DNA of 64,000 nt. Source: Arion vulgaris. Its lineage: Eukaryota > Mollusca > Gastropoda > Stylommatophora > Arionidae. The notes below the pieces were generated by a model, which saw only the letters and a list, made by a program, of their open reading frames with translations, ran no database searches and was not told the DNA's origin. The stretch is from the NCBI GenBank assembly GCA_020796225.1, contig CM036755.1:15129317-15193316 (forward strand). The letters run 5' to 3'. Shown piece after piece: positions 1 through 64,000 of the stretch. The number at the start of each line of letters is the position of its first letter. Position 1 is the stretch's first letter. A program made the position numbers and the translations under genes.

Positions 1-400
1 GCGCTGAGGCCATTATTTACGATGGCCGCGCCTTCACTATGGGAGGGGGACATTTTCTTCCATATGGCATGAGAACAGCAATGTTTCTCCTGTGTTCAGA
101 CGTTGTTTGCCTGTACCATTCCACCTAGTTTCACATAATCCCAAGATGCTAATCCCGTTGTATTTCATCTCATTTACAACATGTGCTGACTTTCCCATTT
201 CATACATACTTCTAACATTCCAGGTGCCAATTCTGGAGCTTTTCCTAGGTGCAAGGAAGATAATCTGCGGTGCATGATCCTTGCGGCTTTCTCTACATAG
301 CTTCATACCGCTTCTAGGGATCGCGAGAGAGAGACATATATCTCTTCTAGAAGAGCTTCCTTTCTTCTTGGTTGGCACAGTTATTATTTTATTTTTATGT
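1..400 (-). pseudogene. RTE-type LINE, apurinic-like endonuclease N-terminus (fragment)
   Basis: The minus strand encodes the start of an RTE-clade retrotransposon polyprotein. The endonuclease motif IGTWNVRSMYEMGKSAHVVN is followed by LGLCETRWNGTG, whose E is the metal-binding glutamate of the exonuclease-endonuclease-phosphatase fold. The reading frame is lost just after HMEENV. A neighbouring frame continues with HSEGAAIVNNGLS, the expected next segment of the family, so there is a small indel near position 45-55. The rest of the element lies beyond the left edge. It is a dead copy and not a host gene, although such ORFs are often mis-annotated as craniofacial development protein 2-like. 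Confidence 0.85.
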
Positions 401-439
401 GATTTGTTTATGGTTGGTTGGATTTTGTGGCTAAAATTT

Positions 440-545
440 TCTACTTGATAGAGTAGCCAGCCTACCCACCTTAGTCATCTCCTACGACATGCCTTGTAGG
501 TCGCAGTGCCGCTATTCTTTGCTCCCTTGCACCCGGCAACACACG
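440..545 (-). repeat. Conserved SINE-type core domain in the leader of the RTE copy
   Basis: Read on the minus strand, this stretch contains GGCATGTCGTAGGAGATGAC preceded by AAGAATAGCGGCACTGCGAC. It closely resembles the conserved central domain of widespread molluscan/metazoan tRNA-derived SINEs (MetaSINE-like; recalled from memory). Related stretches occur near 9.8, 59.6 and 60.35 kb. Here it sits directly upstream of the RTE endonuclease frame, so it may be part of that LINE's 5' leader and not an independent SINE. Confidence 0.6.
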
Positions 546-1547
546 GGCGTGTTGGCCATACATACATACAAATATAAGTGAACTCTTTGCAGATTATTCA
601 GGTATTTTATGAAGTTTATTTTGTGTGTTTTTTGAAGGCTTAAAGCATTCTCAACCTAACAGTGCCGTCTTTTTTGTATTTATGTCAGAGCGTATTAGTC
701 AATAAACCTAAAAGAGAATTAACTCCTAAACCATTTTATTGGCTCCAATCACTGGTTAGAACCAATGACTGCATTTGTTACAAAGAAGCAAAGGTCAAAG
801 AGGTCAAAACATAATTTTGCGCAGAACTGCAAGCTTGTATCTTGGCATCGAACTGGTCCCAGATATAGACAGTTGAAGAGGATTTGTAAAATGTAAGTAT
901 TTTCTACTTCTGCCTACACACTTAGATGTCAACTCGCACATTATCTAAAGTCATCATTGCCGTGGTCTTCATAAAACTCGATATTTCTGCAACTGAAATT
1001 AATAATGTTTCCTGTGTGAGTGTGTGGCCGCCTCAGCGCCTGCTGGATTTATTCATAGTCGTCATATTATTATTATTTTTTTATATCATGTTTTATGTCC
1101 GAGTTCTCTCACTAGTCACTCATGATTCAGTTCATGATTTTTCATCATTTCATATAAATAATATTTTAACCTTTAAAATGTAGGCTTTCTTAGTCTTGTC
1201 CTTACGTTTTAGAGTGGACAAGTGACACAATATGTTGTTTTCTTTGGCGTGTGCAGTTCCGACATTTATAAGATGTTCGTCTATTATTAACTCTTGTGCC
1301 GTGCAGTAACTTTCAGTAAGTAAGGGTTTTCCTGTCCTGCCGTGGCCATTTTCAGAATATTTTATGTAAATTATAACTTCTTTGCAATATTGTCTGCATA
1401 AACAAGCTTATTTTGAAAAGAATGATAAGAAAATCAATGAGTAATAAGAATAAATTCAGTTTTTTTATGATTTTATTCTAACAAAGATGAATACAGTAAC
1501 TTTCAGTAAGTGACTGTAAGTGTAATACACTCGAATACAGTCAGAGT
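546..1547. other. No gene or element recognised
   Basis: AT-rich non-coding sequence. The only structure I see is a 16-bp direct repeat, AGTAACTTTCAGTAAG, near 1306 and again near 1496. Confidence 0.5.
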
Positions 1548-1559
1548 GACTAGTGACCT
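1548..1559. repeat. Target-site duplication, left copy (12 bp)
   Basis: GACTAGTGACCT occurs here and again at 6042-6053, exactly bracketing the LINE at 1560-6041. Confidence 0.9.
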
Positions 1560-4500
1560 TCTTCTTCTTCTTCTAACCAGAGCTGAGAGTTTTTACTCTT
1601 GGGCAGCCAATGCCAGTTTGTAGAATCTGCATGTGTTCTGTAATTGTGGGAGACTAGTGTAAAGGGTATTATGAACAGATGGGTGTGGTGGGAGGAGTTC
1701 TTGTCTAGCTTTATGCAGTCCAGGACATTCAAGCAAGATATGCTGTACTGTCTCACATGAGTGACTGCACTTTCTACAGTGTGGTAGGTGTGTGGGGTTT
1801 ATTCTGTGTAGGTGGTAATTCAGTCCAACATGTCCTGTTCTTAACTGAAAGATAGTGCTTTGATCTTTTCTTTGTAGCAGATTTATATTGTCCTTGGGGT
1901 TTGGTCTATTCATCTCTGCATACATGTCCCGACCAGTCGTCCCCATAGCCCATCGGTTCAGCCAATCTTCTCTGGAGTTGTTTTCAGAATCTGTTTTATA
2001 CTTTGTATGCTAACAGGTTTGTCTATTTGTGGTTTTGATGATCCCTGTTTGGCCAGATGATCTGCCTTGTCATTTCCTGGGATATTTGTGTGCCCAGGAA
2101 TCCACTGTAGAACGACATTAATATCAAAGGAGGAAATCAGATTGTGGATGACTAATGCCAATGACTGGATCTCGCTTGACTGATTCTGCTGTTCTTCTAA
2201 AGCTTGTAGTGTGGACTGTGAGTCAGTGAATACTATCATGTCTTGGACAATATTTTCTCCAAGTTCAAACTGCTGGTGGACTAGTTCTACAGCGGTCTTT
2301 ATGGCTATAATCTCTGCCTCATAGTTGGAACATATATTACCACAAGGAGCACAGTAACTATAGGTAGTTCCATCTGGATATTTCAGGTATATGCCGAAGC
2401 CAGCGTAAGTAGTGGCTTTGAAAGCTGAACCATCTGTGAAGGCATGGATAGAGGAAGTTGGATAACTGTCTATTGTCTCCAGTGCGCAGGTTTTTAAGAT
2501 CGGTGCAAGTGTTGCTTTGTTTATAGTTTTGTCAAGGAGGTATTTCTGGATTACTGGTTGTTTTATGTTTAGCCATGGTGGTGGGCCGGGCATCTTGTGA
2601 TCGGTTCTCTGTCAGTTGGGAGATGGTAGTGTTCTTGAGTTTTTCCCAACTTCCAGCAATGATTTTGCTGGATTCTTTGATTGGATTTCCACCTGTCAAT
2701 AGTTTGTCTGTTGGGATGATTTTTTTCTATTCTTTTATATCGCTCGACTGCTTCTATTAGTGCCCTTCGTCTCCTAATATCTAGTGGTTCGATGTTGGCG
2801 TCAATTTCAAAGCAGCAGTTGAGTCGTTCTCATTCCCCACATATAAACCTGAGACCCTGATTCTGCACTCTGTCCAGGGATGTTGTGATGTGCTCACTTG
2901 CTATAGCTTGGAGAGGAAGGCAGTTGTCCATTGTAGATCTTACATAGCCAAGATATAGTTGCCTAAGGGTGCTCTTGTCTGCACCCCAGGTGGTGCTACA
3001 AGTCTTTTAACCATGTTGAGTCTTTTAGATGCTTTTTCTTTATGTTGTTAATGTGTTCTGTCATCCTCAGTTGTTTGTCTAACTTGACTCCCAGGTAAGT
3101 CAGGGTTTTCCTCTTTTTCCAGTGCTCCATTCATTGTAAGCGAAAGGTTCTTTGAGTTGTTTTGGGGCTGCGGGAGAATGTAGTATACACAGTTTTCTGT
3201 TCATTGACTTTAAGCTTCCATAGGTTGCAATATGTTGAGATTATGGCAAGGGTTCTATTAAGTTTAGCCCGAGTTAGTACAGGGTATTTCTGCTTGTCCA
3301 TATTACAAGGTCATCAGCAAAAGGGCTTTCTGTGTGTTTAGAAGGGATGGGAGGTCATTGATGAAGATGAGGAAAAGGGTGCAGCTAAGGGCAGAGTCCT
3401 GTGGGAGGCCTTCCTCTAGTGTTCTCTTGGAGGACATTGTTCCACTAAAAGATGTTCCAATTGTCCTGTTTTGGAGAAAAGCTTGTATCCATTGTAACAT
3501 CTTTCCATGGATCCCCATATTGAGCATCTTCATCAAGAGGCCCTTCCTCCAGACTCTGTCATATGCTTGCTGTAGATCGATGAAAACCGCGGTTGTGTGC
3601 TTTTCATTCTGGAATCCATCAATTGTATTCTGCACAAAGTCTGAAGAGTTGGTCTTCTGTTCTGCAGCCCCTTCTAAACCCTGCCTGGGTATTATCAAGT
3701 GACTGGGTTTTTCAAGCCACCAATAAAGTCGGTTATTAACCATTCTCTCGCTAGCTTTCCTAAACATGAGGTCAATGAGATGGGCCTGTAACTTCAGGGG
3801 TCGTCTACTGGTTTTCCTTTCTTGAGGATGGGAGTGATATTGGCTGTTAGCCAAGCAGCAGGTATTTTGGCCTCTCTCCAAGTTCTATTTATAGCGAACA
3901 GCAATATCAACCTAGCCTTCTTGCCCATATGGCATAACATTTCATTCTTAATCTTATCTGGGCCTGGGGCTTTTCGAGGTTTTAGTTTTTCATTGCTGTT
4001 TCCATCTGCATAGACTAAATCTTGTTCAAATGCACATACATTCGCTACTGGTGCATTTTTTTACTTTAAAGATTTTCCATAAAGCTTTATCCAGCTGTTT
4101 TCTTCTTATGCTTCTGTTAACGCTAGCAAAGTGTTTGTTGAATATTTCAGCTTTCTTTTTGCATCTATGATGGTTTCATTGTTTCTTTTGATGGGTCTGG
4201 GATTTTCTTTCTTTCTAGTGCCTGTCAGTTTGTTTATCAGATCCATGCCTTGTGCCATCTTTATTTAGATCAAGTTTCTGACACGTGTCTTGCCACTTCA
4301 TCTTCTTTGCTGCTTTAATTAGAAGGCGAACTTTAGCAGTCAAGCGATTATAATTGGTTTATTAACTCGATTAGGTTCTTTTTCAGCTTGTTTCCTTGCT
4401 TTTCTTCTATCCATCACTGCTTTTTCTAGATCTTTGTTCCAGTATGGCTTATATTTTCTGGTGTTTCCATTTGGAATGGCCTTTCTTGCAGCTTCCAGTA

Positions 4501-6041
4501 TTTTACAACATATGTTAGCAAAGACAGTATCGATATTTCCAGTGAGGTCAATTTTGTCCATGCCTATGTTGGTCTGGTTCTCGAAGAGCGGCCAGTCTGC
4601 TTTTCTGAAATTCCAGAACTTTCTATTTCTATAGACTGAGCTTCTGAGTTGCTTGGTGGTAACAGAGATAAGTATGGGGAGATGGTCGCTCCCTATATCA
4701 TCCAAGACAGTGATAGTTGTTGCATCTATAATGTCAGCTGATACTATGGTAAGATCTGGTCTGCTAATTGTACCATGGGCTCTGTGTAGAAGTGTTGGTT
4801 TGGTTTCTGAGCTCTGCATTACCGTGAGGTTGGATGAGTTATACAGGTCTTCAATGTCTCTTCCTCTTTTGTTGTAATCTTTGTAACCTAGGGCTGGTGT
4901 GTGTGCATTAAAGTCTCCTGCAATAATTGTTCTGGTCTACATGGGTTCCTTGAATGGCTGGTCAGAGGTGTAGGTTGGTGGGCAATAGATGTTATGTACA
5001 GTATATCTCACTCCATCAAACCACACTTGGATGGTCTGGGTGTCTATGTTGTTGTGTGGTCTGTTGTGGACTTCTGCCTGCACATCATTTCTTATCAGTG
5101 TCATGAGTCCTTGACATCTGTTGCACTCGCATTTGTATTGGGTGTAACCTGTGATGTTAACTCCTCTTTGAGGTAAGATGGTTTCTTGTATAAGGACAAT
5201 GTGGACATTATTCTGTTGTAGAGTTCTTTCGAGCTCCATCTTTTATTCTGTAGTCCTGATATGTTTATCTGTAGTATATTAATGGACCCTTTACATATTT
5301 TCACACGGAGCGAGGGCTTCACTCGCGTCGCGACTCTTGTGACCGAGGCGACGTCCGAGCTCGTATCTAATATATTTGTGTTGTATTGGCATTATGTCTG
5401 GAGTTTTGTTGCGACAATTTCATCCCAAAGAGGTTGTCAGACATAGATCTCTAACTTGATCTGGGGCCCCTGGTAGTTTCGGGCAGATATGTGGTATCAT
5501 GGTGTCACTGGATCGAACTTGGGGGGAGCACATTTCACCGCTGTACAATCCCCGCTAGTCATAGGTGCACCATGCTTGCAGGCCTTTATCACTAGCTCTG
5601 GTTCTGGGCTATTCACTATGGCCGTGTCACGTCATGTGCATAGGTGTTTTGTGCATCTCCACCCATCCAGCTATTCCCTTCCAACACACAGAGTCCGTCT
5701 TCACCATGGGTCCCCGCAAGCAGTGTGACCTTATCTGGCTCGGTGCAATGCCAGTGTCTTATCACCTCTTGTCGCAACTGGGAAGGAAGTGGGAAAGGGA
5801 CATAAGGGAAAATGGGGAGGAGAAAATGGGGGGACGTGGGAGGGTTAAGCAGGATTACTCCCGCCCACTCATGTTGTTTAGCCAGTCAGCCGAGACTGTT
5901 GCCGGGGTGTGGCACGTGGAGCCAAACATGAGCTAGGTGAGAAGTGGGGACCAAATAGGATCATGACTATCCGTGGACACAACCAGGATACGGCTGTCAT
6001 TTTCCGTGAGGTACTAACCCCTACTTCTCACCCAACACCCC
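1560..6041 (-). mobile_element. Full-length Jockey/I-superfamily LINE (4.48 kb) with TSD
   Basis: This is a complete retrotransposon insertion on the minus strand, flanked by identical 12-bp repeats. Its 3' end (left side) is an AAG-repeat tail, seen as CTTCTTCTTCTTCT on the plus strand. Its 5' end abuts the right TSD with a GC-richer leader (about 5.5-6.04 kb). The order on the minus strand is leader/ORF1 remnant, endonuclease, reverse transcriptase, RNase H and C-terminal Cys-His domain. It is the same architecture and size as the element at 29691-34087. Several frameshifts make it inactive. It lies upstream of the first recognised NDRG coding exon. Confidence 0.9.
1593..5330 (-). pseudogene. 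LINE ORF2 remnant: endonuclease-RT-RNase H
   Basis: Broken polyprotein read right to left. The endonuclease is at about 5320-4600, with ILQINISGLQNK at the start, VLIQET, AGDFNAHTPALGY and the final IGSDHLPI. The EN-RT linker is at about 4600-4340. RT is at about 3880-3300, with motif A FIDLQQAYDRVW and motif B LPQDSALSCTLFLIFINDL. The catalytic PFADDLVIW is readable only after a one-base shift near 3310. RNase H is at 2593-1958 with all four acidic positions: FTDGS, NYEAEI, FTDSQS and GNDKAD. The C-terminal zinc-like domain is at 1946-1593, with HCRKCSHSCETVQHILLECP. The domain order is that of I/Jockey-superfamily LINEs with RNase H. It cannot make one protein because of multiple frame breaks. 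Confidence 0.9.
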
Positions 6042-6053
6042 GACTAGTGACCT
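6042..6053. repeat. Target-site duplication, right copy (12 bp)
   Basis: Exact copy of the 12-mer at 1548-1559. Confidence 0.9.
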
Positions 6054-6639
6054 AGTCTAGTACACTAGACAAATCACTAGTAGTAAAAGTGAAAACACAA
6101 TATGATAGTTTTGATAGCCACACTCACTCGATGAGTCAATAAATACTAGTATATAGTTGAAGTATATATATTATAAGTATAGTTTTTAGAAAGTACATTG
6201 AGATATTTATGTTAGTCTAACTTACTAAGTTAGTATGTCGAGGACTGTGTAGACTAGTGTGATCTAGTTCTGATTGGAACTATTCTTTATGAATGCCAAA
6301 TATAAATATGTGTCAACAATCTTTGCTGTCTCATCATTGACTTGATTGACCCTTTTTTTTTTGTTTCCATTAATTGTACCTGTTGTCACGGTGCACTCCA
6401 AATTAAGTAACCTTTCACTTATTAAACTCTGCTCATTCCTAAATATCAGCATGCACTAAAAATGATGACACTCTTTGCCTGAAATTATGCACTTTCACCC
6501 CTCAGCACCTTAATTGTTCTTATCTGTAATAAAAATTCTTAAAATTATTTTTTTTAGACCGCATCTATTCTCAGCGACTTTCACAAATTGTGTGCATGTA
6601 TGTATTGTATATTTATATAACATCTCTGATTATGTCCCC
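6054..6639. other. No gene or element recognised
   Basis: AT-rich sequence between two LINE insertions. Short ORFs here show no family motif. Confidence 0.5.
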
Positions 6640-7790
6640 ATTATGCACCTCTCTCTCTTTGCCTTTTACCCGGATTGAACAACTCATGCCAAGTCTTCCT
6701 ATCTCTAGCTATCTCTTGCAGCTCCCTCCAACTCTTCTTTATATTGTTGATCTCCGCCTTCAAATCTCATCTCCATGTATTTCTCGGCCTCCCCTTCTTT
6801 CGCTGTCCATACGGGTTCCAGGCAAGGACCTTTCTTGTTATATTCCCACGGTTTTGCAATGTGTGTCCTATCCAGCGCCAGCGTCTTTTTTAACCTGTTC
6901 GTTCACTGAAATCTGTCTTGTTCTCTCCATAAGTTCCTCATTTGCGATCCTATCATACCATCTTATTCTCTCTATTCTGCGCAGACACCAGTTGATGAAT
7001 GTTTGCAATTTATGTGCTATTGTTTTAGTTGATCTCCATGTTTCTGACCCATACAGTAGAACTGCTTTAACATTAGAGTTAAATATCTGAATTTTTGTTC
7101 TAGATTTGATTTCTTTAGACTTCCATATGTTTCCCAGTGCAATGAAAGCACCTCTTGCCTTCTGTATTCTTATTTTAACATCTCTATCTGTTCCACCCTC
7201 TGTCTACGTTGCTGCCCAAATATGTGCATGATTATACCTCTTGAAGTGGGATTTCACCCAGGAGATCAAAGTTTTCGTTTGCTTGGTTAATTCTCATTTA
7301 CCTTGTCTTTCCCTTATGAATGTTCAGCCCTAGTTGCTGGGACCTTTGATTCAATGTGTTTAGCTTATCCTGCATCTGATTTTGTGTATGTGACAGAAGG
7401 GCTATATCATCAGCTAAGTCCAGATCTTCTAGTTGCTCTGTCAGAGTCCATTGGATTCCATTTCTGGTGTTAGTTACTGTGGTCTTCATAATCCAGTCTA
7501 TTGTCAGTAAGAACAACAAAGGTGATAAAAGACATCCCTGACGCACTCCTGTTTCTATTCCCAAAGTGTCTGTTAGTTTACCTTCATGAAGAACTCTACA
7601 TTTCATATCTGTACATGTTGCTCTTATTAGGTTAATAATTTTCTGTGGGATTCCATGTCTCATCAATTTCCAAAGTGTTTCCCTATCAATACTGTCAAAA
7701 GCCTTCTCATAATCCACAAATCCGATATAAAGTGGGGATTTCCATTCAATACTTCTATATTGTTCTATTCCATTATGCATAATAAAAAAG
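6640..7790 (-). pseudogene. RTE-clade LINE, 5'-truncated (RT to 3' end), family A
   Basis: The minus strand carries RT motif A FVDYEKAFDSID, motif B GVRQGCLLSPLLF and motif [11 protein letters not shown] within the open stretch 7780-7298. Degenerate frames to about 6640 continue with the typical RTE thumb and tail ([22 protein letters not shown]). The N-terminal endonuclease is missing and the copy ends abruptly near 7790. Related pieces are at 9120-9510 and 40559-40910. The RT catalytic motif is intact but the frame is broken downstream and upstream sequence is lost. Confidence 0.88.
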
Positions 7791-8009
7791 TAAAAGATTA
7801 CAAATTACATTTGAGCTGTTGGAAAGTGTAAATATATAGTAAACCAGGATATGTCTAGATTTGTTGACATTTAATGAACTGTATAAGAATTAAATTGAGG
7901 TGCATTTTTTCCAGAATTAATGTTTTATCATCTGGATAATCGCAATGTTTTTAAAGAATATTTTAATCACAGTATTTACTGGTTCTCCTCCTTCCTTTCG
8001 CTTGCTTGA

Positions 8010-8700
8010 AATATTGTCTATATATTCAATGTTGTCTTCCGTATAAATTTCACTGTGTTTTGTAGCTCACACAGAGGCCTGTGCAGTTTTCTCAACAGTG
8101 TTGTTTCATGGCCAGTGAGTTTGCCTGAATATGTCACACTCATGGCAGTCTTGAAGTATTTCATCTGAATTCTGGGATGCCTGTACACATGGCTGAATTG
8201 CCAATCTTGAATTTTTTATACATGTGGCTGCGGGGTCGATAGTATTTTGTTCCACAGAATGGCAACCTATTCAAATCTGCTCATATGTTGGTAGTCACCC
8301 TGAGTTTTTTCTGGTGGTTTTTCTGATTTAGTCATCCTTTCTTTTGGTGATGGGTAACTGGTACATCGGCTTGCTTTCATGCAACACCTTCCTTGACCAG
8401 TTGATCTGCTGTTTTATTTCCTGACATTCCACAGTGAAAATGTGTCCATTACAAAACAACATTGCACTGGTTGCACCAGTTGAGATGGTAAGATATATAG
8501 ACCAGCAGTTTTATGGACTGAGGAGCTTGGATTGCTGATTTCATGTCTGTAAAACAACAGGTTGGGAATAAAGTTTGTTGTTCAGCAGTTTATGAGTTGC
8601 TACATTGATTGCCTGAATTTCTGCATCATAGTTCTGACAGAATTTCCCCTTTGATACATTTCTCTGTTTTTTGGATACTCTAGTACCGAAGTGCATGAGT
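8010..8700 (-). pseudogene. Degenerate LINE 3' end: RNase H plus C-terminal domain
   Basis: Minus-strand frames show the end of an RNase H domain (SGNKTADQLVKEG, with the final catalytic Asp) and, further 3', LCELQNTVKF, which matches the C-terminus of the Jockey-like family seen also in the patch at 10490-10700. Several stops are present. Confidence 0.65.
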
Positions 8701-8727
8701 TCAAATTCAGATCATATGGTTCTATTC

Positions 8728-8850
8728 ACGAGTGCATGTTTTTCAGAGATCCCTATGATTGTTGCAGGAACTATAAATTTTGATTTTTGCAATACTCTCG
8801 ACATGTAGTGTGCCATTTCCATGGAGAGGAACCAAGCCTTATAAGGTAAA
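8728..8850 (+). repeat. 5'-truncated copy of a tRNA-derived SINE
   Basis: The stretch from CACGAG through CAGAGATCCCTA and GCAATACTCTCGACA to GTGCCATTTC aligns by eye with the body of the SINE at 52400-52640. The tRNA-like head is absent. Confidence 0.6.
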
Positions 8851-9119
8851 ACGCTGCGTAGTGAAGTGAATCATTCGTATTTGGGTATTCTATTTACCCC
8901 TTATATTATAACTATTTTACACTGTATGCTCCAGCGTTAGCAACAATAAGGTTTTGCAAAATAGCAAAGATTTATGTTTAGGGTCATTCAAGTTTGGAAT
9001 GGTAAACAAAAGGAACAACTCTGAGAAATGGATATCTAACTAAAACGTTGCTGTGCATATGATGTATACTATATAAAATGCAAAGTCCATTTGTGCCATT
9101 TTGATAGTATTACAATAGC

Positions 9120-9510
9120 CTCCCATATGACCTTTTAACCCCAATTGGGGCATATGCCCTCAACCAACTCATGCCAAGTCTTCCTATCTTTAGTTATCTA
9201 CTGCAGCTCCTTCCAGCTCTTCTGTATATCATTATCTGCCTGCAAATCTCTTCTCTATGTATTTCTAGGCTTCCCTCTCACTTTCCCTGTGAGTGCCAAG
9301 AAAGGGCCTTTCTTGTTATATTCCCCACGGATTTTCTCGGGGCGTGTTCTATCAAACGCCAGCATCTTCTCGTCACCCTTTGGTTCACTGGGATCTGCCA
9401 TATTCTTTTCATAAGCTCCTCATTTGTGACTATCATACCATCTGTCCCTCTATTTTATGCAGACACCAGTTGATTGGAGTTTGCAGTTAGAGTTATTGTT
9501 TTAGTCATTC
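9120..9510 (-). mobile_element. RTE family A, 3'-terminal fragment
   Basis: The plus strand reads CAACTCATGCCAAGTCTTCC and onward, matching the 3' part of the RTE at 6640-7790 (about 6690 onward). On the minus strand this is the coding tail and 3' end. Too short and broken to encode anything. Confidence 0.75.
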
Positions 9511-9769
9511 TATATTTGCTCTATTATTATGCGTAATGTGGCTGTCTTAGCAGCCCAGGCTCTAATTGGTAAAAAACCTGCATTTTCATCTCACTAGGAT
9601 GATCCTGCTTATTTTTATCTACCTGGGACAGACAGCTTCTTCTTCCAACGCTCCATTTCGACCACTTGTTAACCACTCTGTGTGATTTGTATGTGATCTG
9701 AGCCTAAGTGATTGTACGTTGTGCCAGTTATGCACCTACAAGTAGGCCAGCACATTCAATTCCTTTTAA

Positions 9770-9885
9770 GCTTTTTATTTACTAGGGTAGCTTCCCTAGG
9801 TCCTACATCAGTCGTCTTGTATGTCGCAGTGGTACTATTCTTTGCTTCCCTTGCGAGTCCGGCAAGGTCCGACAGACAGCAACAT
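9770..9885 (-). repeat. SINE-type core domain copy with internal deletion
   Basis: Shares TGTCGCAGTGGTACTATTCT and TTGCTTCCCTTGCGAGTCCG with the module at 440-545. It lacks the CCTACGACATGC segment, as if a small deletion had occurred between CGTC and TTGT. Confidence 0.55.
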
Positions 9886-10259
9886 TTTGCCACTATATGA
9901 TATCTGACACCATACTACAATATAATTCAGTAGCTGTAGTACTATAAATTGGGATTTTTTGTTTGTAGAATCCTACTATAGTTCCAAAATTCGTGATCAC
10001 ACTAAGGTTTAATTTGTACGAATTCTACCTGATGCATACCAGTAATTTTTTGCAAGCAGTCTTATATATCCCACGACCTTACGATTACATGTTTAACTAA
10101 TTGGTAGGTAGCTTGGTTGATGCAAAAACGTTTTTTGTTATATAATTTTGAATAAGCACAACACAATGACCATCAAAGCTTAGGATTTACAGTAATACAC
10201 AAAATAGTGGCGAATGATTGCAAAGATGTATCCCTATTACATATTATAAAAAGCAATGT
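9886..10259. other. No gene or element recognised
   Basis: AT-rich spacer with no motif that I can assign. Confidence 0.5.
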
Positions 10260-10489
10260 GACAATGTAAAAAGCCAGAACATCAAAAACATTCACAGTAG
10301 ACTCAGGAGTTAGACAGGGATGTGTGCTCTCCCACTGCTGTTTATAACATACATGGACAACATAAGTAGAGAAGCAGGAATAGAGGAAGAATATAATATT
10401 TCAGAACTTTTATTTTCAGATGACCAAGTGCTGATTGCAGAAAACAAAAAATATCTCCAGAACCATTTGAGCTTAGTTAACATCAATCA

Positions 10490-10700
10490 GAAAGCCACAA
10501 ATACCAACACAAGACGATTACTATAATATGAGCAGATTGGAGCAAGTTGTCATTCTGCGCCTTAGAACAGGACAGAATCGGCTCCGCAGCCACATGTATA
10601 CATACTTCAAGACTGCCCCGAATATGATACACGGAGGCAAACTCACTGACCTAACGAAACAACACTCGACAGAAAACTACACGGACCTCTGTGTGAGCTA
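10490..10700 (+). mobile_element. Patch of Jockey-like LINE C-terminus replacing RTE sequence
   Basis: Plus-strand frames read VVILRLRTGQNRLRSHMYT and, after a shift, LHGPLCELQKT. This is the C-terminal domain of the LINE family also seen at 8010-8700 and 25830-27000. Compared with the intact RTE at about 45578-45605, a short RTE stretch is replaced by this roughly 200 bp piece. No clear TSD is visible. Confidence 0.65.
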
Positions 10701-10988
10701 CAAAAGACAGTGAAAATAAATATAATAAAGACAGAGACAATGGCAATAAATAGACAACCGGAAAACCTTACAATAAAACTCCAGAACGTATACATAAAAC
10801 AAACAATTGAGGCCAAATACTTAGGAGCAATTTTCACAGCAGATGGAAGTATCGATAGCGAAATCAGCAATCGTTGCAAAAAGCTAACCAGGTACTGGGA
10901 CAGTTAACATCACTGTTGTCACATAAAGAGATACCGCTAACAACTAAAACAAATCTCATAAGAACTATTTTCTGGCCAACACTATGTT

Positions 10989-11277
10989 TCAGTTTCTGTT
11001 TGGAATATCTTCATTGCACTTCGGACATGTCCATAGATGCTCCGATCTCCTTCGCAATATCTCCAACAGCGTCCAGCGACTGACCGTACCATTTCTATTT
11101 TGATTGATGAGCCGACTCGTATACCTGTTGTACTGTTCTTTTCTTGCCACACCAATCTTCAAACCCAGTTCTCGCAATCTAGTAGTTGACGTGGATTGGT
11201 TTAGATGGTCTTCTCTGCGGCCACGCTCTATGAGGGCGTTCACAATGTCAGCTCTGTCCATTGGCTGGTCCTCTGAT
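10989..11277 (-). mobile_element. I-like LINE 3' fragment (289 bp) with 11-bp TSD
   Basis: AACACTATGTT is present at 10978-10988 and again at 11278-11288. Between them the minus strand encodes an I-like LINE C-terminus (DRADIVNALIERGRR, then [19 protein letters not shown]). This is the Cys-Cys tail motif seen at 43.9 kb and 61.1 kb. The insert begins within the coding tail (5'-truncated) and ends just after the stop codon with no long A tail. It interrupts the family C RTE. Confidence 0.85.
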
Positions 11278-11740
11278 AACACTATGTTACCAGTGTCAAA
11301 CATGACTAATAACAGCAGCTAATGAGCAGAAAATCATAACGACAGAGATGAGGTGTCTTAGAAGAGCTGCAGGTGTGACAATAAGAGACAAAATTAGAAA
11401 TGAAGAAATCAGAAGACTGTGAAACCAGTCATGTAATTTATAAAAGAACAACAGATTAAATGGTTTGGACACCTACCAAGCCTGGTATCGCCTACCACAG
11501 AAAGCCACACAGAAAAGGTATAATGAGTACAAAGCAAGAGAAATATCATGCAAAAGATGGAGCGACCGCATCAAGAACATCCTTACAAATATGAATATCA
11601 GCTTACAAAGTGCCTTTAAACAAGCACACACAAGATCACTACCGGATCACTACAAGACACCCACACACACTTCTATAAAGAAGCAAATGGTAGAAGAGAA
11701 AAGAATGTGGCATAGTGAACAAATGATACCTTCCACTTCT

Positions 11741-13373
11741 ATCAATGAAAATAAATTGTGTGGGAATACGCCAATGACAGTTGTTAGGATACATTTTGAA
11801 CTGATTCACTACCAGGTTTTTTTTCGCCTCTGGACGGAATTATTTTTTTTAGTTTCCAAAATATTGCACATACTTTAGCTAAACTAAAATATTGTTTCTA
11901 AATATGATTTAAAGTTTAACTTAATATATATCAAATTAAAGATAAATGAATGTACTTTCAAAAAATATTTGTTGTGTCCAAAAATATAATGTTGTGTTTA
12001 CTATGCTTGAAAAATATGAGCATGTATTTTAAAAAATAATTGAAATTGTGAGAACGAAAATCCAACTTTTCAAGTGCCTTGATGAACATTATGTGAAATA
12101 AATCAGTCTAACTGCTCTCTTTATATAGGCAATCCATTTATGAATACACAAACGTTAAGAAAATAGTGAAGGAGTGTATGGTTTATTAACTGTTTACAAA
12201 GTGGCATCATGAACATTCATAAAAATCGCTAGTTTTTACGGTCACAGGGTATCCTAAAAGGAATGATAAACTCTGTTTCAATTATACTTCTAGCATAAGC
12301 CATACTGCTATGTATTCGTTATCGTTTACACATCACTTCTAAGTAGTTTCCAGTTAATATAAATCTTCAATCGGAACAAAAATAATAAAAACTCAACAAA
12401 ATAGTAATCATCTTTTGAGCGACGCTTGTGCCAGGCAGATAAGAAATAGTTACACTTGAGTGTTCGCAGTACGGAATGAGTTAATTCCATGGATTCCTAA
12501 TTTTACTTGCGCTGAATTGCATGTGGAACGCGGAAATGCTTAATTATAGACAAATTTGACAATCGTACTGTTAAACTCCTTTTTGTATACCAAATCAACA
12601 TCGCTGTAAATTTAGTAATAACATATAATGAAAATCTTACAGCACTAAAGGTTTGGGTGGGCAAAAAATAATTTTGGAAGGTCGTCGCTGTTACCTATAT
12701 AAAAATGTAAAAATCAATAATTTCGGTCAAGTGGATGATTTTATATTGGTCGGTAAAGATGATCACAAATTTTGGAACGAACTATAGCAACCCAGATATA
12801 CAAACTTGTGTCTTAGTGGACAGTAAGTATCTGTTTAATACACCCTCTTTGATTGGAAAGGAACCAGAATGGTAGTGACTAGAGCTGAGGATATAGAATC
12901 AATATCTGCAACTTTCTAATGACTGACACTCATCTTAAAGATATAGTGATGATCTTTTTGCTTTGAACATTTAGACACGTCTACCATATAGTAGCACTTG
13001 GTAGGACCAGCAGGCATCTGTAGTGGGGAAGGATAACAATGAATCCTACTTTGACTGTTGTATCATTGAGCCACACAGAGCCCTCTTGTCTTCAATTGGT
13101 AGTGCAGTCCAATTCTGACTCCTGTCTGGGGTGGGCAGAAAATTCACACCCCAGTTCTTCATTTCTATATGGCATTGGACTGAAGAGCAAGAACCCAAGC
13201 ACCACTGAATCATTGAAAAATAATAGTATTGCAAAGAAAGTTTAGAGATGAGTCAAACTATTTCTGTTTGGATAGGGCACATTAAATACTGTCCACCATT
13301 TGCAGAAGTATTTATCAATTTTAGTTATAACAAGGTTATTTATTTCTGTAGCCTATTTCTTTCTCATGTCTAG
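11741..13373. other. 5' flank / upstream intron of NDRG, nothing recognised
   Basis: AT-rich sequence without recognisable elements. The short ORFs around 13.04-13.25 kb lack family motifs. Promoter and untranslated exons of NDRG could lie here or further left, but I cannot identify them. Confidence 0.5.
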
Positions 13374-13491
13374 CCACCATCACAATAAGAGAAGAATGGA
13401 AAAAATTGCAGACATTGAGCTAACAAGTATTGAAGCAACAGATCCAAAGCCAAGATCATTTGCCAATAATACTAGTGCTATTATAATACAG
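13374..13491 (+). CDS. NDRG: NDRG exon 1 (first recognised coding exon)
   Basis: A pyrimidine-rich tract ending in TCTAG precedes 13374, and the exon ends at CAG before GTATTT. I place the start at the ATG at 13396, giving [20 protein letters not shown] and ending SAIIIQ in phase 0. An in-frame ATG at 13366 exists but lies upstream of the predicted acceptor, so it would be used only if this is a true first exon. N-termini of this family are poorly conserved. The exact phase join to exon 2 and the acidic, polar N-terminus support the call. Confidence 0.8.
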
Positions 13492-16400
13492 GTATTTGAA
13501 CTGTTGTGTGCTTAGCTCATCCACATTTTCTACTGTATAAAAATACTGGCAGTTGTACTCGTTCTTCGCACAGGAATTTAGTTGTAATGTTGAACACTTT
13601 TAAAGTTACATTTGTTACCCTTTTTCCCTGGATCTTTCTAGCAGTTGTATCCGTTTTTCACACAGGATTTTTTTTCCCGATCCAGAAGCACTTGAGCTCT
13701 TCAGCTCGGTGCCATGGACATCGTAACCCTTCGGTTCGGTGCCACAAACACCGTAAATCTGGGGAATCTGTGGCTTTTTCTGCCATCCCATGGAATTGAA
13801 CCCGCACACACAGAGGGATAGTCACCCGTAGTCCAATTATTCTTTTCCGCTGATCTTCCAAGTCGTTCCCCTTTAGTTTCCTCATCCATCGCCTTTACAC
13901 TCCATCGGAGCTTGTAGTCAAGCCCCTAATAACTAATCTTTCCTCCTCTTGTCTCCATGTTTCTGGCCTTCATTTTTCTTATAATTCAACCGCATATCTC
14001 TAACAGCATTAGTTTCGATTTATCTACGAAATTATCATTTCCGAAACTTTTAAGTCCTAAACAGTGCGAGACTGAACATATTAAAGAGACATGCCTCGTC
14101 CCCTCAAAATCGGCTGCTTTCCCATTAATAACAATACATTTTCTCTCCATGCTTGGTGGGAAAACTTTGTCAGTTGACCACATAAGATTAAAATGTCGCT
14201 CATTCCGATTGGCAGAGAAACCTGATATACTAGAATTCCAGTGAAAGTTGACAAATAACAATTGGTAAATTGAATTTATTCAGATTATAAAGTGATCAGA
14301 TGTGTTAACCCTCTTATTCCTAGCCCTTCAGAAAAAGTTGCTACCGAATTCCCAGGGCAAGGGAAATAACCTAGCAACAATGTGAAGTGCTTGTGAAATA
14401 AAATTCATAACAAATACAATTTCTAATCAATATTTGTGATTTAAAGTCCAATATACAGTTAAATGGATGAGGTACTAGTTTGTAAACATGTATGTTGTCA
14501 ATACCATGCAAGTTGGATGTAAAAATTATACAAGTGAAGAAATAAAAAATGAATGATTATTGAAAGTATGTTGCCCTCAAAAATGTCAGTTTTATTGAGG
14601 ATAAATATAAATTGAAAGGTTGAAAAGCAATCTCCTTTACAGAGGTTGATTTTACATGTGGAGCAGCTATCACGTTTCCACACACCTTTGTGGTGCAGTC
14701 CTCATCTTCATTTAGAAACACTAACTGCGGGTCTGCATTCTGCCAAACAGTAGAGTTGAGTCGGTTGATGGTTGACATGAATGGAGTTTATCAGTCCTGC
14801 AGTTGCCTAGCCTGCATGTTTGTATGGGCATGAGGACCCTCATACAATCAAGACAGGTTCAACCTTGCACAAGTCCATATTGTCCTCATGGAACGAATTT
14901 GGAATTGACATTGAGGTACAAATATTTGCTGATACTTTCAAATCTATTTCTATCTATTTCAAATATATTTGACAAAGCAGGCACATTCAACGGTTTATCG
15001 GTAAACCAAAACATTCTGTAGTAAGGTAACTGGTTAGTTGACACATATAGTTTACATAAAGAAAGATATTGATGTAATGAAAAGAAACAGGTGTCCATGA
15101 AGGATCTGGATTTTTTGAATTTTCATAGAGCAAATGCGCTGGTTAGCTCCATCCAGTTCTAAAAAAATACCTCACTCAAAATGGCGAATGACGGTAATCA
15201 CAAATAGAGAATAATCTGAATCAATGTCATTTACAGAACCTGTTTCTTCACTAAATTGTTCGATATTGATAGTGCTCAGCTGTTGCAACTATTCTCTCTC
15301 AACTTTACAACCTGGGTGAACGGAGGGAAGTGGCTGTGTTCGCATCCATCGACAATCGCAATTCATCGTAACTAATAGTTATGTAAACCGTCGTAAACAC
15401 TAGAACTAGCATCGTATATTTTCGCACGCAAAACTTGAATTAATTATACATCAATCCGATTTATCCACGATATCACCGGCAAATTTTCCATCAACTGAAT
15501 CATAAATCACAAGTTTTCCAGAAAATATACTTTTTCAAAAATTCGCAGATACGAAACCTTCTAAAATGACAGCAGCCATTATCGGCAATGACATCAGGGC
15601 TAAATTTAGCGTGTCTATTCGCAAGGAAAGATATAGAAAAACGATTTAAAAAGGTATATACCCGCCGGGCGGTAACGGTCGCTATGGGTTTATATCGATA
15701 ACGGGCGCATTCGGCCAAGCTCTAATCCAGGGGTTCTCAATCTTCCTAATGTAGCGACCCTTTAATACAGTTCCTCATGTTGTGGTGACCCTCACCCATA
15801 AAATTATGAAATAATATTTATTTCTAATTATGATAAATATGTTTTTCGATGATCTTAGGCGACCCCTGTGAAATGGTCGTCGACCCCAAAGGGTCGCAAC
15901 CACAGTTTGAGAACCACTGCTCTAATCCATTTGGCCATTGGCCAAACATGTTGAAATACCAATAAATAGCGTCAACTATTTGCATAACATGTGCCTGGCA
16001 AGTTAAAGCATAGATATACCTTTTCAGTGTTACGCTTTTGATGGCCGTTTTGTTAAGTTAGTATTTAGATATAGAAACAAACTAATAGTTCAGTTTTATA
16101 ATTTGTACATCTTCCCATCTATGAAAGCTACCCACTTGCCTAATTTCAAGTCCTTAGAATGTTTAGATATCTTGAAACAATGGGAACAGACACACAATTT
16201 CATTAAGTTATTTATATACATATATGAGAGGCTGCTTTCAACAGTTATTCCAAGATATTTGATCGTTTTCCTTCTGCCAATGTCTTTGTTACACATGCTG
16301 ACATCTGGAGTAGATGTCCTCACTATGTGAGTGTCAAGTGAGAACCATGTCAGAGAAGCCGTTGCTTGATTCACATTCGCTTCAAACTCGCTGCAACTCG

Positions 16401-19400
16401 TGGAGGGAAAAATGCCATTTGTCTCCATGAAATGTGAAACTCTACGTATCATTCCATATTTCTTTTTGTCACTCTATATTTATATTTAAATTGAGTACTT
16501 GATCCTCTTTGGCAGGAAGATGACATTGAGACACCATATGGAAACATGCATGTGGCTATCCAGGGGGACAGAACTAAACAACCAATTGTTACATTTCATG
16601 ATATTGGATTGAATCGTAAGAAATGTTATTGTTCATGTCATGTATGCTTTGTGGTCTGGTCACTAATTAGGAAAGTCAGAATCATAAATTGGCAGTAAAC
16701 AGCAGCCATAAAGGTAGACAAACATATAGGAACTTTACAGCAGATTTTAAAAAAAGGCAAAGATGTGTATTATCACCAGATCTGTACATCGATTGAGATG
16801 GTGAGTAGTGCCTTAGGAGTTTAAAATATTAATAACTTGATATGCTGACAACACTTTTTTGATAACGATAAATGAAATAAAACTCCAGGAACTAACATAT
16901 ATGGTGTGGACAGAAAGTAACCACAAAGACCTAACTCTGAAAAGGAAGATGGCGAGTTATAATCATCATCAAAGAGGCAGACTCCATGAAAATGCACCAT
17001 CAAAGTGAATGGTATGATACTAAGACAAGTCCATCCTTTTAAATACATTGGAACCCTGATAACATGAGATGGTAGATGCAAATCAGAAATAAAGAGTAGA
17101 ATAGATCAGAAAAAAACACACCAGAAAACAAAAGACATTATGTGCAACAAAACATTGTCAGTTGAAATCACAAATTCTTCAGTGCTACATAGAGCCAATA
17201 CTGATGTGGATGCGAGTCATGAGCAATAAATAAACAGATACCAAAATCTCTGGAGGCCACAGAGATGTAGCTTTACAGAAGAATGCTATGAATCCCATAA
17301 CGAAAACACGTAAAACAAAGTACTATAGTTTTACAAAATACAGAAACAGTGACAATATACAACAACGTTTCGTCCCAAAGACCTTTATCAAGCAAATGAT
17401 ACAACAAGAATGACGGATTTCGAGGAACACTACAAATGGACGATTACATATAGAAACATTCAAACCTATCTAATGAAAACCTGGGAATAAAAACAAATAA
17501 CGAAATGAGTTAAACACAAAACTAGAAGTGGAAAAGAAGAGAAACAATTAAGTGAATATATATAACATATATATGAAGCAAATACACATATAGATTACAA
17601 GGCATGAGATGAGAAAGTACTAAGAAGCATAGGAATGTAATGTGTTGAGTCCAAGAGGTCACAAGGTGCCATACAACGAAATAAAACGGTTCTCTAGGGC
17701 AAATCGACTGCGATCATCAGAGGAACATGATCGGATGGTTGTGACCTGAACATCAGAAGCTCCTGAATGGCCAGTATCATTGAAATGGGTGGCTACAGGG
17801 GTGACAGAGCATTGGCGTATATCGATCAAGTGTTGGGCGAATCGGTCACTGAGCCTCTTACGGTTTCGCAATATATTGCACCGTTTACAGGTGATGGCAT
17901 AGATGATATTACGGGACTCACACATGAAACTGTCTTGAATGACATACGTGGCTTTTGGAAAAGAAACAGTGCGAATCTGTATTACATATGCACACGTATA
18001 GCAGCGTCGCGCCACACTAGATGGTTACCAAAGTGACTCTGGATATTAGGTTGAGGTGACTGTGCACCAACATATCCTTAAGACTTCTGTCCCGTCTGTA
18101 CGCCACCAAAGGATCGTTTTGGAAGACTGAACGTGTCTCAGGATCAGACTGAAGAATAGGGAGATGATGAAATAAGACCTTGGAACTAGGGAACTATGAG
18201 AGTGGAAAGTTAAGATAAGTTTAACCTGTCAGAATTGGAAGTTCTATGTTGGTTGGAAAGGGCCTCCTGGCGAGCAATGAGCTGAACCCGATGCATGGCA
18301 GATGTAAGCACATTCTCCAGGTATAGGCGCTTGCGAAAGAAATCGAGCATCTCGTAGGCTCTATTGAGAAAATCATTGTCCTCGCTACAGAGGCGACGAA
18401 GGTGTAAGAGTTGAGAGAAAGGTAAAGAGTCACGACAAGCCTGGGGATGGGAAGAGGTATACAGAAGAAAACTATGTGCATCAGTAGGCTTATAGTATAC
18501 TGATGTCGTGATGGTGGCTAGGCTGATGGTGATGTCAAGAAAGTTGACACAAGAGGTAGAGATGTGAGAGGTAAACCGAATAGCCGGATTGAAGACATTA
18601 ATGAAATTAATGAAGCGTGACAGATCGGCTTCAGGCATATCGGTAATTCCAATATAATTATCAATGTATCTATGATACACAGACAGAAGAGGGCCATCAT
18701 AGGTGTTCCATACTAAGTGTTCAAGATGACCCATGAATAGACAAGCATAACTGGGTCCCATTTTAGTACCCATGGCGACCCCACTGATCTGCTCAAAGAA
18801 CTGGTCATTGAACTGAAAAGAGTTGAGAGTGAAAACTAGTTCTGCAAGACGAAGAAGAGCCGAGGTGGAGACAAGTGGATGAGTTCTCCTGTCGAGAAAA
18901 AACTGGAGAACTTGAAGTCCGTCGAAATGAGGTATAGAGGTGTACAGTGAGCAGACATCAAAGGAGGAAGAGACGGTAAGTTCTGCCAGGCAACAACTCA
19001 ATGGAAGAAAAAACACAAAGTGTGGTTCGTATCTTTCAAGAATGAAGGTAGTGTGGTGACTATAGGATTGAAGATACTGTCAAGGAATTCGGAGATATGT
19101 TCCGTACGACAGGAGCAAGCAGAAACAATAGGCCTACCAGGATTGTTGAGTTTATGAATTTTGGGGAGCATATAGAATGCGGGTTTGCCCAAACAGCTAT
19201 CGATGACACACAGTGATGATGCACCGGTAGGAAGGTCTTTAGAGGCAATTAAGTTCTTAATTACTTTACAGACTTTACTATTGTTAGATAGTGTGACATC
19301 AGAAGAAATAGTTTTGTAAAACTGGGTGTCAAGTAGTTGGTTGTGGCCTTCCTGAAGGTATAAGTCTTTGCTCCATACAACTATGGCACCACCTTTATCA

Positions 19401-22400
19401 ACGGGTTTGATAACAATGTCATCACGTCGACGGAGGTGTGATAGAGCACGAAACTCGGACGGAGACATGTTAGAACGCCCTAGGCGTTTTGGTTGGAGCA
19501 GTCCAATATCGTGTGAAGTATTCTTGATGTAGAAATCAAGAGCGTTAGAGGCACCAGGTTTGGGTGTCCAATCGTGTTTGCGAGTGGAATACTTAGAGAA
19601 CATACTGGTTTCGTGACATTCTAGAGAGTCCTCCTGGTTCTGAAAATGGAATTTCAGCAAGGCACGGTGAAAACGGTTCACATTTAGAAGAGTAGAGTAG
19701 TGGTCAATGGTGGGTCGGAGAGGAACAAACTTGAGAACAAACTTCTCCCACACAGGTGGTTTGCATCCCCCAGACCTTCCTTATCCGACAGTGAGAGATG
19801 TGTTTTAAGTAAGGGTCTCAAGTTTGTTCCTAATTTCATTAATGTCTTCAATCCGGCTATTCGGTTTACCTCTCACATCTCTACCTCTTGTGTCAACTTT
19901 CTTGACATCACCATCAGCCTAGCCACCATCACTACATCAGTATACTATAAGCCTACTGATGCACATAGTTTTCTTCTGTATACCTCTTCCCATCCCCAGG
20001 CTTGTCGTTACCTTTCTCTCAACTCTTACACCTTCGTCGCCTCTGTAGCGAGGACGATGATTTTCTCGATAGAGCCTACGAGATGCTTGATTTCTTTCGC
20101 AAGTGCCTATACCCGGAGAATGTGCTTACATCTGCCATGCATCGGGTTCAGCTCATTGCTCGCCAAGAGGCCCTTTCCAACCAACATAGAACTTCCAATT
20201 CTGACAGGGTTAAACTTATCTTAACTTTCCACTCTCATAGTTCCCTGGTGAAAAAGGTCTTATTCCATCATCTCCTATTCTTCAGTCTGATCCTGAGACA
20301 CGTTCAGTCTTCCAAAACGATCCTTTGGTGGCGTGCAGACGGGACAGAAGTCTTAAGGATATGTTGGTGCACAGTCGCCTCAAGCCTAATATCCAGAGTC
20401 ACTTTGGTACCATCCAGTGTGGCCGTCGGCGCTGCTATACGTGTGCATTTGTAATACATACTCGCACTGTTTCTTTTCCGAAAGCCACATATGTCATTCA
20501 AGACAGTTTCACGTGTGAGTCCCGTAATATCATCTATGCCGTCACCTGTAAACGGTGCAACAAGGCCTATATTGGGGAAACCGTAAGAGGCTCAGTGACC
20601 GATTCGCCAACACTTGAGCGATATACGCCAATGCTCTGTGACCCCTGTAGCCACTCCTTTCAATGATACTAGCCATTCAGGAGCTTGTGATGTCCAGGTC
20701 ACAGCCATCCGATCATGTTCCTCTGATGATCGCAGTCGATTTGCCCTGAGAACCGCTTTTATTTCGTTGTATGGCACCTTCGACCTCTTGACTCAACGCA
20801 TTACATTCCTATGCTTCTTAGTACTTTCTCATCTCATGCCTTGTAATCTATGTGTATTTGCTTCATATATATAAGTTATATATATTCACTTAATTGTTTA
20901 TTGTTTCTCTTCTTTTCCACTTCTGGTTTTGTGTTCAACTCATTTGTTATTTGTTTTTATTCCCAGGTTTTCATTAGATAGGTTTGAATGTTTCCATATG
21001 TAATCGTCCATTTGTAGTGTTCCTCGAAATCCGTCATTCTTGTTGTATCGATTGCGTGATAAAGTCCTTTGGGTCGAAACGTTGCTGTATATCGTCACTG
21101 TTTCTGTATTTTGTAAAACTATAGTACTTTGTTTTTACGTGTTTGCGCTATTTTACCAAGTTTTACTGCAGTCTTCCCCTTTTCCGATATGAATCCCATA
21201 GACTGTTGATAAGTAAAGACACAGAGAAAACTTATCAGTTTAAGAAAGAGGCATGCATGGGATGAGAAAAGTAGGTTTTGAACACTTTGTGGCAACTGGT
21301 AAATCAACAGGAGACATGACGGAGGAAGACAGAGAGAATTCTGGACAGTTGTGGCTTCATGGCACTGAAAAGTATGCACATACAAACTGATATTCAGTGT
21401 CAAGGATAGGCGTATGTGGAGATCCATGATTGCTAACCGGCATGGCACAATATGATGAGAAATATAAAGGGAAATTGGGAAAGTTATCTTTTTGTCTCGA
21501 AAATATAATTAGTAACTATAATTGCTATAGTTGACTGGGTGATGCGAAAATGTTGCAGTGGCGAAACTGACATCGATTGGGTAGAAAATAATCAACTAGA
21601 AGATTTAGATTTTGCAGATGATATTGCCTTGTTAAGTAGAAACAACCAAGATATGCAAAGAAAAACAGACAATTTCTCATCTATAGCATCAAAAGTTGGA
21701 CTGCAGATAAGCTATGAAAAACAAATATAATGACCTATGGCAAGTAATGCAGATATCACACTGGAATCTAAAATGATAAAAATAACAGAGCAGTTCACCT
21801 ATTTAGGTAGCAATTTTGATTGCACAGGAAATGTTAAAAAGAAATTATGATACGAATTGGCAAAGCAACATCAGCTTTTAAAAGTCTAAATAAAATATGT
21901 AAACACGTAAAACAAAGTACTACAGTTTTACAAAATACATAAACAGTGACGATAAACAGCAACGTTTCGACCAAAGGCCTTTATCAAGCAAACAATACAA
22001 CAAGAATGACGAATTTGAGGAACACTACAAATGGACGATTACATGTGGAAACATAAACCTATCTGATGAAAATCTGGGAATAAAAACGAACAACGAAATG
22101 AGTGCAACACAAAAACCGAAAGTGGAAAAGAAGAGAACAATAAACAATATAGTGGATAAATGACACATATATGGAGCAAACACACATATAGATAACAAGG
22201 CACGAGATAAGACAGTACTAAGAAGCATAGGAATGTAATGCGTTGAGTCCAAGAGGTCGCAAAGTGCCATAGAATGAAATAAAGCGGTTCTCCAGGGCGA
22301 ATCGACTGCGATCATCGGAGGAACATGATCGGATGGCTGTGACCTAGACATCGTCAACTCCTGAATGGCCAGTATCATTGAAATGAGTGGCCACAGGAGT

Positions 22401-25400
22401 CACAGAGCAATGGCGAATATCGCGTAAGTGTTGGGCGAATCGGTCACTGAGCCTCTTACCCGTTTCACCAATATAGGCCTTATGGCATCGTTTGCAGGTG
22501 ATAGCATAGATGATATTGCGGGACTCACACGTGAAACTGTCTTGAATGGTATAGGTAGCTTTTGGAAAAGAGACAGTACGGGTCTGTATTACATATGCAC
22601 ATGTATTACAGCGCCGCGCCACATTGGATGGTGCCAAAGTGACTGGATGTTAGGCTTGAGGCGACTGTGTACCAACAAATGGAACTGCAAGTTATATAGT
22701 ATTAAAACTAAATTACAATTTTCAATTCAAATGTTGTATCAATCCTAACATATGCTAGCAGAGTTGGAAAATGACTAAAGATATAGAAAGCAAGTTGAAT
22801 GCATTTGAAAATAGATGTCTGAAAAATAATGAATATAAAATGGAACAATTCAGGAGAAGTGATGAAATCAGAGACATGTCTGGTCAACCACTAGTGACAA
22901 CTGTTATAAAAAAGAGAAGATGGAGATATGTTGGGCACTCCTTGAGGAGAAATGATTAACGAATATCAAAGCAGGCATTGAAGTGGGATGCAAAGGGTTC
23001 AAGAAAGAGAGTCGACCTAAGGAGACCCTGAAACGAACTTTGTTGAGAGAGGCAGGAAATATCGGTCTCAGTTCCATGGAGGAGATTGAGCGAGTTGCCC
23101 AGGATAGAGATGTATGGAGAAATTACTTGCAGGCCCTATGTAACGTATAACGGTATGAGAGAAATTATTATTATTATAATTGCTTTAATATTGCATATGG
23201 CACCATGAACACTAAATGAGCATTTTACAACATGATCTTTCTCCTGACATGCTATCAGTGCCAAACTTGGATGTTGACATCAAAAGATGAAGAAACTAAG
23301 CATGACAGAGATGAAGTGTCTATGCAGAGTGCTGGGAGTATCACAAAAATATCGGTTTCGAAATGAAGATATCAGGAAAAAGGTGGATACGCCATCAGTA
23401 CCGAATTTCATCAAGCAACAACAAATAAAATGGTTCAAACACAAAAGCAACACCAGCAAATAGTGGTTCAATGTCTTTGAAAGATAATCCTCTTGATATA
23501 CATAAGTGTCAAAATTGGAAATAACAGAGACAAGAAGATAAATGCGAACTAGGATAACAGATCAGTATACTATGTGAACTCTATAAAAACAAAGGTGATA
23601 AGGAGGACTGCAACAACTACAGTGGCATCTCCCTTTTAAGTGTTACAGGCTAGGCCTTTGCACTTGTCCTTTCAAAACGACTACAGAAACTGGCAGAGCG
23701 TATTCTTCCAGAGTCACAATGTGGATTCAGAGCTGGGCGGTCAACAACGGATATGATATTTACTCTTCGACAACTACAAGAGAAATGCAGAGAAAGCCAT
23801 TGTTCATTGCTTTCGTGGATCTCACAAAGGCATTTGACACACTCAGCAGACCAGGACTCTATAAAATATTAAAACATATCGGCTGCCCCCAAAGTTGCTC
23901 CAACTGATCATCTCCTTACATGAGGGCATAAAAGCCAGTATACAGTTCGATGGTAGCACATCTGATAGCTTCGAGGTTAAGAATGGAGTCAAAGAGGGCT
24001 GTGTCCTTGCCCCCACCCTCTTTGGCATCTTCTTCGCAGTCTTGTTACGCCACGCCTTTGGGGATGCTGATGGAGATGCTTTCACCCGCTCAAGATCTGA
24101 AAACAAAAACAACAGAAATTCTTCTCAAGGAACTCCTTTTTGCTGACAATGCTGCCTTAGTTGCACACAGTGAGGCTACACTGCAATCCCTAATAAATAA
24201 TTTGGCCAGGGCATGCAACCTGTTTTCTCTGACTATAAGTGTCACCAAAACAGTGGTTTTATGTCAGGGAAATAACACATAAACAAATATCACTTTAAAT
24301 GGTAACCATCTAACCCCAGTTAAAAAATTCTGCTATCTTGGGTCCATAGTCACCGCCAGCTTTGCTCTTGATGAAGAAATCAACGCGCGAATAGGAAGCT
24401 GCATACTACTTTCGGCAAACAATCAAAGAGAGCAGGGGACAACAATAAAATAAATATTGCAGACGAAGATTCAAATATATCGAGCCTGTGTATATATAGC
24501 TCTTTACTTTATGGCTCAGAAACATGGACACCTTACACAAGACACGAGAGGAGGCGTAACATCTTTCACCTTCGATGTCTCCGCAAGATTAGGAACATCA
24601 GGTGGTACGACAAGATAACCAACTCAGAAGTACTGCAACGTGCAAACTTGCCTTCCATCATGGGCATGCTCAGCAGTAGAAGACCTAGGCTAGGGCATGT
24701 GCAAAGAATGGACAATGGCTGCATTCCAAAACAAATGTTGTTCTGTGAACTTTCGGAGAGGAAGAGGCACCAAGGCAGACCACTGCTCAGATATAAAGAT
24801 GTCTGCAAGACCTTAATGAATAAATTTCCTATCGGTCCCAGCAAATGGGAAAAACTGTCTGATGATCGAGATATATTGAAAACAACATTGCGCGAAGGTG
24901 CAACATCTTTTGAAGAGAGACTTAAGGATGAGCTGAAAGACAAGAGAGACTTAAGGATGAGCTGAAAGACAAGAGAGACGAGCGAAAACTCAGAAGCTGT
25001 CACAGTGAAACACTTGCCAATTGACCGTCTATAAAGACGAAAAAGGCTATGTGAACCTACTGAAGCACATATCCCCTTCTACATTCCTTTCCATCTCCAA
25101 GGTACTATCTTCTGTATAATTGTTTAAATATAGAATTCCCTTAACCGATTGGCTACTGAATTGAAAAACGGGTTGTGGCTGAATTAAATTTATGTCCCAT
25201 TTCCCCATTGCAGGTGTATGTACAAATTCAGCTGCAGTTTCCTTAATTATTAACAGATGTTATAAGTAATAAACCATTTTGTAGGTAAATGATTTTTTTC
25301 TTTAAGATAGATCTAAACAAATACACAGTGGTGCTCTCAGCGGCTTATGGGAGCCAATCAGTTAAATTTCTCCTGCATTGTTTTTTATTTCCTCAATTTC

Positions 25401-28400
25401 AGATACCACATGCTTTCAAGGATTCTTCAGCTACAATGAAATGCAGCCAATCCTTCGTCATTTCTGTGTGTATCACATTAATGCTCCAGGACAAGACGAT
25501 GGCGCACTGTATCTCAAGCCAGAGTATGTACTCTGTAACAAATATTTGTTGGAGGTGTTTAATATGTGGTTTATTTCTTTAGTTGATGGGGCATGCTTAA
25601 TAGGCAGCCTATAAAATAAAAGTGTTAGACACAGCTTTATTTGAGTGATGAAATATGGAACCAGTATTTCTTAGCTGCTAAGATAATTTTCAGCCAGGGT
25701 AATGTTTGTTGGTTAACAGAACCGACTTGAAGTCACTCCTAGCAGACTCATCATTTCTCCTTCTGCAGAAAGTATACTGATGGCTTTTGTGATTCGCAAG
25801 TTAGACATACTTCATTTATCCTTTCAATTTTCCAACGTGTGCAACATGTAATAAAAACTGCAGTTTTAGTGTAGCAGCAGTATCATTCAACTTCTACTTC
25901 CATTGTTCTCAGACATCGACTTGCTATGTCTATTTCTAAAGTAGTTACTGTTCAACTAAAGTTTATGTACAGCTTATCTTGGACTGGCCATGTGTGTTTC
26001 CTCTGTTCATTGAATGTTTGCAATATAGATATGAGAAATACATCATGCATGTCATCTTACTGGTGCCACATGTGCCTACATCAGCAGGGCTTATCTTGTA
26101 CTTGTTAAACAGATGGTACCTCAGTCTATTGTGCCCAGTACATAACTCTTGCTACTTGCTTTTCTCTACTGGACTGGTAGTATGCATCATCTTTTTGATG
26201 GCCATGGTGTTCTCTTGCGCATTTGTCCTTGTAATCCATTTTTATCCATGCCGTTGTTTCCACATATTCTCATAGGTCATACTTTCTGTCTGGCAACCTG
26301 CTATCTTCCTTTGCTAATAAGCCTGCTGCACTGTTGTTGCCAGGTATACTGCAGTGGGATGGTACACACTGTATTGCCACTCTTGAAATAATTGTGCAAA
26401 TTTGGTGTAGTGTTGCGTGCACTTTCTTAAAGTTATCTCCTTGAGTCTTCAGGACAGTGATTACTGATAGTGCATCAATCAAAAATACATTTTCTTGTAC
26501 ACATTTTTCAAAAATTATGGCCTGTCTCTGCTTGTAGCTTTCTCTGCTTGTAGGACCTCGACCTCTGTAGTTGTTGTATCTTCCTGTAGCTATTGTCAGC
26601 TTTCTATGTTTCGTACTGTGAAGGATACCCCTCCTTGATTTTCAGTAGCATTTGTTACAGACCAGTCATGTGAAGTGTTTCTCTATGTAATCATTTGTCA
26701 AGAATTTGTTTTCTTCATGTGTCTGGTGGTTTCTACCTACTATCTCTGTGATATTCTCGTTGAACTCTGGGAATTTACCTTTCAATACTTTCCCTATGTT
26801 GGTATTTCTGAGTGGTTTTGGTGTGATTTCAGCCCATGATGATTTTTCATCATCTTGGTTGTTGCTGCAAAGTTGGTTCATTTTAATTTATCCCTTACTA
26901 GCCCATAGTAAGGGGTACATTTATTCTGTGGTACATTGGGTGGTCTTCTAGTCTCGTGAACTTTTCTTCTTGGTTTAGCATTCAGCTGTCTGTCCTCCTT
27001 TGGCTGCAGACTTGTTACCTATCTCATTGCTCCTGTAATAATTCTCATATTTTCTCTCTCTGCGATCCCATTCTCATATTTGAATTCTGTACATGGTTGA
27101 TTTTATTAAAAGTTGGATTGTCTATGCAGCAATTCCTTAATCCAAGGTAGACCACATCAACTTAGTGGTCATTGAATTACTTTAGTATGTCTCCCATTTC
27201 CATACCCAATACATCAACTATTTGCACATTCAATGCCAGTCCGTCTGCACTTTACTTGATAAATCCTTAAAACTACTTTATTTGTTCATTCTTTTCATAA
27301 TAGAATCATTCACTGATCTTACTCTTTTTGGGTCTCTGGCACTCCTTTGTCACCGTTGCTCTGCCCATACAGGACATATCCACTGTATCATTCCACCAAG
27401 GTCCAAGATGATTGGACAAAGGGAGTTCTGGTGGTATTTCATCTGGCATTTTGATGCAGAATGTGCAAAGAATATCATGGATTTTGTTTTTATATTTTGT
27501 AAAACTACAGTACTTTGTTTTTACTTGTTTCGCCAAAGAGGATGGCAGCATTAGAGATAAGGTGTCAAGCCGGGACAACATTCACTGTGTCCTTTGGTCT
27601 AGAAGTCATTATTTTTTGGGGCTGCTGTCATTCTGAATAGACAAGCCTGTATTGAGTAGTTCTGGCTCAGTGACATCTCTTGTCTATTTGTTGTGGTATT
27701 TATCCGCTCATTTTAAAAAAATCTAGCATTGAAATTCATATATGTAACCATTTGCTAGGCAGTTCTGACAGTTCCACTATACTTTTGTTCCCAACTGACT
27801 GTCTCTTCTCTGTCTTCGTGCCTCTACTGAAAGCATTGATAGCAGAGCAGTCTCCATAGCTTGTGTGATGATTCTCATGTGTTGTTGAAATTTATATAAT
27901 TATAGTGGAAGTATATTGTCACCTTGGTAGAACCACCATACCAACGCTGCAGAAAAAGTTATACCATGTGGTCCTCTCATTCACAGTGGTGAGTCTTATC
28001 TAACTATCATCCAGTCTCTCATCATGTAGGTCATCATCATCATCAAATAGCTTGTCCTGAGCAGAACCCTGCCACCCCAACAGTCCTCCGGAATTTCTCT
28101 CATATGCCAGATGTCCTGCCTCTGCAGCTATCATGTTCAAACCATCAGTTACATCCTGAATCCATCTTCTCCATGGTCTTCCTCTTCTTCTCTTTGCCGG
28201 TATGCATGCTTCCATGATGGTCTTCTCAGCCCTTCATGTCTTTTTATATGTCCAAAATATCTCAATTTTCTCTTTCTTATTTGTAGCATCAGCCAGTTTT
28301 CTTTGATTTTGAGTTCTCTCTGGATAGATCTATTTGTTCTCTTCTCTGTCCAAGATATACAGACTCTTCTGTAACACTTATATTCAAAATTCATCATGTA

Positions 28401-31400
28401 GGTACACCTTGGAATTAAGATCATTTGACTCATGAGGCCTGTAATACATGATTTGGTTTAAAAAACACATTCTGAGAAAATACAGCTTAAAACTGAATAG
28501 CAGACTTTCTTCAACAACTGTATGGTTTTATAAAAACTCTTTATCCTGCCTGAACTATGATTACAAATGCAAACAGCTAAAGAACTGTAAACACAAACAT
28601 GTAGGGATACGACGTAACATTTCTATGTTGCACACTGACTTCTACAACAATCATGATTTTCTTGTTGTACCAAACTGCTGCAGTTGGTTGCATGTTCACT
28701 CAGTTATGATACTAAAATGATTTGTTGTTACTTTCTTCAATATTTGATGAACACATTGCATGTTGGTGTCAAAAGTGACATGTAATACTGGTGGTGCATC
28801 ATGGATTTACTGCATTCAATTCTGAATTTGTTGTTGATTTATTTGCTTTGTGTGTAAATTATTCAATATTTAAATTCATAAATGTGTCTTTTATATCGGT
28901 CATTATTACAAAACTGAAAATAGCATTGAACAGTACATGAAGGGACATCAAAGATAAGGGATAAGAGGTGTGCATAACCGGCTAGTTCATCACAGAAACC
29001 ACTAACATGTATATTCTGTCACCTGTAGGAGACTGAGCACTTATAGTACTACCATAAATACAGTGAAGTTCAGTCAAATCAATTGCCTGAACAGTTTTTT
29101 GTTTGTTTTTGTGAAACAATGTGTAGGAGAAAACTGAAGTAGTTTTGCATGATTGTGTGCATGAATATAATAAATATACATCACATCAAAATAAATGGAA
29201 CTGTAGATGTAAGTGTATATATATATTGACATTTAATTACTAGAACTGACCTTATAACATGCTGGACAGACCCATAGGTGTTCAGTCTCTTTAGTTTTCT
29301 TCAAAATTCTGCCCTTTGCAAACTCTAGCAAGATGCAGAAAATGTTGAAGATTCATTACATGCATCTATTCTGAACTTGTTCTGAACTGAATGAAGGTTT
29401 GCATATATGCAAGAAATGTTAATCACATCTGATGTGTTTTTGTGGATCAACATCGAATCTTTCTGACATTGCTGATTGTTGGATGAGAATAAGAATGAAA
29501 TTTGATAGCAGTGTTAGATTGCTGACACATTAAGAGTAGCACACAGACATCAAGTGTTGACATCTAGATAGACATGTCAGACATGTAGAGACTACTTTAA
29601 ACATCGTGGATCATACTACAGGCAGAGGTGTGATTAGGAAATTGGGAAATCCTATTACGGGAACAAAGATTCCTTCATATGGTAGAGACTTCTTCTTCTT
29701 CTTCTTCTTCAGCGATCTCTGGTCATGCGCTTAATTTACTGTGGACCACAAACTGGGCAGACAGCTTCAGGTCTGTCAGGTTTCCCAAAGCTTAGTTTTC
29801 AGGTCGACTGGGTGTGGCCACATGTTGCTTCTCAGCTCACACAGAAGAGGACAGTCTTGCAGGATATGCTCTGGTGTCTGTTCTGCCTGCTGACACTGGC
29901 AGAGAGCTGTTTGACTTATTCCTAGTCTGTATAAGTGTTTGTTGAATCTGCAGTGTCCGTGCGTAGTCAAAAATAATGACCTGGTCTGTTCTGCTTAGGT
30001 CTTTGAGGGAGTCTTTCCATAATCATATCCAGTGTTTGTCTTCCAGTCTACTGCAGATTTTCTCTGTATGAGGGTTTTGACCTCTTGAAAAGACAAGGGT
30101 TGGTAAATTGCTCTTTGGCACTGCCCTCCTTAGCTAAGACATCAGCACTCTCATTGCCTGCAATGCCACAGTGAGATGGAATCCACTGCAAGTGAATTTC
30201 TGCCTTTTTCTGAAAGCTGAGCAAGTTCTCTTTGTAGTTTTTGTACTGTGCTGTCAGTGGATTTAACCTCCAGGGCTTGTATAGCTGACAATGAGTCTGT
30301 AAGAAATACCATCTTGCTTGCAGCTGCTTGCAGCTTATTCATGTGCTGTGCTGCCATCAGAAGGGCTATGAGTTCTGCTTTGTAGTTGGAACATATTCTT
30401 CCAGTAGGAGCCGCTAGAGACACAGTGGTAGCATCTGGGTGCCTAATGTACACTCCTGCTCCACCATTCATGGTTGCTCCATTGCCGATCCATCTGTGTA
30501 AATTCTTATCCAGCTGTCTTCTTGAAACATGTAATGGAGATGTTCCATTGTAATTGCTTTTTTCACTAGATTAGGCTCCGCATCTTTGCTTAATAATTTA
30601 GGGATGGAGGTTGAGAAGTTTAGTGGTACTGAGTCTGGTTCCCAGTGATCAAAAGCAATTCTTCAGGTATGGAATTATGATTTAGTAGTTCCAAGTATGA
30701 CTTTCCTATTTCTTTTGCTTTGTGGTTTAGACTTGTGCGCTTTAGTCTGTTCTTTGTTCTAGCCGCCATTTTTTCATGCAGTGGATGGTGAGGCATTCTT
30801 TGATCCTTTCAGTCTGTAGAATCACTTTTTTCCTTCTTCTGTCTTCCAAAGGCTGGATGTTGGCTGCCTTTTCCATTTCTACAATTGGTGTAGATTTCAT
30901 GGCTCCCAAAATAGTACGCAGACACCTGTTTTGTGTTTTTCCAGTATCGATTTGTTTGAATGGGCTGCTGATATCCATGTCGATGATGCATATTCGAAGG
31001 TCGGTCTAACTGCACCAGTGTACACCTGACTCAGGATTCGAATATCAGCTCCCAGGTAGTTCCAAGCCAGCTTCGCATCACACTTTGTTCCTCATAGCCT
31101 TTCTGTTTGTTTCCATTATGTGATGTTTCCATGTCAGACGACTGTCAAAGCTTAACTCCCAAAAAGGTTGGAGTATGGGAACGGGAACGATATCATCGTT
31201 AAATTTCAGTCTGAAGTGTTCTTCCTTTGTTGACAATGAGAAAAGCGTTGCTATAGTTTTGCTTCGGTTTATTTCTAGACCCCATTTACTTGCCCACATT
31301 ATGACGCTGTTCAGGCTGGCCTGGAGTTTAAAGATGGCAGGACCCAGAAACTCTGAGGTGTACCACACAGCTAGATCATCAGCATGGAGAGAGTGTGATA

Positions 31401-34400
31401 CATGTCTGGGCAGAGTTTGTGGCAGATCATTAATATATACCAGGAAAAGCAATGGGGACAGTACGCCCTGTGGACTCCTGCTCTTAATTTGAATCTGGGA
31501 CTGTGCACTCCATCCAATTTTACAGATGCTTGTCTATGGGTAAGAAAGTCTTTTATCCAATAGTACATTCTACCCGTATTCCACTGCGTAAGAGCTTGAG
31601 TAGCAAACCATCTTTCCAGACTTTGTCGAAGGCCTTAGACATGTCGAAGAACACTTTGAGGGTTTTCTTCTTTTCCTGGAAGCCATTTTCTATGTCCTGT
31701 GCGAGGTATGCCACTTGGTCATCAGTGCTTCTATGCTGCCTGTAGCCTGTCTGGGCTGGATCCAGTTTATGGTTGGATTCTAAAACCACTGGAGCTAGTG
31801 GTTATCACTCTCTCCAGCAGTTTTGCAGTGCAACTTAGCAAACTTATAGGTCTGTAGCTCTGGATCCTTTTGTCTTTTCCACTTTGAAAATTGGGTGGAT
31901 TGTGGCATTTTTCCAGATGTCTGGGACTCTTCCCTGTCTCCAACTATTGTTAAAAATCTGGAGTAGAAGACTCTGTTCAATTGGGCCTATTTGTTTGAGC
32001 ATGTCGTTTGATACTCCATCTGGTCCCGGGCCTTTTTACGATTGAGCTTTTTCAGTGCTCTCTGCAGCTCAGTCAGTGTGATGTCTACCTCCATACAGGG
32101 TTCACTTGTTGCTTTTTTTGAATGTAGCATTTATCTCACTTCTGACTTCTTTTCCTTGCTCCTGACTTATTGAGCATGAGCTTTCTTGCTTGTAACACTG
32201 GGCCATCAGGGTGGCTGCTCGCTTCCTGTGAGAAGTTGTTCTCCTTGCTAGAGAACTGTTTTCCCTCTAGATGGGTTGTCATTGTTCAGGGCTTTTGTAA
32301 GTCTCCACAACTTTTGAGTATCTTTTTCCATGTTCAAAGAGGCTGTCTTTTCTTTCCAGGATTTTCTACACTGCTGGTTTCTTTCTCTAACATAAAGGCC
32401 CTTGCTCTATTGTGTTGCATTACATTTTGGTCCGTTGGTGCGAGTTTCATTGTATTTCTGGCACTGCAAAGCGAGCTATGGAGAACTTCCATCTCTGGTG
32501 TCCAATATGGCTTGTAGTTTTTCTCCTCCCTCTGGGTATAGCCTTTTTGCAGCATCTAAAATGGCTTTATTGAATGAACGTGCATCTCTGTCCACTTTTC
32601 CTGATTGATTAATTTCTTTACAGTACTTGTCTGCTAGTTCTTGGAATAGCTTCCAGTCTGCCTTTTGTAATTCCAACTAGGGGCAGAGTTTGTAAGTTCC
32701 TCCTTGTTAATGTATTTATGAGGAGTTTCACTGGTCTATGGTCACTACCCCCAATCTGGTCGCAGACTTGCCTTTCGGTTATCCTGTGAATGCTCGCCTG
32801 AGCAAAGCCAGATCTGGGGTGCTTGCATGCGCCACCGTCGTGAGTAACATGTGTGAGGATCATCTGGGTGGTTGAGAATGGTGAGACTGTTGGTGATCAG
32901 CCATTCTTCAAGGCTTTCACCCCGAGGATCTAGCGTGTCATAGCCCCAGCTTGGTGAGTGGCTGTTGAAGTCTCCTACTATAAGCAAGTTGTCATCTTGA
33001 ACTTTGATAGCTTCCAGCTCAGTTTGAATGGAGGGTGGTTAGTATATATTGTATAGTGTCATCTTAGTGTTGTTGATAAGGAGTTGAACAGCTATGAATT
33101 CTGTGCTCATCTGATTGGGCCTGTGAAGTTCAACTGCCGGTATGGAATTACGAACTAGTGTTACTACTCCACCCCTATGTCTATTTTCTCTATCCTGACG
33201 GAAGGTTTCAAATCCTCTAATGCTGAATCTATTTTCCGGATTAAGGTGCGTCTCTTGGATACAGCAGATGTCAATCTTTTCTGCTCGCAGACGTTCCTCT
33301 AGCTCTCGTTTTTGTTGGTTACCCCTTCTGCATTCCATTGCATAATTGTGAGGGTGAAAGTTTGTCCTTGCTGCCAGTAGTAATACCCTGTCCTCCCTGG
33401 CTTTGCAAGAATCACAGGCCGCCAGTAGCTAATGGTGGACCCCTTCGAGGCAGGGGGTCCGGTCCCACCACCACCTGGCTGTTCCCATGGTGGTGGCACC
33501 ACAGTTATATAAATATTTGCGAATGGCCATTTGAGTTGTTCGTATGTGTCGATTCCTCCCGCCAATAATGGCTGACACATTCCGTTTCTGAGGACATCTT
33601 TTTTGAGGTTGTTCTCTAGACAGTTGCAGTCCCCTGCTGACGAGATCTGTCTTCCCGGGTTTGTCTGGAGTCGTCCTATTCTAGATGACTTCAGCCTTCT
33701 GTTGCCGGGCTCACCAACCCAGGCTTTTATGCAGGGTGTGCTCCCTGGACACTGTAGTTTAATACCTTATGCTTAAGGGAAAGTGTCATAGAAGTAGAAG
33801 ACAAGACAAGAAAAGGATGTCCTCCTCAAGAGAGAGAGGACAAGTGCTATTTGTCCCATAGCTGGGGATGGGTTGGTTGCAGCCAGAGCATTTACCACTC
33901 GCCGGTGGGTTCTGCACTGTCACCTTATGAGGCCCCATCCTGCTCCCCGCCTTTTGGTCTGGCCTTCACCTTCAGTCTGTTCGGCTTGGTTAGACCTGCC
34001 AGGAGTTAGACTCCCGCCGACATAGCCTGAAGGATCCTAAAGGCACACAAACCCTCCAACCGCGATAAGGTAGGCTAATATGGAGGGTGGTAGAGACTGA
34101 TTCATCACTATTCTCTTAAGGTAGCAGAGAACTCATAAATCTTTCTGTTCACAAGGCTTTTTTTTGGACATTTTTTTAATTTTAATAAAAAAACCTATTT
34201 ACATTCCATTTTTTTTAGAATAAATTTTTTATCTTGACAACACAAAAATACCCAGACAATTTCTTAAGTTTTTTAAATTGTGTGTTTTTTTTTTTGAATT
34301 TTTTTCCCAAAACAGGCATGATTTTTTAACCCTGAGTCCCTTTTGAGGTATGTTGAAAAGGTACCATTTATGAAAAGTTTTGCTATATTTTGTTTGAATT

Positions 34401-37400
34401 GTGATTTTTTTTAAACCCTTTTTTAGTAAATGCTACTAGTTCATTAATCAAAAGGTAAACGTTTCTATTTAATGACTCTGGGGAATAAATTTTTTAATAA
34501 TTTTTTACTGTTTTTTTCCTTTTTACTTATTTCTATTTAAAAAAATGAGAAGGATAACATTCCCCCAAACCCTTCTTTTTTCAGATAAAATGTTGTAGAT
34601 AAAAATTTAATTTTTATAACAAAAACATTTTCAAATTGTTCATTTCCCAAAATCCCCTTTGTAGCTCAAATTATAATTATATAAATTTTTTAATTCCCCA
34701 ACCCTTTTTTCTATTTTTTCCTTTATCTTTTTTTTTTCAACCACATTTTTGTAAAGGCTTGGAAAATTAGTTTCTATCTTGTGTCAAGTGTGTTTTTTTG
34801 ATCAGCCCATCCCTTTCAGGGGACTCTGAGATTTTATCCATCGTGTTTTTGGCCTGCCTCATGCTCTCCCTAGGAAATTATTGAGGCCCGTGATGGTGGT
34901 AAATGTGGCCCCTAAAGAGGGCCCAAACCCATTGATTTTTTTTGTTTTTGGGATGTACTGTAGGGCTGGTATTTTTAAACGATGTTTGATATTCTCGTTT
35001 CTACCCCTTTTCCCAACGTTGACAGCTTTCGTAACATCTCTTTTCCGCTACCCCAATTTTTTTCTTTTTGTGTGGGAAAAAAAATTTTTTTTTGGGCCCT
35101 TTAATGCGAAATTGGGAATAAAATCAGTTTATCAGTTGTCTTTTGACTGCCATGTTAATGTTGGATTTTTTAAAAATTTTTGACATTTGGGAAAATTGCC
35201 CTGCATTTGCTTCTGGCATCAAAGTCTAAATTTTTTTTTTTCATTTTTCCATCTACTGTTTTTTTTGGGAGATTTTTTAAATTTTCCGGGAGTCCAGATT
35301 TTACTAATTAATTGTTTTTTTTAATTTGCCCTTTTTTTTTGTTGACCTACTTTGTCAAAAATTTTTTTTTTGGAGGTTTTAAATTTTTGCATGTCATTTT
35401 TTTCAATTTCTTAAAATTCCATTTATTGTTTAATTCATTTTGAATCACTTTGACTGCCAAGGGATGGGCCCCTTTACCTTTAAAAGGGTTAATTTGCATG
35501 TTTGGCATATATGCCCAATGTCTCTAGACCTTAATTGTTTTTTGTGTTACTTTTAGATTTGTTGGTTTTTTTTCAATTTTGTCTGTTTTTATTCTTTGAA
35601 AAAACTACATTACTGCATGTTTTATTTTTGTCAAAAGGGGAAAAAGACAGAAATAAAATCTTTTCAATTTGGGAAAAAAAAATGTATGAAACCCCAAAGG
35701 GGAAATGAAATTAGAAAATCTCTTGGGCCCAAAAAATTTTTTAAAGGAATTTTGCTTTCTGTTTTTCCCCCTAGAAACCCGGCCAGTCTGGGCATCCCTT
35801 AGGGGGTTCTGGCTGATTTTTTCATGGGAAAAAAAACTTTTTAAACAGTGTTCCATTTATATATCATTCTATTAGATTTTTTGTAACCACACCATTAATT
35901 TTTTGAGGGTGTAAAAAAAGCATTCCTTTTAAATACATATTTAAAAAATATTGAAGCAAAATTTGGGTAAGAGGTGTTTAGACCAATTTGTGGGAAAAAT
36001 GAAGGGGGGGGAAAACATAAGAACAATTTGTACTTTGGGGAAAAATGGGTTTTGGGCCAAAAAAACAATGAAAATCTCCTCAAGTGGTTTGGGTGCTGAT
36101 CCCCTCTGGAGAGTGGGGAAAAAAGGGTCAAAAATAACTGAAAGGTGAAATTTAAAAACAAGTTTCCTGGAATAAAAACCCTTTTTTTTTCACACCAAAA
36201 AAAACATAAAAAATTTAAAAAAAAAGCCATACAAAGAAATTGCTTGGATTTAAGAAAATAAATGGGCCCCTCCCCAAACCCAAAAAAATTTTTGGTCTAC
36301 CTGGGGGGTTTGGGGCCCATCATGGAATATGGGTCCAGCTCTTGGAAAAACCCCAAAAAAAAAACACACAGAAACTAGACAAGGGGAAAACATGGGCCCC
36401 AAGAATAAAATCTGGGAACAAAAAAGCGTCCTTTTCAAAATAAAACTGGACAAGAACCCTGCAGAAAATTTTAAAAATCACCCAGTTTGAAAAACTAAAA
36501 AGGGTTTAAAAAAACACCCCCTACCCCCAAAATTCCAAAAAAAACCAAGAAATTGCAAGGAAAAATCCCAACCATCTGGTGGGGAAAATTTTCCCTTTTT
36601 AAAGACCCCTCCGAAAATGACCCAGAAATGGAACCCCAAAACCGAGCCCGTGGACATCTACCAAAAATTTTCCCCCCAAACCAAAATCCGAATAATCCAA
36701 AAATACATCCCGAGCAAGGCAATTACTTCCCCAAGGGGAACAGGAAAAGTCCACCAGGCCTTTGGCCCTGTTCACGATGGTTAAAAAAGATCTAAACACC
36801 CCCCAACCTTTCCCGGGTTTAAAAAACAAAAAATCTCCTGAAACAATCCAGGAAAATGATCTGAAGAAAACATGGGGGGATCCCCAGGACACAGTATAAA
36901 TACACTAAAAAGAAAAACTCAGACCACAGCCCCAGATTTTGAATTTAAATTTCACCTCTTGGGGGAACCCCCCAAAAATGGGTCCCCAGGGGCTGCAGCC
37001 CCGCCCCCTGGTTGGGGCACCTAAGGAAAAACCCCGGCACATCCTCCCAAAACTCCTGGGCTTTGGGAGGAAAGGGGGATTAGAAGGCCCGCCTTGAAAC
37101 CATAAAAATAAAAAATTTGGGGGCCGGGGGAAAATTCAAGCCCCCGCCCTGTTTATAATTTTTCCCAAAAGGGCTTTAAACAAAAAATTGATTGAAGAAG
37201 AAGAAGAAGAAATTTTTCTGTTTCCCTTTAAGGGGGTTTAGTGTAATGGGCAAAAATTTTTCCGGGGTTTTCTTTAATGTAAATTTTTATAACCATTTTG
37301 GTTTCACTTAGAAAGAGAAAAAAAAATAAAAAAATTAAAATTTTTTAAAAACAATACAAAATACAGAAAAAAATTTAAAATTTTTGGTTTTAACTAATAA

Positions 37401-40400
37401 AGGAATTTAATTTTTTTTCCTTTAAGGTAATTGAATTATTTAAAATATTAAATGAATTTTTAATTAAAATTAATTTTAAAAATTTTGGGGAAAAAAAATT
37501 TCCCCAAAAATTTAAAAAGTAATTAATATATTAAAAATTTTAATTTTTTTGATAACCCCAATTCTCACCTTAGAAAAACGAATTCATTTTTTTATTCATT
37601 TCCGAGTTTTTGGATTTAAAAGTTTTGTGTTTTTGGGTGCAATTTTTTATTGTTTCCATTTCAATTGGCTTTTTTTTGAAAAAAAAACCCCTTTTTTACC
37701 TTTTTTGTCCCTAATATTTTCAAAATTATAATACAAATTTTAAATTAAATGAAAAACAAAAAAATTTCCCGACCAATTCTAACAGGAAAAGTCACCCTTT
37801 TTAGGTCTTAAGGAAAGGGGGTTTGAAAAACATTTTAAAAAAGGGGAACATCAATTTGGGGGAAAGACTGATGACGGAGAGAAAATTTTGAAAGCCTTTT
37901 AAAACAAGGTGAAAATATTTTGTATCCAAAATGTTGGAATTGGGAAAATTTTTGGAAATTAAACACAAAAAAGAAACCCGCACACCCTTTATAATAACCT
38001 TTAAAAGAAAACAAATTCGGGCATCATTCACATTTTTTCCTTCCCTTATTTGAAATTGAAGATTGTACACCAGCAAGCGTTGGAAAGGGATTTAGTTTTT
38101 TAGAGGAACCCCCAGGGGGAAAAAACAAAATTTTTTTGAAAAACCCCTTGTAGCCAACCCTTTTATTGAAAAAACTGATTAAAAAATTCATTTTATAAAA
38201 ATGGGTTTAAAAATAATTTTATGTCAAAATTTAATTTTTTTAAAAAAATTTTTTTAATTAATTTATTTATTTTCTTTATAGTTAATTTTATTCATAGGGG
38301 CGTTATATTTTTACAGTAAGGGTTTTTTTTTAATCGGGTTAACCCTTTTTATAGGGTTTTTTCAAAGGATAACAAAATGGAAAACCCTTAGTTTTTTATC
38401 CTATATAAAAAAAAAAGCCGGGAAAAAAAATACCCGTTTTTATTATTTTGTGGTTTTTACGTTTAACAAAATTTTTAATTTAATGCTCTTTTTTTTGGGT
38501 TTTTGGGGGCTGTCTTTAAATTTGGTATATGTAATGGTTTTTAGCGGGCTGAGGTTCTTTGCCCCTTGGCTGGTCCTCCAGCAGATCCAGAAATACATAC
38601 AAAGAAAAGGAGGGGAAAGAAATGGACAAAGAGGCAGGGTGGGCAGAGGCGGGGTTTTGAAGACAGATCAACTTGCTCCCGAAATATCTACGCATTGGCC
38701 TTGAAAAAAAAGTGCCCCCAAAAAAAGAGGACCAATTTACAGAAACTAGTCTTGACTTCAACATCTTCATGATTCAGGGAAAACCCAAACCCGCGGGAGG
38801 ATTGGCCTTTTGTCCCGGCCAAGTTATTTCGGGTCTCAGTGAACCCCTTGGGGGGATTAAACCCCTCTATGGGTCAATTACAATGCCTTGACACAAAATG
38901 ACTTCTTTCCCAAAGGGGTGGAAAATTTACCTGAGGGTGGAATTAAAAATTCAATTAACAATTGTGATCAGGTTTTGGGATCTTAAAAGGGGATCTTACA
39001 TGGGACAAACCCCCTTTCAAATAACTGGGGGTTTTTTGGGAAACTCTCAGATGTACCCACAAAGCTTTTAGCAAAGGGTTTAAAAACATCAAAACAGGGG
39101 CAACCCACTGAGAATAGACAGGGCATGCGAGTTCTGGGTTTTTAAACTCTGGCTTGACTTTTATTGGGGAAAGGCGGCCCCCCATCAGGGTTCGAAACCC
39201 GAAATTTGTGGTGGGGGTTTATCGGCTTTTCTCCACAACCATGCTACTTTTTCTCCATGGGGCGTTTTGGGGGTCAAAAAATGATCATCTCTCGTTCTTT
39301 TTTTTAAAAAGGAATAATTTGAGACACAGAAAGGGCCCCAAAACTGTCTTTAGGCCCGCCATGCCAATCCACCCCGATCACAAAACCCCTTATGTATCAA
39401 GCCCGACTGCCCGAAAAAAAAGACGATGGGGCTCCTTTTTGCAACCCCTTTGGGAATGAAAATATTGAAAAAACATTTCAAAGGTCCAAAGTCACAGGAC
39501 AGAAAAAACCTAAAAAATGGGGTGATGTGGAAAAAATCCACTTCCCCTTTCAAGCCCTGGGGATTTAAAATATTGGGTAGTAGGCAAAAGGGGATTATGG
39601 AGGTTTTTTAACAAAGTCTCACCAATTCGGTTTTAAAGCAGAATAAAAAATACTAATGTCTTTTCCTACTTTACTTGACTCGTCAGGAGCCGTCTTGACA
39701 ACAGATGCAGAAAAGGGGCAAGGGTTCCTTCATTGTTTCGTGGAACAGACAGAAAAAGGTGGTAAAACTGACCGCCATAATATCATGAGTGTTCTTCGTG
39801 ATATTACTAGTTCTGGAGAACCTTACATTGACTTAATAACAAAGGAGGATGTTGTTAATGCACTCAAGGCAAGCCACAGCACCTCTCCAGGGCCTGATTG
39901 GGTCCAATATCATCACATCAAATAGCTTGACGAGATTGTTATTAATGCAATTGTAATGGATTTTAACAAAAGTGTACAGAATACTGTGGTATCCGAGATT
40001 GGCTTCATAGTTATTTACGACCGCTCCACAAACATGGAAGGATCCTAAACTGCTCAGCAGCTACCGCATACTCACCTCGCAAAATGTATATGGCAAATTA
40101 CTAGAGAAGATAGTGGCCAGAAAGGTAATGTGTCACTTAGAGAATGACCACATCCTCCCTGACACTTTGAGTAGCTACCGGCCAATGAAATGGACATGGG
40201 ACAATGCTGGCACGTTTGCATAAGATGTTTATGAAGGCTTCCAATCCAAGCAAGAGACTGTTGCTGTGGCCATCGACTTCGAGGATGCGAGGATTTTTCA
40301 ATAATGGTGCGCTCTTTGATTAAATGGGAAGTTAATCCTTGGCTGGTGAACGGGATAGCTGCTTCTTTAATGGAGAGAACCGTTGCGCTACGTTTAGGAA

Positions 40401-43400
40401 CATGGACATCGGATCCTGCACATATGTGCCGGGATTACCCAGGTTCTCCTCTATCACCCGTGTTGTTTAATATTTACACAGCAAATGTAGCTAAAATTCA
40501 GCCAACCGGATTTGGTCGGACATTGACATTTGCAGATATCTTAATATATACCATATCTTACTCAATGCAATAAAGTTTCCCCTTGCTTTTGTATTCTTAT
40601 CTTAACATCTTTGTTTGTTCCTCCTTCTGTGTCTATGTTGCTACTGAGGTATGTGTATGCTTCTACATCTTGTAGAGCTGTTTCCTCCAGCATAATCTGG
40701 TTTACATTTACTGCATTTATTCTCATGACCTTGGTCTTTCCCCCGATATATACAGACATCTATTATAACCATGTAGTGATCTTCTTTAAAACTTTGCAAT
40801 CCTGGCACTTTGTGTAGATCTGACGTCTTTTTTTGTTTTCTACATAGTAGCCCTTCTGTATGCAATTTTATGCAGCTACGCATATTTCTCTTCAACATAT
40901 TCTCTACAGAATGTTATCACAGCCCACTCAAAAAAGACAAATCTCTAGCCAGTTCTGAATATTCCACCATCATTTTAAAGGTTTCTTTAATGTTCTATTG
41001 GTCATCTCTATCTTCAAAATCCTCAGCCTTGTTTTCCAGGTACCATCATCATCAGGTGCAGTGCCAGCTGGCGATCATGGATTTCCACAAATCTCTGTCG
41101 TTGGTGTTTGCTATCAACTCAGATGTTGACGCTCTCCCATGCCATGAAACATACCCACAATTATTGATCTTTGTAGATCACTTTGATGTTTAATGTGACT
41201 AAACTATCTTGGTTTTCAAGACACAATACTGTTTATGAGCCAATGTTCTTCAATGTACAGGTTTTATAGGTCGTCTATTTGCCATTTTATTTGTCCAGTG
41301 TGTTCTAAGAATTTTTCTGCAACACTTTGTTTCAAAAGATTTAAATTTTCATTTTAAAATCTTGTCTAATGGCCCATGATTCATATCCATGTGTTGCTAC
41401 AGGAAAATACATGTGCTCATATGTTTTGCTTCTGTTTCATTGCTTGTGCTTTACCATAGGTTCTTTATACTAATTAGTAATTAACCTCTGAACTGTCATG
41501 GAAACAAAAACTGTTTGTAATATTAGCACTGATAGTCATGGTCAATTGTATTTCTACCATTTAGTAACTAATGAAATAAACCAACCAACAATAACAGCAT
41601 ACAATAAAAAGAGATCGGGTACTAGAGCTAAGGGAAGACCAAGAAAAAGATGGATAGACAATATCAAGACCACACTACATAAACACGGATACAACACAAC
41701 AAGGGCGACTCATCTAGCCCTAGAATGCGAATTAAGCTCCCACCCCTACGCTTAACGGCAAGAGTGGACAGCCAACTACATCTTCCACCTGGAAATAGAC
41801 AATAGATAATAACTAGCTTGAAAAATATTACATATCCAATACAGTGACATAAGCAGGATATCGAACGAAGACATGAATGAGCTTAGTAAAGAATTCAACA
41901 CTAGTTTAAAAAATGGCAAGATCAGGGAGGAATGGTTTCACAGTTACTTAATACCACTGGCAAAACCTAACAAAATCACAAACACATAAGCGGTTTTAGA
42001 ATAATTGCAATACAGAACACAGTGGGCAAGCTTCTGGAAAAGTTAGTGGCATGCAGCGGGATTTGGAGGAACGTCGCATGTTTCCTTCCACCCTTGACGG
42101 ATACAGGCGGAATAAAGAAACTTTGTGTAATGCATCGATTTTTGCATATGACGTCTTTGAAGGTTTCCAGGCTGGTTTGGCGACGTGCTGTTGTACTAGA
42201 TCTCGAGGATGCCTATAACAAAGTTCCAATCACATACCATATACAAATGCTCACGCTTCTCAATATCGATACATTACTCATAAGATGGATTGCAAGGGCC
42301 CTGTTCGAGAGAAAAGTGACACTAAGGTGTGGCAATTGGTACCCTGTGTCGACACAAATTTCACCGGGCTTACCACAGGGGTCTCCACTATCTCCAATAC
42401 TGTTCAATATATTCACCATAATGATTACGAAACAGCAACTATCTGACAGGGGACGAACACTCATTTGCAGACGACATCATGGTGTACAGACAGGTGAGAA
42501 ACAGGGATGAAATTGCTAATAAACTCCAGGAAGAACTAAACTGCCTGGTGCGATGTCTCTGGTGCAATGATAAACTATACCAAAGCTGTGCTATCATGGT
42601 TCTCCCTAAATAATCACACTGTGAAGTCTGACACACCACGTCACTTTAGATGGACATACACTCACTCGAACAGCATCTATGAGTTATCTGGGTGTTAAAT
42701 TTGATCGCATTCTATGCTTTAGGGACCATATCAACCAAGTCATTACCAAGGCTCGCAACGCGCTATCCGCACTGAGAATCATGACAGCTGCTGACATTGA
42801 GCAACGCCTTCTTGTGCTCCTGTACCAAGTCATTGTTCTGTCATGTATAAATTATGCATGCGCTCTCCTAACAATTAGTCCTCCGTAAACAGACTGGAAA
42901 GAATTCAGAATGAGGCTATGCGCATCATTCTGGGATGAACCAAAGATACACCAGGAGTGTCAATGAGATTCCTTCTTGACCTCCCCACTATTACTAACAG
43001 AATTGAAACTTAGAGGGTTCGATCATATCTAAAAATCAACGCAAACAAGGAACATCCTCTCCATGAAGAACTCATTAAGGAGAAAGGGTGTAGACTCAAG
43101 AGAGGCAGATCATGGCTGAGTCAAGCGGAAGATACTCTTAGGAAAATGTGTGATCCTTCCAGAATCGAACCAGGAGAGGAATGGATTGCTGTGCCACCTC
43201 AATTTCTGACTGCTTTCACAGTTATTACATCTATTAAGAAAAACTGAACAATATAATCCATTCATGATTAACGTGGAGGTCGAGGCTCTCTTGAATGACA
43301 ACATCAATGATACAGATGTGGTTCTTTACACCGATGGTTCAGTCATTCGCCAACAACGATGTGCGTGGGCTTTTTCAGCACTGTCAGGAGAAAAAATAAT

Positions 43401-46400
43401 AAGAGGCCAGTGGGGCCTACGCAACAAGTAGTTTGACAATGGAGGTTCAGCGGTTATGGAGGCGGTGAAATGGTTGGCGTCTCACAACTATACTGTCGTG
43501 TTTTCATACTCTATGAGCATGATTCGTAAAGTCGAATCAGGAATGGTGAGACGCAACTGGATGGAGGTACTAGTACAGACAATGGTCAGAGAAATCACCT
43601 TCATTTTTGTCCCTAGGCACGTAGGAGTTAGGGGTAATGAACGAGCTGATATAATAGCTGGCTTGGCTACAATATCATTAGGAGATGCCATGGATCGAAA
43701 TGACATTCTTCAAGCACTGAGTCTTTCCGAACAGAGGAGTTTCAGGGCTGTGAATCCCATTTAGTGACCAGATTGAGAGAGATGGTTGTTAATATTGGTG
43801 CTGCCGAAAAGAACGACATACTAAATATGCAAAGAGATTGATTAATCAACATCAAACTCGCGTGCTGGATCTGCTGAGGCAGAGATCGGAGCATCTATGG
43901 ACATGTCCGGAGTGCTATGATGATAGTCCTAATATAACTGATATTACAAATTTGTTCTAATCAACAAATTTTGCAAAACACTTGATCGGGCAACACTGTA
44001 AAAAAGAAATAACTTTGCTGTAGATTAAAAACAAAAATTGGATCAGAAAGTGTTATGTAAACTTGGCACTATTTGTACAAGAAATAATTCTTGATGCAGT
44101 GTGTGTGAAAAGTGAGATATTTTAATAGAGAATCATAGACATGCCATGCGGTAGTTAGTATAGAATATGTCCCTAGTTGTACAAGCTACTTGTAGTACAC
44201 ATATCGTACTTTAATATTCAGATGGTGCAGATTAAATTATTGTGAATGAATTGTCTGTACAGCAGCTTACTAGTGTTTATGTTTCAGATTTGTGTACCCC
44301 ACAATGGACCAGTTGGCAGAGGCAGTACATCATGTTGTTGAGCATTATGGGTAAACCACTATACATTCTTACTGCACACTACTTAAAATTATCACTGAGT
44401 TATTTTCATAAATATTTCTAGCACAACTCATGCTTAATATTAGTATAATATTAATATTAGTATTAATATTAGAAAGATGGAAAAACTACTTTGAAGAGCT
44501 ACTTAATTGTGATAAAACCTATGGGAGAATAAACTGCTATAACACAGAGGAAGAAATAGAGGAATTAGAACCAGAAATACTACTAGCAGAAGTAGAAAAT
44601 GTAATAGTCGGCACCAAAACACAAAGCAACGGGCACAGATGATTTACCTTTTTTTTTTTTTTCTCCGATCCAGAAGCACTTGAGCTTTTCAGCTCTTTGG
44701 CTCGTGCCATGGACATCATAACCCTTCGGTTCGGTGCCACGAACACCGTGAATCTGAGGAATCTGTGGCTTTTTCTGCCATCCGCGGGATTGAACCACAC
44801 ACACAGAGGGATAGTCACCCGTAGTCCAACGCGCTATGAACACGCTGGGTAGACGGGCAGATGATTTACCTGCAGAAGCCATCAACGCAGCTGGAGAGGC
44901 AGGTGCAAAATGGGTTAGACGAATCTTCCAAGTCGCATGGGAGAACCAAGAAACACCAGAAGATTGGCAAACAGCAATAATCACACCAATTTGGAAAAAA
45001 CAAAGGCAGCAAGAAGGAATGTAATAACTATAGGGAATCTCACTACTAAGTCACATAGGAAAAATGTATGCTAAGATCATTGAAAAAGACTAAGACCAAC
45101 AATTGAAGAACAACTCTCAGAAGCACAGATGGGTTTCAGACGAAATAGAAGCTGTACCGATGCAAATTTCACATTAAGACAACTGACGGAAAGTGCAATA
45201 GAACATAATAAGACCTGTAGTGTGGCATTCATAGATCAAGAAAAGGCCTTCGACAGAGTCGATAGAAACAAACTATGGGATTGTCTAAGAAAATATGGAA
45301 TCAGCAAACATCTTATCAAGGTCTGCAAGAGTTTATACATTTCAAATAAAAGTTACATAAGAACAAAAGCCAGAACATCAAAAACATTCACAGTAGACTC
45401 AGGAGTTAGACAGGGATGTGTGCTCTCCCACTGCTGTTTATAACATACATGGACAACATAAGTAGAGAAGCAGGAATAGGGAAAGAAAATAATATTTCAG
45501 AACATTTATTTACAGATGACCAAGTACTGATTGCAGAAAACGAAGAATCTCTCCAGAACCATTTGAGCTTAGTTAACATTAAGGGTGAGGAGTACAACAT
45601 GAAAATAAATATAATAGACAGAGACAATGGCAATAAGTAGACAACCAGAAAACCTTACAATAAAACTCCAGAACGTAGACATAAAACAAACAATTGAGGC
45701 CAAATACTTAAGAGCAATTTTCACAGCAGATGGAAGTATCAATAGCGAAATCAGCAATTGTTGCACAAAAGCTAACCAAGTACTGGGACAGTTAACACCA
45801 CTGTTGTCACATAATGAGATACCGCTAACAACTAAAGCAAATCTTATAAGAACGATTTTCTGGCCAACACTATGTTACCAGTGTCAAACATGGCCAATAA
45901 CAGCAGCTAATGAGCGGAAAATCATAACGACAGAGATGTGTCTTAGAAGAGCTGCAGGTGTGACAATAAGAGACAGAAATGAAGAAATCAGAAGAATGGA
46001 TGTGAAACCAGTCATGCAATTCATAAAAGAACAACAGATTAAATGGGTTGGACACCTAACAAGAATGCCCTAGTATTGCCTACTACAGAGAGCCACACAG
46101 AAAAAGTATAATGAGTACAAAGCAAGAGGAATACCACACAAAAGATGGAGCGACGGTATCAAGAACAGCATTACGAAAATGAATATCAGCTTACAACATG
46201 CCTTAAAACACATACGATCACTACGCACAACCCCCACCATACACACACACACTTCTATAAAGAAGTAAATGGTGGAAAAGAAGAAGACAATTAATGCTGA
46301 TCCATTATATTAGGAGTAAACCTTCAATTAAGTAAGGAAAGGAACTGATAGGAAAATAAAGATCAGAATACTAAGAACATACATATTCCCAGTGGCAACG

Positions 46401-49400
46401 TATGGATGTGAAACATGGACATTTAATAAATCAGTGTAAAAACATATGCACTTTTGAGCATAAGTGTTACAGAAGAGTCTTCAGTATATCATGGACAGAG
46501 AAGAGAACAAATAGATCTATCCAGAAATAACTCAAAATCAAAGAAAACTCGCTGATGCTACAAATAAGGAGAAAATTGAGATATTTTGTACATATAAAAA
46601 AGACACGAAGGGCTGTAGAGGATCATCATGGAAGAAGAGGAAGACTACGGAGAAGATGGATTCAGGATGTAACTAATGGTTTGAACATGACAGCTGCAGA
46701 GGCAGGACAGCTGGCCTATGAGAGAGAAATTTCAGAGGACTATTGGAGTGGCAAAGTTAGGACAAGTTATTTGATGATGATAAAACCTTAAAATAAGTAC
46801 TCTTTTTTTAATTCGAGTCCATGAAACGGGTGAGCAAAGTCATTGTTACAGAGTTGTGCTATGTTTTTAAAAGAAACTTATAACATGTAATACAACTTGA
46901 ATGTATCCTACATTGTTATATATTTTATTATCACATGTTGATAGGAAGCTATTTTAAAATACATTTTTTAACTACAATTCCAATTCTACTTTTTCAATTC
47001 CAGTACCTGGTGCATACATTTTTTTTCACCCTGTCGCCCACACTTCAATATATATTTTTACTGACGTTTCCCTCTTTTACACCTCCTACCTTGGTGGTGG
47101 TGACTACAACACATCTGTGTAGTATCTAACATCATTTTGGCTGTGAAACTCTATTGCGTAATCACGGAGGATCCCTGCCTACATGCACAAACTTTGTGGC
47201 GAGGTAGAGAATCGATTTTCATGTTAAGACCCGTTATACAGCAGTGATAAAGCTCATCAGCACCTTAAGCGTGGCTTAATTTGATCAAAACATCGCTCTA
47301 ACCACAGTAACAAGAACCCTTGCCGGTGCTACAGAGTCTCTGTTTAAGAGAGATCGGAACTCATCGAAGTGTAATGATGATGACGCAAATGTCCATTTTG
47401 TTAACACTGGAGGCGAATTCATGTTTTTGTTGTACATACTTGTGCTTCTTAACGTATTATTTATTATTTTTAAAACTGAGTGCTTTTACCTGAAAGCCAG
47501 TGTGGATTATTTTTTTTTATGTGAAACCACAGAAATTATATTTACTGCCAGACAGCTGCAAGAAAAATACCATAAAAAGCATTGTTACATTTTCTTCACA
47601 TTCAGCAACCTGATACAGATATTCAACAGAGTCTGTAGAGAGGGTAGGGTCTCTTGAAAGTCATGGGAAAGTACGTCTGCCTAAGAAATTAATCACAGTA
47701 GTATGGCAACTGCATGACACGATGCAAATCAAGAGTTCATCAGAACCATTTCCTATCTCAAATGAAGTAAAAACAATTAAATGTACTAGCACTTACTGTT
47801 CAGTGTCATGTTCTCTGCTATACTGACTGATGGGTTCAGAGATGGTGACTTAGGAATCGAATCTATATCAACTATCCAAGCGGTGGACATTTTTTTTTTA
47901 CCATAAGTTCCAGCACTTCAGAAAAAGTTCCTACTAAATTCTCAGGGCAAGGGAAATAACTCTTCAACAATGAAAAGTATTTGTGCATTAAAATTCATAA
48001 CAAATACAATTTGCAATCATTATTTGTGATTTAAAATTCAATTTACAGTTAAATGGATGAGATACTAATTTGTGAACATATATCTGGCCCTTTTTTTTCG
48101 TCTTTACAGACGATCAATTGGCAAGTGTTTCACTGTGACAACTTTGAGTTTTCACTTCTCTCTTGTCTTTCAGCTCATCCCTAACTCTATCTTCAAAAGA
48201 TTCTGCACTTTTGCGCAATGTTGTTTTCCATATATCTTGATCATCAGCCAGTTTTTCCCATTTGCTGGGACCGATAGAAAAGTTATTCATTGAGGCCTTG
48301 CAGACATCTTTAATTCTGAGCAGTGGTCTGCCTTGGTGCCTCTTCCCCTCTGAAAGTTCACAGCATAACATTTGTCCATTCTTCGCACATGCCCTAGCCA
48401 TCTAAGTCTTCTACTGCTGAGCATGCCCATGATAGAAGATAAGTTTGCACGTTGCAGTACTTCAGAATTGGTAATCTTGTCGCACCACCTGATGTTCATA
48501 ATCTTGCGAGACATCGAAGGTGAAAGATGTTAAGTCTTGTCTTGTGTAGGCTGTCCATGTTTCTGAGTCATTTAGTAAAGAGCTAATTACACAGGCTCAA
48601 TATATCTGAATCTTTGTCTGAAATGTTAATTTTGTGTTGTCCCACACTCTCTTTGATGTTTGCCGAATGTATTAGCGCTGCCTATTCGAGCGTTGATTTC
48701 TTCATCAAGAGAAAAGCTGGCAGTGACTATGCACCCATGATAGTAGAATTTTTTAACTGGGGTTAGATGGTTACCATTTAAAGTGATATTTGTTAATGTG
48801 TTATTTCCCTGACAAAGCACGTAAAACAAAGTACTGTAGTTTTACAAAAACAATGACAATACACCAACATTTCGACCAAAAAGGCCTTTTTCAAGCAAAC
48901 GATACAACAAAAGTGATGAATATCACGGAGCACCGCATATAGACTTTGACAAAGATATTACAACGGTTAAAAATGAATGAAAATAAGTGACTAAAAACAA
49001 ATAACAAAGTAAATACAGAAAACTATAAGTGGAAAAAGAAGAGAAACACTAAAGAAACAAAAAAAAAATCAAGTAAATATATGACTCATATACATTTAAC
49101 ATATACACATATAAAATATAGAGCATGAGAAGAGAAAGTACTAAGAAGCATATGAATGTAGAGCGTTGAGTCCATGAGGTCGCAAGGTACTATTTCTCTC
49201 TTTGCGATCCCTCAGCAAGGTACCATTTAAGGAAATAAAGTGATTCTCCAGAGCAAATTGACTACGATCATCAGATGAAAATGATCGGATTGCAGTGACA
49301 TGGACGTCGCGAGCACCCAAATGGTCAATTCCATTGAAATGAGTGACTACAGGGGTCACAGAGCATTGGCGTATATCGCGTAAGTGTTGGCAGATACGGT

Positions 49401-52400
49401 CACTGAGCATATTGCCTGTTTCGCCGATATATGCCGTAGAACATCGCTTGTAAGTCATATCATAGATTATATTTCGGGACTCGCGTGTGAAACCATCTTC
49501 AATAACAAACGTGGCTAAAGAAAAGATACAGTACGAGTCTGTATTACATAAGCCACATATTGCAACGTCAACGCCACATTGGGCAGTGCCAAAATGACTG
49601 GATATTGGACTTAAGGCGACTGTGTACCAACATATCCCTAAGACTTCTGTCCCGTCTGTAAACCACCAAAGGATAGTTGGGGAAGACTGAACAGGTCTCA
49701 GGATCTGACTTAAGGATAGACAAATGACGGAATAAAACATTTTTAACCAGTGAACTATGGGGGTGGAAAGTTAAGACAAGTTTTACCCTGTCAGAGTTAG
49801 CAGTCCTATGCTGGTTGGTAAGGGTCTGCTGGCGAGTAATTTTCTGAACTCGATGCATAGCAGATAGAAGCACCTTCTCTATTGGCGGTTGCGGAAGAAA
49901 TCAAGCATCTCGCGAGCTCTATAAAAAAAATCATCGTCCTCGCTGCAAAGGCGACGAAGGCGCAAGAGCTATGAAAGTGACACAGAATCACGACAAGTCT
50001 GGGGATGGGAAGAAGTATAAAGGAGAAACTATGTGCATCAGTAGGCTTGTAATATACTGATGTAGTGATAGTGGATAGGTGTATAGTGATAGTAATGTCA
50101 AGAAAGTTGACACAAGCAGTAGAGATGTGAGAGGTAAAGTGAATAGCAGGGTTGAAAACAATGAATTAGATGAAGCGTGACAAATCAGCTTCAGGCATAT
50201 CAGTAATGCCAATACAGACATCAATGTATCTGTGATAAACAGACGGAAGAGGGCCATCATATGTAGTCCACACTAGGTGTTCAAGATAACCCATGAACAG
50301 ACGAGCATAACTAGGTCCCATTTTAGTGCTCATGGCGACCCCACTGATCTGCTCAAAGAATTAGTCATTGAACTGAAAGGAGTTGAGAGTGAGAACTAGT
50401 TCTGCAAGATGGAGAGCAGAGGTTGACACAAGTGGATTAGTTCTCCTATTGAGAAAGAACTGGAGATCTTTAAGGCTGTCGGAATGAGGTATAGAGGTGT
50501 TCAATGAGCACACATCAAGGAGGAAGAGACTCAATGGAAGAAAGACTAAGTGTGTCTTATGTTCGTATCTTTAAAAAATGAAGTTAGTGTGGAAACTGGG
50601 ATTAAAGATACTGTCCAGGAATTTGGAGATGTGTTAAGTGGGGCAAGAGCAAGCGGAAACGATAGGCCTGCCAGGATTGTTTAGTTTATGAATTTTGGGG
50701 AGCATATAAAATGCGGGTTTGCCCAAACAGCTATCGATCACACAGAGTGATGATGCACTAGTGATGGAGAATCGTTTTATTTCTTTATATGGTACCTTGC
50801 GACCTCATGGACTCGACGCTCTACATTCCTATACTTCTTAGTACTTTCTCTTCTCATGCTCTATATTCTATATGTGTATATGAGTCATATATTTACTTGA
50901 TTTTTTTTTATTGTTTCTCTTCTTTTTCCACATAGTTTTTCTGTATTTATTCGTTTTTAGTTACATATTTCCATTTTTAACCGTTGTAATATCTTTGTCA
51001 AAGTCTATACGTGGTGTTCCGTGAGATTTGTCACTTTTGTTGCATCGTTTGTTGATAAAGACCGCTTTTGGTCTAAACGTTGCTGTGTATTGTCTTTGTA
51101 TTTTGTAAAACTACAGTACTTTGTTTTACCTGCTTCGCCATTCTACATAGTTTTACTGCAGTCGCCATCTATATTGACTTTATTTCCCTGACATAAAACC
51201 ACTGTTTTGGTGACACTTATATTCAGAGAAAACAGGTCGCATGCCCTGGCCAAATTATTGTGAACATGTATGTTGTTTGTTAATTCCATGTAAGTTAGAT
51301 GTGAAAAATTATTTAAGTGAAGAATAAAAAAATAAATGACATTATCGAAAGTATGCTCTATGCCCACATATATCAAGTAAATTGAAAAGTTTAGTATTCA
51401 AATTCAGATACGATAAAAAAATTAATCAACTGCTTTCTGCAGATGATCAGTGCCTGATACACCAAAGAGAACAAGTACCTACAACATATTGACAAAATAA
51501 TCCTGTGGATAGAAAAGTCAAAACTGTCCTTTTTTGTGATGATTACTTAAATGGTTTGATTTATGGTTATCTGAGTGGTCTTTACCTTTTTTTTATTTTT
51601 GATCTATCTAATATTGATTTATAATAGTGATTCTTGTCAAGGTTTACAAATGTTTTATATGTTTTATAAATGGAACTTTACTGTGTATTCAAGTATTTTG
51701 TTTACAGTGGTATGTCTTCATTGCAGAATGAAAACTTTTATTGGATTTGGTGTTGGAGCAGGTGCAAATATATTTGCAAGATATGAGGTGAGTATAACAA
51801 TTTATCTGAATCATTGTTTTAGCTGTTTTGTTTGGTCTTCAAGATTTTAACATTATTTTTTTAAAGAGACAATTACACAAGCATAGTCACCCACACAGCC
51901 ATGTGTATTTCCCAGTATACTATAAAATAGCAAAAATGTAAGTCTTGCACTCAATCCTGTGTTACTTAGCCCTTTAAGCCTCAGTAATTCAGAAAATGTC
52001 CCTACTGAATTCCCAAGGCAAGAGAACAATCTCAGCAACAATGATCAGTGTTTGTGAAATAAAATTCATAACAAATACAATTTTTAATCAATATTTGTGA
52101 TTTAAAGTCTAATTGACAGTTAAATAGATGAAGTACTAATTTGTGAAGATGTATGTTGTTAATTCCATGTGTTAGATGTGAACAATTATACAAGTGAAGA
52201 AGTGAAAAAATGAATGGTTGACAAAGAGCACCCCTGTTGCACTCCCATTATCACATCAAATGATGGTTACTCTGACCAACACTGTATGTGAATTGGGCAT
52301 ATAGACTTTAGCTGATTGTTCATATTTTGTTGGGAATTAAGTTTGCTTTCATAATTGTCCACATTTCTGTATATGCTGTCAAAAGGCTAATTTTCTCTAT

Positions 52401-55400
52401 ATATGCTGCTAAAAGGTAAGCCTTTGCCTTGCGTTACAAAGGTCGTTGGTTTGAATCCGTATTGTTGGTCCACGAGTGAATTTTTTACAGAGACCCCTAA
52501 GATTGCTGCCAGAGATACAGGGTTCATGCTTTGTGCAATACTCTTGACAGGGGCGTGCCATTTCTCGGAGTGGGGCAGAGCCAAATGGGATAAGACCCGG
52601 AGCAATGAAGTCAATCCTTCTGCTTTAGACCTTTTTAGACTAGAACGTAGCTAAATTTTAATAGATATGCAGCTGAATTGTCTCTCTTATCTGACACATT
52701 ACAGCTGAATTGTCTCTTTTATCTGACACATTGCATCTGAATTGTCTCTTTTATTTCACACATTACAGCTGAATCATCATGAACAAGTTGACTCACTCAT
52801 ATTAGTCAATCCAACAGCCAGCAGAAGTGGTTGGATTGAGTGGGGATATCAAAAGGTAAGTGTAATGTTAGTCTACTAACTAAAGTATATAGCTGATAAA
52901 CTTTAAATATTCAAGACAAATTTAAGGTACCATCAATTCAGTCCACTGGAATTGTTACTGCTGTACAGCATCATATTTACATTGATTTATCTCTATTTTA
53001 TAATGAATGGTTTTTCATCATCATCATGACATGTTGTGTACTAAAAAACTGGTTAGCGCATTCTGTGTCACAATGTGTTCACCCGTCAAGAAGGTCAGTG
53101 TGCGGGAGGGGTCACTTTCCTATGCTCAGGGACATTCTATCGAGCAAAAGCAAATTCGGTAACAGAGATAAGTGCCAGATCGATTACACCATCTGTGTCT
53201 CATGTCTGGGCGCTAATTGAGTTGAACCGATATTCAAAATAGGTTAGAATTTAGTAGAATCTGACGCAAAGTGATACCATATCTATTATCAGTATTTTCT
53301 TTTGATCAAATATTGAAGTCGCCTGCTATGAGCAACTTTGCTCAGATCATCAAGAGTTCTTGGAAACAAACCCAGCAATCTGCAATAAAGAGTTGGTCCA
53401 CATAGTCATATACATTATAGATTCGCCATACTTGATTATAAATTGTTACCAGAATTCCATATAACTCCACACATGCAGTTAAGAGTCATATGTACCAAGG
53501 TAGTTGTGGGGAATATCATTTTTCACATAGATAGCCTGTCTTCATTCTACGCCAGCTTCACCAGAATCGGATTAACATTGAAATCCTGGACACTAGATGG
53601 CTATATTCTGTTGAAAATTGGTTTCTTAAATCATGAAGACGTTGAAATCATAAACAAGCTTCTGTAGGATTTGTGCTCCTTGTTTTGCACAACAGCAACT
53701 CTAGTAGCCAATGCATAGACTTGAGGATGAGACTTGTCTTTTTATTTTTAATTGTCTCTGTCTTCATCTTGTCTTTTACATCCACTTCTCGACCTCATCT
53801 GTATGCATAGTTTCCTTGCTCGATCTGCTGGAGGACCAGGCGAGAGTGTACAAACTTTGTAGCACCGGCTGGATGCCATTGATACAAAACAATATGAACC
53901 TAAAAACAAAAAGCATTCAACATTATATTTGGCGAAAAAGTATAAATTGCCAAAATAAAAACCAGTGTGTATTGTTGTTTAGACCTAAAATTGTAAATCA
54001 ATTTCTTGTAAGAATAATTTGTAACTAGATGTTAAAATGTCTATACTAGGTTAAACGCAACTAAAAAATAACCAACTGTAGAAAAGGCAAATATTTATAC
54101 TAACAAATAGTTCATCATCAAGTACCTTGTCCCTTCCGAACTTGGCTCCCATGACAGCAGTCCTGAAAAACTCTGTTCTGTGCAAGTTGGCAGGCATCAG
54201 CAGCAGTCTTTCTCAGATCGTCAATGACATCTTGCACCCATTGTCATCTAAGTCTTCCTCTCATTCTTCTTCCAGGCACCATTCCCTCCAAAATTAATTT
54301 CTCTAGGCCCTCATGTCGTTTGAAGTGTCCGAAATATTGAATTTTCCTTGTTTTTATGCTCTTCAATAACCAACTCTCTTTAATATCAAGCTGTTGCAGA
54401 ACAGAAGCATTTGTTCTTTGTTATAATTTAACAAAGTTATAATTTTTCTTTAAACCCAACATATTACAGTGCTTTATTCTTATTTCGTGTAGTATGCTGG
54501 GAGATTGTATATGATAGAAATTAATGCTGATTGCCCAGAGCAGTTGCCATGCATATGCAGGTCATATTTTTGTTTCTCCCTAATGACAAAAAAATGTTGA
54601 CCTTGCAGAGACCTAGACCATGTATATGACCAGCATTACCACAGAGTTGACCTCTTATCACCTGTGTTGTTCAATATTTACACAGCAAATGTAGCCAACA
54701 TTCAGCTGACCCTTTTGAGTCAGACATTGACTTGTGCAGATGACATATTTATAGAACTGAATCAGACAGACAAGAAATTACCTAAGTCATTCAAGGGACA
54801 TTGCATACCAGATCGCATTGGTGAAGGGAGTCTTGCTCTCAGGTCAATCCTGAGAACTGTTTTGTTGTGCTTTGTGAATAATTCCATAGTCACTCAAGTT
54901 TGGCCTATACAGAGTTACCATTGGTTGGGTATCTGGCATTGGGACAGGCTTTGCTAGCTATCTTTCAAACATGTTGAACAAAGGATACAGCATTGCAAGT
55001 ATTGTCTTGCAGCCCTTGAGATTAAGGTAGCTACACACCTTGAGCATAGACTACTTGTCCTCTTGTTCCATGAACTGACCTATGTCCATGGTAGATTATT
55101 GACTGGACATCCTCATGAAATTACGATCACAATGTAAAATCGAATCTATTCAGAATGAAGGCATGCGCATAGTTCTTTACTTCACCACAGATACTCCTCC
55201 CATTGTAAAGTTGAGATGTATGCTTTACATTGTCACTACTTTCCCATCATGCTATCATCCAAACCAAAGTTGTTGCTTTTCAGATTTACCATTTCAAGTC
55301 AGTGCATTTCTTCATCTATGTTTTATGTGAGTTATTGTTATCAATTTTCAAAGCAATGTTTTATTGTAATATTTCTTTTATCACCAAATTTGAGTAAAGA

Positions 55401-58400
55401 TGTTATATTTCACAAAATGTTGCAATAATATCAACAGATGAACTCGTGGTATTTGTTTAGCGGACAGCTTACTTCCTTCACAGAAGAATATCTATTGTGG
55501 CATTGGTTTGGGAAGGTAAGTATACTTCACATTTGTTCATTTTAAACCTTTCTATGACCTATGTTCTCAAGTACTCTATTCAGGATAGAGAGAGAAGTAA
55601 TCTATTCAGTTTGAAGCAGTATTATATCTCAAAGCAATCTATCCATAATATCAAGCACTCATTTATTTCCATTGTTAAATATATCCTGGACTAAGACTTT
55701 AATATTGACTTGCTTTTGCCATTAGTAAAACCAACCAAATTGTTTGTTGAAGAAGGGTAAATCATCACAGATAAAATGACTTCTGTTGAGTGTGACTATA
55801 GCACAGATAAAATGACTTCTGTTGAGTGTGACTGTAGCACTGATAAAATAACTTCTGTTGAGTGTGACTGTAGCACTGATAAAATGAAAAGAAGTCGAGA
55901 GGAAGGCTATGAAAAATTTGGATAGATGGTATCACATAATCTTGTCAAAAAAGCAAAAATATGTATCGCCCAAGCCACTAGAGCAGTGTAAGACAAAGAC
56001 AGAAAAGCACAACACTGGGCAACAACCCTGTAACTGTGATGACAGAAGAAAAAGAAAAAACAATGACCATTAAATATATTTGTTTTCCTATAGAAAACCC
56101 GTTGGACTAATCATGATCTGATTCACACTTATAAGGAGTACATCAAGACTATCAATGCACAGAATCTGGCACTTTTCATTGAGACATATCTCAAGTAAGA
56201 AATGTACCCATACTTTCTTATGTTAGTTATCTTTGTTTTTTTTCCTTTCATGTGTCTCTTGATTTATTATATCTGAACTATTTCATTGTCTTCATCACCC
56301 CCTAATCATCATTTTATGTCACTATTTCATTGTCTTCATCATGCCTAATCATCATTTTTATGTCACTATTTCATTGTCTTCATCATTCCTAATCATCATC
56401 ATTTTTATGTTACTATTTCATTGTCTTCATCACCCCCTAATCATAATTTTTATGTCACTATTTCATTGTCTTCATCATGCCTAATCATCATTTTTATGTT
56501 ACTATTTCATTGTCTTCATCACCCCCTAATCATCATTTTTATGTCACTATTTCATTGTCTTCATCATGCCTAATCATCATTTTTATGTTACTATTTCATT
56601 GTCTTCATCACCCCCTAATCATCATTTTTATGTCACTATTTCATTGTCTTCATCATGCCTAATCATCATTTTTATGTTACTATTTCATTGTCTTCATCAT
56701 GCCTAATCATCATTTTTATGTCATTATTTCATTGTCTTCATCATGCCTAATCATCATTTTTATGTCATTATTTCATTGTCTTCATCACCCCCTAATCATC
56801 ATTTTTATGTTACTATTTCATTGTCTTCATCACCCCCTAATCATCATTTTTATGTCATTATTTCATTGTCTTCATCATGCCTAATCATCATTTTTATGTT
56901 ACTATTTCATTGTCTTCATCATGCCTAATCATCATTTTTATGTTACTATTTCATTGTCTTCATCATGCCTAATCATCATTTTTATGTCACTATTTCATTG
57001 TCTTCATCACCCCCTAATCATCATTTTTATGTCACTATTTCATTGTCTTCATCACCCCCTAATCATCATTTTTATGTCACTATTTCATTGTCTTCATCAC
57101 CCCCTAATCATCATTTTTATGTCACTATTTCATTGTCTTCATCACCCCCTAATCATCATTTTTATGTCACTATTTCATTGTCTTCATCATGCCTAATCAT
57201 CATTTTTATGTCATTGTTTCATTGACTACGTCTTTGTCTGAGATTTAAACGGAAACAAATATTAACCATTTTATTTTTTGCTAGACGAGAACATTAAAAC
57301 ATGTATTAAGGAACAAAATCAATGCATTTGAAATGGGTGATACTGAAAAATTTCTCAGAGCGCCCTGGACACAGAGTAGTGAATAAAACAATGACATACT
57401 GCATGATTTAAATATCGTAGAGCATTGGTTCATAGACAACTTGTCCCGGAAAAAGTATTTCAGTCACATTAAATGACATAGTGGTTTGGACAGAACAGTA
57501 ATGGAAGGCATGGTTCCTGGGGGTTGAGGCAGGGGAAGACCAAGAGGAAGGTGGCAGCAGGACATCAAAGAAACCTTGAAGATGACTTTAGAAAAGGCAG
57601 GAGAAATAGCTAGAGACAGTTTTTCAGACAGACTGTGATGAAAGCGACATTATGCGAGTGATATGCTACTTAATGATGATGATCCTCTCTTACAAGTTAA
57701 TATAATGTTCATCCCTTCAGTTGTTCATGAATGGTATTATGGAAACAAAGTGTTTACTTTAATAAAATGCGCATAGTTTGACCATCAAGTTGCATTTGTA
57801 GTTGAATTAAGTTTAACATCAAGACAAGAGACAGTGGATGTTGGAGGTCCTGAAATTTTGTTGGTTATATTTTTGATCAGTGCATTTCAACCCTTGATAA
57901 AATAGGTGCCACCTTAGAACAATCTGTAACTTCAAATAGATGTATAACATTATTTTAACAAAAATGGTTAGCTGTGATATCTGGTCATATGAGTCTTATA
58001 GGTCACTCATCTGTCATCAGTATGTCAGTAACTTCAATGAAATCTATGATTTTCTTTAGGTCATCTGCAGAGATCCTCAGGTTTGAAAGTAACACTGTCT
58101 GAGTATGTGATATTTTCTCGTTCTCTTACCTGTAGGCAGACTGCCTTAAAAGATATCAAAGTAAAACAACAACTTGTCATACCTTGTGGTGTGTTGGCGA
58201 AATACAGTGTTGAGCATCATTTATTCTTTTGCTGTGAATTTTGCCATCAGTTGCTGTGTGCCCGCGGTCTTTGTTGAAGGATCATCTGCTCGCAGGGGTC
58301 AAAGGTGAATAGGGACAACGCAGTGCCAGGATTAGTGAGCTGGCACTAATCAAGATCCTACCCCACCTCCACGGGGTGACCCTGGTAACAGACAACCGAT

Positions 58401-60966
58401 CTTATCTGGCTAAGTGGGTAGAGGTCGAGGGAGAGCTACTCTGGTTTAAGTATATATGCAGACATAGGTTGGATGAGATTCACTCGCAACACAGACTAGC
58501 GGAATCCCAGAGTGACTATTAACGCACATCTCTCCCGGCCGATGGGAAAAACTGAACGGATAAATATTAAGGAATGAGGGGTGCATCCAGAGAAGAGACA
58601 TGAGACTTAGTGGAGCAAAACTTGGGCCCGAGATGAGTTGCACGTGAGCCCACATAGGGCGAAATTCTGAGGTGGGGGTCCGAGTTGAGCTCTATGTCTG
58701 GACAGTCCAGAGGCATGGTGGGTGTGAGCAGGGTGAGAACTGATGGACATGGTGGGCAAGCATCAGGACAGAGCGAGTGCACAGGTGGGCCCACCGCTGA
58801 GGCAAACGTGCACAGTGCTAATGGTGGAGCAGCGACGAAAAGGTGTGGCAAGCTTACTTTGGTAGGAAATGTTTGTTTCTACTGACTTGTTCTCTTCAGT
58901 TTTAAGTATAGCTACTGTTTGTTCTTGTGTCCCATACAGTTTATTGTTTCCCCATCGCCCTAGTATTGATTCATTGGCTGCTTTCATAACTGCCTTGTTA
59001 AAACCATCCATTTTTTCTATGTTTTTGTTTTGGGTAGTTGTTATCACAGTTCAAATCTGACATTGTTGCAAACATGCCCCAGTTTCTTTTTTGTAGTTTC
59101 AATGTGACCGTGGCTTATGATACTGAGACAGATGTTCTTCTTTCTTTTTCTTCTTCTGCATTCTCACTAGATTGGGATTTCGGATTTTCTAATAAAGGCA
59201 GCCGTCTGCCTCAGATTATCAGCCACACCATACAGTTTGTCTTGGATGCTGATGTAAGTGGGCCACCTCTTTTTATCAAGTCTGCATACTGGGGTAGTTC
59301 TGTAGGATATAATTCCTATGATTTCTGCTTCCCGTTGTGCCGACCTCTTCCCGCAGTAAGTTTTGGTCACCCTCGTGGTGGTAGGGCTGACATTCTTACT
59401 GCGTGGCTAAATCTCCGAGGCAGATTGGTGACCGTAGAATCCATTATCCCATTCCTCATTGTGAGGGTCGTTGCACCATGTTATGCGCCTTACGGCCTGG
59501 TGCATCCGTTTTCGCAAGCATTTGTTTCGGGTTAGCATTCCCTAGCGAACACGTGCATCTGATTTCAGCCAAACCTCCTTGTCTCTTACGACATGCGTGG
59601 CAGGTAACAGTGGTTCTATTCTTTACACCTCAAATTTGGGCCCCGTTAACCACTCGGGCAAGGCAGATGTTCCATATTTATGATTGTTATTCACTGCCGG
59701 TCAATTGATCAAGTATAATGCATTCAGTTGTATTGCTAATGTCCCCAGTTGTGAAGGCAAGGTTAGTTGTCGATATTGATTTCTATCTCCTTAAGTAAAA
59801 GCTGGATGCATCATCTACTTTGTTAATCAGTTGCTGATTGTTGTCAAGTTTCTCAGTCTTCTACCTCAGTGTCACAACTGTTGGTCTAAGAGTCTATTTC
59901 CAGATGGAAGATGGAGTTGGCTGTCCACTCTTGCCGTTAAGCGTAGGGATCGGAGCTTTAATTTGCGTTCTAGGGCCAGATGAGTCGCCCTTGTTGTGCT
60001 ATATCCGTGTTTATAAAATGTGGTCTTGATATTTTCTTTTATTCAAAGTCTAAGAGTAACCTACCCTTTTCCCCAAAACGGTGACTGTTGAAGTTTCCAT
60101 TGACCAGGCAGTTAAAGTATTTGATCTCCGTTACTACTAGTGAAAGGTGCCTATCAAGAGGATCATATCTTCTTCTTTGCGTTCGTTCTTTACGACCAAT
60201 TTTAGTCACTCATTGTGATATGTTTGATCTTTGCCAAGAACGTGTATACATTGCACATTGGTTTGGTAGGCCCTAAACGCATATACTTCTACACGTTTAG
60301 GACACATGCATCCGATTTCAGCCAAACCTCCTTAGTCACCTCTTACGACATGCGTGGCGGCAGGTAACAGTGGTTCTATTTTTTACACCCCAAATTTGGG
60401 CCCCGGTAATCACTTGGGTGCAGAGGACCATATATATTGTACACTTTTAAGATCTTGCCATTTATTGCTATGTAAGCTTTAAATGATTTCAATTTGACTG
60501 TTTGTAGGAACACAAATCTCTCGGTTAGATAGAGTTTTAAATTATCAGTTCTCCTTGTGTCCCTCTCTGTTAAGCCGGAAGGGTTCATAGCCTCAAAAGG
60601 AGACTCCGTTGTGGGAATTGAAGTGGGTTACTTGTATGCAGGCGATTTTATATGCTGTATGCTTCTCATAAATTTAGAGATGAGAACAAGGAGTTTTTTG
60701 GTAAGAACTCCAGAGGAAGCAACGGAAGCAAAGAATAGAATCAACAAATAGACAGTGTACAAGTATTAAGAGCTTCCGAAAAAACAAATTCATAAATTTA
60801 GAGAGTTAACCGGGGGCATGTTTAAATACAAGAATCGTCCAACTGAATTATTACATTTCATATTGGGTAGATTTACTACATTTTCTAATATTTGTTACAG
60901 ACGGACAGACCTAGGTATCGTGAGAGAGATGGACGCCATGAGAAAAATTTCTGCCAGAACCATCAG
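13396..60966 (+). CDS. NDRG: NDRG-family gene (N-myc downstream-regulated), exons 1-9, 3' end beyond window
   Basis: Host gene assembled by eye from nine exons (coding parts 13396-13491, 16516-16615, 25403-25523, 44288-44350, 51727-51787, 52769-52855, 55438-55515, 56094-56194, 60901-60966). All introns are GT-AG, phases agree at every junction, and about 257 codons are open. NDRG proteins are cytoplasmic alpha/beta-hydrolase-fold proteins linked to differentiation, stress and trafficking, and are thought to be non-enzymatic. Diagnostic segments are [86 protein letters not shown] and [10 protein letters not shown]. The hydrolase nucleophile elbow reads GVGAGA, so the catalytic Ser is replaced, as in other NDRGs. 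The C-terminal part (usually another 100 or more residues) lies past 64000. Introns range from 0.6 to 18.8 kb and are filled with transposons. Confidence 0.95.
13666..13835 (-). repeat. tRNA-derived SINE, minus orientation, in NDRG intron 1
   Basis: The minus strand reads a tRNA-like T-arm (box B-like GGTTCAATTCC), then a body containing GGCACCGAACCGAAGGGTTA and a short A-run. It matches the copy at 44650-44857. The 5' head (box A) is missing here. Confidence 0.75.
13836..14304. other. Intron 1 sequence, unassigned
   Basis: A 91-codon minus-strand open stretch (13986-14261) has no motif that I recognise. It lies next to, but outside, the piggyBac-like remnant. Confidence 0.4.
14305..14560 (-). 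repeat. Terminal region of a piggyBac-like element (repeat R1)
   Basis: Starts with TTAACCCTCTTATTCCTAGC, compatible with a TTAA target followed by CCCT-type termini as in piggyBac elements. It contains CCAGGGCAAGGGAAATAAC and TTCATAACAAATACAATTTC, shared with 47905-48083, 51258-51360 and 51960-52230. It is contiguous with the transposase-like stretch to its right, which suggests that R1 is the 3' end of that transposon. Confidence 0.6.
14561..15300 (-). pseudogene. piggyBac-like transposase remnant
   Basis: The minus strand encodes [20 protein letters not shown] and then [20 protein letters not shown], the conserved N-terminal half of piggyBac transposases (W-S-T-D, P, R-x-R-F, L-x-x-N pattern). 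An acidic stretch lies upstream (DSDYSLFV). Downstream frames (14778-14557) are less certain. There are multiple breaks and no intact DDD catalytic triad, so it is a dead fragment in NDRG intron 1. Confidence 0.55.
15301..15719. other. Intron 1 sequence, unassigned
   Basis: No motif recognised. A 72-codon minus-strand ORF at 15500-15718 shows no family features. Confidence 0.4.
15728..15919. mobile_element. SPIN-like hAT MITE (192 bp) with 8-bp TSD
   Basis: Terminal inverted repeats CAGGGGTTCTCAATCTT (left) and CAGTGGTTCTCAAAC (right, reverse complement) flank a non-coding body. The body contains GGGTCGACGACC..., GGGGTCGCCTAAGA and CACCACAACATGAGGAACTG on the minus strand. The direct repeat CTCTAATC at 15720-15727 and 15920-15927 is exactly 8 bp, as expected for hAT transposition. 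The termini and body match my memory of the SPIN (Space Invaders) non-autonomous family, known for horizontal transfer among tetrapods and reported from some invertebrates including a snail. No transposase is present. It lies in NDRG intron 1. Confidence 0.88.
16080..16452 (-). pseudogene. I-like LINE fragment (RT thumb region)
   Basis: The minus-strand open stretch contains [20 protein letters not shown] and [16 protein letters not shown]. These correspond to WCSLNTHIVKADLP and RLRYLGITFDRSLSF of the larger element at 61-63 kb. A short, broken piece just upstream of NDRG exon 2. Confidence 0.75.
16516..16615 (+). CDS. NDRG: NDRG exon 2
   Basis: Acceptor TTTGGCAG before 16516 and donor GTAAG at 16616. 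Encodes [19 protein letters not shown] and on to FHDIGLN, the most conserved N-terminal NDRG block and the first beta strands of the hydrolase fold. Enters in phase 0 and leaves one base of a His codon completed in exon 3. Confidence 0.96.
16900..17286 (+). pseudogene. RTE-clade LINE family E, left part (interrupted by PLE1)
   Basis: Plus-strand frames read GTLI...[35 protein letters not shown] and LEATEM, the thumb and C-terminal region of RTE-like polyproteins. The sequence stops at the TSD of PLE1 and resumes at 21201. Confidence 0.75.
17300..17650 (-). repeat. PLE1 pLTR, left (minus orientation)
   Basis: CACGTAAAACAAAGTACTAT and AACAACGTTTCGTCCCAAAG recur in all PLE copies in the window. 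A hammerhead-like core lies at 17351-17391 (minus strand). Confidence 0.85.
17659..18015 (-). pseudogene. PLE1 GIY-YIG endonuclease domain (small deletion)
   Basis: Minus strand: [16 protein letters not shown], then [16 protein letters not shown] and [20 protein letters not shown] nucleases use IYAI/YIG strands, an Arg in the helix and a Glu (here in LENRF). The segment NKAYIGET seen in PLE2 is replaced by NILRN, so the second signature strand (YIG) is lost and this domain is probably inactive. It is the C-terminal module of Penelope polyproteins and nicks the target. Confidence 0.85.
18210..19753 (-). pseudogene. PLE1 Penelope reverse transcriptase
   Basis: Two overlapping frames on minus. 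19753-18998 has the N-terminal region ([40 protein letters not shown]). 19016-18210 has the palm: [12 protein letters not shown] (motif A), [18 protein letters not shown] (motif B), HRYIDNYIG (motif C) and NFLDITI. Motif C reads YIDN where YIDD is expected, and the frame is broken near 19000. Penelope RTs are related to telomerase. The junction with the inverted copy is at about 19730-19830. Confidence 0.92.
19790..20800 (+). pseudogene. PLE1 inverted partial copy (internal deletion)
   Basis: The plus strand begins with [17 protein letters not shown], a conserved N-terminal Penelope segment. It then jumps directly to [18 protein letters not shown], the C-terminal RT region, and continues with the GIY-YIG part ([20 protein letters not shown] at about 20515-20580, then broken). 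Most of the RT palm is deleted. Confidence 0.85.
20830..21187 (+). repeat. PLE1 pLTR, right (plus orientation)
   Basis: Inverted counterpart of 17300-17650. Ends with GTACTTTGTTTTTACGTGTT and TTTTACTGCAGTC before the TSD. A hammerhead-like core lies at 21056-21096. Confidence 0.85.
21201..21450 (+). pseudogene. RTE family E, right part after PLE1
   Basis: Frames read [17 protein letters not shown] and on to W/MIANRHGT, the C-terminal tail of RTE polyproteins. Together with 16900-17286 it forms one element split by PLE1. Confidence 0.75.
21530..21892 (+). pseudogene. RTE family F, left part (interrupted by PLE2)
   Basis: [18 protein letters not shown] then [16 protein letters not shown] (RT motif C, ADD intact) and [14 protein letters not shown]. 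The sequence breaks after KSLNKIC and resumes at 22677. Confidence 0.82.
21893..22676 (-). mobile_element. PLE2: 5'-truncated Penelope-like element (pLTR plus GIY-YIG)
   Basis: The pLTR (21893-22240) in minus orientation is followed by an open GIY-YIG frame (22637-22344) with [36 protein letters not shown] and a downstream NHFNDTGH-like HFNDTGHSG. Both signature strands are intact here. A 5' truncation removes the whole RT. I see no clean TSD. The boundaries are inferred from the interrupted RTE. A hammerhead-like core lies at 21948-21987 (minus). Confidence 0.85.
22677..23160 (+). pseudogene. RTE family F, right part
   Basis: Continues with [35 protein letters not shown] and [11 protein letters not shown], the typical RTE C-terminus. 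Ends at an ATT microsatellite (ATTATTATTATTATAAT). Confidence 0.8.
23240..23480 (+). pseudogene. RTE family C, short C-terminal fragment
   Basis: Plus-strand sequence (CAGTGCCAAACTTGGATG, ACAGAGATGAAGTGTCT, CAACAACAAATAAAATGG) is colinear with the C-terminal region at 45880-46050. Broken frame. Confidence 0.7.
23530..25060 (+). pseudogene. RTE-like LINE family D, 5'-truncated
   Basis: RT motifs across frames: [20 protein letters not shown] (fingers), [12 protein letters not shown] (A), [17 protein letters not shown] (B), [12 protein letters not shown] (C, where the second catalytic Asp is Asn) and [20 protein letters not shown] (thumb). The C-terminal tail contains [17 protein letters not shown] and [15 protein letters not shown]. 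The 3' end carries a small hairpin (CGTCT-ATAA-AGACG near 25026-25039). A duplicated 33-bp piece (GAGACTTAAGGATGAGCTG) is seen near 24920-24975. Frameshifts and the altered motif C make it inactive. Confidence 0.88.
25403..25523 (+). CDS. NDRG: NDRG exon 3
   Basis: Acceptor CAATTTCAG before 25403 and donor GTATGT at 25524. Encodes [20 protein letters not shown] and [17 protein letters not shown], matching the family block that follows HDIGLN. Two bases are carried into exon 4. Confidence 0.96.
25524..25829. other. Intron 3 start, nothing recognised
   Basis: Unique-looking AT-rich sequence. Confidence 0.5.
25830..27000 (-). pseudogene. Degenerate Jockey-like LINE: RNase H and C-terminal domain
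   Basis: The minus strand reads, 5' to 3', a linker (26881-26666), an RNase H remnant ([20 protein letters not shown], about 26340) and a C-terminal domain ([20 protein letters not shown], about 26060-26130). The first RNase H Asp region (TDGS in relatives) appears as VTNA. Same family as 8010-8700 and the patch at 10490. Many stops. Confidence 0.6.
27490..27540 (+). repeat. Isolated PLE pLTR fragment (about 45 bp)
   Basis: TATTTTGTAAAACTACAGTA followed by CTTTGTTTTTACTTGTTTCG matches the outer end of the pLTRs at 21110-21145 and 51100-51140. Nothing else of a PLE is seen nearby. Confidence 0.65.
27541..27989. other. Intron 3, nothing recognised
   Basis: No motif assigned. Confidence 0.4.
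27990..28440 (-). pseudogene. RTE-like LINE family G, C-terminal fragment
   Basis: The minus strand encodes [40 protein letters not shown] and [20 protein letters not shown], the typical 3' coding tail of RTE-like LINEs. Ends in a GATGATGATGA stretch. A second copy lies at 46330-46800 on plus. Confidence 0.82.
28441..29239. other. Intron 3, nothing recognised
   Basis: AT-rich and apparently without element signatures. Confidence 0.45.
29240..29350 (-). mobile_element. I-like LINE 3'-terminal fragment
   Basis: The minus strand reads [17 protein letters not shown], the C-terminal Cys-Cys motif shared with 10989-11277, 43.9 kb and 61.1 kb. Confidence 0.6.
29351..29679. other. Intron 3, nothing recognised
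   Basis: Pre-insertion flank of the LINE at 29691. Confidence 0.45.
29680..29690. repeat. Target-site duplication, left copy (11 bp)
   Basis: TGGTAGAGACT here and at 34088-34098. Confidence 0.88.
29691..34087 (-). mobile_element. Full-length Jockey/I-superfamily LINE (4.40 kb) with TSD
   Basis: Bounded by the 11-bp repeat TGGTAGAGACT. The 3' end (left) is an AAG-repeat tail, seen as TCTTCTTCTTCTTCTTCTTC on plus. The 5' leader (about 33.6-34.09 kb) is GC-richer. Domain order is endonuclease, RT, RNase H, C-terminal Cys-His, as in the element at 1560-6041, but sequence identity between the two is modest by eye, so they are separate families. Inserted in NDRG intron 3 antisense to the gene. 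Confidence 0.9.
29776..33580 (-). pseudogene. LINE ORF2 remnant of the 29.7-34.1 kb element
   Basis: The endonuclease starts with [16 protein letters not shown] (33.36 kb), then [30 protein letters not shown] and [11 protein letters not shown]. The linker is at 32.7-32.3 kb. RT has [20 protein letters not shown], motif [21 protein letters not shown] after motif B, and motif [11 protein letters not shown]. RNase H is at about 30.5-30.15 kb with [15 protein letters not shown] and [13 protein letters not shown]. The C-terminal domain [20 protein letters not shown] is at 29.97-29.78 kb. The RT active site is intact, but at least five frame changes across the ORF rule out a functional product. Confidence 0.9.
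34088..34098. repeat. Target-site duplication, right copy (11 bp)
   Basis: Matches 29680-29690. Confidence 0.88.
34150..39640. other. Probable low-quality consensus block, homopolymer-inflated
   Basis: From about 34150 the texture changes abruptly. Runs of A, T, G and C (AAAAAAAA, TTTTTTTTT, GGGG, CCCC) replace normal sequence, and normal texture returns at about 39640. LINE-like coding segments within it carry many frame breaks at runs. This is what an unpolished or low-coverage long-read segment looks like. Any fine annotation here is unreliable. The block lies wholly in NDRG intron 3, so I do not expect an exon to be hidden, because exons 3 and 4 join in phase. Confidence 0.75.
36240..37150 (+). 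pseudogene. Possible LINE ORF1 remnant in low-quality block
   Basis: The plus strand has a less AT-rich, coding-like texture (for example [20 protein letters not shown] in one frame), upstream of the endonuclease at 38.45 kb and in the same orientation. The position fits ORF1 of an I-like LINE. No zinc knuckle can be read with confidence. Confidence 0.3.
38450..40558 (+). pseudogene. I-like LINE: endonuclease and RT (plus strand)
   Basis: Endonuclease-like text at 38.66-38.88 kb ([16 protein letters not shown]) falls in the poor-quality block. From 39656 the sequence is clean: [40 protein letters not shown] (RT N-terminal), [39 protein letters not shown] (motif B) and [10 protein letters not shown] (motif C, with one Asp of ADD missing). 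It is nearly the same element as 61015-63350 in the opposite orientation. Truncated at about 40558, where a minus-strand RTE begins. Confidence 0.85.
40559..40910 (-). pseudogene. RTE family A fragment
   Basis: The minus strand reads [40 protein letters not shown] and KIRIQK, the thumb region of the RTE also present at 6640-7790. Confidence 0.78.
41035..41460 (-). pseudogene. RTE-like C-terminal fragment(s)
   Basis: 41035-41165 matches, in reverse, the 3' end of family E at 21330-21440 (CAGTGCCAGCTGGCGATCAT in place of CATGCCGGTTAGCAATCATG). 41165-41460 on minus gives [16 protein letters not shown] and similar thumb-tail text. Heavily mutated. Confidence 0.55.
41600..41810 (+). mobile_element. 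LINE 3'-terminal fragment
   Basis: The plus strand encodes [20 protein letters not shown] and [14 protein letters not shown], then stops. The same terminus occurs reversed at 59880-60045. Confidence 0.7.
41840..43960 (+). pseudogene. I-like LINE: RT and RNase H (plus strand)
   Basis: RT at 41.9-42.5 kb: [36 protein letters not shown], motif [14 protein letters not shown], motif [17 protein letters not shown]. Motif C FADDIMVY is readable only in a shifted frame near 42460. Thumb at 42.68-42.89 kb ([20 protein letters not shown]). RNase H at 43.3-43.73 kb, with LYTDGSV and [16 protein letters not shown]. The C-terminal Cys motif [18 protein letters not shown] ends at about 43960. Many breaks. 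Sense orientation relative to NDRG, just upstream of exon 4. Confidence 0.88.
43961..44287. other. Intron 3 end, nothing recognised
   Basis: Includes the pyrimidine tract and TTTCAG acceptor of exon 4. Confidence 0.5.
44288..44350 (+). CDS. NDRG: NDRG exon 4 (63 bp microexon)
   Basis: Acceptor ATGTTTCAG and donor GTAAAC at 44351. Encodes [20 protein letters not shown], the YP-x-(M/L)DQLA block that precedes the nucleophile elbow. Phases match both neighbours. Confidence 0.95.
44455..46310 (+). pseudogene. RTE-clade LINE family C, best copy, split by a SINE
   Basis: Pre-RT region [13 protein letters not shown] before the SINE, then [20 protein letters not shown] after it. [22 protein letters not shown], motif [13 protein letters not shown], motif [14 protein letters not shown] (altered), motif [13 protein letters not shown] (F-T-D-D). 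Thumb [17 protein letters not shown]-terminus [20 protein letters not shown] and VGHLTRMP. 5'-truncated next to an AATATTAGTATT microsatellite. Stops at several points. Confidence 0.88.
44650..44857 (-). repeat. tRNA-derived SINE, complete, with 14-bp TSD
   Basis: CAGATGATTTACCT occurs at 44636-44649 and 44858-44871. The minus strand has box A-like TAGCGCGTTGG, box B-like GGTTCAATCCC, a body with GGCACCGAACCGAAGGGTTA and an A-rich 3' tail. It splits the RTE coding sequence between the GTKT and DDLPAEA segments. A second, headless copy is at 13666-13835. Confidence 0.92.
46330..46800 (+). pseudogene. RTE-like LINE family G, C-terminal fragment (plus)
   Basis: Reads [20 protein letters not shown] and later [20 protein letters not shown], matching 27990-28440 in the opposite orientation. 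Directly follows the family C RTE. Confidence 0.8.
46801..47904. other. Intron 4, nothing recognised
   Basis: AT-rich sequence. Short ORFs (46935-47129, 47421-47657) are low-complexity and without motifs. Confidence 0.45.
47905..48083 (-). repeat. piggyBac-like terminal repeat R1, left half
   Basis: Contains CAGGGCAAGGGAAATAACTC and TTCATAACAAATACAATTTG as in 14305-14560. It breaks at TTGTGAACATATA, where RTE family D begins, and resumes at 51258. Confidence 0.7.
48084..48800 (-). pseudogene. RTE family D (minus), 3' part
   Basis: The minus strand encodes [60 protein letters not shown] and [20 protein letters not shown], a close relative of 23530-25060. The 3' hairpin CGTCT-GTAA-AGACG is present near 48100-48113. 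The element is cut at the PLE3 TSD and continues at 51194. Confidence 0.88.
48801..48814. repeat. Target-site duplication of PLE3, left (14 bp)
   Basis: TTATTTCCCTGACA, repeated at 51180-51193. Confidence 0.92.
48815..51179 (-). mobile_element. Penelope-like element PLE3, precisely bounded, with inverted terminal pLTR
   Basis: A 2365-bp insertion between 14-bp TSDs. Minus orientation: pLTR 48815-49140, GIY-YIG at about 49600-49140 ([18 protein letters not shown] and [12 protein letters not shown]), and the RT C-terminal half to about 50764 (matching [19 protein letters not shown] at its truncated end). From about 50765 the sequence flips to plus ([20 protein letters not shown]) and runs through a second pLTR to 51179. 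This is a typical Penelope insertion with a short inverted copy at its 5' end. RT frames are broken. Confidence 0.92.
51180..51193. repeat. Target-site duplication of PLE3, right (14 bp)
   Basis: Exact match to 48801-48814. Confidence 0.92.
51194..51257 (-). pseudogene. RTE family D (minus), 5' remainder
   Basis: Encodes [20 protein letters not shown], directly upstream of VLCQGN in the family D protein. It is the other side of the PLE3 insertion. Confidence 0.85.
51258..51360 (-). repeat. piggyBac-like terminal repeat R1, right half
   Basis: TTGTGAACATGTATGTTGTT and AATTCCATGTAAGTTAGATG match the distal part of the repeat at 14305-14560. This half resumes where 47905-48083 stops. Confidence 0.7.
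51727..51787 (+). CDS. NDRG: NDRG exon 5 (nucleophile-elbow region)
   Basis: Acceptor TTCATTGCAG and donor GTGAGT at 51788. Encodes [26 protein letters not shown] occupies the position of the G-x-S-x-G nucleophile elbow of true hydrolases. The Ser is absent, as in the whole NDRG family. Confidence 0.97.
51960..52230 (-). repeat. piggyBac-like terminal repeat R1, third locus
   Basis: CCCAAGGCAAGAGAACAATC, TTCATAACAAATACAATTTT and TTAATTCCATGTGTTAGATG match the repeat at 14305-14560. It starts near CCCTTTAAGCC. It lies in short intron 5. Confidence 0.65.
52225..52400 (-). pseudogene. RTE RT fragment (motifs A to B)
   Basis: The minus strand gives [16 protein letters not shown] (motif A side) and VIMGVQQGC in shifted frames (motif B). 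Very short. Confidence 0.5.
52400..52640 (+). repeat. tRNA-derived SINE, second family
   Basis: The head carries a box B-like GGTTTGAATCC after GGTCGTT, followed by a body with CAGAGACCCCTAAGATTGCT and GTGCCATTTCTCGGAGTGGG. The body recurs without head at 8728-8850. Lies in intron 5 just before exon 6. Confidence 0.65.
52671..52774 (+). repeat. 32-bp tandem repeat containing the exon-6 splice acceptor
   Basis: The unit CTGAATTGTCTCTTTTATCT plus GACACATTACAG is repeated with exon-like CTGAAT starts at 52673, 52705, 52737 and 52769, exactly 32 bp apart. Acceptor dinucleotides precede 52673 (GCAG), 52705 (ACAG) and 52769 (ACAG). The one before 52737 is mutated (GCAT). Confidence 0.9.
52769..52855 (+). 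CDS. NDRG: NDRG exon 6
   Basis: Acceptor ATTACAG and donor GTAAG at 52856, phase 0 on both sides. Encodes [20 protein letters not shown] and GWIEWGYQK, equivalent to the LNHP-VEGLVLIN-GWMDW block of vertebrate NDRGs. Its first codons are part of a 32-bp tandem repeat. Confidence 0.96.
52856..53279. other. Intron 6, nothing recognised
   Basis: A GC-richer patch at 53050-53220 has no assignable motif. Confidence 0.4.
53280..53870 (-). pseudogene. I-like LINE endonuclease fragment
   Basis: The minus strand contains [10 protein letters not shown] (cf. the copy at 38.75 kb), then [10 protein letters not shown], the endonuclease AGDFN motif. The upstream flank CTGGTCCTCCAGCAGATC also matches 38569-38586. 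Many stops. Confidence 0.6.
53871..54099. other. Intron 6, nothing recognised
   Basis: No motif assigned. Confidence 0.4.
54100..54430 (-). pseudogene. RTE-like LINE C-terminal fragment
   Basis: The minus strand gives GYWRA...[22 protein letters not shown] in mixed frames and GAKFGRDK near the end, the usual RTE-tail text. Confidence 0.65.
54640..55235 (+). pseudogene. I-like LINE RT fragment (plus)
   Basis: [20 protein letters not shown] (motif B side), [15 protein letters not shown] (motif C, ADD intact), then [20 protein letters not shown] of the post-RT region. Related to the elements at 38.45-40.56 and 61-63.35 kb. 5'- and 3'-truncated in intron 6. Confidence 0.8.
55438..55515 (+). CDS. 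NDRG: NDRG exon 7
   Basis: Acceptor ATCAACAG and donor GTAAG at 55516, phase 0/0. Encodes [20 protein letters not shown] and WHWFGK, the lid-domain helix found in invertebrate NDRGs. Confidence 0.95.
55766..55887 (+). repeat. 36-bp tandem repeat, about 3.4 copies
   Basis: The unit is CACAGATAAAATGACTTCTG plus TTGAGTGTGACTATAG. Units begin at 55766, 55802, 55838 and 55874 (partial). Confidence 0.92.
55888..56070 (+). pseudogene. RTE-like LINE 3'-terminal fragment
   Basis: KKSRGR...WIDGI and [10 protein letters not shown] before a stop and an AGAAAAAGAAAAAA tail, a typical RTE coding end just upstream of exon 8. Confidence 0.6.
56094..56194 (+). CDS. NDRG: NDRG exon 8
   Basis: Acceptor TTCCTATAG and donor GTAAG at 56195. 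Encodes [20 protein letters not shown] and [14 protein letters not shown], the helical cap region. Two bases of the last codon are completed in exon 9. Confidence 0.95.
56276..57224. repeat. Minisatellite, about 21 units of 44/45 bp
   Basis: The unit is CTAATCATCATTTTTATGTC plus ACTATTTCATTGTCTTCATC plus a spacer ATGC (44 bp) or ACCCC (45 bp). A second polymorphic site is GTCAC/GTTAC/GTCAT. It lies in NDRG intron 8. Its long ORFs arise from the repeat and are not genes. Confidence 0.95.
57260..57680 (+). pseudogene. RTE-like LINE C-terminal fragment (plus)
   Basis: [66 protein letters not shown] and [12 protein letters not shown], then GATGATGAT. Adjacent to the minisatellite. Confidence 0.82.
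57681..58269. other. Intron 8, nothing recognised
   Basis: No motif assigned. Confidence 0.4.
58270..58499. other. GC-richer segment, possibly LINE leader
   Basis: More GC-rich than its surroundings and next to the 2A-like minus-strand frame. No motif read directly. Confidence 0.3.
58500..58865 (-). pseudogene. LINE N-terminal fragment with degenerate 2A-like motif
   Basis: The minus-strand frame ends its hydrophobic stretch with [10 protein letters not shown] (58675-58698). This resembles the 2A translational-skip motif DxExNPGP found at the N-terminus of some LINE polyproteins. NSDP differs from NPGP by changes compatible with C-to-T and G-to-A transitions. The downstream Cys-containing text could be the PHD-like segment that often follows, but frames are broken. 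Confidence 0.45.
58870..59370 (-). pseudogene. LINE-derived fragment (EN-RT linker-like)
   Basis: 58870-59047 on minus reads [20 protein letters not shown], resembling the EN-RT linkers at 4.45 and 32.55 kb (FNKAI-AA). The stretch 59370-59167 is open but unrecognised. Confidence 0.4.
59440..59690 (-). repeat. SINE-type element with conserved core
   Basis: The minus strand contains AAGAATAGAACCACTGTTAC, then CCACGCATGTCGTAAGAG and GGTTTGGCTGAAATCAGATG. Near-identical to 60290-60420, and the core matches 440-545. Confidence 0.7.
59880..60045 (-). mobile_element. LINE 3'-terminal fragment
   Basis: Reverse complement of the terminus at 41650-41790 (GCTGTCCACTCTTGCCGTTA, then AGATGAGTCGCCCTTGTTGT). 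Confidence 0.7.
60290..60420 (-). repeat. SINE-type core domain copy
   Basis: Minus strand GCATGTCGTAAGAGGTGACT and AAAATAGAACCACTGTTACC, with GGGGCCCAAATTTGGGGTGT. Second copy of the 59440-59690 element. Confidence 0.7.
60430..60600 (-). pseudogene. LINE endonuclease fragment
   Basis: [20 protein letters not shown] and [19 protein letters not shown] on minus. The (L)xVYNIYGP text is typical of the I-like endonuclease middle region. Confidence 0.6.
60601..60900. other. Intron 8 end
   Basis: No element recognised. Ends in the acceptor TTTGTTACAG of exon 9. Confidence 0.5.
60901..60966 (+). CDS. NDRG: NDRG exon 9 (last in window)
   Basis: Acceptor TTTGTTACAG and donor GTATGT at 60967. Encodes [20 protein letters not shown] and IR, equivalent to the RRDLNFER...TLRCPV region, so the next exon should begin with CPV-like text. 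No such exon is seen up to 64000. Confidence 0.94.
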
Positions 60967-61014
60967 GTATGTGGACATAAATGACAACTAGTTATAAGAT
61001 TTCTTTAACGCAGA

Positions 61015-63350
61015 ATGTGTTTCATTTACATGTGTGTGTTGAACTTCTGCAAATATTCCTTCATTGCCTGTTTCTTTCCTGATTGGTTATTGGTTACTAA
61101 ACTGACGTCATTGCACTCCGGGCAGACCGATAGGTGCTCAGTCTTCCCCAACATATATCGAAGAGTATACATACTGATGGTTCCTGTCGCTCGCTGATTA
61201 AACACAACTCTCACTCTGCCTCTCAGACATCCAGTTCGACTTGAACAACGGGTAACTCCAAACTGCTTAAATCGCTTGATCGATTCAACATCGATTTTAG
61301 TGTCCTCATCCAACAGACAGTCGCGAAGAGACCGAAGAATATCCCCTTATCCATCTTCAACTCCCCAACAATCGATGCTGTTGATGCAAGCCTGTCCGCT
61401 CTCATTACCGTAAACACCCGCATGCCCAGGACAGTATATCCACGTAAGCGGGAGGTTAGAGACTTCTATAGACGACATCCACTCATACGAAACCTGCCCT
61501 TCTGGATCTTGTGAAGCATCGACTGAGAGTCAGATACAACAACTGCCCCAGTAAATGAAGTCCCAGAAATATAATGGAGGGCAGCAGTAACTGCCTCAAC
61601 CTCCATCCTCATACTAGAAGTAGTTGTCCTGTACGCCCCACTTCGCTCTGCAACAACCCTACCATGCGCATTAGCAAAGAAACCCCAGCCGGATTTCTCA
61701 CCACGTTGAACTGACTCATCGGTATATACAACAACATCCTCATCCCTTGCATTATCTTCTATCAACTGCTTAACTCGAGATCAGCCTTCATGTTGCCCCA
61801 ATCTCTACATTCTCTTCCAAGAGTAATGATAACGTTGAGATAGTTGGTCATGCTACCATCTGTTGGGATCCATTCTTCCCCTATTGGTAGGGTCGCAACC
61901 GTAATCACCTGGCCAATTGTTCTCTCAGCCTGGGCCATCCACGACATGCCACGCTTGATTCTGGTGCCCTTAACATCATTAGTGTTCTTGTGTAGTGGAT
62001 GTCTCTTATCCAAGTAACCCATATATGCCTTGGTTTGGGCGATTACATGACGGAGCGTAGTGACAGAAGGCCAAGCATATATCTCATCTTCACAATGGGG
62101 TATCTCTAGTGCAGCCCAGAACTATACGCATGCCTTCATTCTGAACCCGTTCGAGTCGTTCACATTGTGATCTTGATATCGTAAGAATTCGAGTCCGTAA
62201 TCTACCACTGACATTACCAGTCGATCGAACAAAAGGGCAAGTAGTCTCTGCTCAAGGTGTGCGGCCACCATAACTTTGAGAGCCGCTAGACCACGCTTGC
62301 ACCATTCTATCGTCTGTTCAATATGGTGTTTGAAAGATAGACTACGATCAAAGGTTATTCCAAGATAGCGCAGCCTGTCTCTGCGCTTGATGGTATGTTC
62401 ATCAAAGATTACACATGGTAGGTCAGCCTTGACGATGTGAGTATTCAACGAGCACCACAACATACACGCTTTTTCAGGATTGACCTGAGAGCGAGACTCT
62501 CTACACCAACCCGAGATGGTACGCAATGTTTTCTGAATGTCGTCAACCATCTCTCGTCTATCTGACCCAGTCCTATATATTAAGATATCATATGTCAATG
62601 TCCGACCCAATCCGGTTAGCTGAATTTTAGCTACATTTGCTGTGTAAATATTAAACAACACGGTGATAGAGGAGAACCCTGGGGTAATCCCGGACATATA
62701 CTTGCAGGATCGGATGTCCCATGTTCCTAAACGTAGTGCAACGGTTCTCTCCATTAAAGAAGCAGCTATCCAGTTCACCAGCCAAGGATTAACTTCACAT
62801 TTAATCAAAGAGCGCACCATTATTGAAAAATTCACCTTGTTATAAGCATCCTCGAAGTCGATGGCCACAGCAACAGTCTCATGCTTAGATTGGAAGCCTT
62901 CATAAACATCATATGCAAACGTGCCAGCATTGTCCCATGTCCCTTTCATTGGTCGGTAGCTACCCAAAGTGTCAGGGAGGATGCGGTCATTCTCCAAGTG
63001 ACACATTACCTTTCTGGCCACTATCTTCTCTAGTAATTTGCCATATACATTTTGCAAGGTGAGTATGCGGTAGCTGCTGAGCAGTTTAGGATCCTTCCCA
63101 TGTTTGTGGAGCGGTCGCAAATAACTATGAAGCCAATCTCGGGTACCACAGCATTCTGTACACTTTTGTTAAAATCCATCACAACTGCAGTAATAACAGT
63201 CTCGTCCAGCTGTTTGATGTGATGATATTGGACACCATCAGGCCCTGGAGCGGTGCTGTGGCTTGCCTTGAGTGTATTAACAACATCCTCCTTTGTTATT
63301 AAGTCAATGTAAGGTTCTCCAGAGCTAGTAATATCACGAAGAGCACTTAT
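61015..63350 (-). pseudogene. I-like LINE: RT, RNase H and C-terminus (minus)
   Basis: RT at 63350-62122: [20 protein letters not shown], motif [15 protein letters not shown], and a damaged motif B (TPGFSSITVLFNIY in place of PQGSPLSP). Motif C is LTYDILIY without ADD. Thumb RDRLRYLGITFDRSLSFKHH. RNase H at 61765-61466: VVYTDESVQRGEKSGWGFF, MRMEVEAVTAALHYI, VVVSDSQSML. The Cys motif HLSVCPECNDVS lies near 61110. 5'-truncated at about 63350. The 3' end lies only about 50 bp past the exon 9 donor. Longest open piece is 332 codons. Opposite-orientation relative of 38450-40558. Confidence 0.9.
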
Positions 63351-64000
63351 GATTGAAAAAGTAAGGGTTGGAGTAACAAATTTGATTAATCTAATAAAGT
63401 GTTGATGTCTGACAGTTCCATCATATCTAGATCAAAAGCACTTTTTCAGAGAAAACAACTCAGTGCCTTGGAGCTGCGTCTGTGATCATACTAAATTACT
63501 GCTTACCTGAGATCTGCTTTCAAAAGATGACATAGTTAATTGCTAACCAGGCACAGATAACATGTGTCATAATGACTGTGCAATTGTTCCACATGCTCAG
63601 AGCTCATTCCCAGAGACTGAATCTGAGCTTGGATGGCACTATTACTGAGAAGAACTGCAAGTGGCAGCTTATAGTTAGTGTGGATACTACTGTAGTTCAG
63701 AGAGGCATATCTCACACCCAGAGCCCATTTACTGAGAAAACTGGTACCTAGATGGCGATGCAGATTGTTTCTACTTCTTCTCGTTCGCCCATTATGAATT
63801 CAGGAGTAATCAGTGCATCCAGCATGGTGCTTCTGGCTGATTTTTGCGTGAATGCTTGCTTTCCCTATCATCAAGTGTTCCTCATCATTCAGGCGAGCCA
63901 TCTCCAACTTCAGAGGTATTGTTTCTACTGAAAAGAACTACAGATGGTGCCCTGTAGGCAGTGTGGTAGATATACCCATATATATATATATATATACTAT
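63351..64000. other. Intron 9, nothing recognised; ends in TA microsatellite
   Basis: No exon or element motif. A (TA)n run at about 63978-63996 closes the window. Confidence 0.5.

Follow-up and report, generated by a model that had tools for sequence, protein, structure and literature searches.

SPIN (SPACE INVADERS) transposons and their non-autonomous SPIN_NA forms are known from tetrapods, and SPIN is a prominent example of a transposon that moved from one phylum to another. TcBuster and other hAT elements of the Buster group have nnnTAnnn target sites and a transposase related to that of SPIN, and they constitute separate families. SPIN was reportedly found by Gilbert et al. in 2010 in the pond snail Lymnaea stagnalis, a heterobranch. 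In the insect Rhodnius prolixus, SPIN_NA_12_RP and SPIN_NA_13_RP are SPIN MITEs that, as we propose for the element described here, were horizontally transferred into an invertebrate (PMC11614815, in excerpt). The heterobranch snail Biomphalaria glabrata carries ~1,000 copies of a hAT element with significant identity to SPIN, and the excerpted text reports no intact transposases among the DNA elements of this species (PMC5440852). That element and the one in our genome come from different genomes and are likened by description, so that one or two invasions would both fit. Among the papers listed in literature searches for molluscan SPIN there was no report other than PMC5440852, and others may exist; the excerpts of PMC11008031, PMC13155389, PMC5331948 and PMC5791352 contain nothing on SPIN in molluscs. 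Because a SPIN-like hAT has already been reported in Biomphalaria, SPIN in a gastropod is already known and the genome analyzed here adds one more host to those known, and is not the first (PMC5440852, in excerpt). The original prediction, that a copy at this locus would document or add to the invertebrate hosts of the family, holds insofar as a host is added, but gastropod SPIN is not new. The record extends the known host range and opens no new kind of system.

The window, by which we mean the whole stretch of 64,000 nucleotides analyzed, contains a 192-bp non-coding element at 15728–15919 which, judged from its sequence, is almost certainly a SPIN (hAT) MITE, derived from horizontally transferred SPIN and shrunk by two deletions. 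It lies on the forward strand in the orientation of our working SPIN_NA consensus and belongs to the short form of the family. The element starts with CAGGGGTTCTCAATCT and ends with AGTTTGAGAACCACTG, and inverted-repeat analysis places its terminal inverted repeats (16 nt each, 88% complementary) at 15728–15743 on the forward strand and 15904–15919 on the reverse strand. The termini are of the type CAG(T/G)GGTTCTCAA..., which we take to be the defining terminal letters of SPIN. Directly outside them stands CTCTAATC, with a central TA, at 15720–15727 and again at 15920–15927. The literal direct repeat around the copy is 11 nt long (GCTCTAATCCA) because the element's own terminal bases lengthen it; since the family ends in CAG...CTG, we read the duplication as 8 bp. 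Thus, the MITE with an exact 8-bp duplication that had been predicted is present, with CTCTAATC on both sides of 192 bp with 16-nt inverted ends. Apart from the element's own inverted end, other matches in the window to the long form of the family do not rise above chance (E 0.018 or worse, compared with 0.062 for a reversed control).

With the window copy as query, all 40 scored places (out of 1711 candidates, the window copy included) matched nearly the full element at 87–100%, and the element is therefore not a chance resemblance. The 23-mer CAGTTCCTCATGTTGTGGTGACC occurs exactly 254 times in the genome and its reversed control not at all, which supplies the many genomic copies that had been proposed as a check; among the ~100 places listed, all lie on the large contigs C1–C8, each of which is represented. 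A 23-mer would survive in 31% of copies at a divergence of 5% and in 15% at 8%, from which we estimate by extrapolation that roughly 800–1,700 copies carry the CAGTTCCTCATGTTGTGGTGACC end. Two main forms are found in the genome, a long one of ~345 bp and a short one of ~197 bp. Fifty of the 254 copies were examined; 34 are closer to the long form and 16 to the short, and 30, of which 17 are long and 13 short, approach the full length of their form. Additionally, three copies (L047, L054 and L059) have another, GTGGGCG-rich middle between the same ends; this third structural variant is SPIN-like and possibly a further deletion derivative.

The short form consists of long-form positions 1–80 joined to 232–344. 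In the window copy, the left arm corresponds to long-form positions 1–80 (15728–15807, forward strand, 92.5% by blastn) and the right arm to positions 232–344 (15813–15919, forward strand, 90.3% by blastn), which include the long form's junction near position 250. We infer this junction from the point at which matches to fossil transposase copies end (see below). Because the short form appears to carry the long form's own junction, the order of derivation would be autonomous element, long form, short form. Compared with the 198-bp short-form consensus, which was built from 47 rows with three copies counted twice, the window copy matches at 182 positions, differs at 10 and is missing 6 bases.

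As a reference for SPIN_NA, we used a working consensus, which we assume to represent the family; it was written down before any long copy was seen and was first aligned with eight short-form copies. The long-form consensus (6 copies) shares 309 of 311 aligned bases with this reference, in an alignment that has a single gap of 33 bp, and the window copy agrees with the reference at 172 of 192 aligned bases. Because the middle was written down before it was seen, the match of 309/311 is a fair test of the working sequence, not of the label. The gap corresponds to 33 bp that the gastropod long form has near the junction in excess of the working SPIN_NA consensus, and this difference may be an error in that consensus. 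The gastropod also differs from tetrapod SPIN_NA in having the further-deleted ~197-bp form (16/50 copies). An identity to SPIN of about 80% or higher over the full length had been named in advance as support, and both figures exceed that value, as measured against the working consensus in place of a Repbase or Dfam one.

To analyze target sites, we fetched 90 places and removed three that were fetched twice and two (L029 and L030) that have the window copy's flanks, leaving 85. Both ends are intact in 60 of these, and the remaining 25 were dropped. The flanking 8-mers agree at six or more of eight positions in 51 of the 60 copies (chance 0.4% per copy, with equal base use), comprising 18 exact duplications, 25 at 7/8 and 8 at 6/8; nine copies agree at five positions or fewer. 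TA occupies positions 4–5 in 18/18 exact duplications and in 49/51 of those with at least six agreeing positions. An earlier count on 57 copies, in which the ends were allowed to slide, gave 17 exact duplications, 16 of them with TA. The copies are thus found at 8-bp nnnTAnnn targets like those of SPIN (hAT, Buster group), a rule which we take to be a trait of SPIN and the Buster group. Two copies, L085 and L086, have a left flank in common and may be one insertion that was duplicated.

One copy, L053, runs on from the MITE left end into transposase-like sequence, and L075 extends this stretch. Used as a query, the transposase-like stretch yielded 45 matches (40 of 126 candidates scored); those that cover a 44-bp end only, 12 in number, were not counted as transposase. 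Five larger transposase loci are present, on C1, C4, C7, C9 and C12, and the three that were read are all broken by stops and frame changes. Long-MITE positions 1–249 adjoin the fossil transposase in L075 at 92%, with positions 153–249 matched in L099 and 213–248 in L098. In the fossil autonomous copies, the end corresponding to the MITE left arm lies downstream of the transposase stop; the long MITE's other end, of ~90 bp, was not found in the three fossils read. The Pfam domain Dimer_Tnp_hAT scored 19.2 bits on a broken fossil copy (cut-off 21.4), none of the four pieces of the first fossil matched a Pfam family, and PF05699 is present in several more distant full-length homologues. A search of solved structures gave no match.

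Joining the pieces of L098 with X produced a query that found 765 proteins, 120 of which were listed. The first eight listed are from tetrapods (pit viper, slow loris, rattlesnake, toad and corn snake) and are named ZBED8-like, ZBED5-like or FAM200B; among the matches listed, a tunicate protein is at rank 31 and a scorpion protein at rank 61. Over the whole broken query, identity to the top tetrapod proteins is 58–60% (E down to 9e-197). When the viper protein was compared with the three fossils by tblastn, eight shorter stretches (20–133 aa) were 74–92% identical and four longer stretches that cross breaks (220–312 aa) were 55–66% identical. Eight tetrapod proteins (snakes, loris, toad, gecko and bat) are 86–92% identical to one another, and two frog proteins and one rodent protein are 77–86% identical to members of this set or among themselves, with 90% identity between the two frogs.

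We constructed a 35-row tree from the snail transposase and 34 proteins chosen by hand among the 120 listed. The snail transposase falls in a 19-row clade with 100/100 support, together with snakes, loris, gecko, bats, four kinds of frog or toad, a rodent, two unnamed proteins and a scorpion (45% of columns). From the list of hosts, we take the tetrapod proteins of this clade to be SPIN. The main fork of the clade is without resolution, some inner groups (frogs, rodent) are resolved, and two other frogs are found just outside it. An autonomous hAT relative, proposed in advance as a further check, thus exists in the form of broken transposase genes which share the MITE's end and fall in this clade.

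Several of these relatives display features of their own. The scorpion protein (P0061, Centruroides sculpturatus, 274 aa) groups within the SPIN clade and has 83% identity to that of the pit viper over 272 aa, making an arachnid host of SPIN possible. The tunicate protein (P0031, Clavelina lepadiformis) stands for a cluster of 15 sequences that is ~78% identical to the viper protein, falls in a group next to the SPIN clade and may be a relative that is still intact. The slow loris protein (P0002, Nycticebus coucang) has ~95 extra N-terminal residues foreign to the transposase, which to us resemble the histone chaperone NASP and are either a captured exon or a prediction error. Searches with SPIN words had no matches in viral contigs or in prokaryote genomes; the viper protein gave one pattern match in viral contigs and 37 in prokaryote genomes, with no relative in either.

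The strongest of the competing explanations is that the window copy belongs to a different hAT/Buster-like MITE family, native to molluscs, which shares only its ends with SPIN. Ends of the type CAG...GTTCTCAA are common to many hAT families, and the 192-bp form is without the middle of the working SPIN_NA consensus. However, the long form in the same genome has that middle, and the linked transposase lies within the tetrapod SPIN-like clade; we consider a native family very improbable. Similarity confined to the inverted ends, the outcome held against the prediction at the outset, did not occur, as body and linked transposase also match. Ends, body and transposase all agree with the SPIN-like hAT originally proposed. 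Relative to the working reference, the gastropod element has its ends, its body, its 8-bp duplication with central TA and its transposase clade in common with tetrapod SPIN and SPIN_NA.

The host assembly comprises 1.52 Gb in 3227 contigs, with the window on a contig of 91 Mb. Contigs C1–C23 are at least 26.8 Mb where given, C24 is at least 16.2 Mb and C25 at least 3.4 Mb, compared with 1.74 Mb for C27; from these sizes, 24 to 26 chromosomes are likely. A haemocyanin beta-sandwich family, which we regard as mollusc-type, is matched 46 times in this genome, almost always on C14 and C24, but in none of 14 control genomes, a weak control in that those named are bacteria and archaea. The NDRG exons of the window, when joined, encode a 204-aa protein that shares 90% identity with NDRG3 of Aplysia californica, 81% with Littorina and 71% with oyster, in a comparison that covered proteins of up to ~360 aa. 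Because of the haemocyanin family and the 90% identity to Aplysia californica NDRG3, we identify the host from its genes as a heterobranch gastropod, in line with the mollusc predicted. Two other contigs are of a different kind. C27 (1.74 Mb; L010 and L011) is bacterial-looking, has a COX1-type gene with parts in different frames and is perhaps an endosymbiont. C228 (40.5 kb; L009 and L012) is a protist-like mitochondrial contig whose COX1 has in-frame TGA and is seemingly split between frames, and it is probably from a parasite or symbiont of the sampled animal. When a cytochrome oxidase gene of the host itself was sought, these bacterial-looking and protist-like copies were the only ones found.

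The presence of such other organisms in the assembly (bacterial-looking C27, protist-like mitochondrial C228) lends some substance to the idea that the SPIN copies are vertebrate contamination. Against this, exact 23-mer matches are found on each of the large contigs C1–C8 among the places listed, near-perfect target duplications flank 51 of 60 copies, the window copy has on either side NDRG3 exons encoding a protein with 90% identity to that of Aplysia, and the same insertion with the same flanks is found on two small contigs. Contamination is thus hardly credible: the copies are on contigs of chromosome size, in a genome that also has mollusc-type haemocyanin, and the refuting outcome envisaged with the original prediction did not arise.

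Host NDRG3 is only 40–46% identical to the four fish NDRG proteins listed in the comparison that covered proteins of up to ~360 aa. The dead, unconstrained snail transposase is closer to that of a snake than the working, constrained NDRG3 is to that of fish, as is characteristic of horizontal transfer, and on these protein comparisons the similarity goes far beyond vertical descent. Old vertical inheritance of SPIN in animals would accommodate the scorpion protein within the clade and the tunicate cluster beside it, but the non-coding consensus is 309/311 identical to the working tetrapod one, the copies are only ~5–6% from their consensus, and the main fork of the clade is without resolution. 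Because these three observations misfit hundreds of millions of years of neutral decay, we give vertical descent scarcely any credence.

Under horizontal transfer, an autonomous SPIN element would have entered the gastropod lineage, by a route and in a direction that we infer. Loss of the transposase gene would then have produced the ~345-bp MITE, which retains ~250 bp of one end, as seen in the fossil copies, and presumably ~90 bp of the other. A second deletion, of ~150 bp, would have given the ~197-bp form, the class of the window copy. SPIN transposase, attached to the inverted ends, would have made a staggered cut at an nnnTAnnn site in repeat DNA of the NDRG3 intron and placed the element there, and gap repair would have left CTCTAATC on both sides. 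The transposase genes would have decayed afterwards and, because of this decay, the window copy is probably fixed in place.

Among the 30 near-full-length copies, median non-CpG divergence from the consensus is 5.8% for long copies (2.3–19.3%, the highest being a structural variant) and 5.0% for short copies (1.9–7.6%), in a sample picked by an intact 23-mer, which favours young copies. At one molluscan rate of 1.645e-9 changes per site per year (PMC9392753, in excerpt), a divergence of 5–6% gives an age of perhaps ~30–35 million years, with an uncertain rate and a sample that leans young. It is possible, if rather doubtful, that SPIN invaded this gastropod separately from the freshwater snails ~30 million years ago, as an autonomous element whose own MITE series then arose in the host. 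If true, this would mean, with the scorpion protein in the clade, that SPIN spread through land invertebrates much as through tetrapods. With its long and short MITEs, an empty site and fossil transposase genes, the genome offers datable and countable material for testing whether snails acted as reservoirs, as recipients or as dead ends, and for placing the origin of the MITEs before or after transfer.

The window copy is located in the first coding intron of NDRG3, between coding exon 1 (13396–13491, 81% identity to Aplysia NDRG3) and the next coding exon (16516–16615), which starts 596 bp past the element. Further exons are found at 25403–25523, 44288–44350, 51727–51787, 52769–52855, 55438–55515, 56094–56194 and 60901–60966; all are on the forward strand, their splice ends were picked by eye, and the final part of the gene was looked for within the window and not found. 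The NDRG intron of the original prediction is thus borne out by comparison with Aplysia NDRG3, with coding exons on both sides. A copy in the first coding intron, 596 bp upstream of the next exon, could have been co-opted as a regulatory element, but its 10 substitutions and 6 missing bases relative to the short-form consensus (~5%) are like those of other copies and nothing seen distinguishes it from them, leaving co-option most improbable and no host function indicated.

To look for an empty site, we joined the two flanks as a query and obtained 41 matches (40 of 380 candidates scored). Most of these cover the left flank (15561–15719), a repeat present at many other places, and from this we judge that the SPIN copy is in older repeat DNA. 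One of the 41 matches, L100 on C7, spans the insertion point and reads ...GGCCAAGC-A-TCTAATC-CATT..., with a single target copy TCTAATC and without the element. Its similarity to the joined flanks is 89% over 91 bases and 72% over 224 columns, and we read it as an empty site in a paralogue elsewhere in the genome that is only 72% alike over the 224 columns. Three other places (L102–L104) share the left flank only and one (L101) the right flank only. Additionally, the small contigs C3194 (L029) and C368 (L030) contain this insertion and the flanking DNA around it, marked by many small deletions, and are probably unpurged alternative or poorly corrected copies of the window locus.

Other repeats are also found in this region. 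An 11-nt perfect inverted repeat, AAAAGGTATAT, lies at 15649–15659 and 16014–16024, outside the SPIN copy on both sides; because it brackets the copy from outside, SPIN may have entered another inverted-repeat element to which the flanks belong. Lastly, open frames at 17659–20666 and 49141–49873, within NDRG3 introns, have what we take to be reverse-transcriptase-like and GIY-YIG-like motifs and are likely Penelope-like elements.
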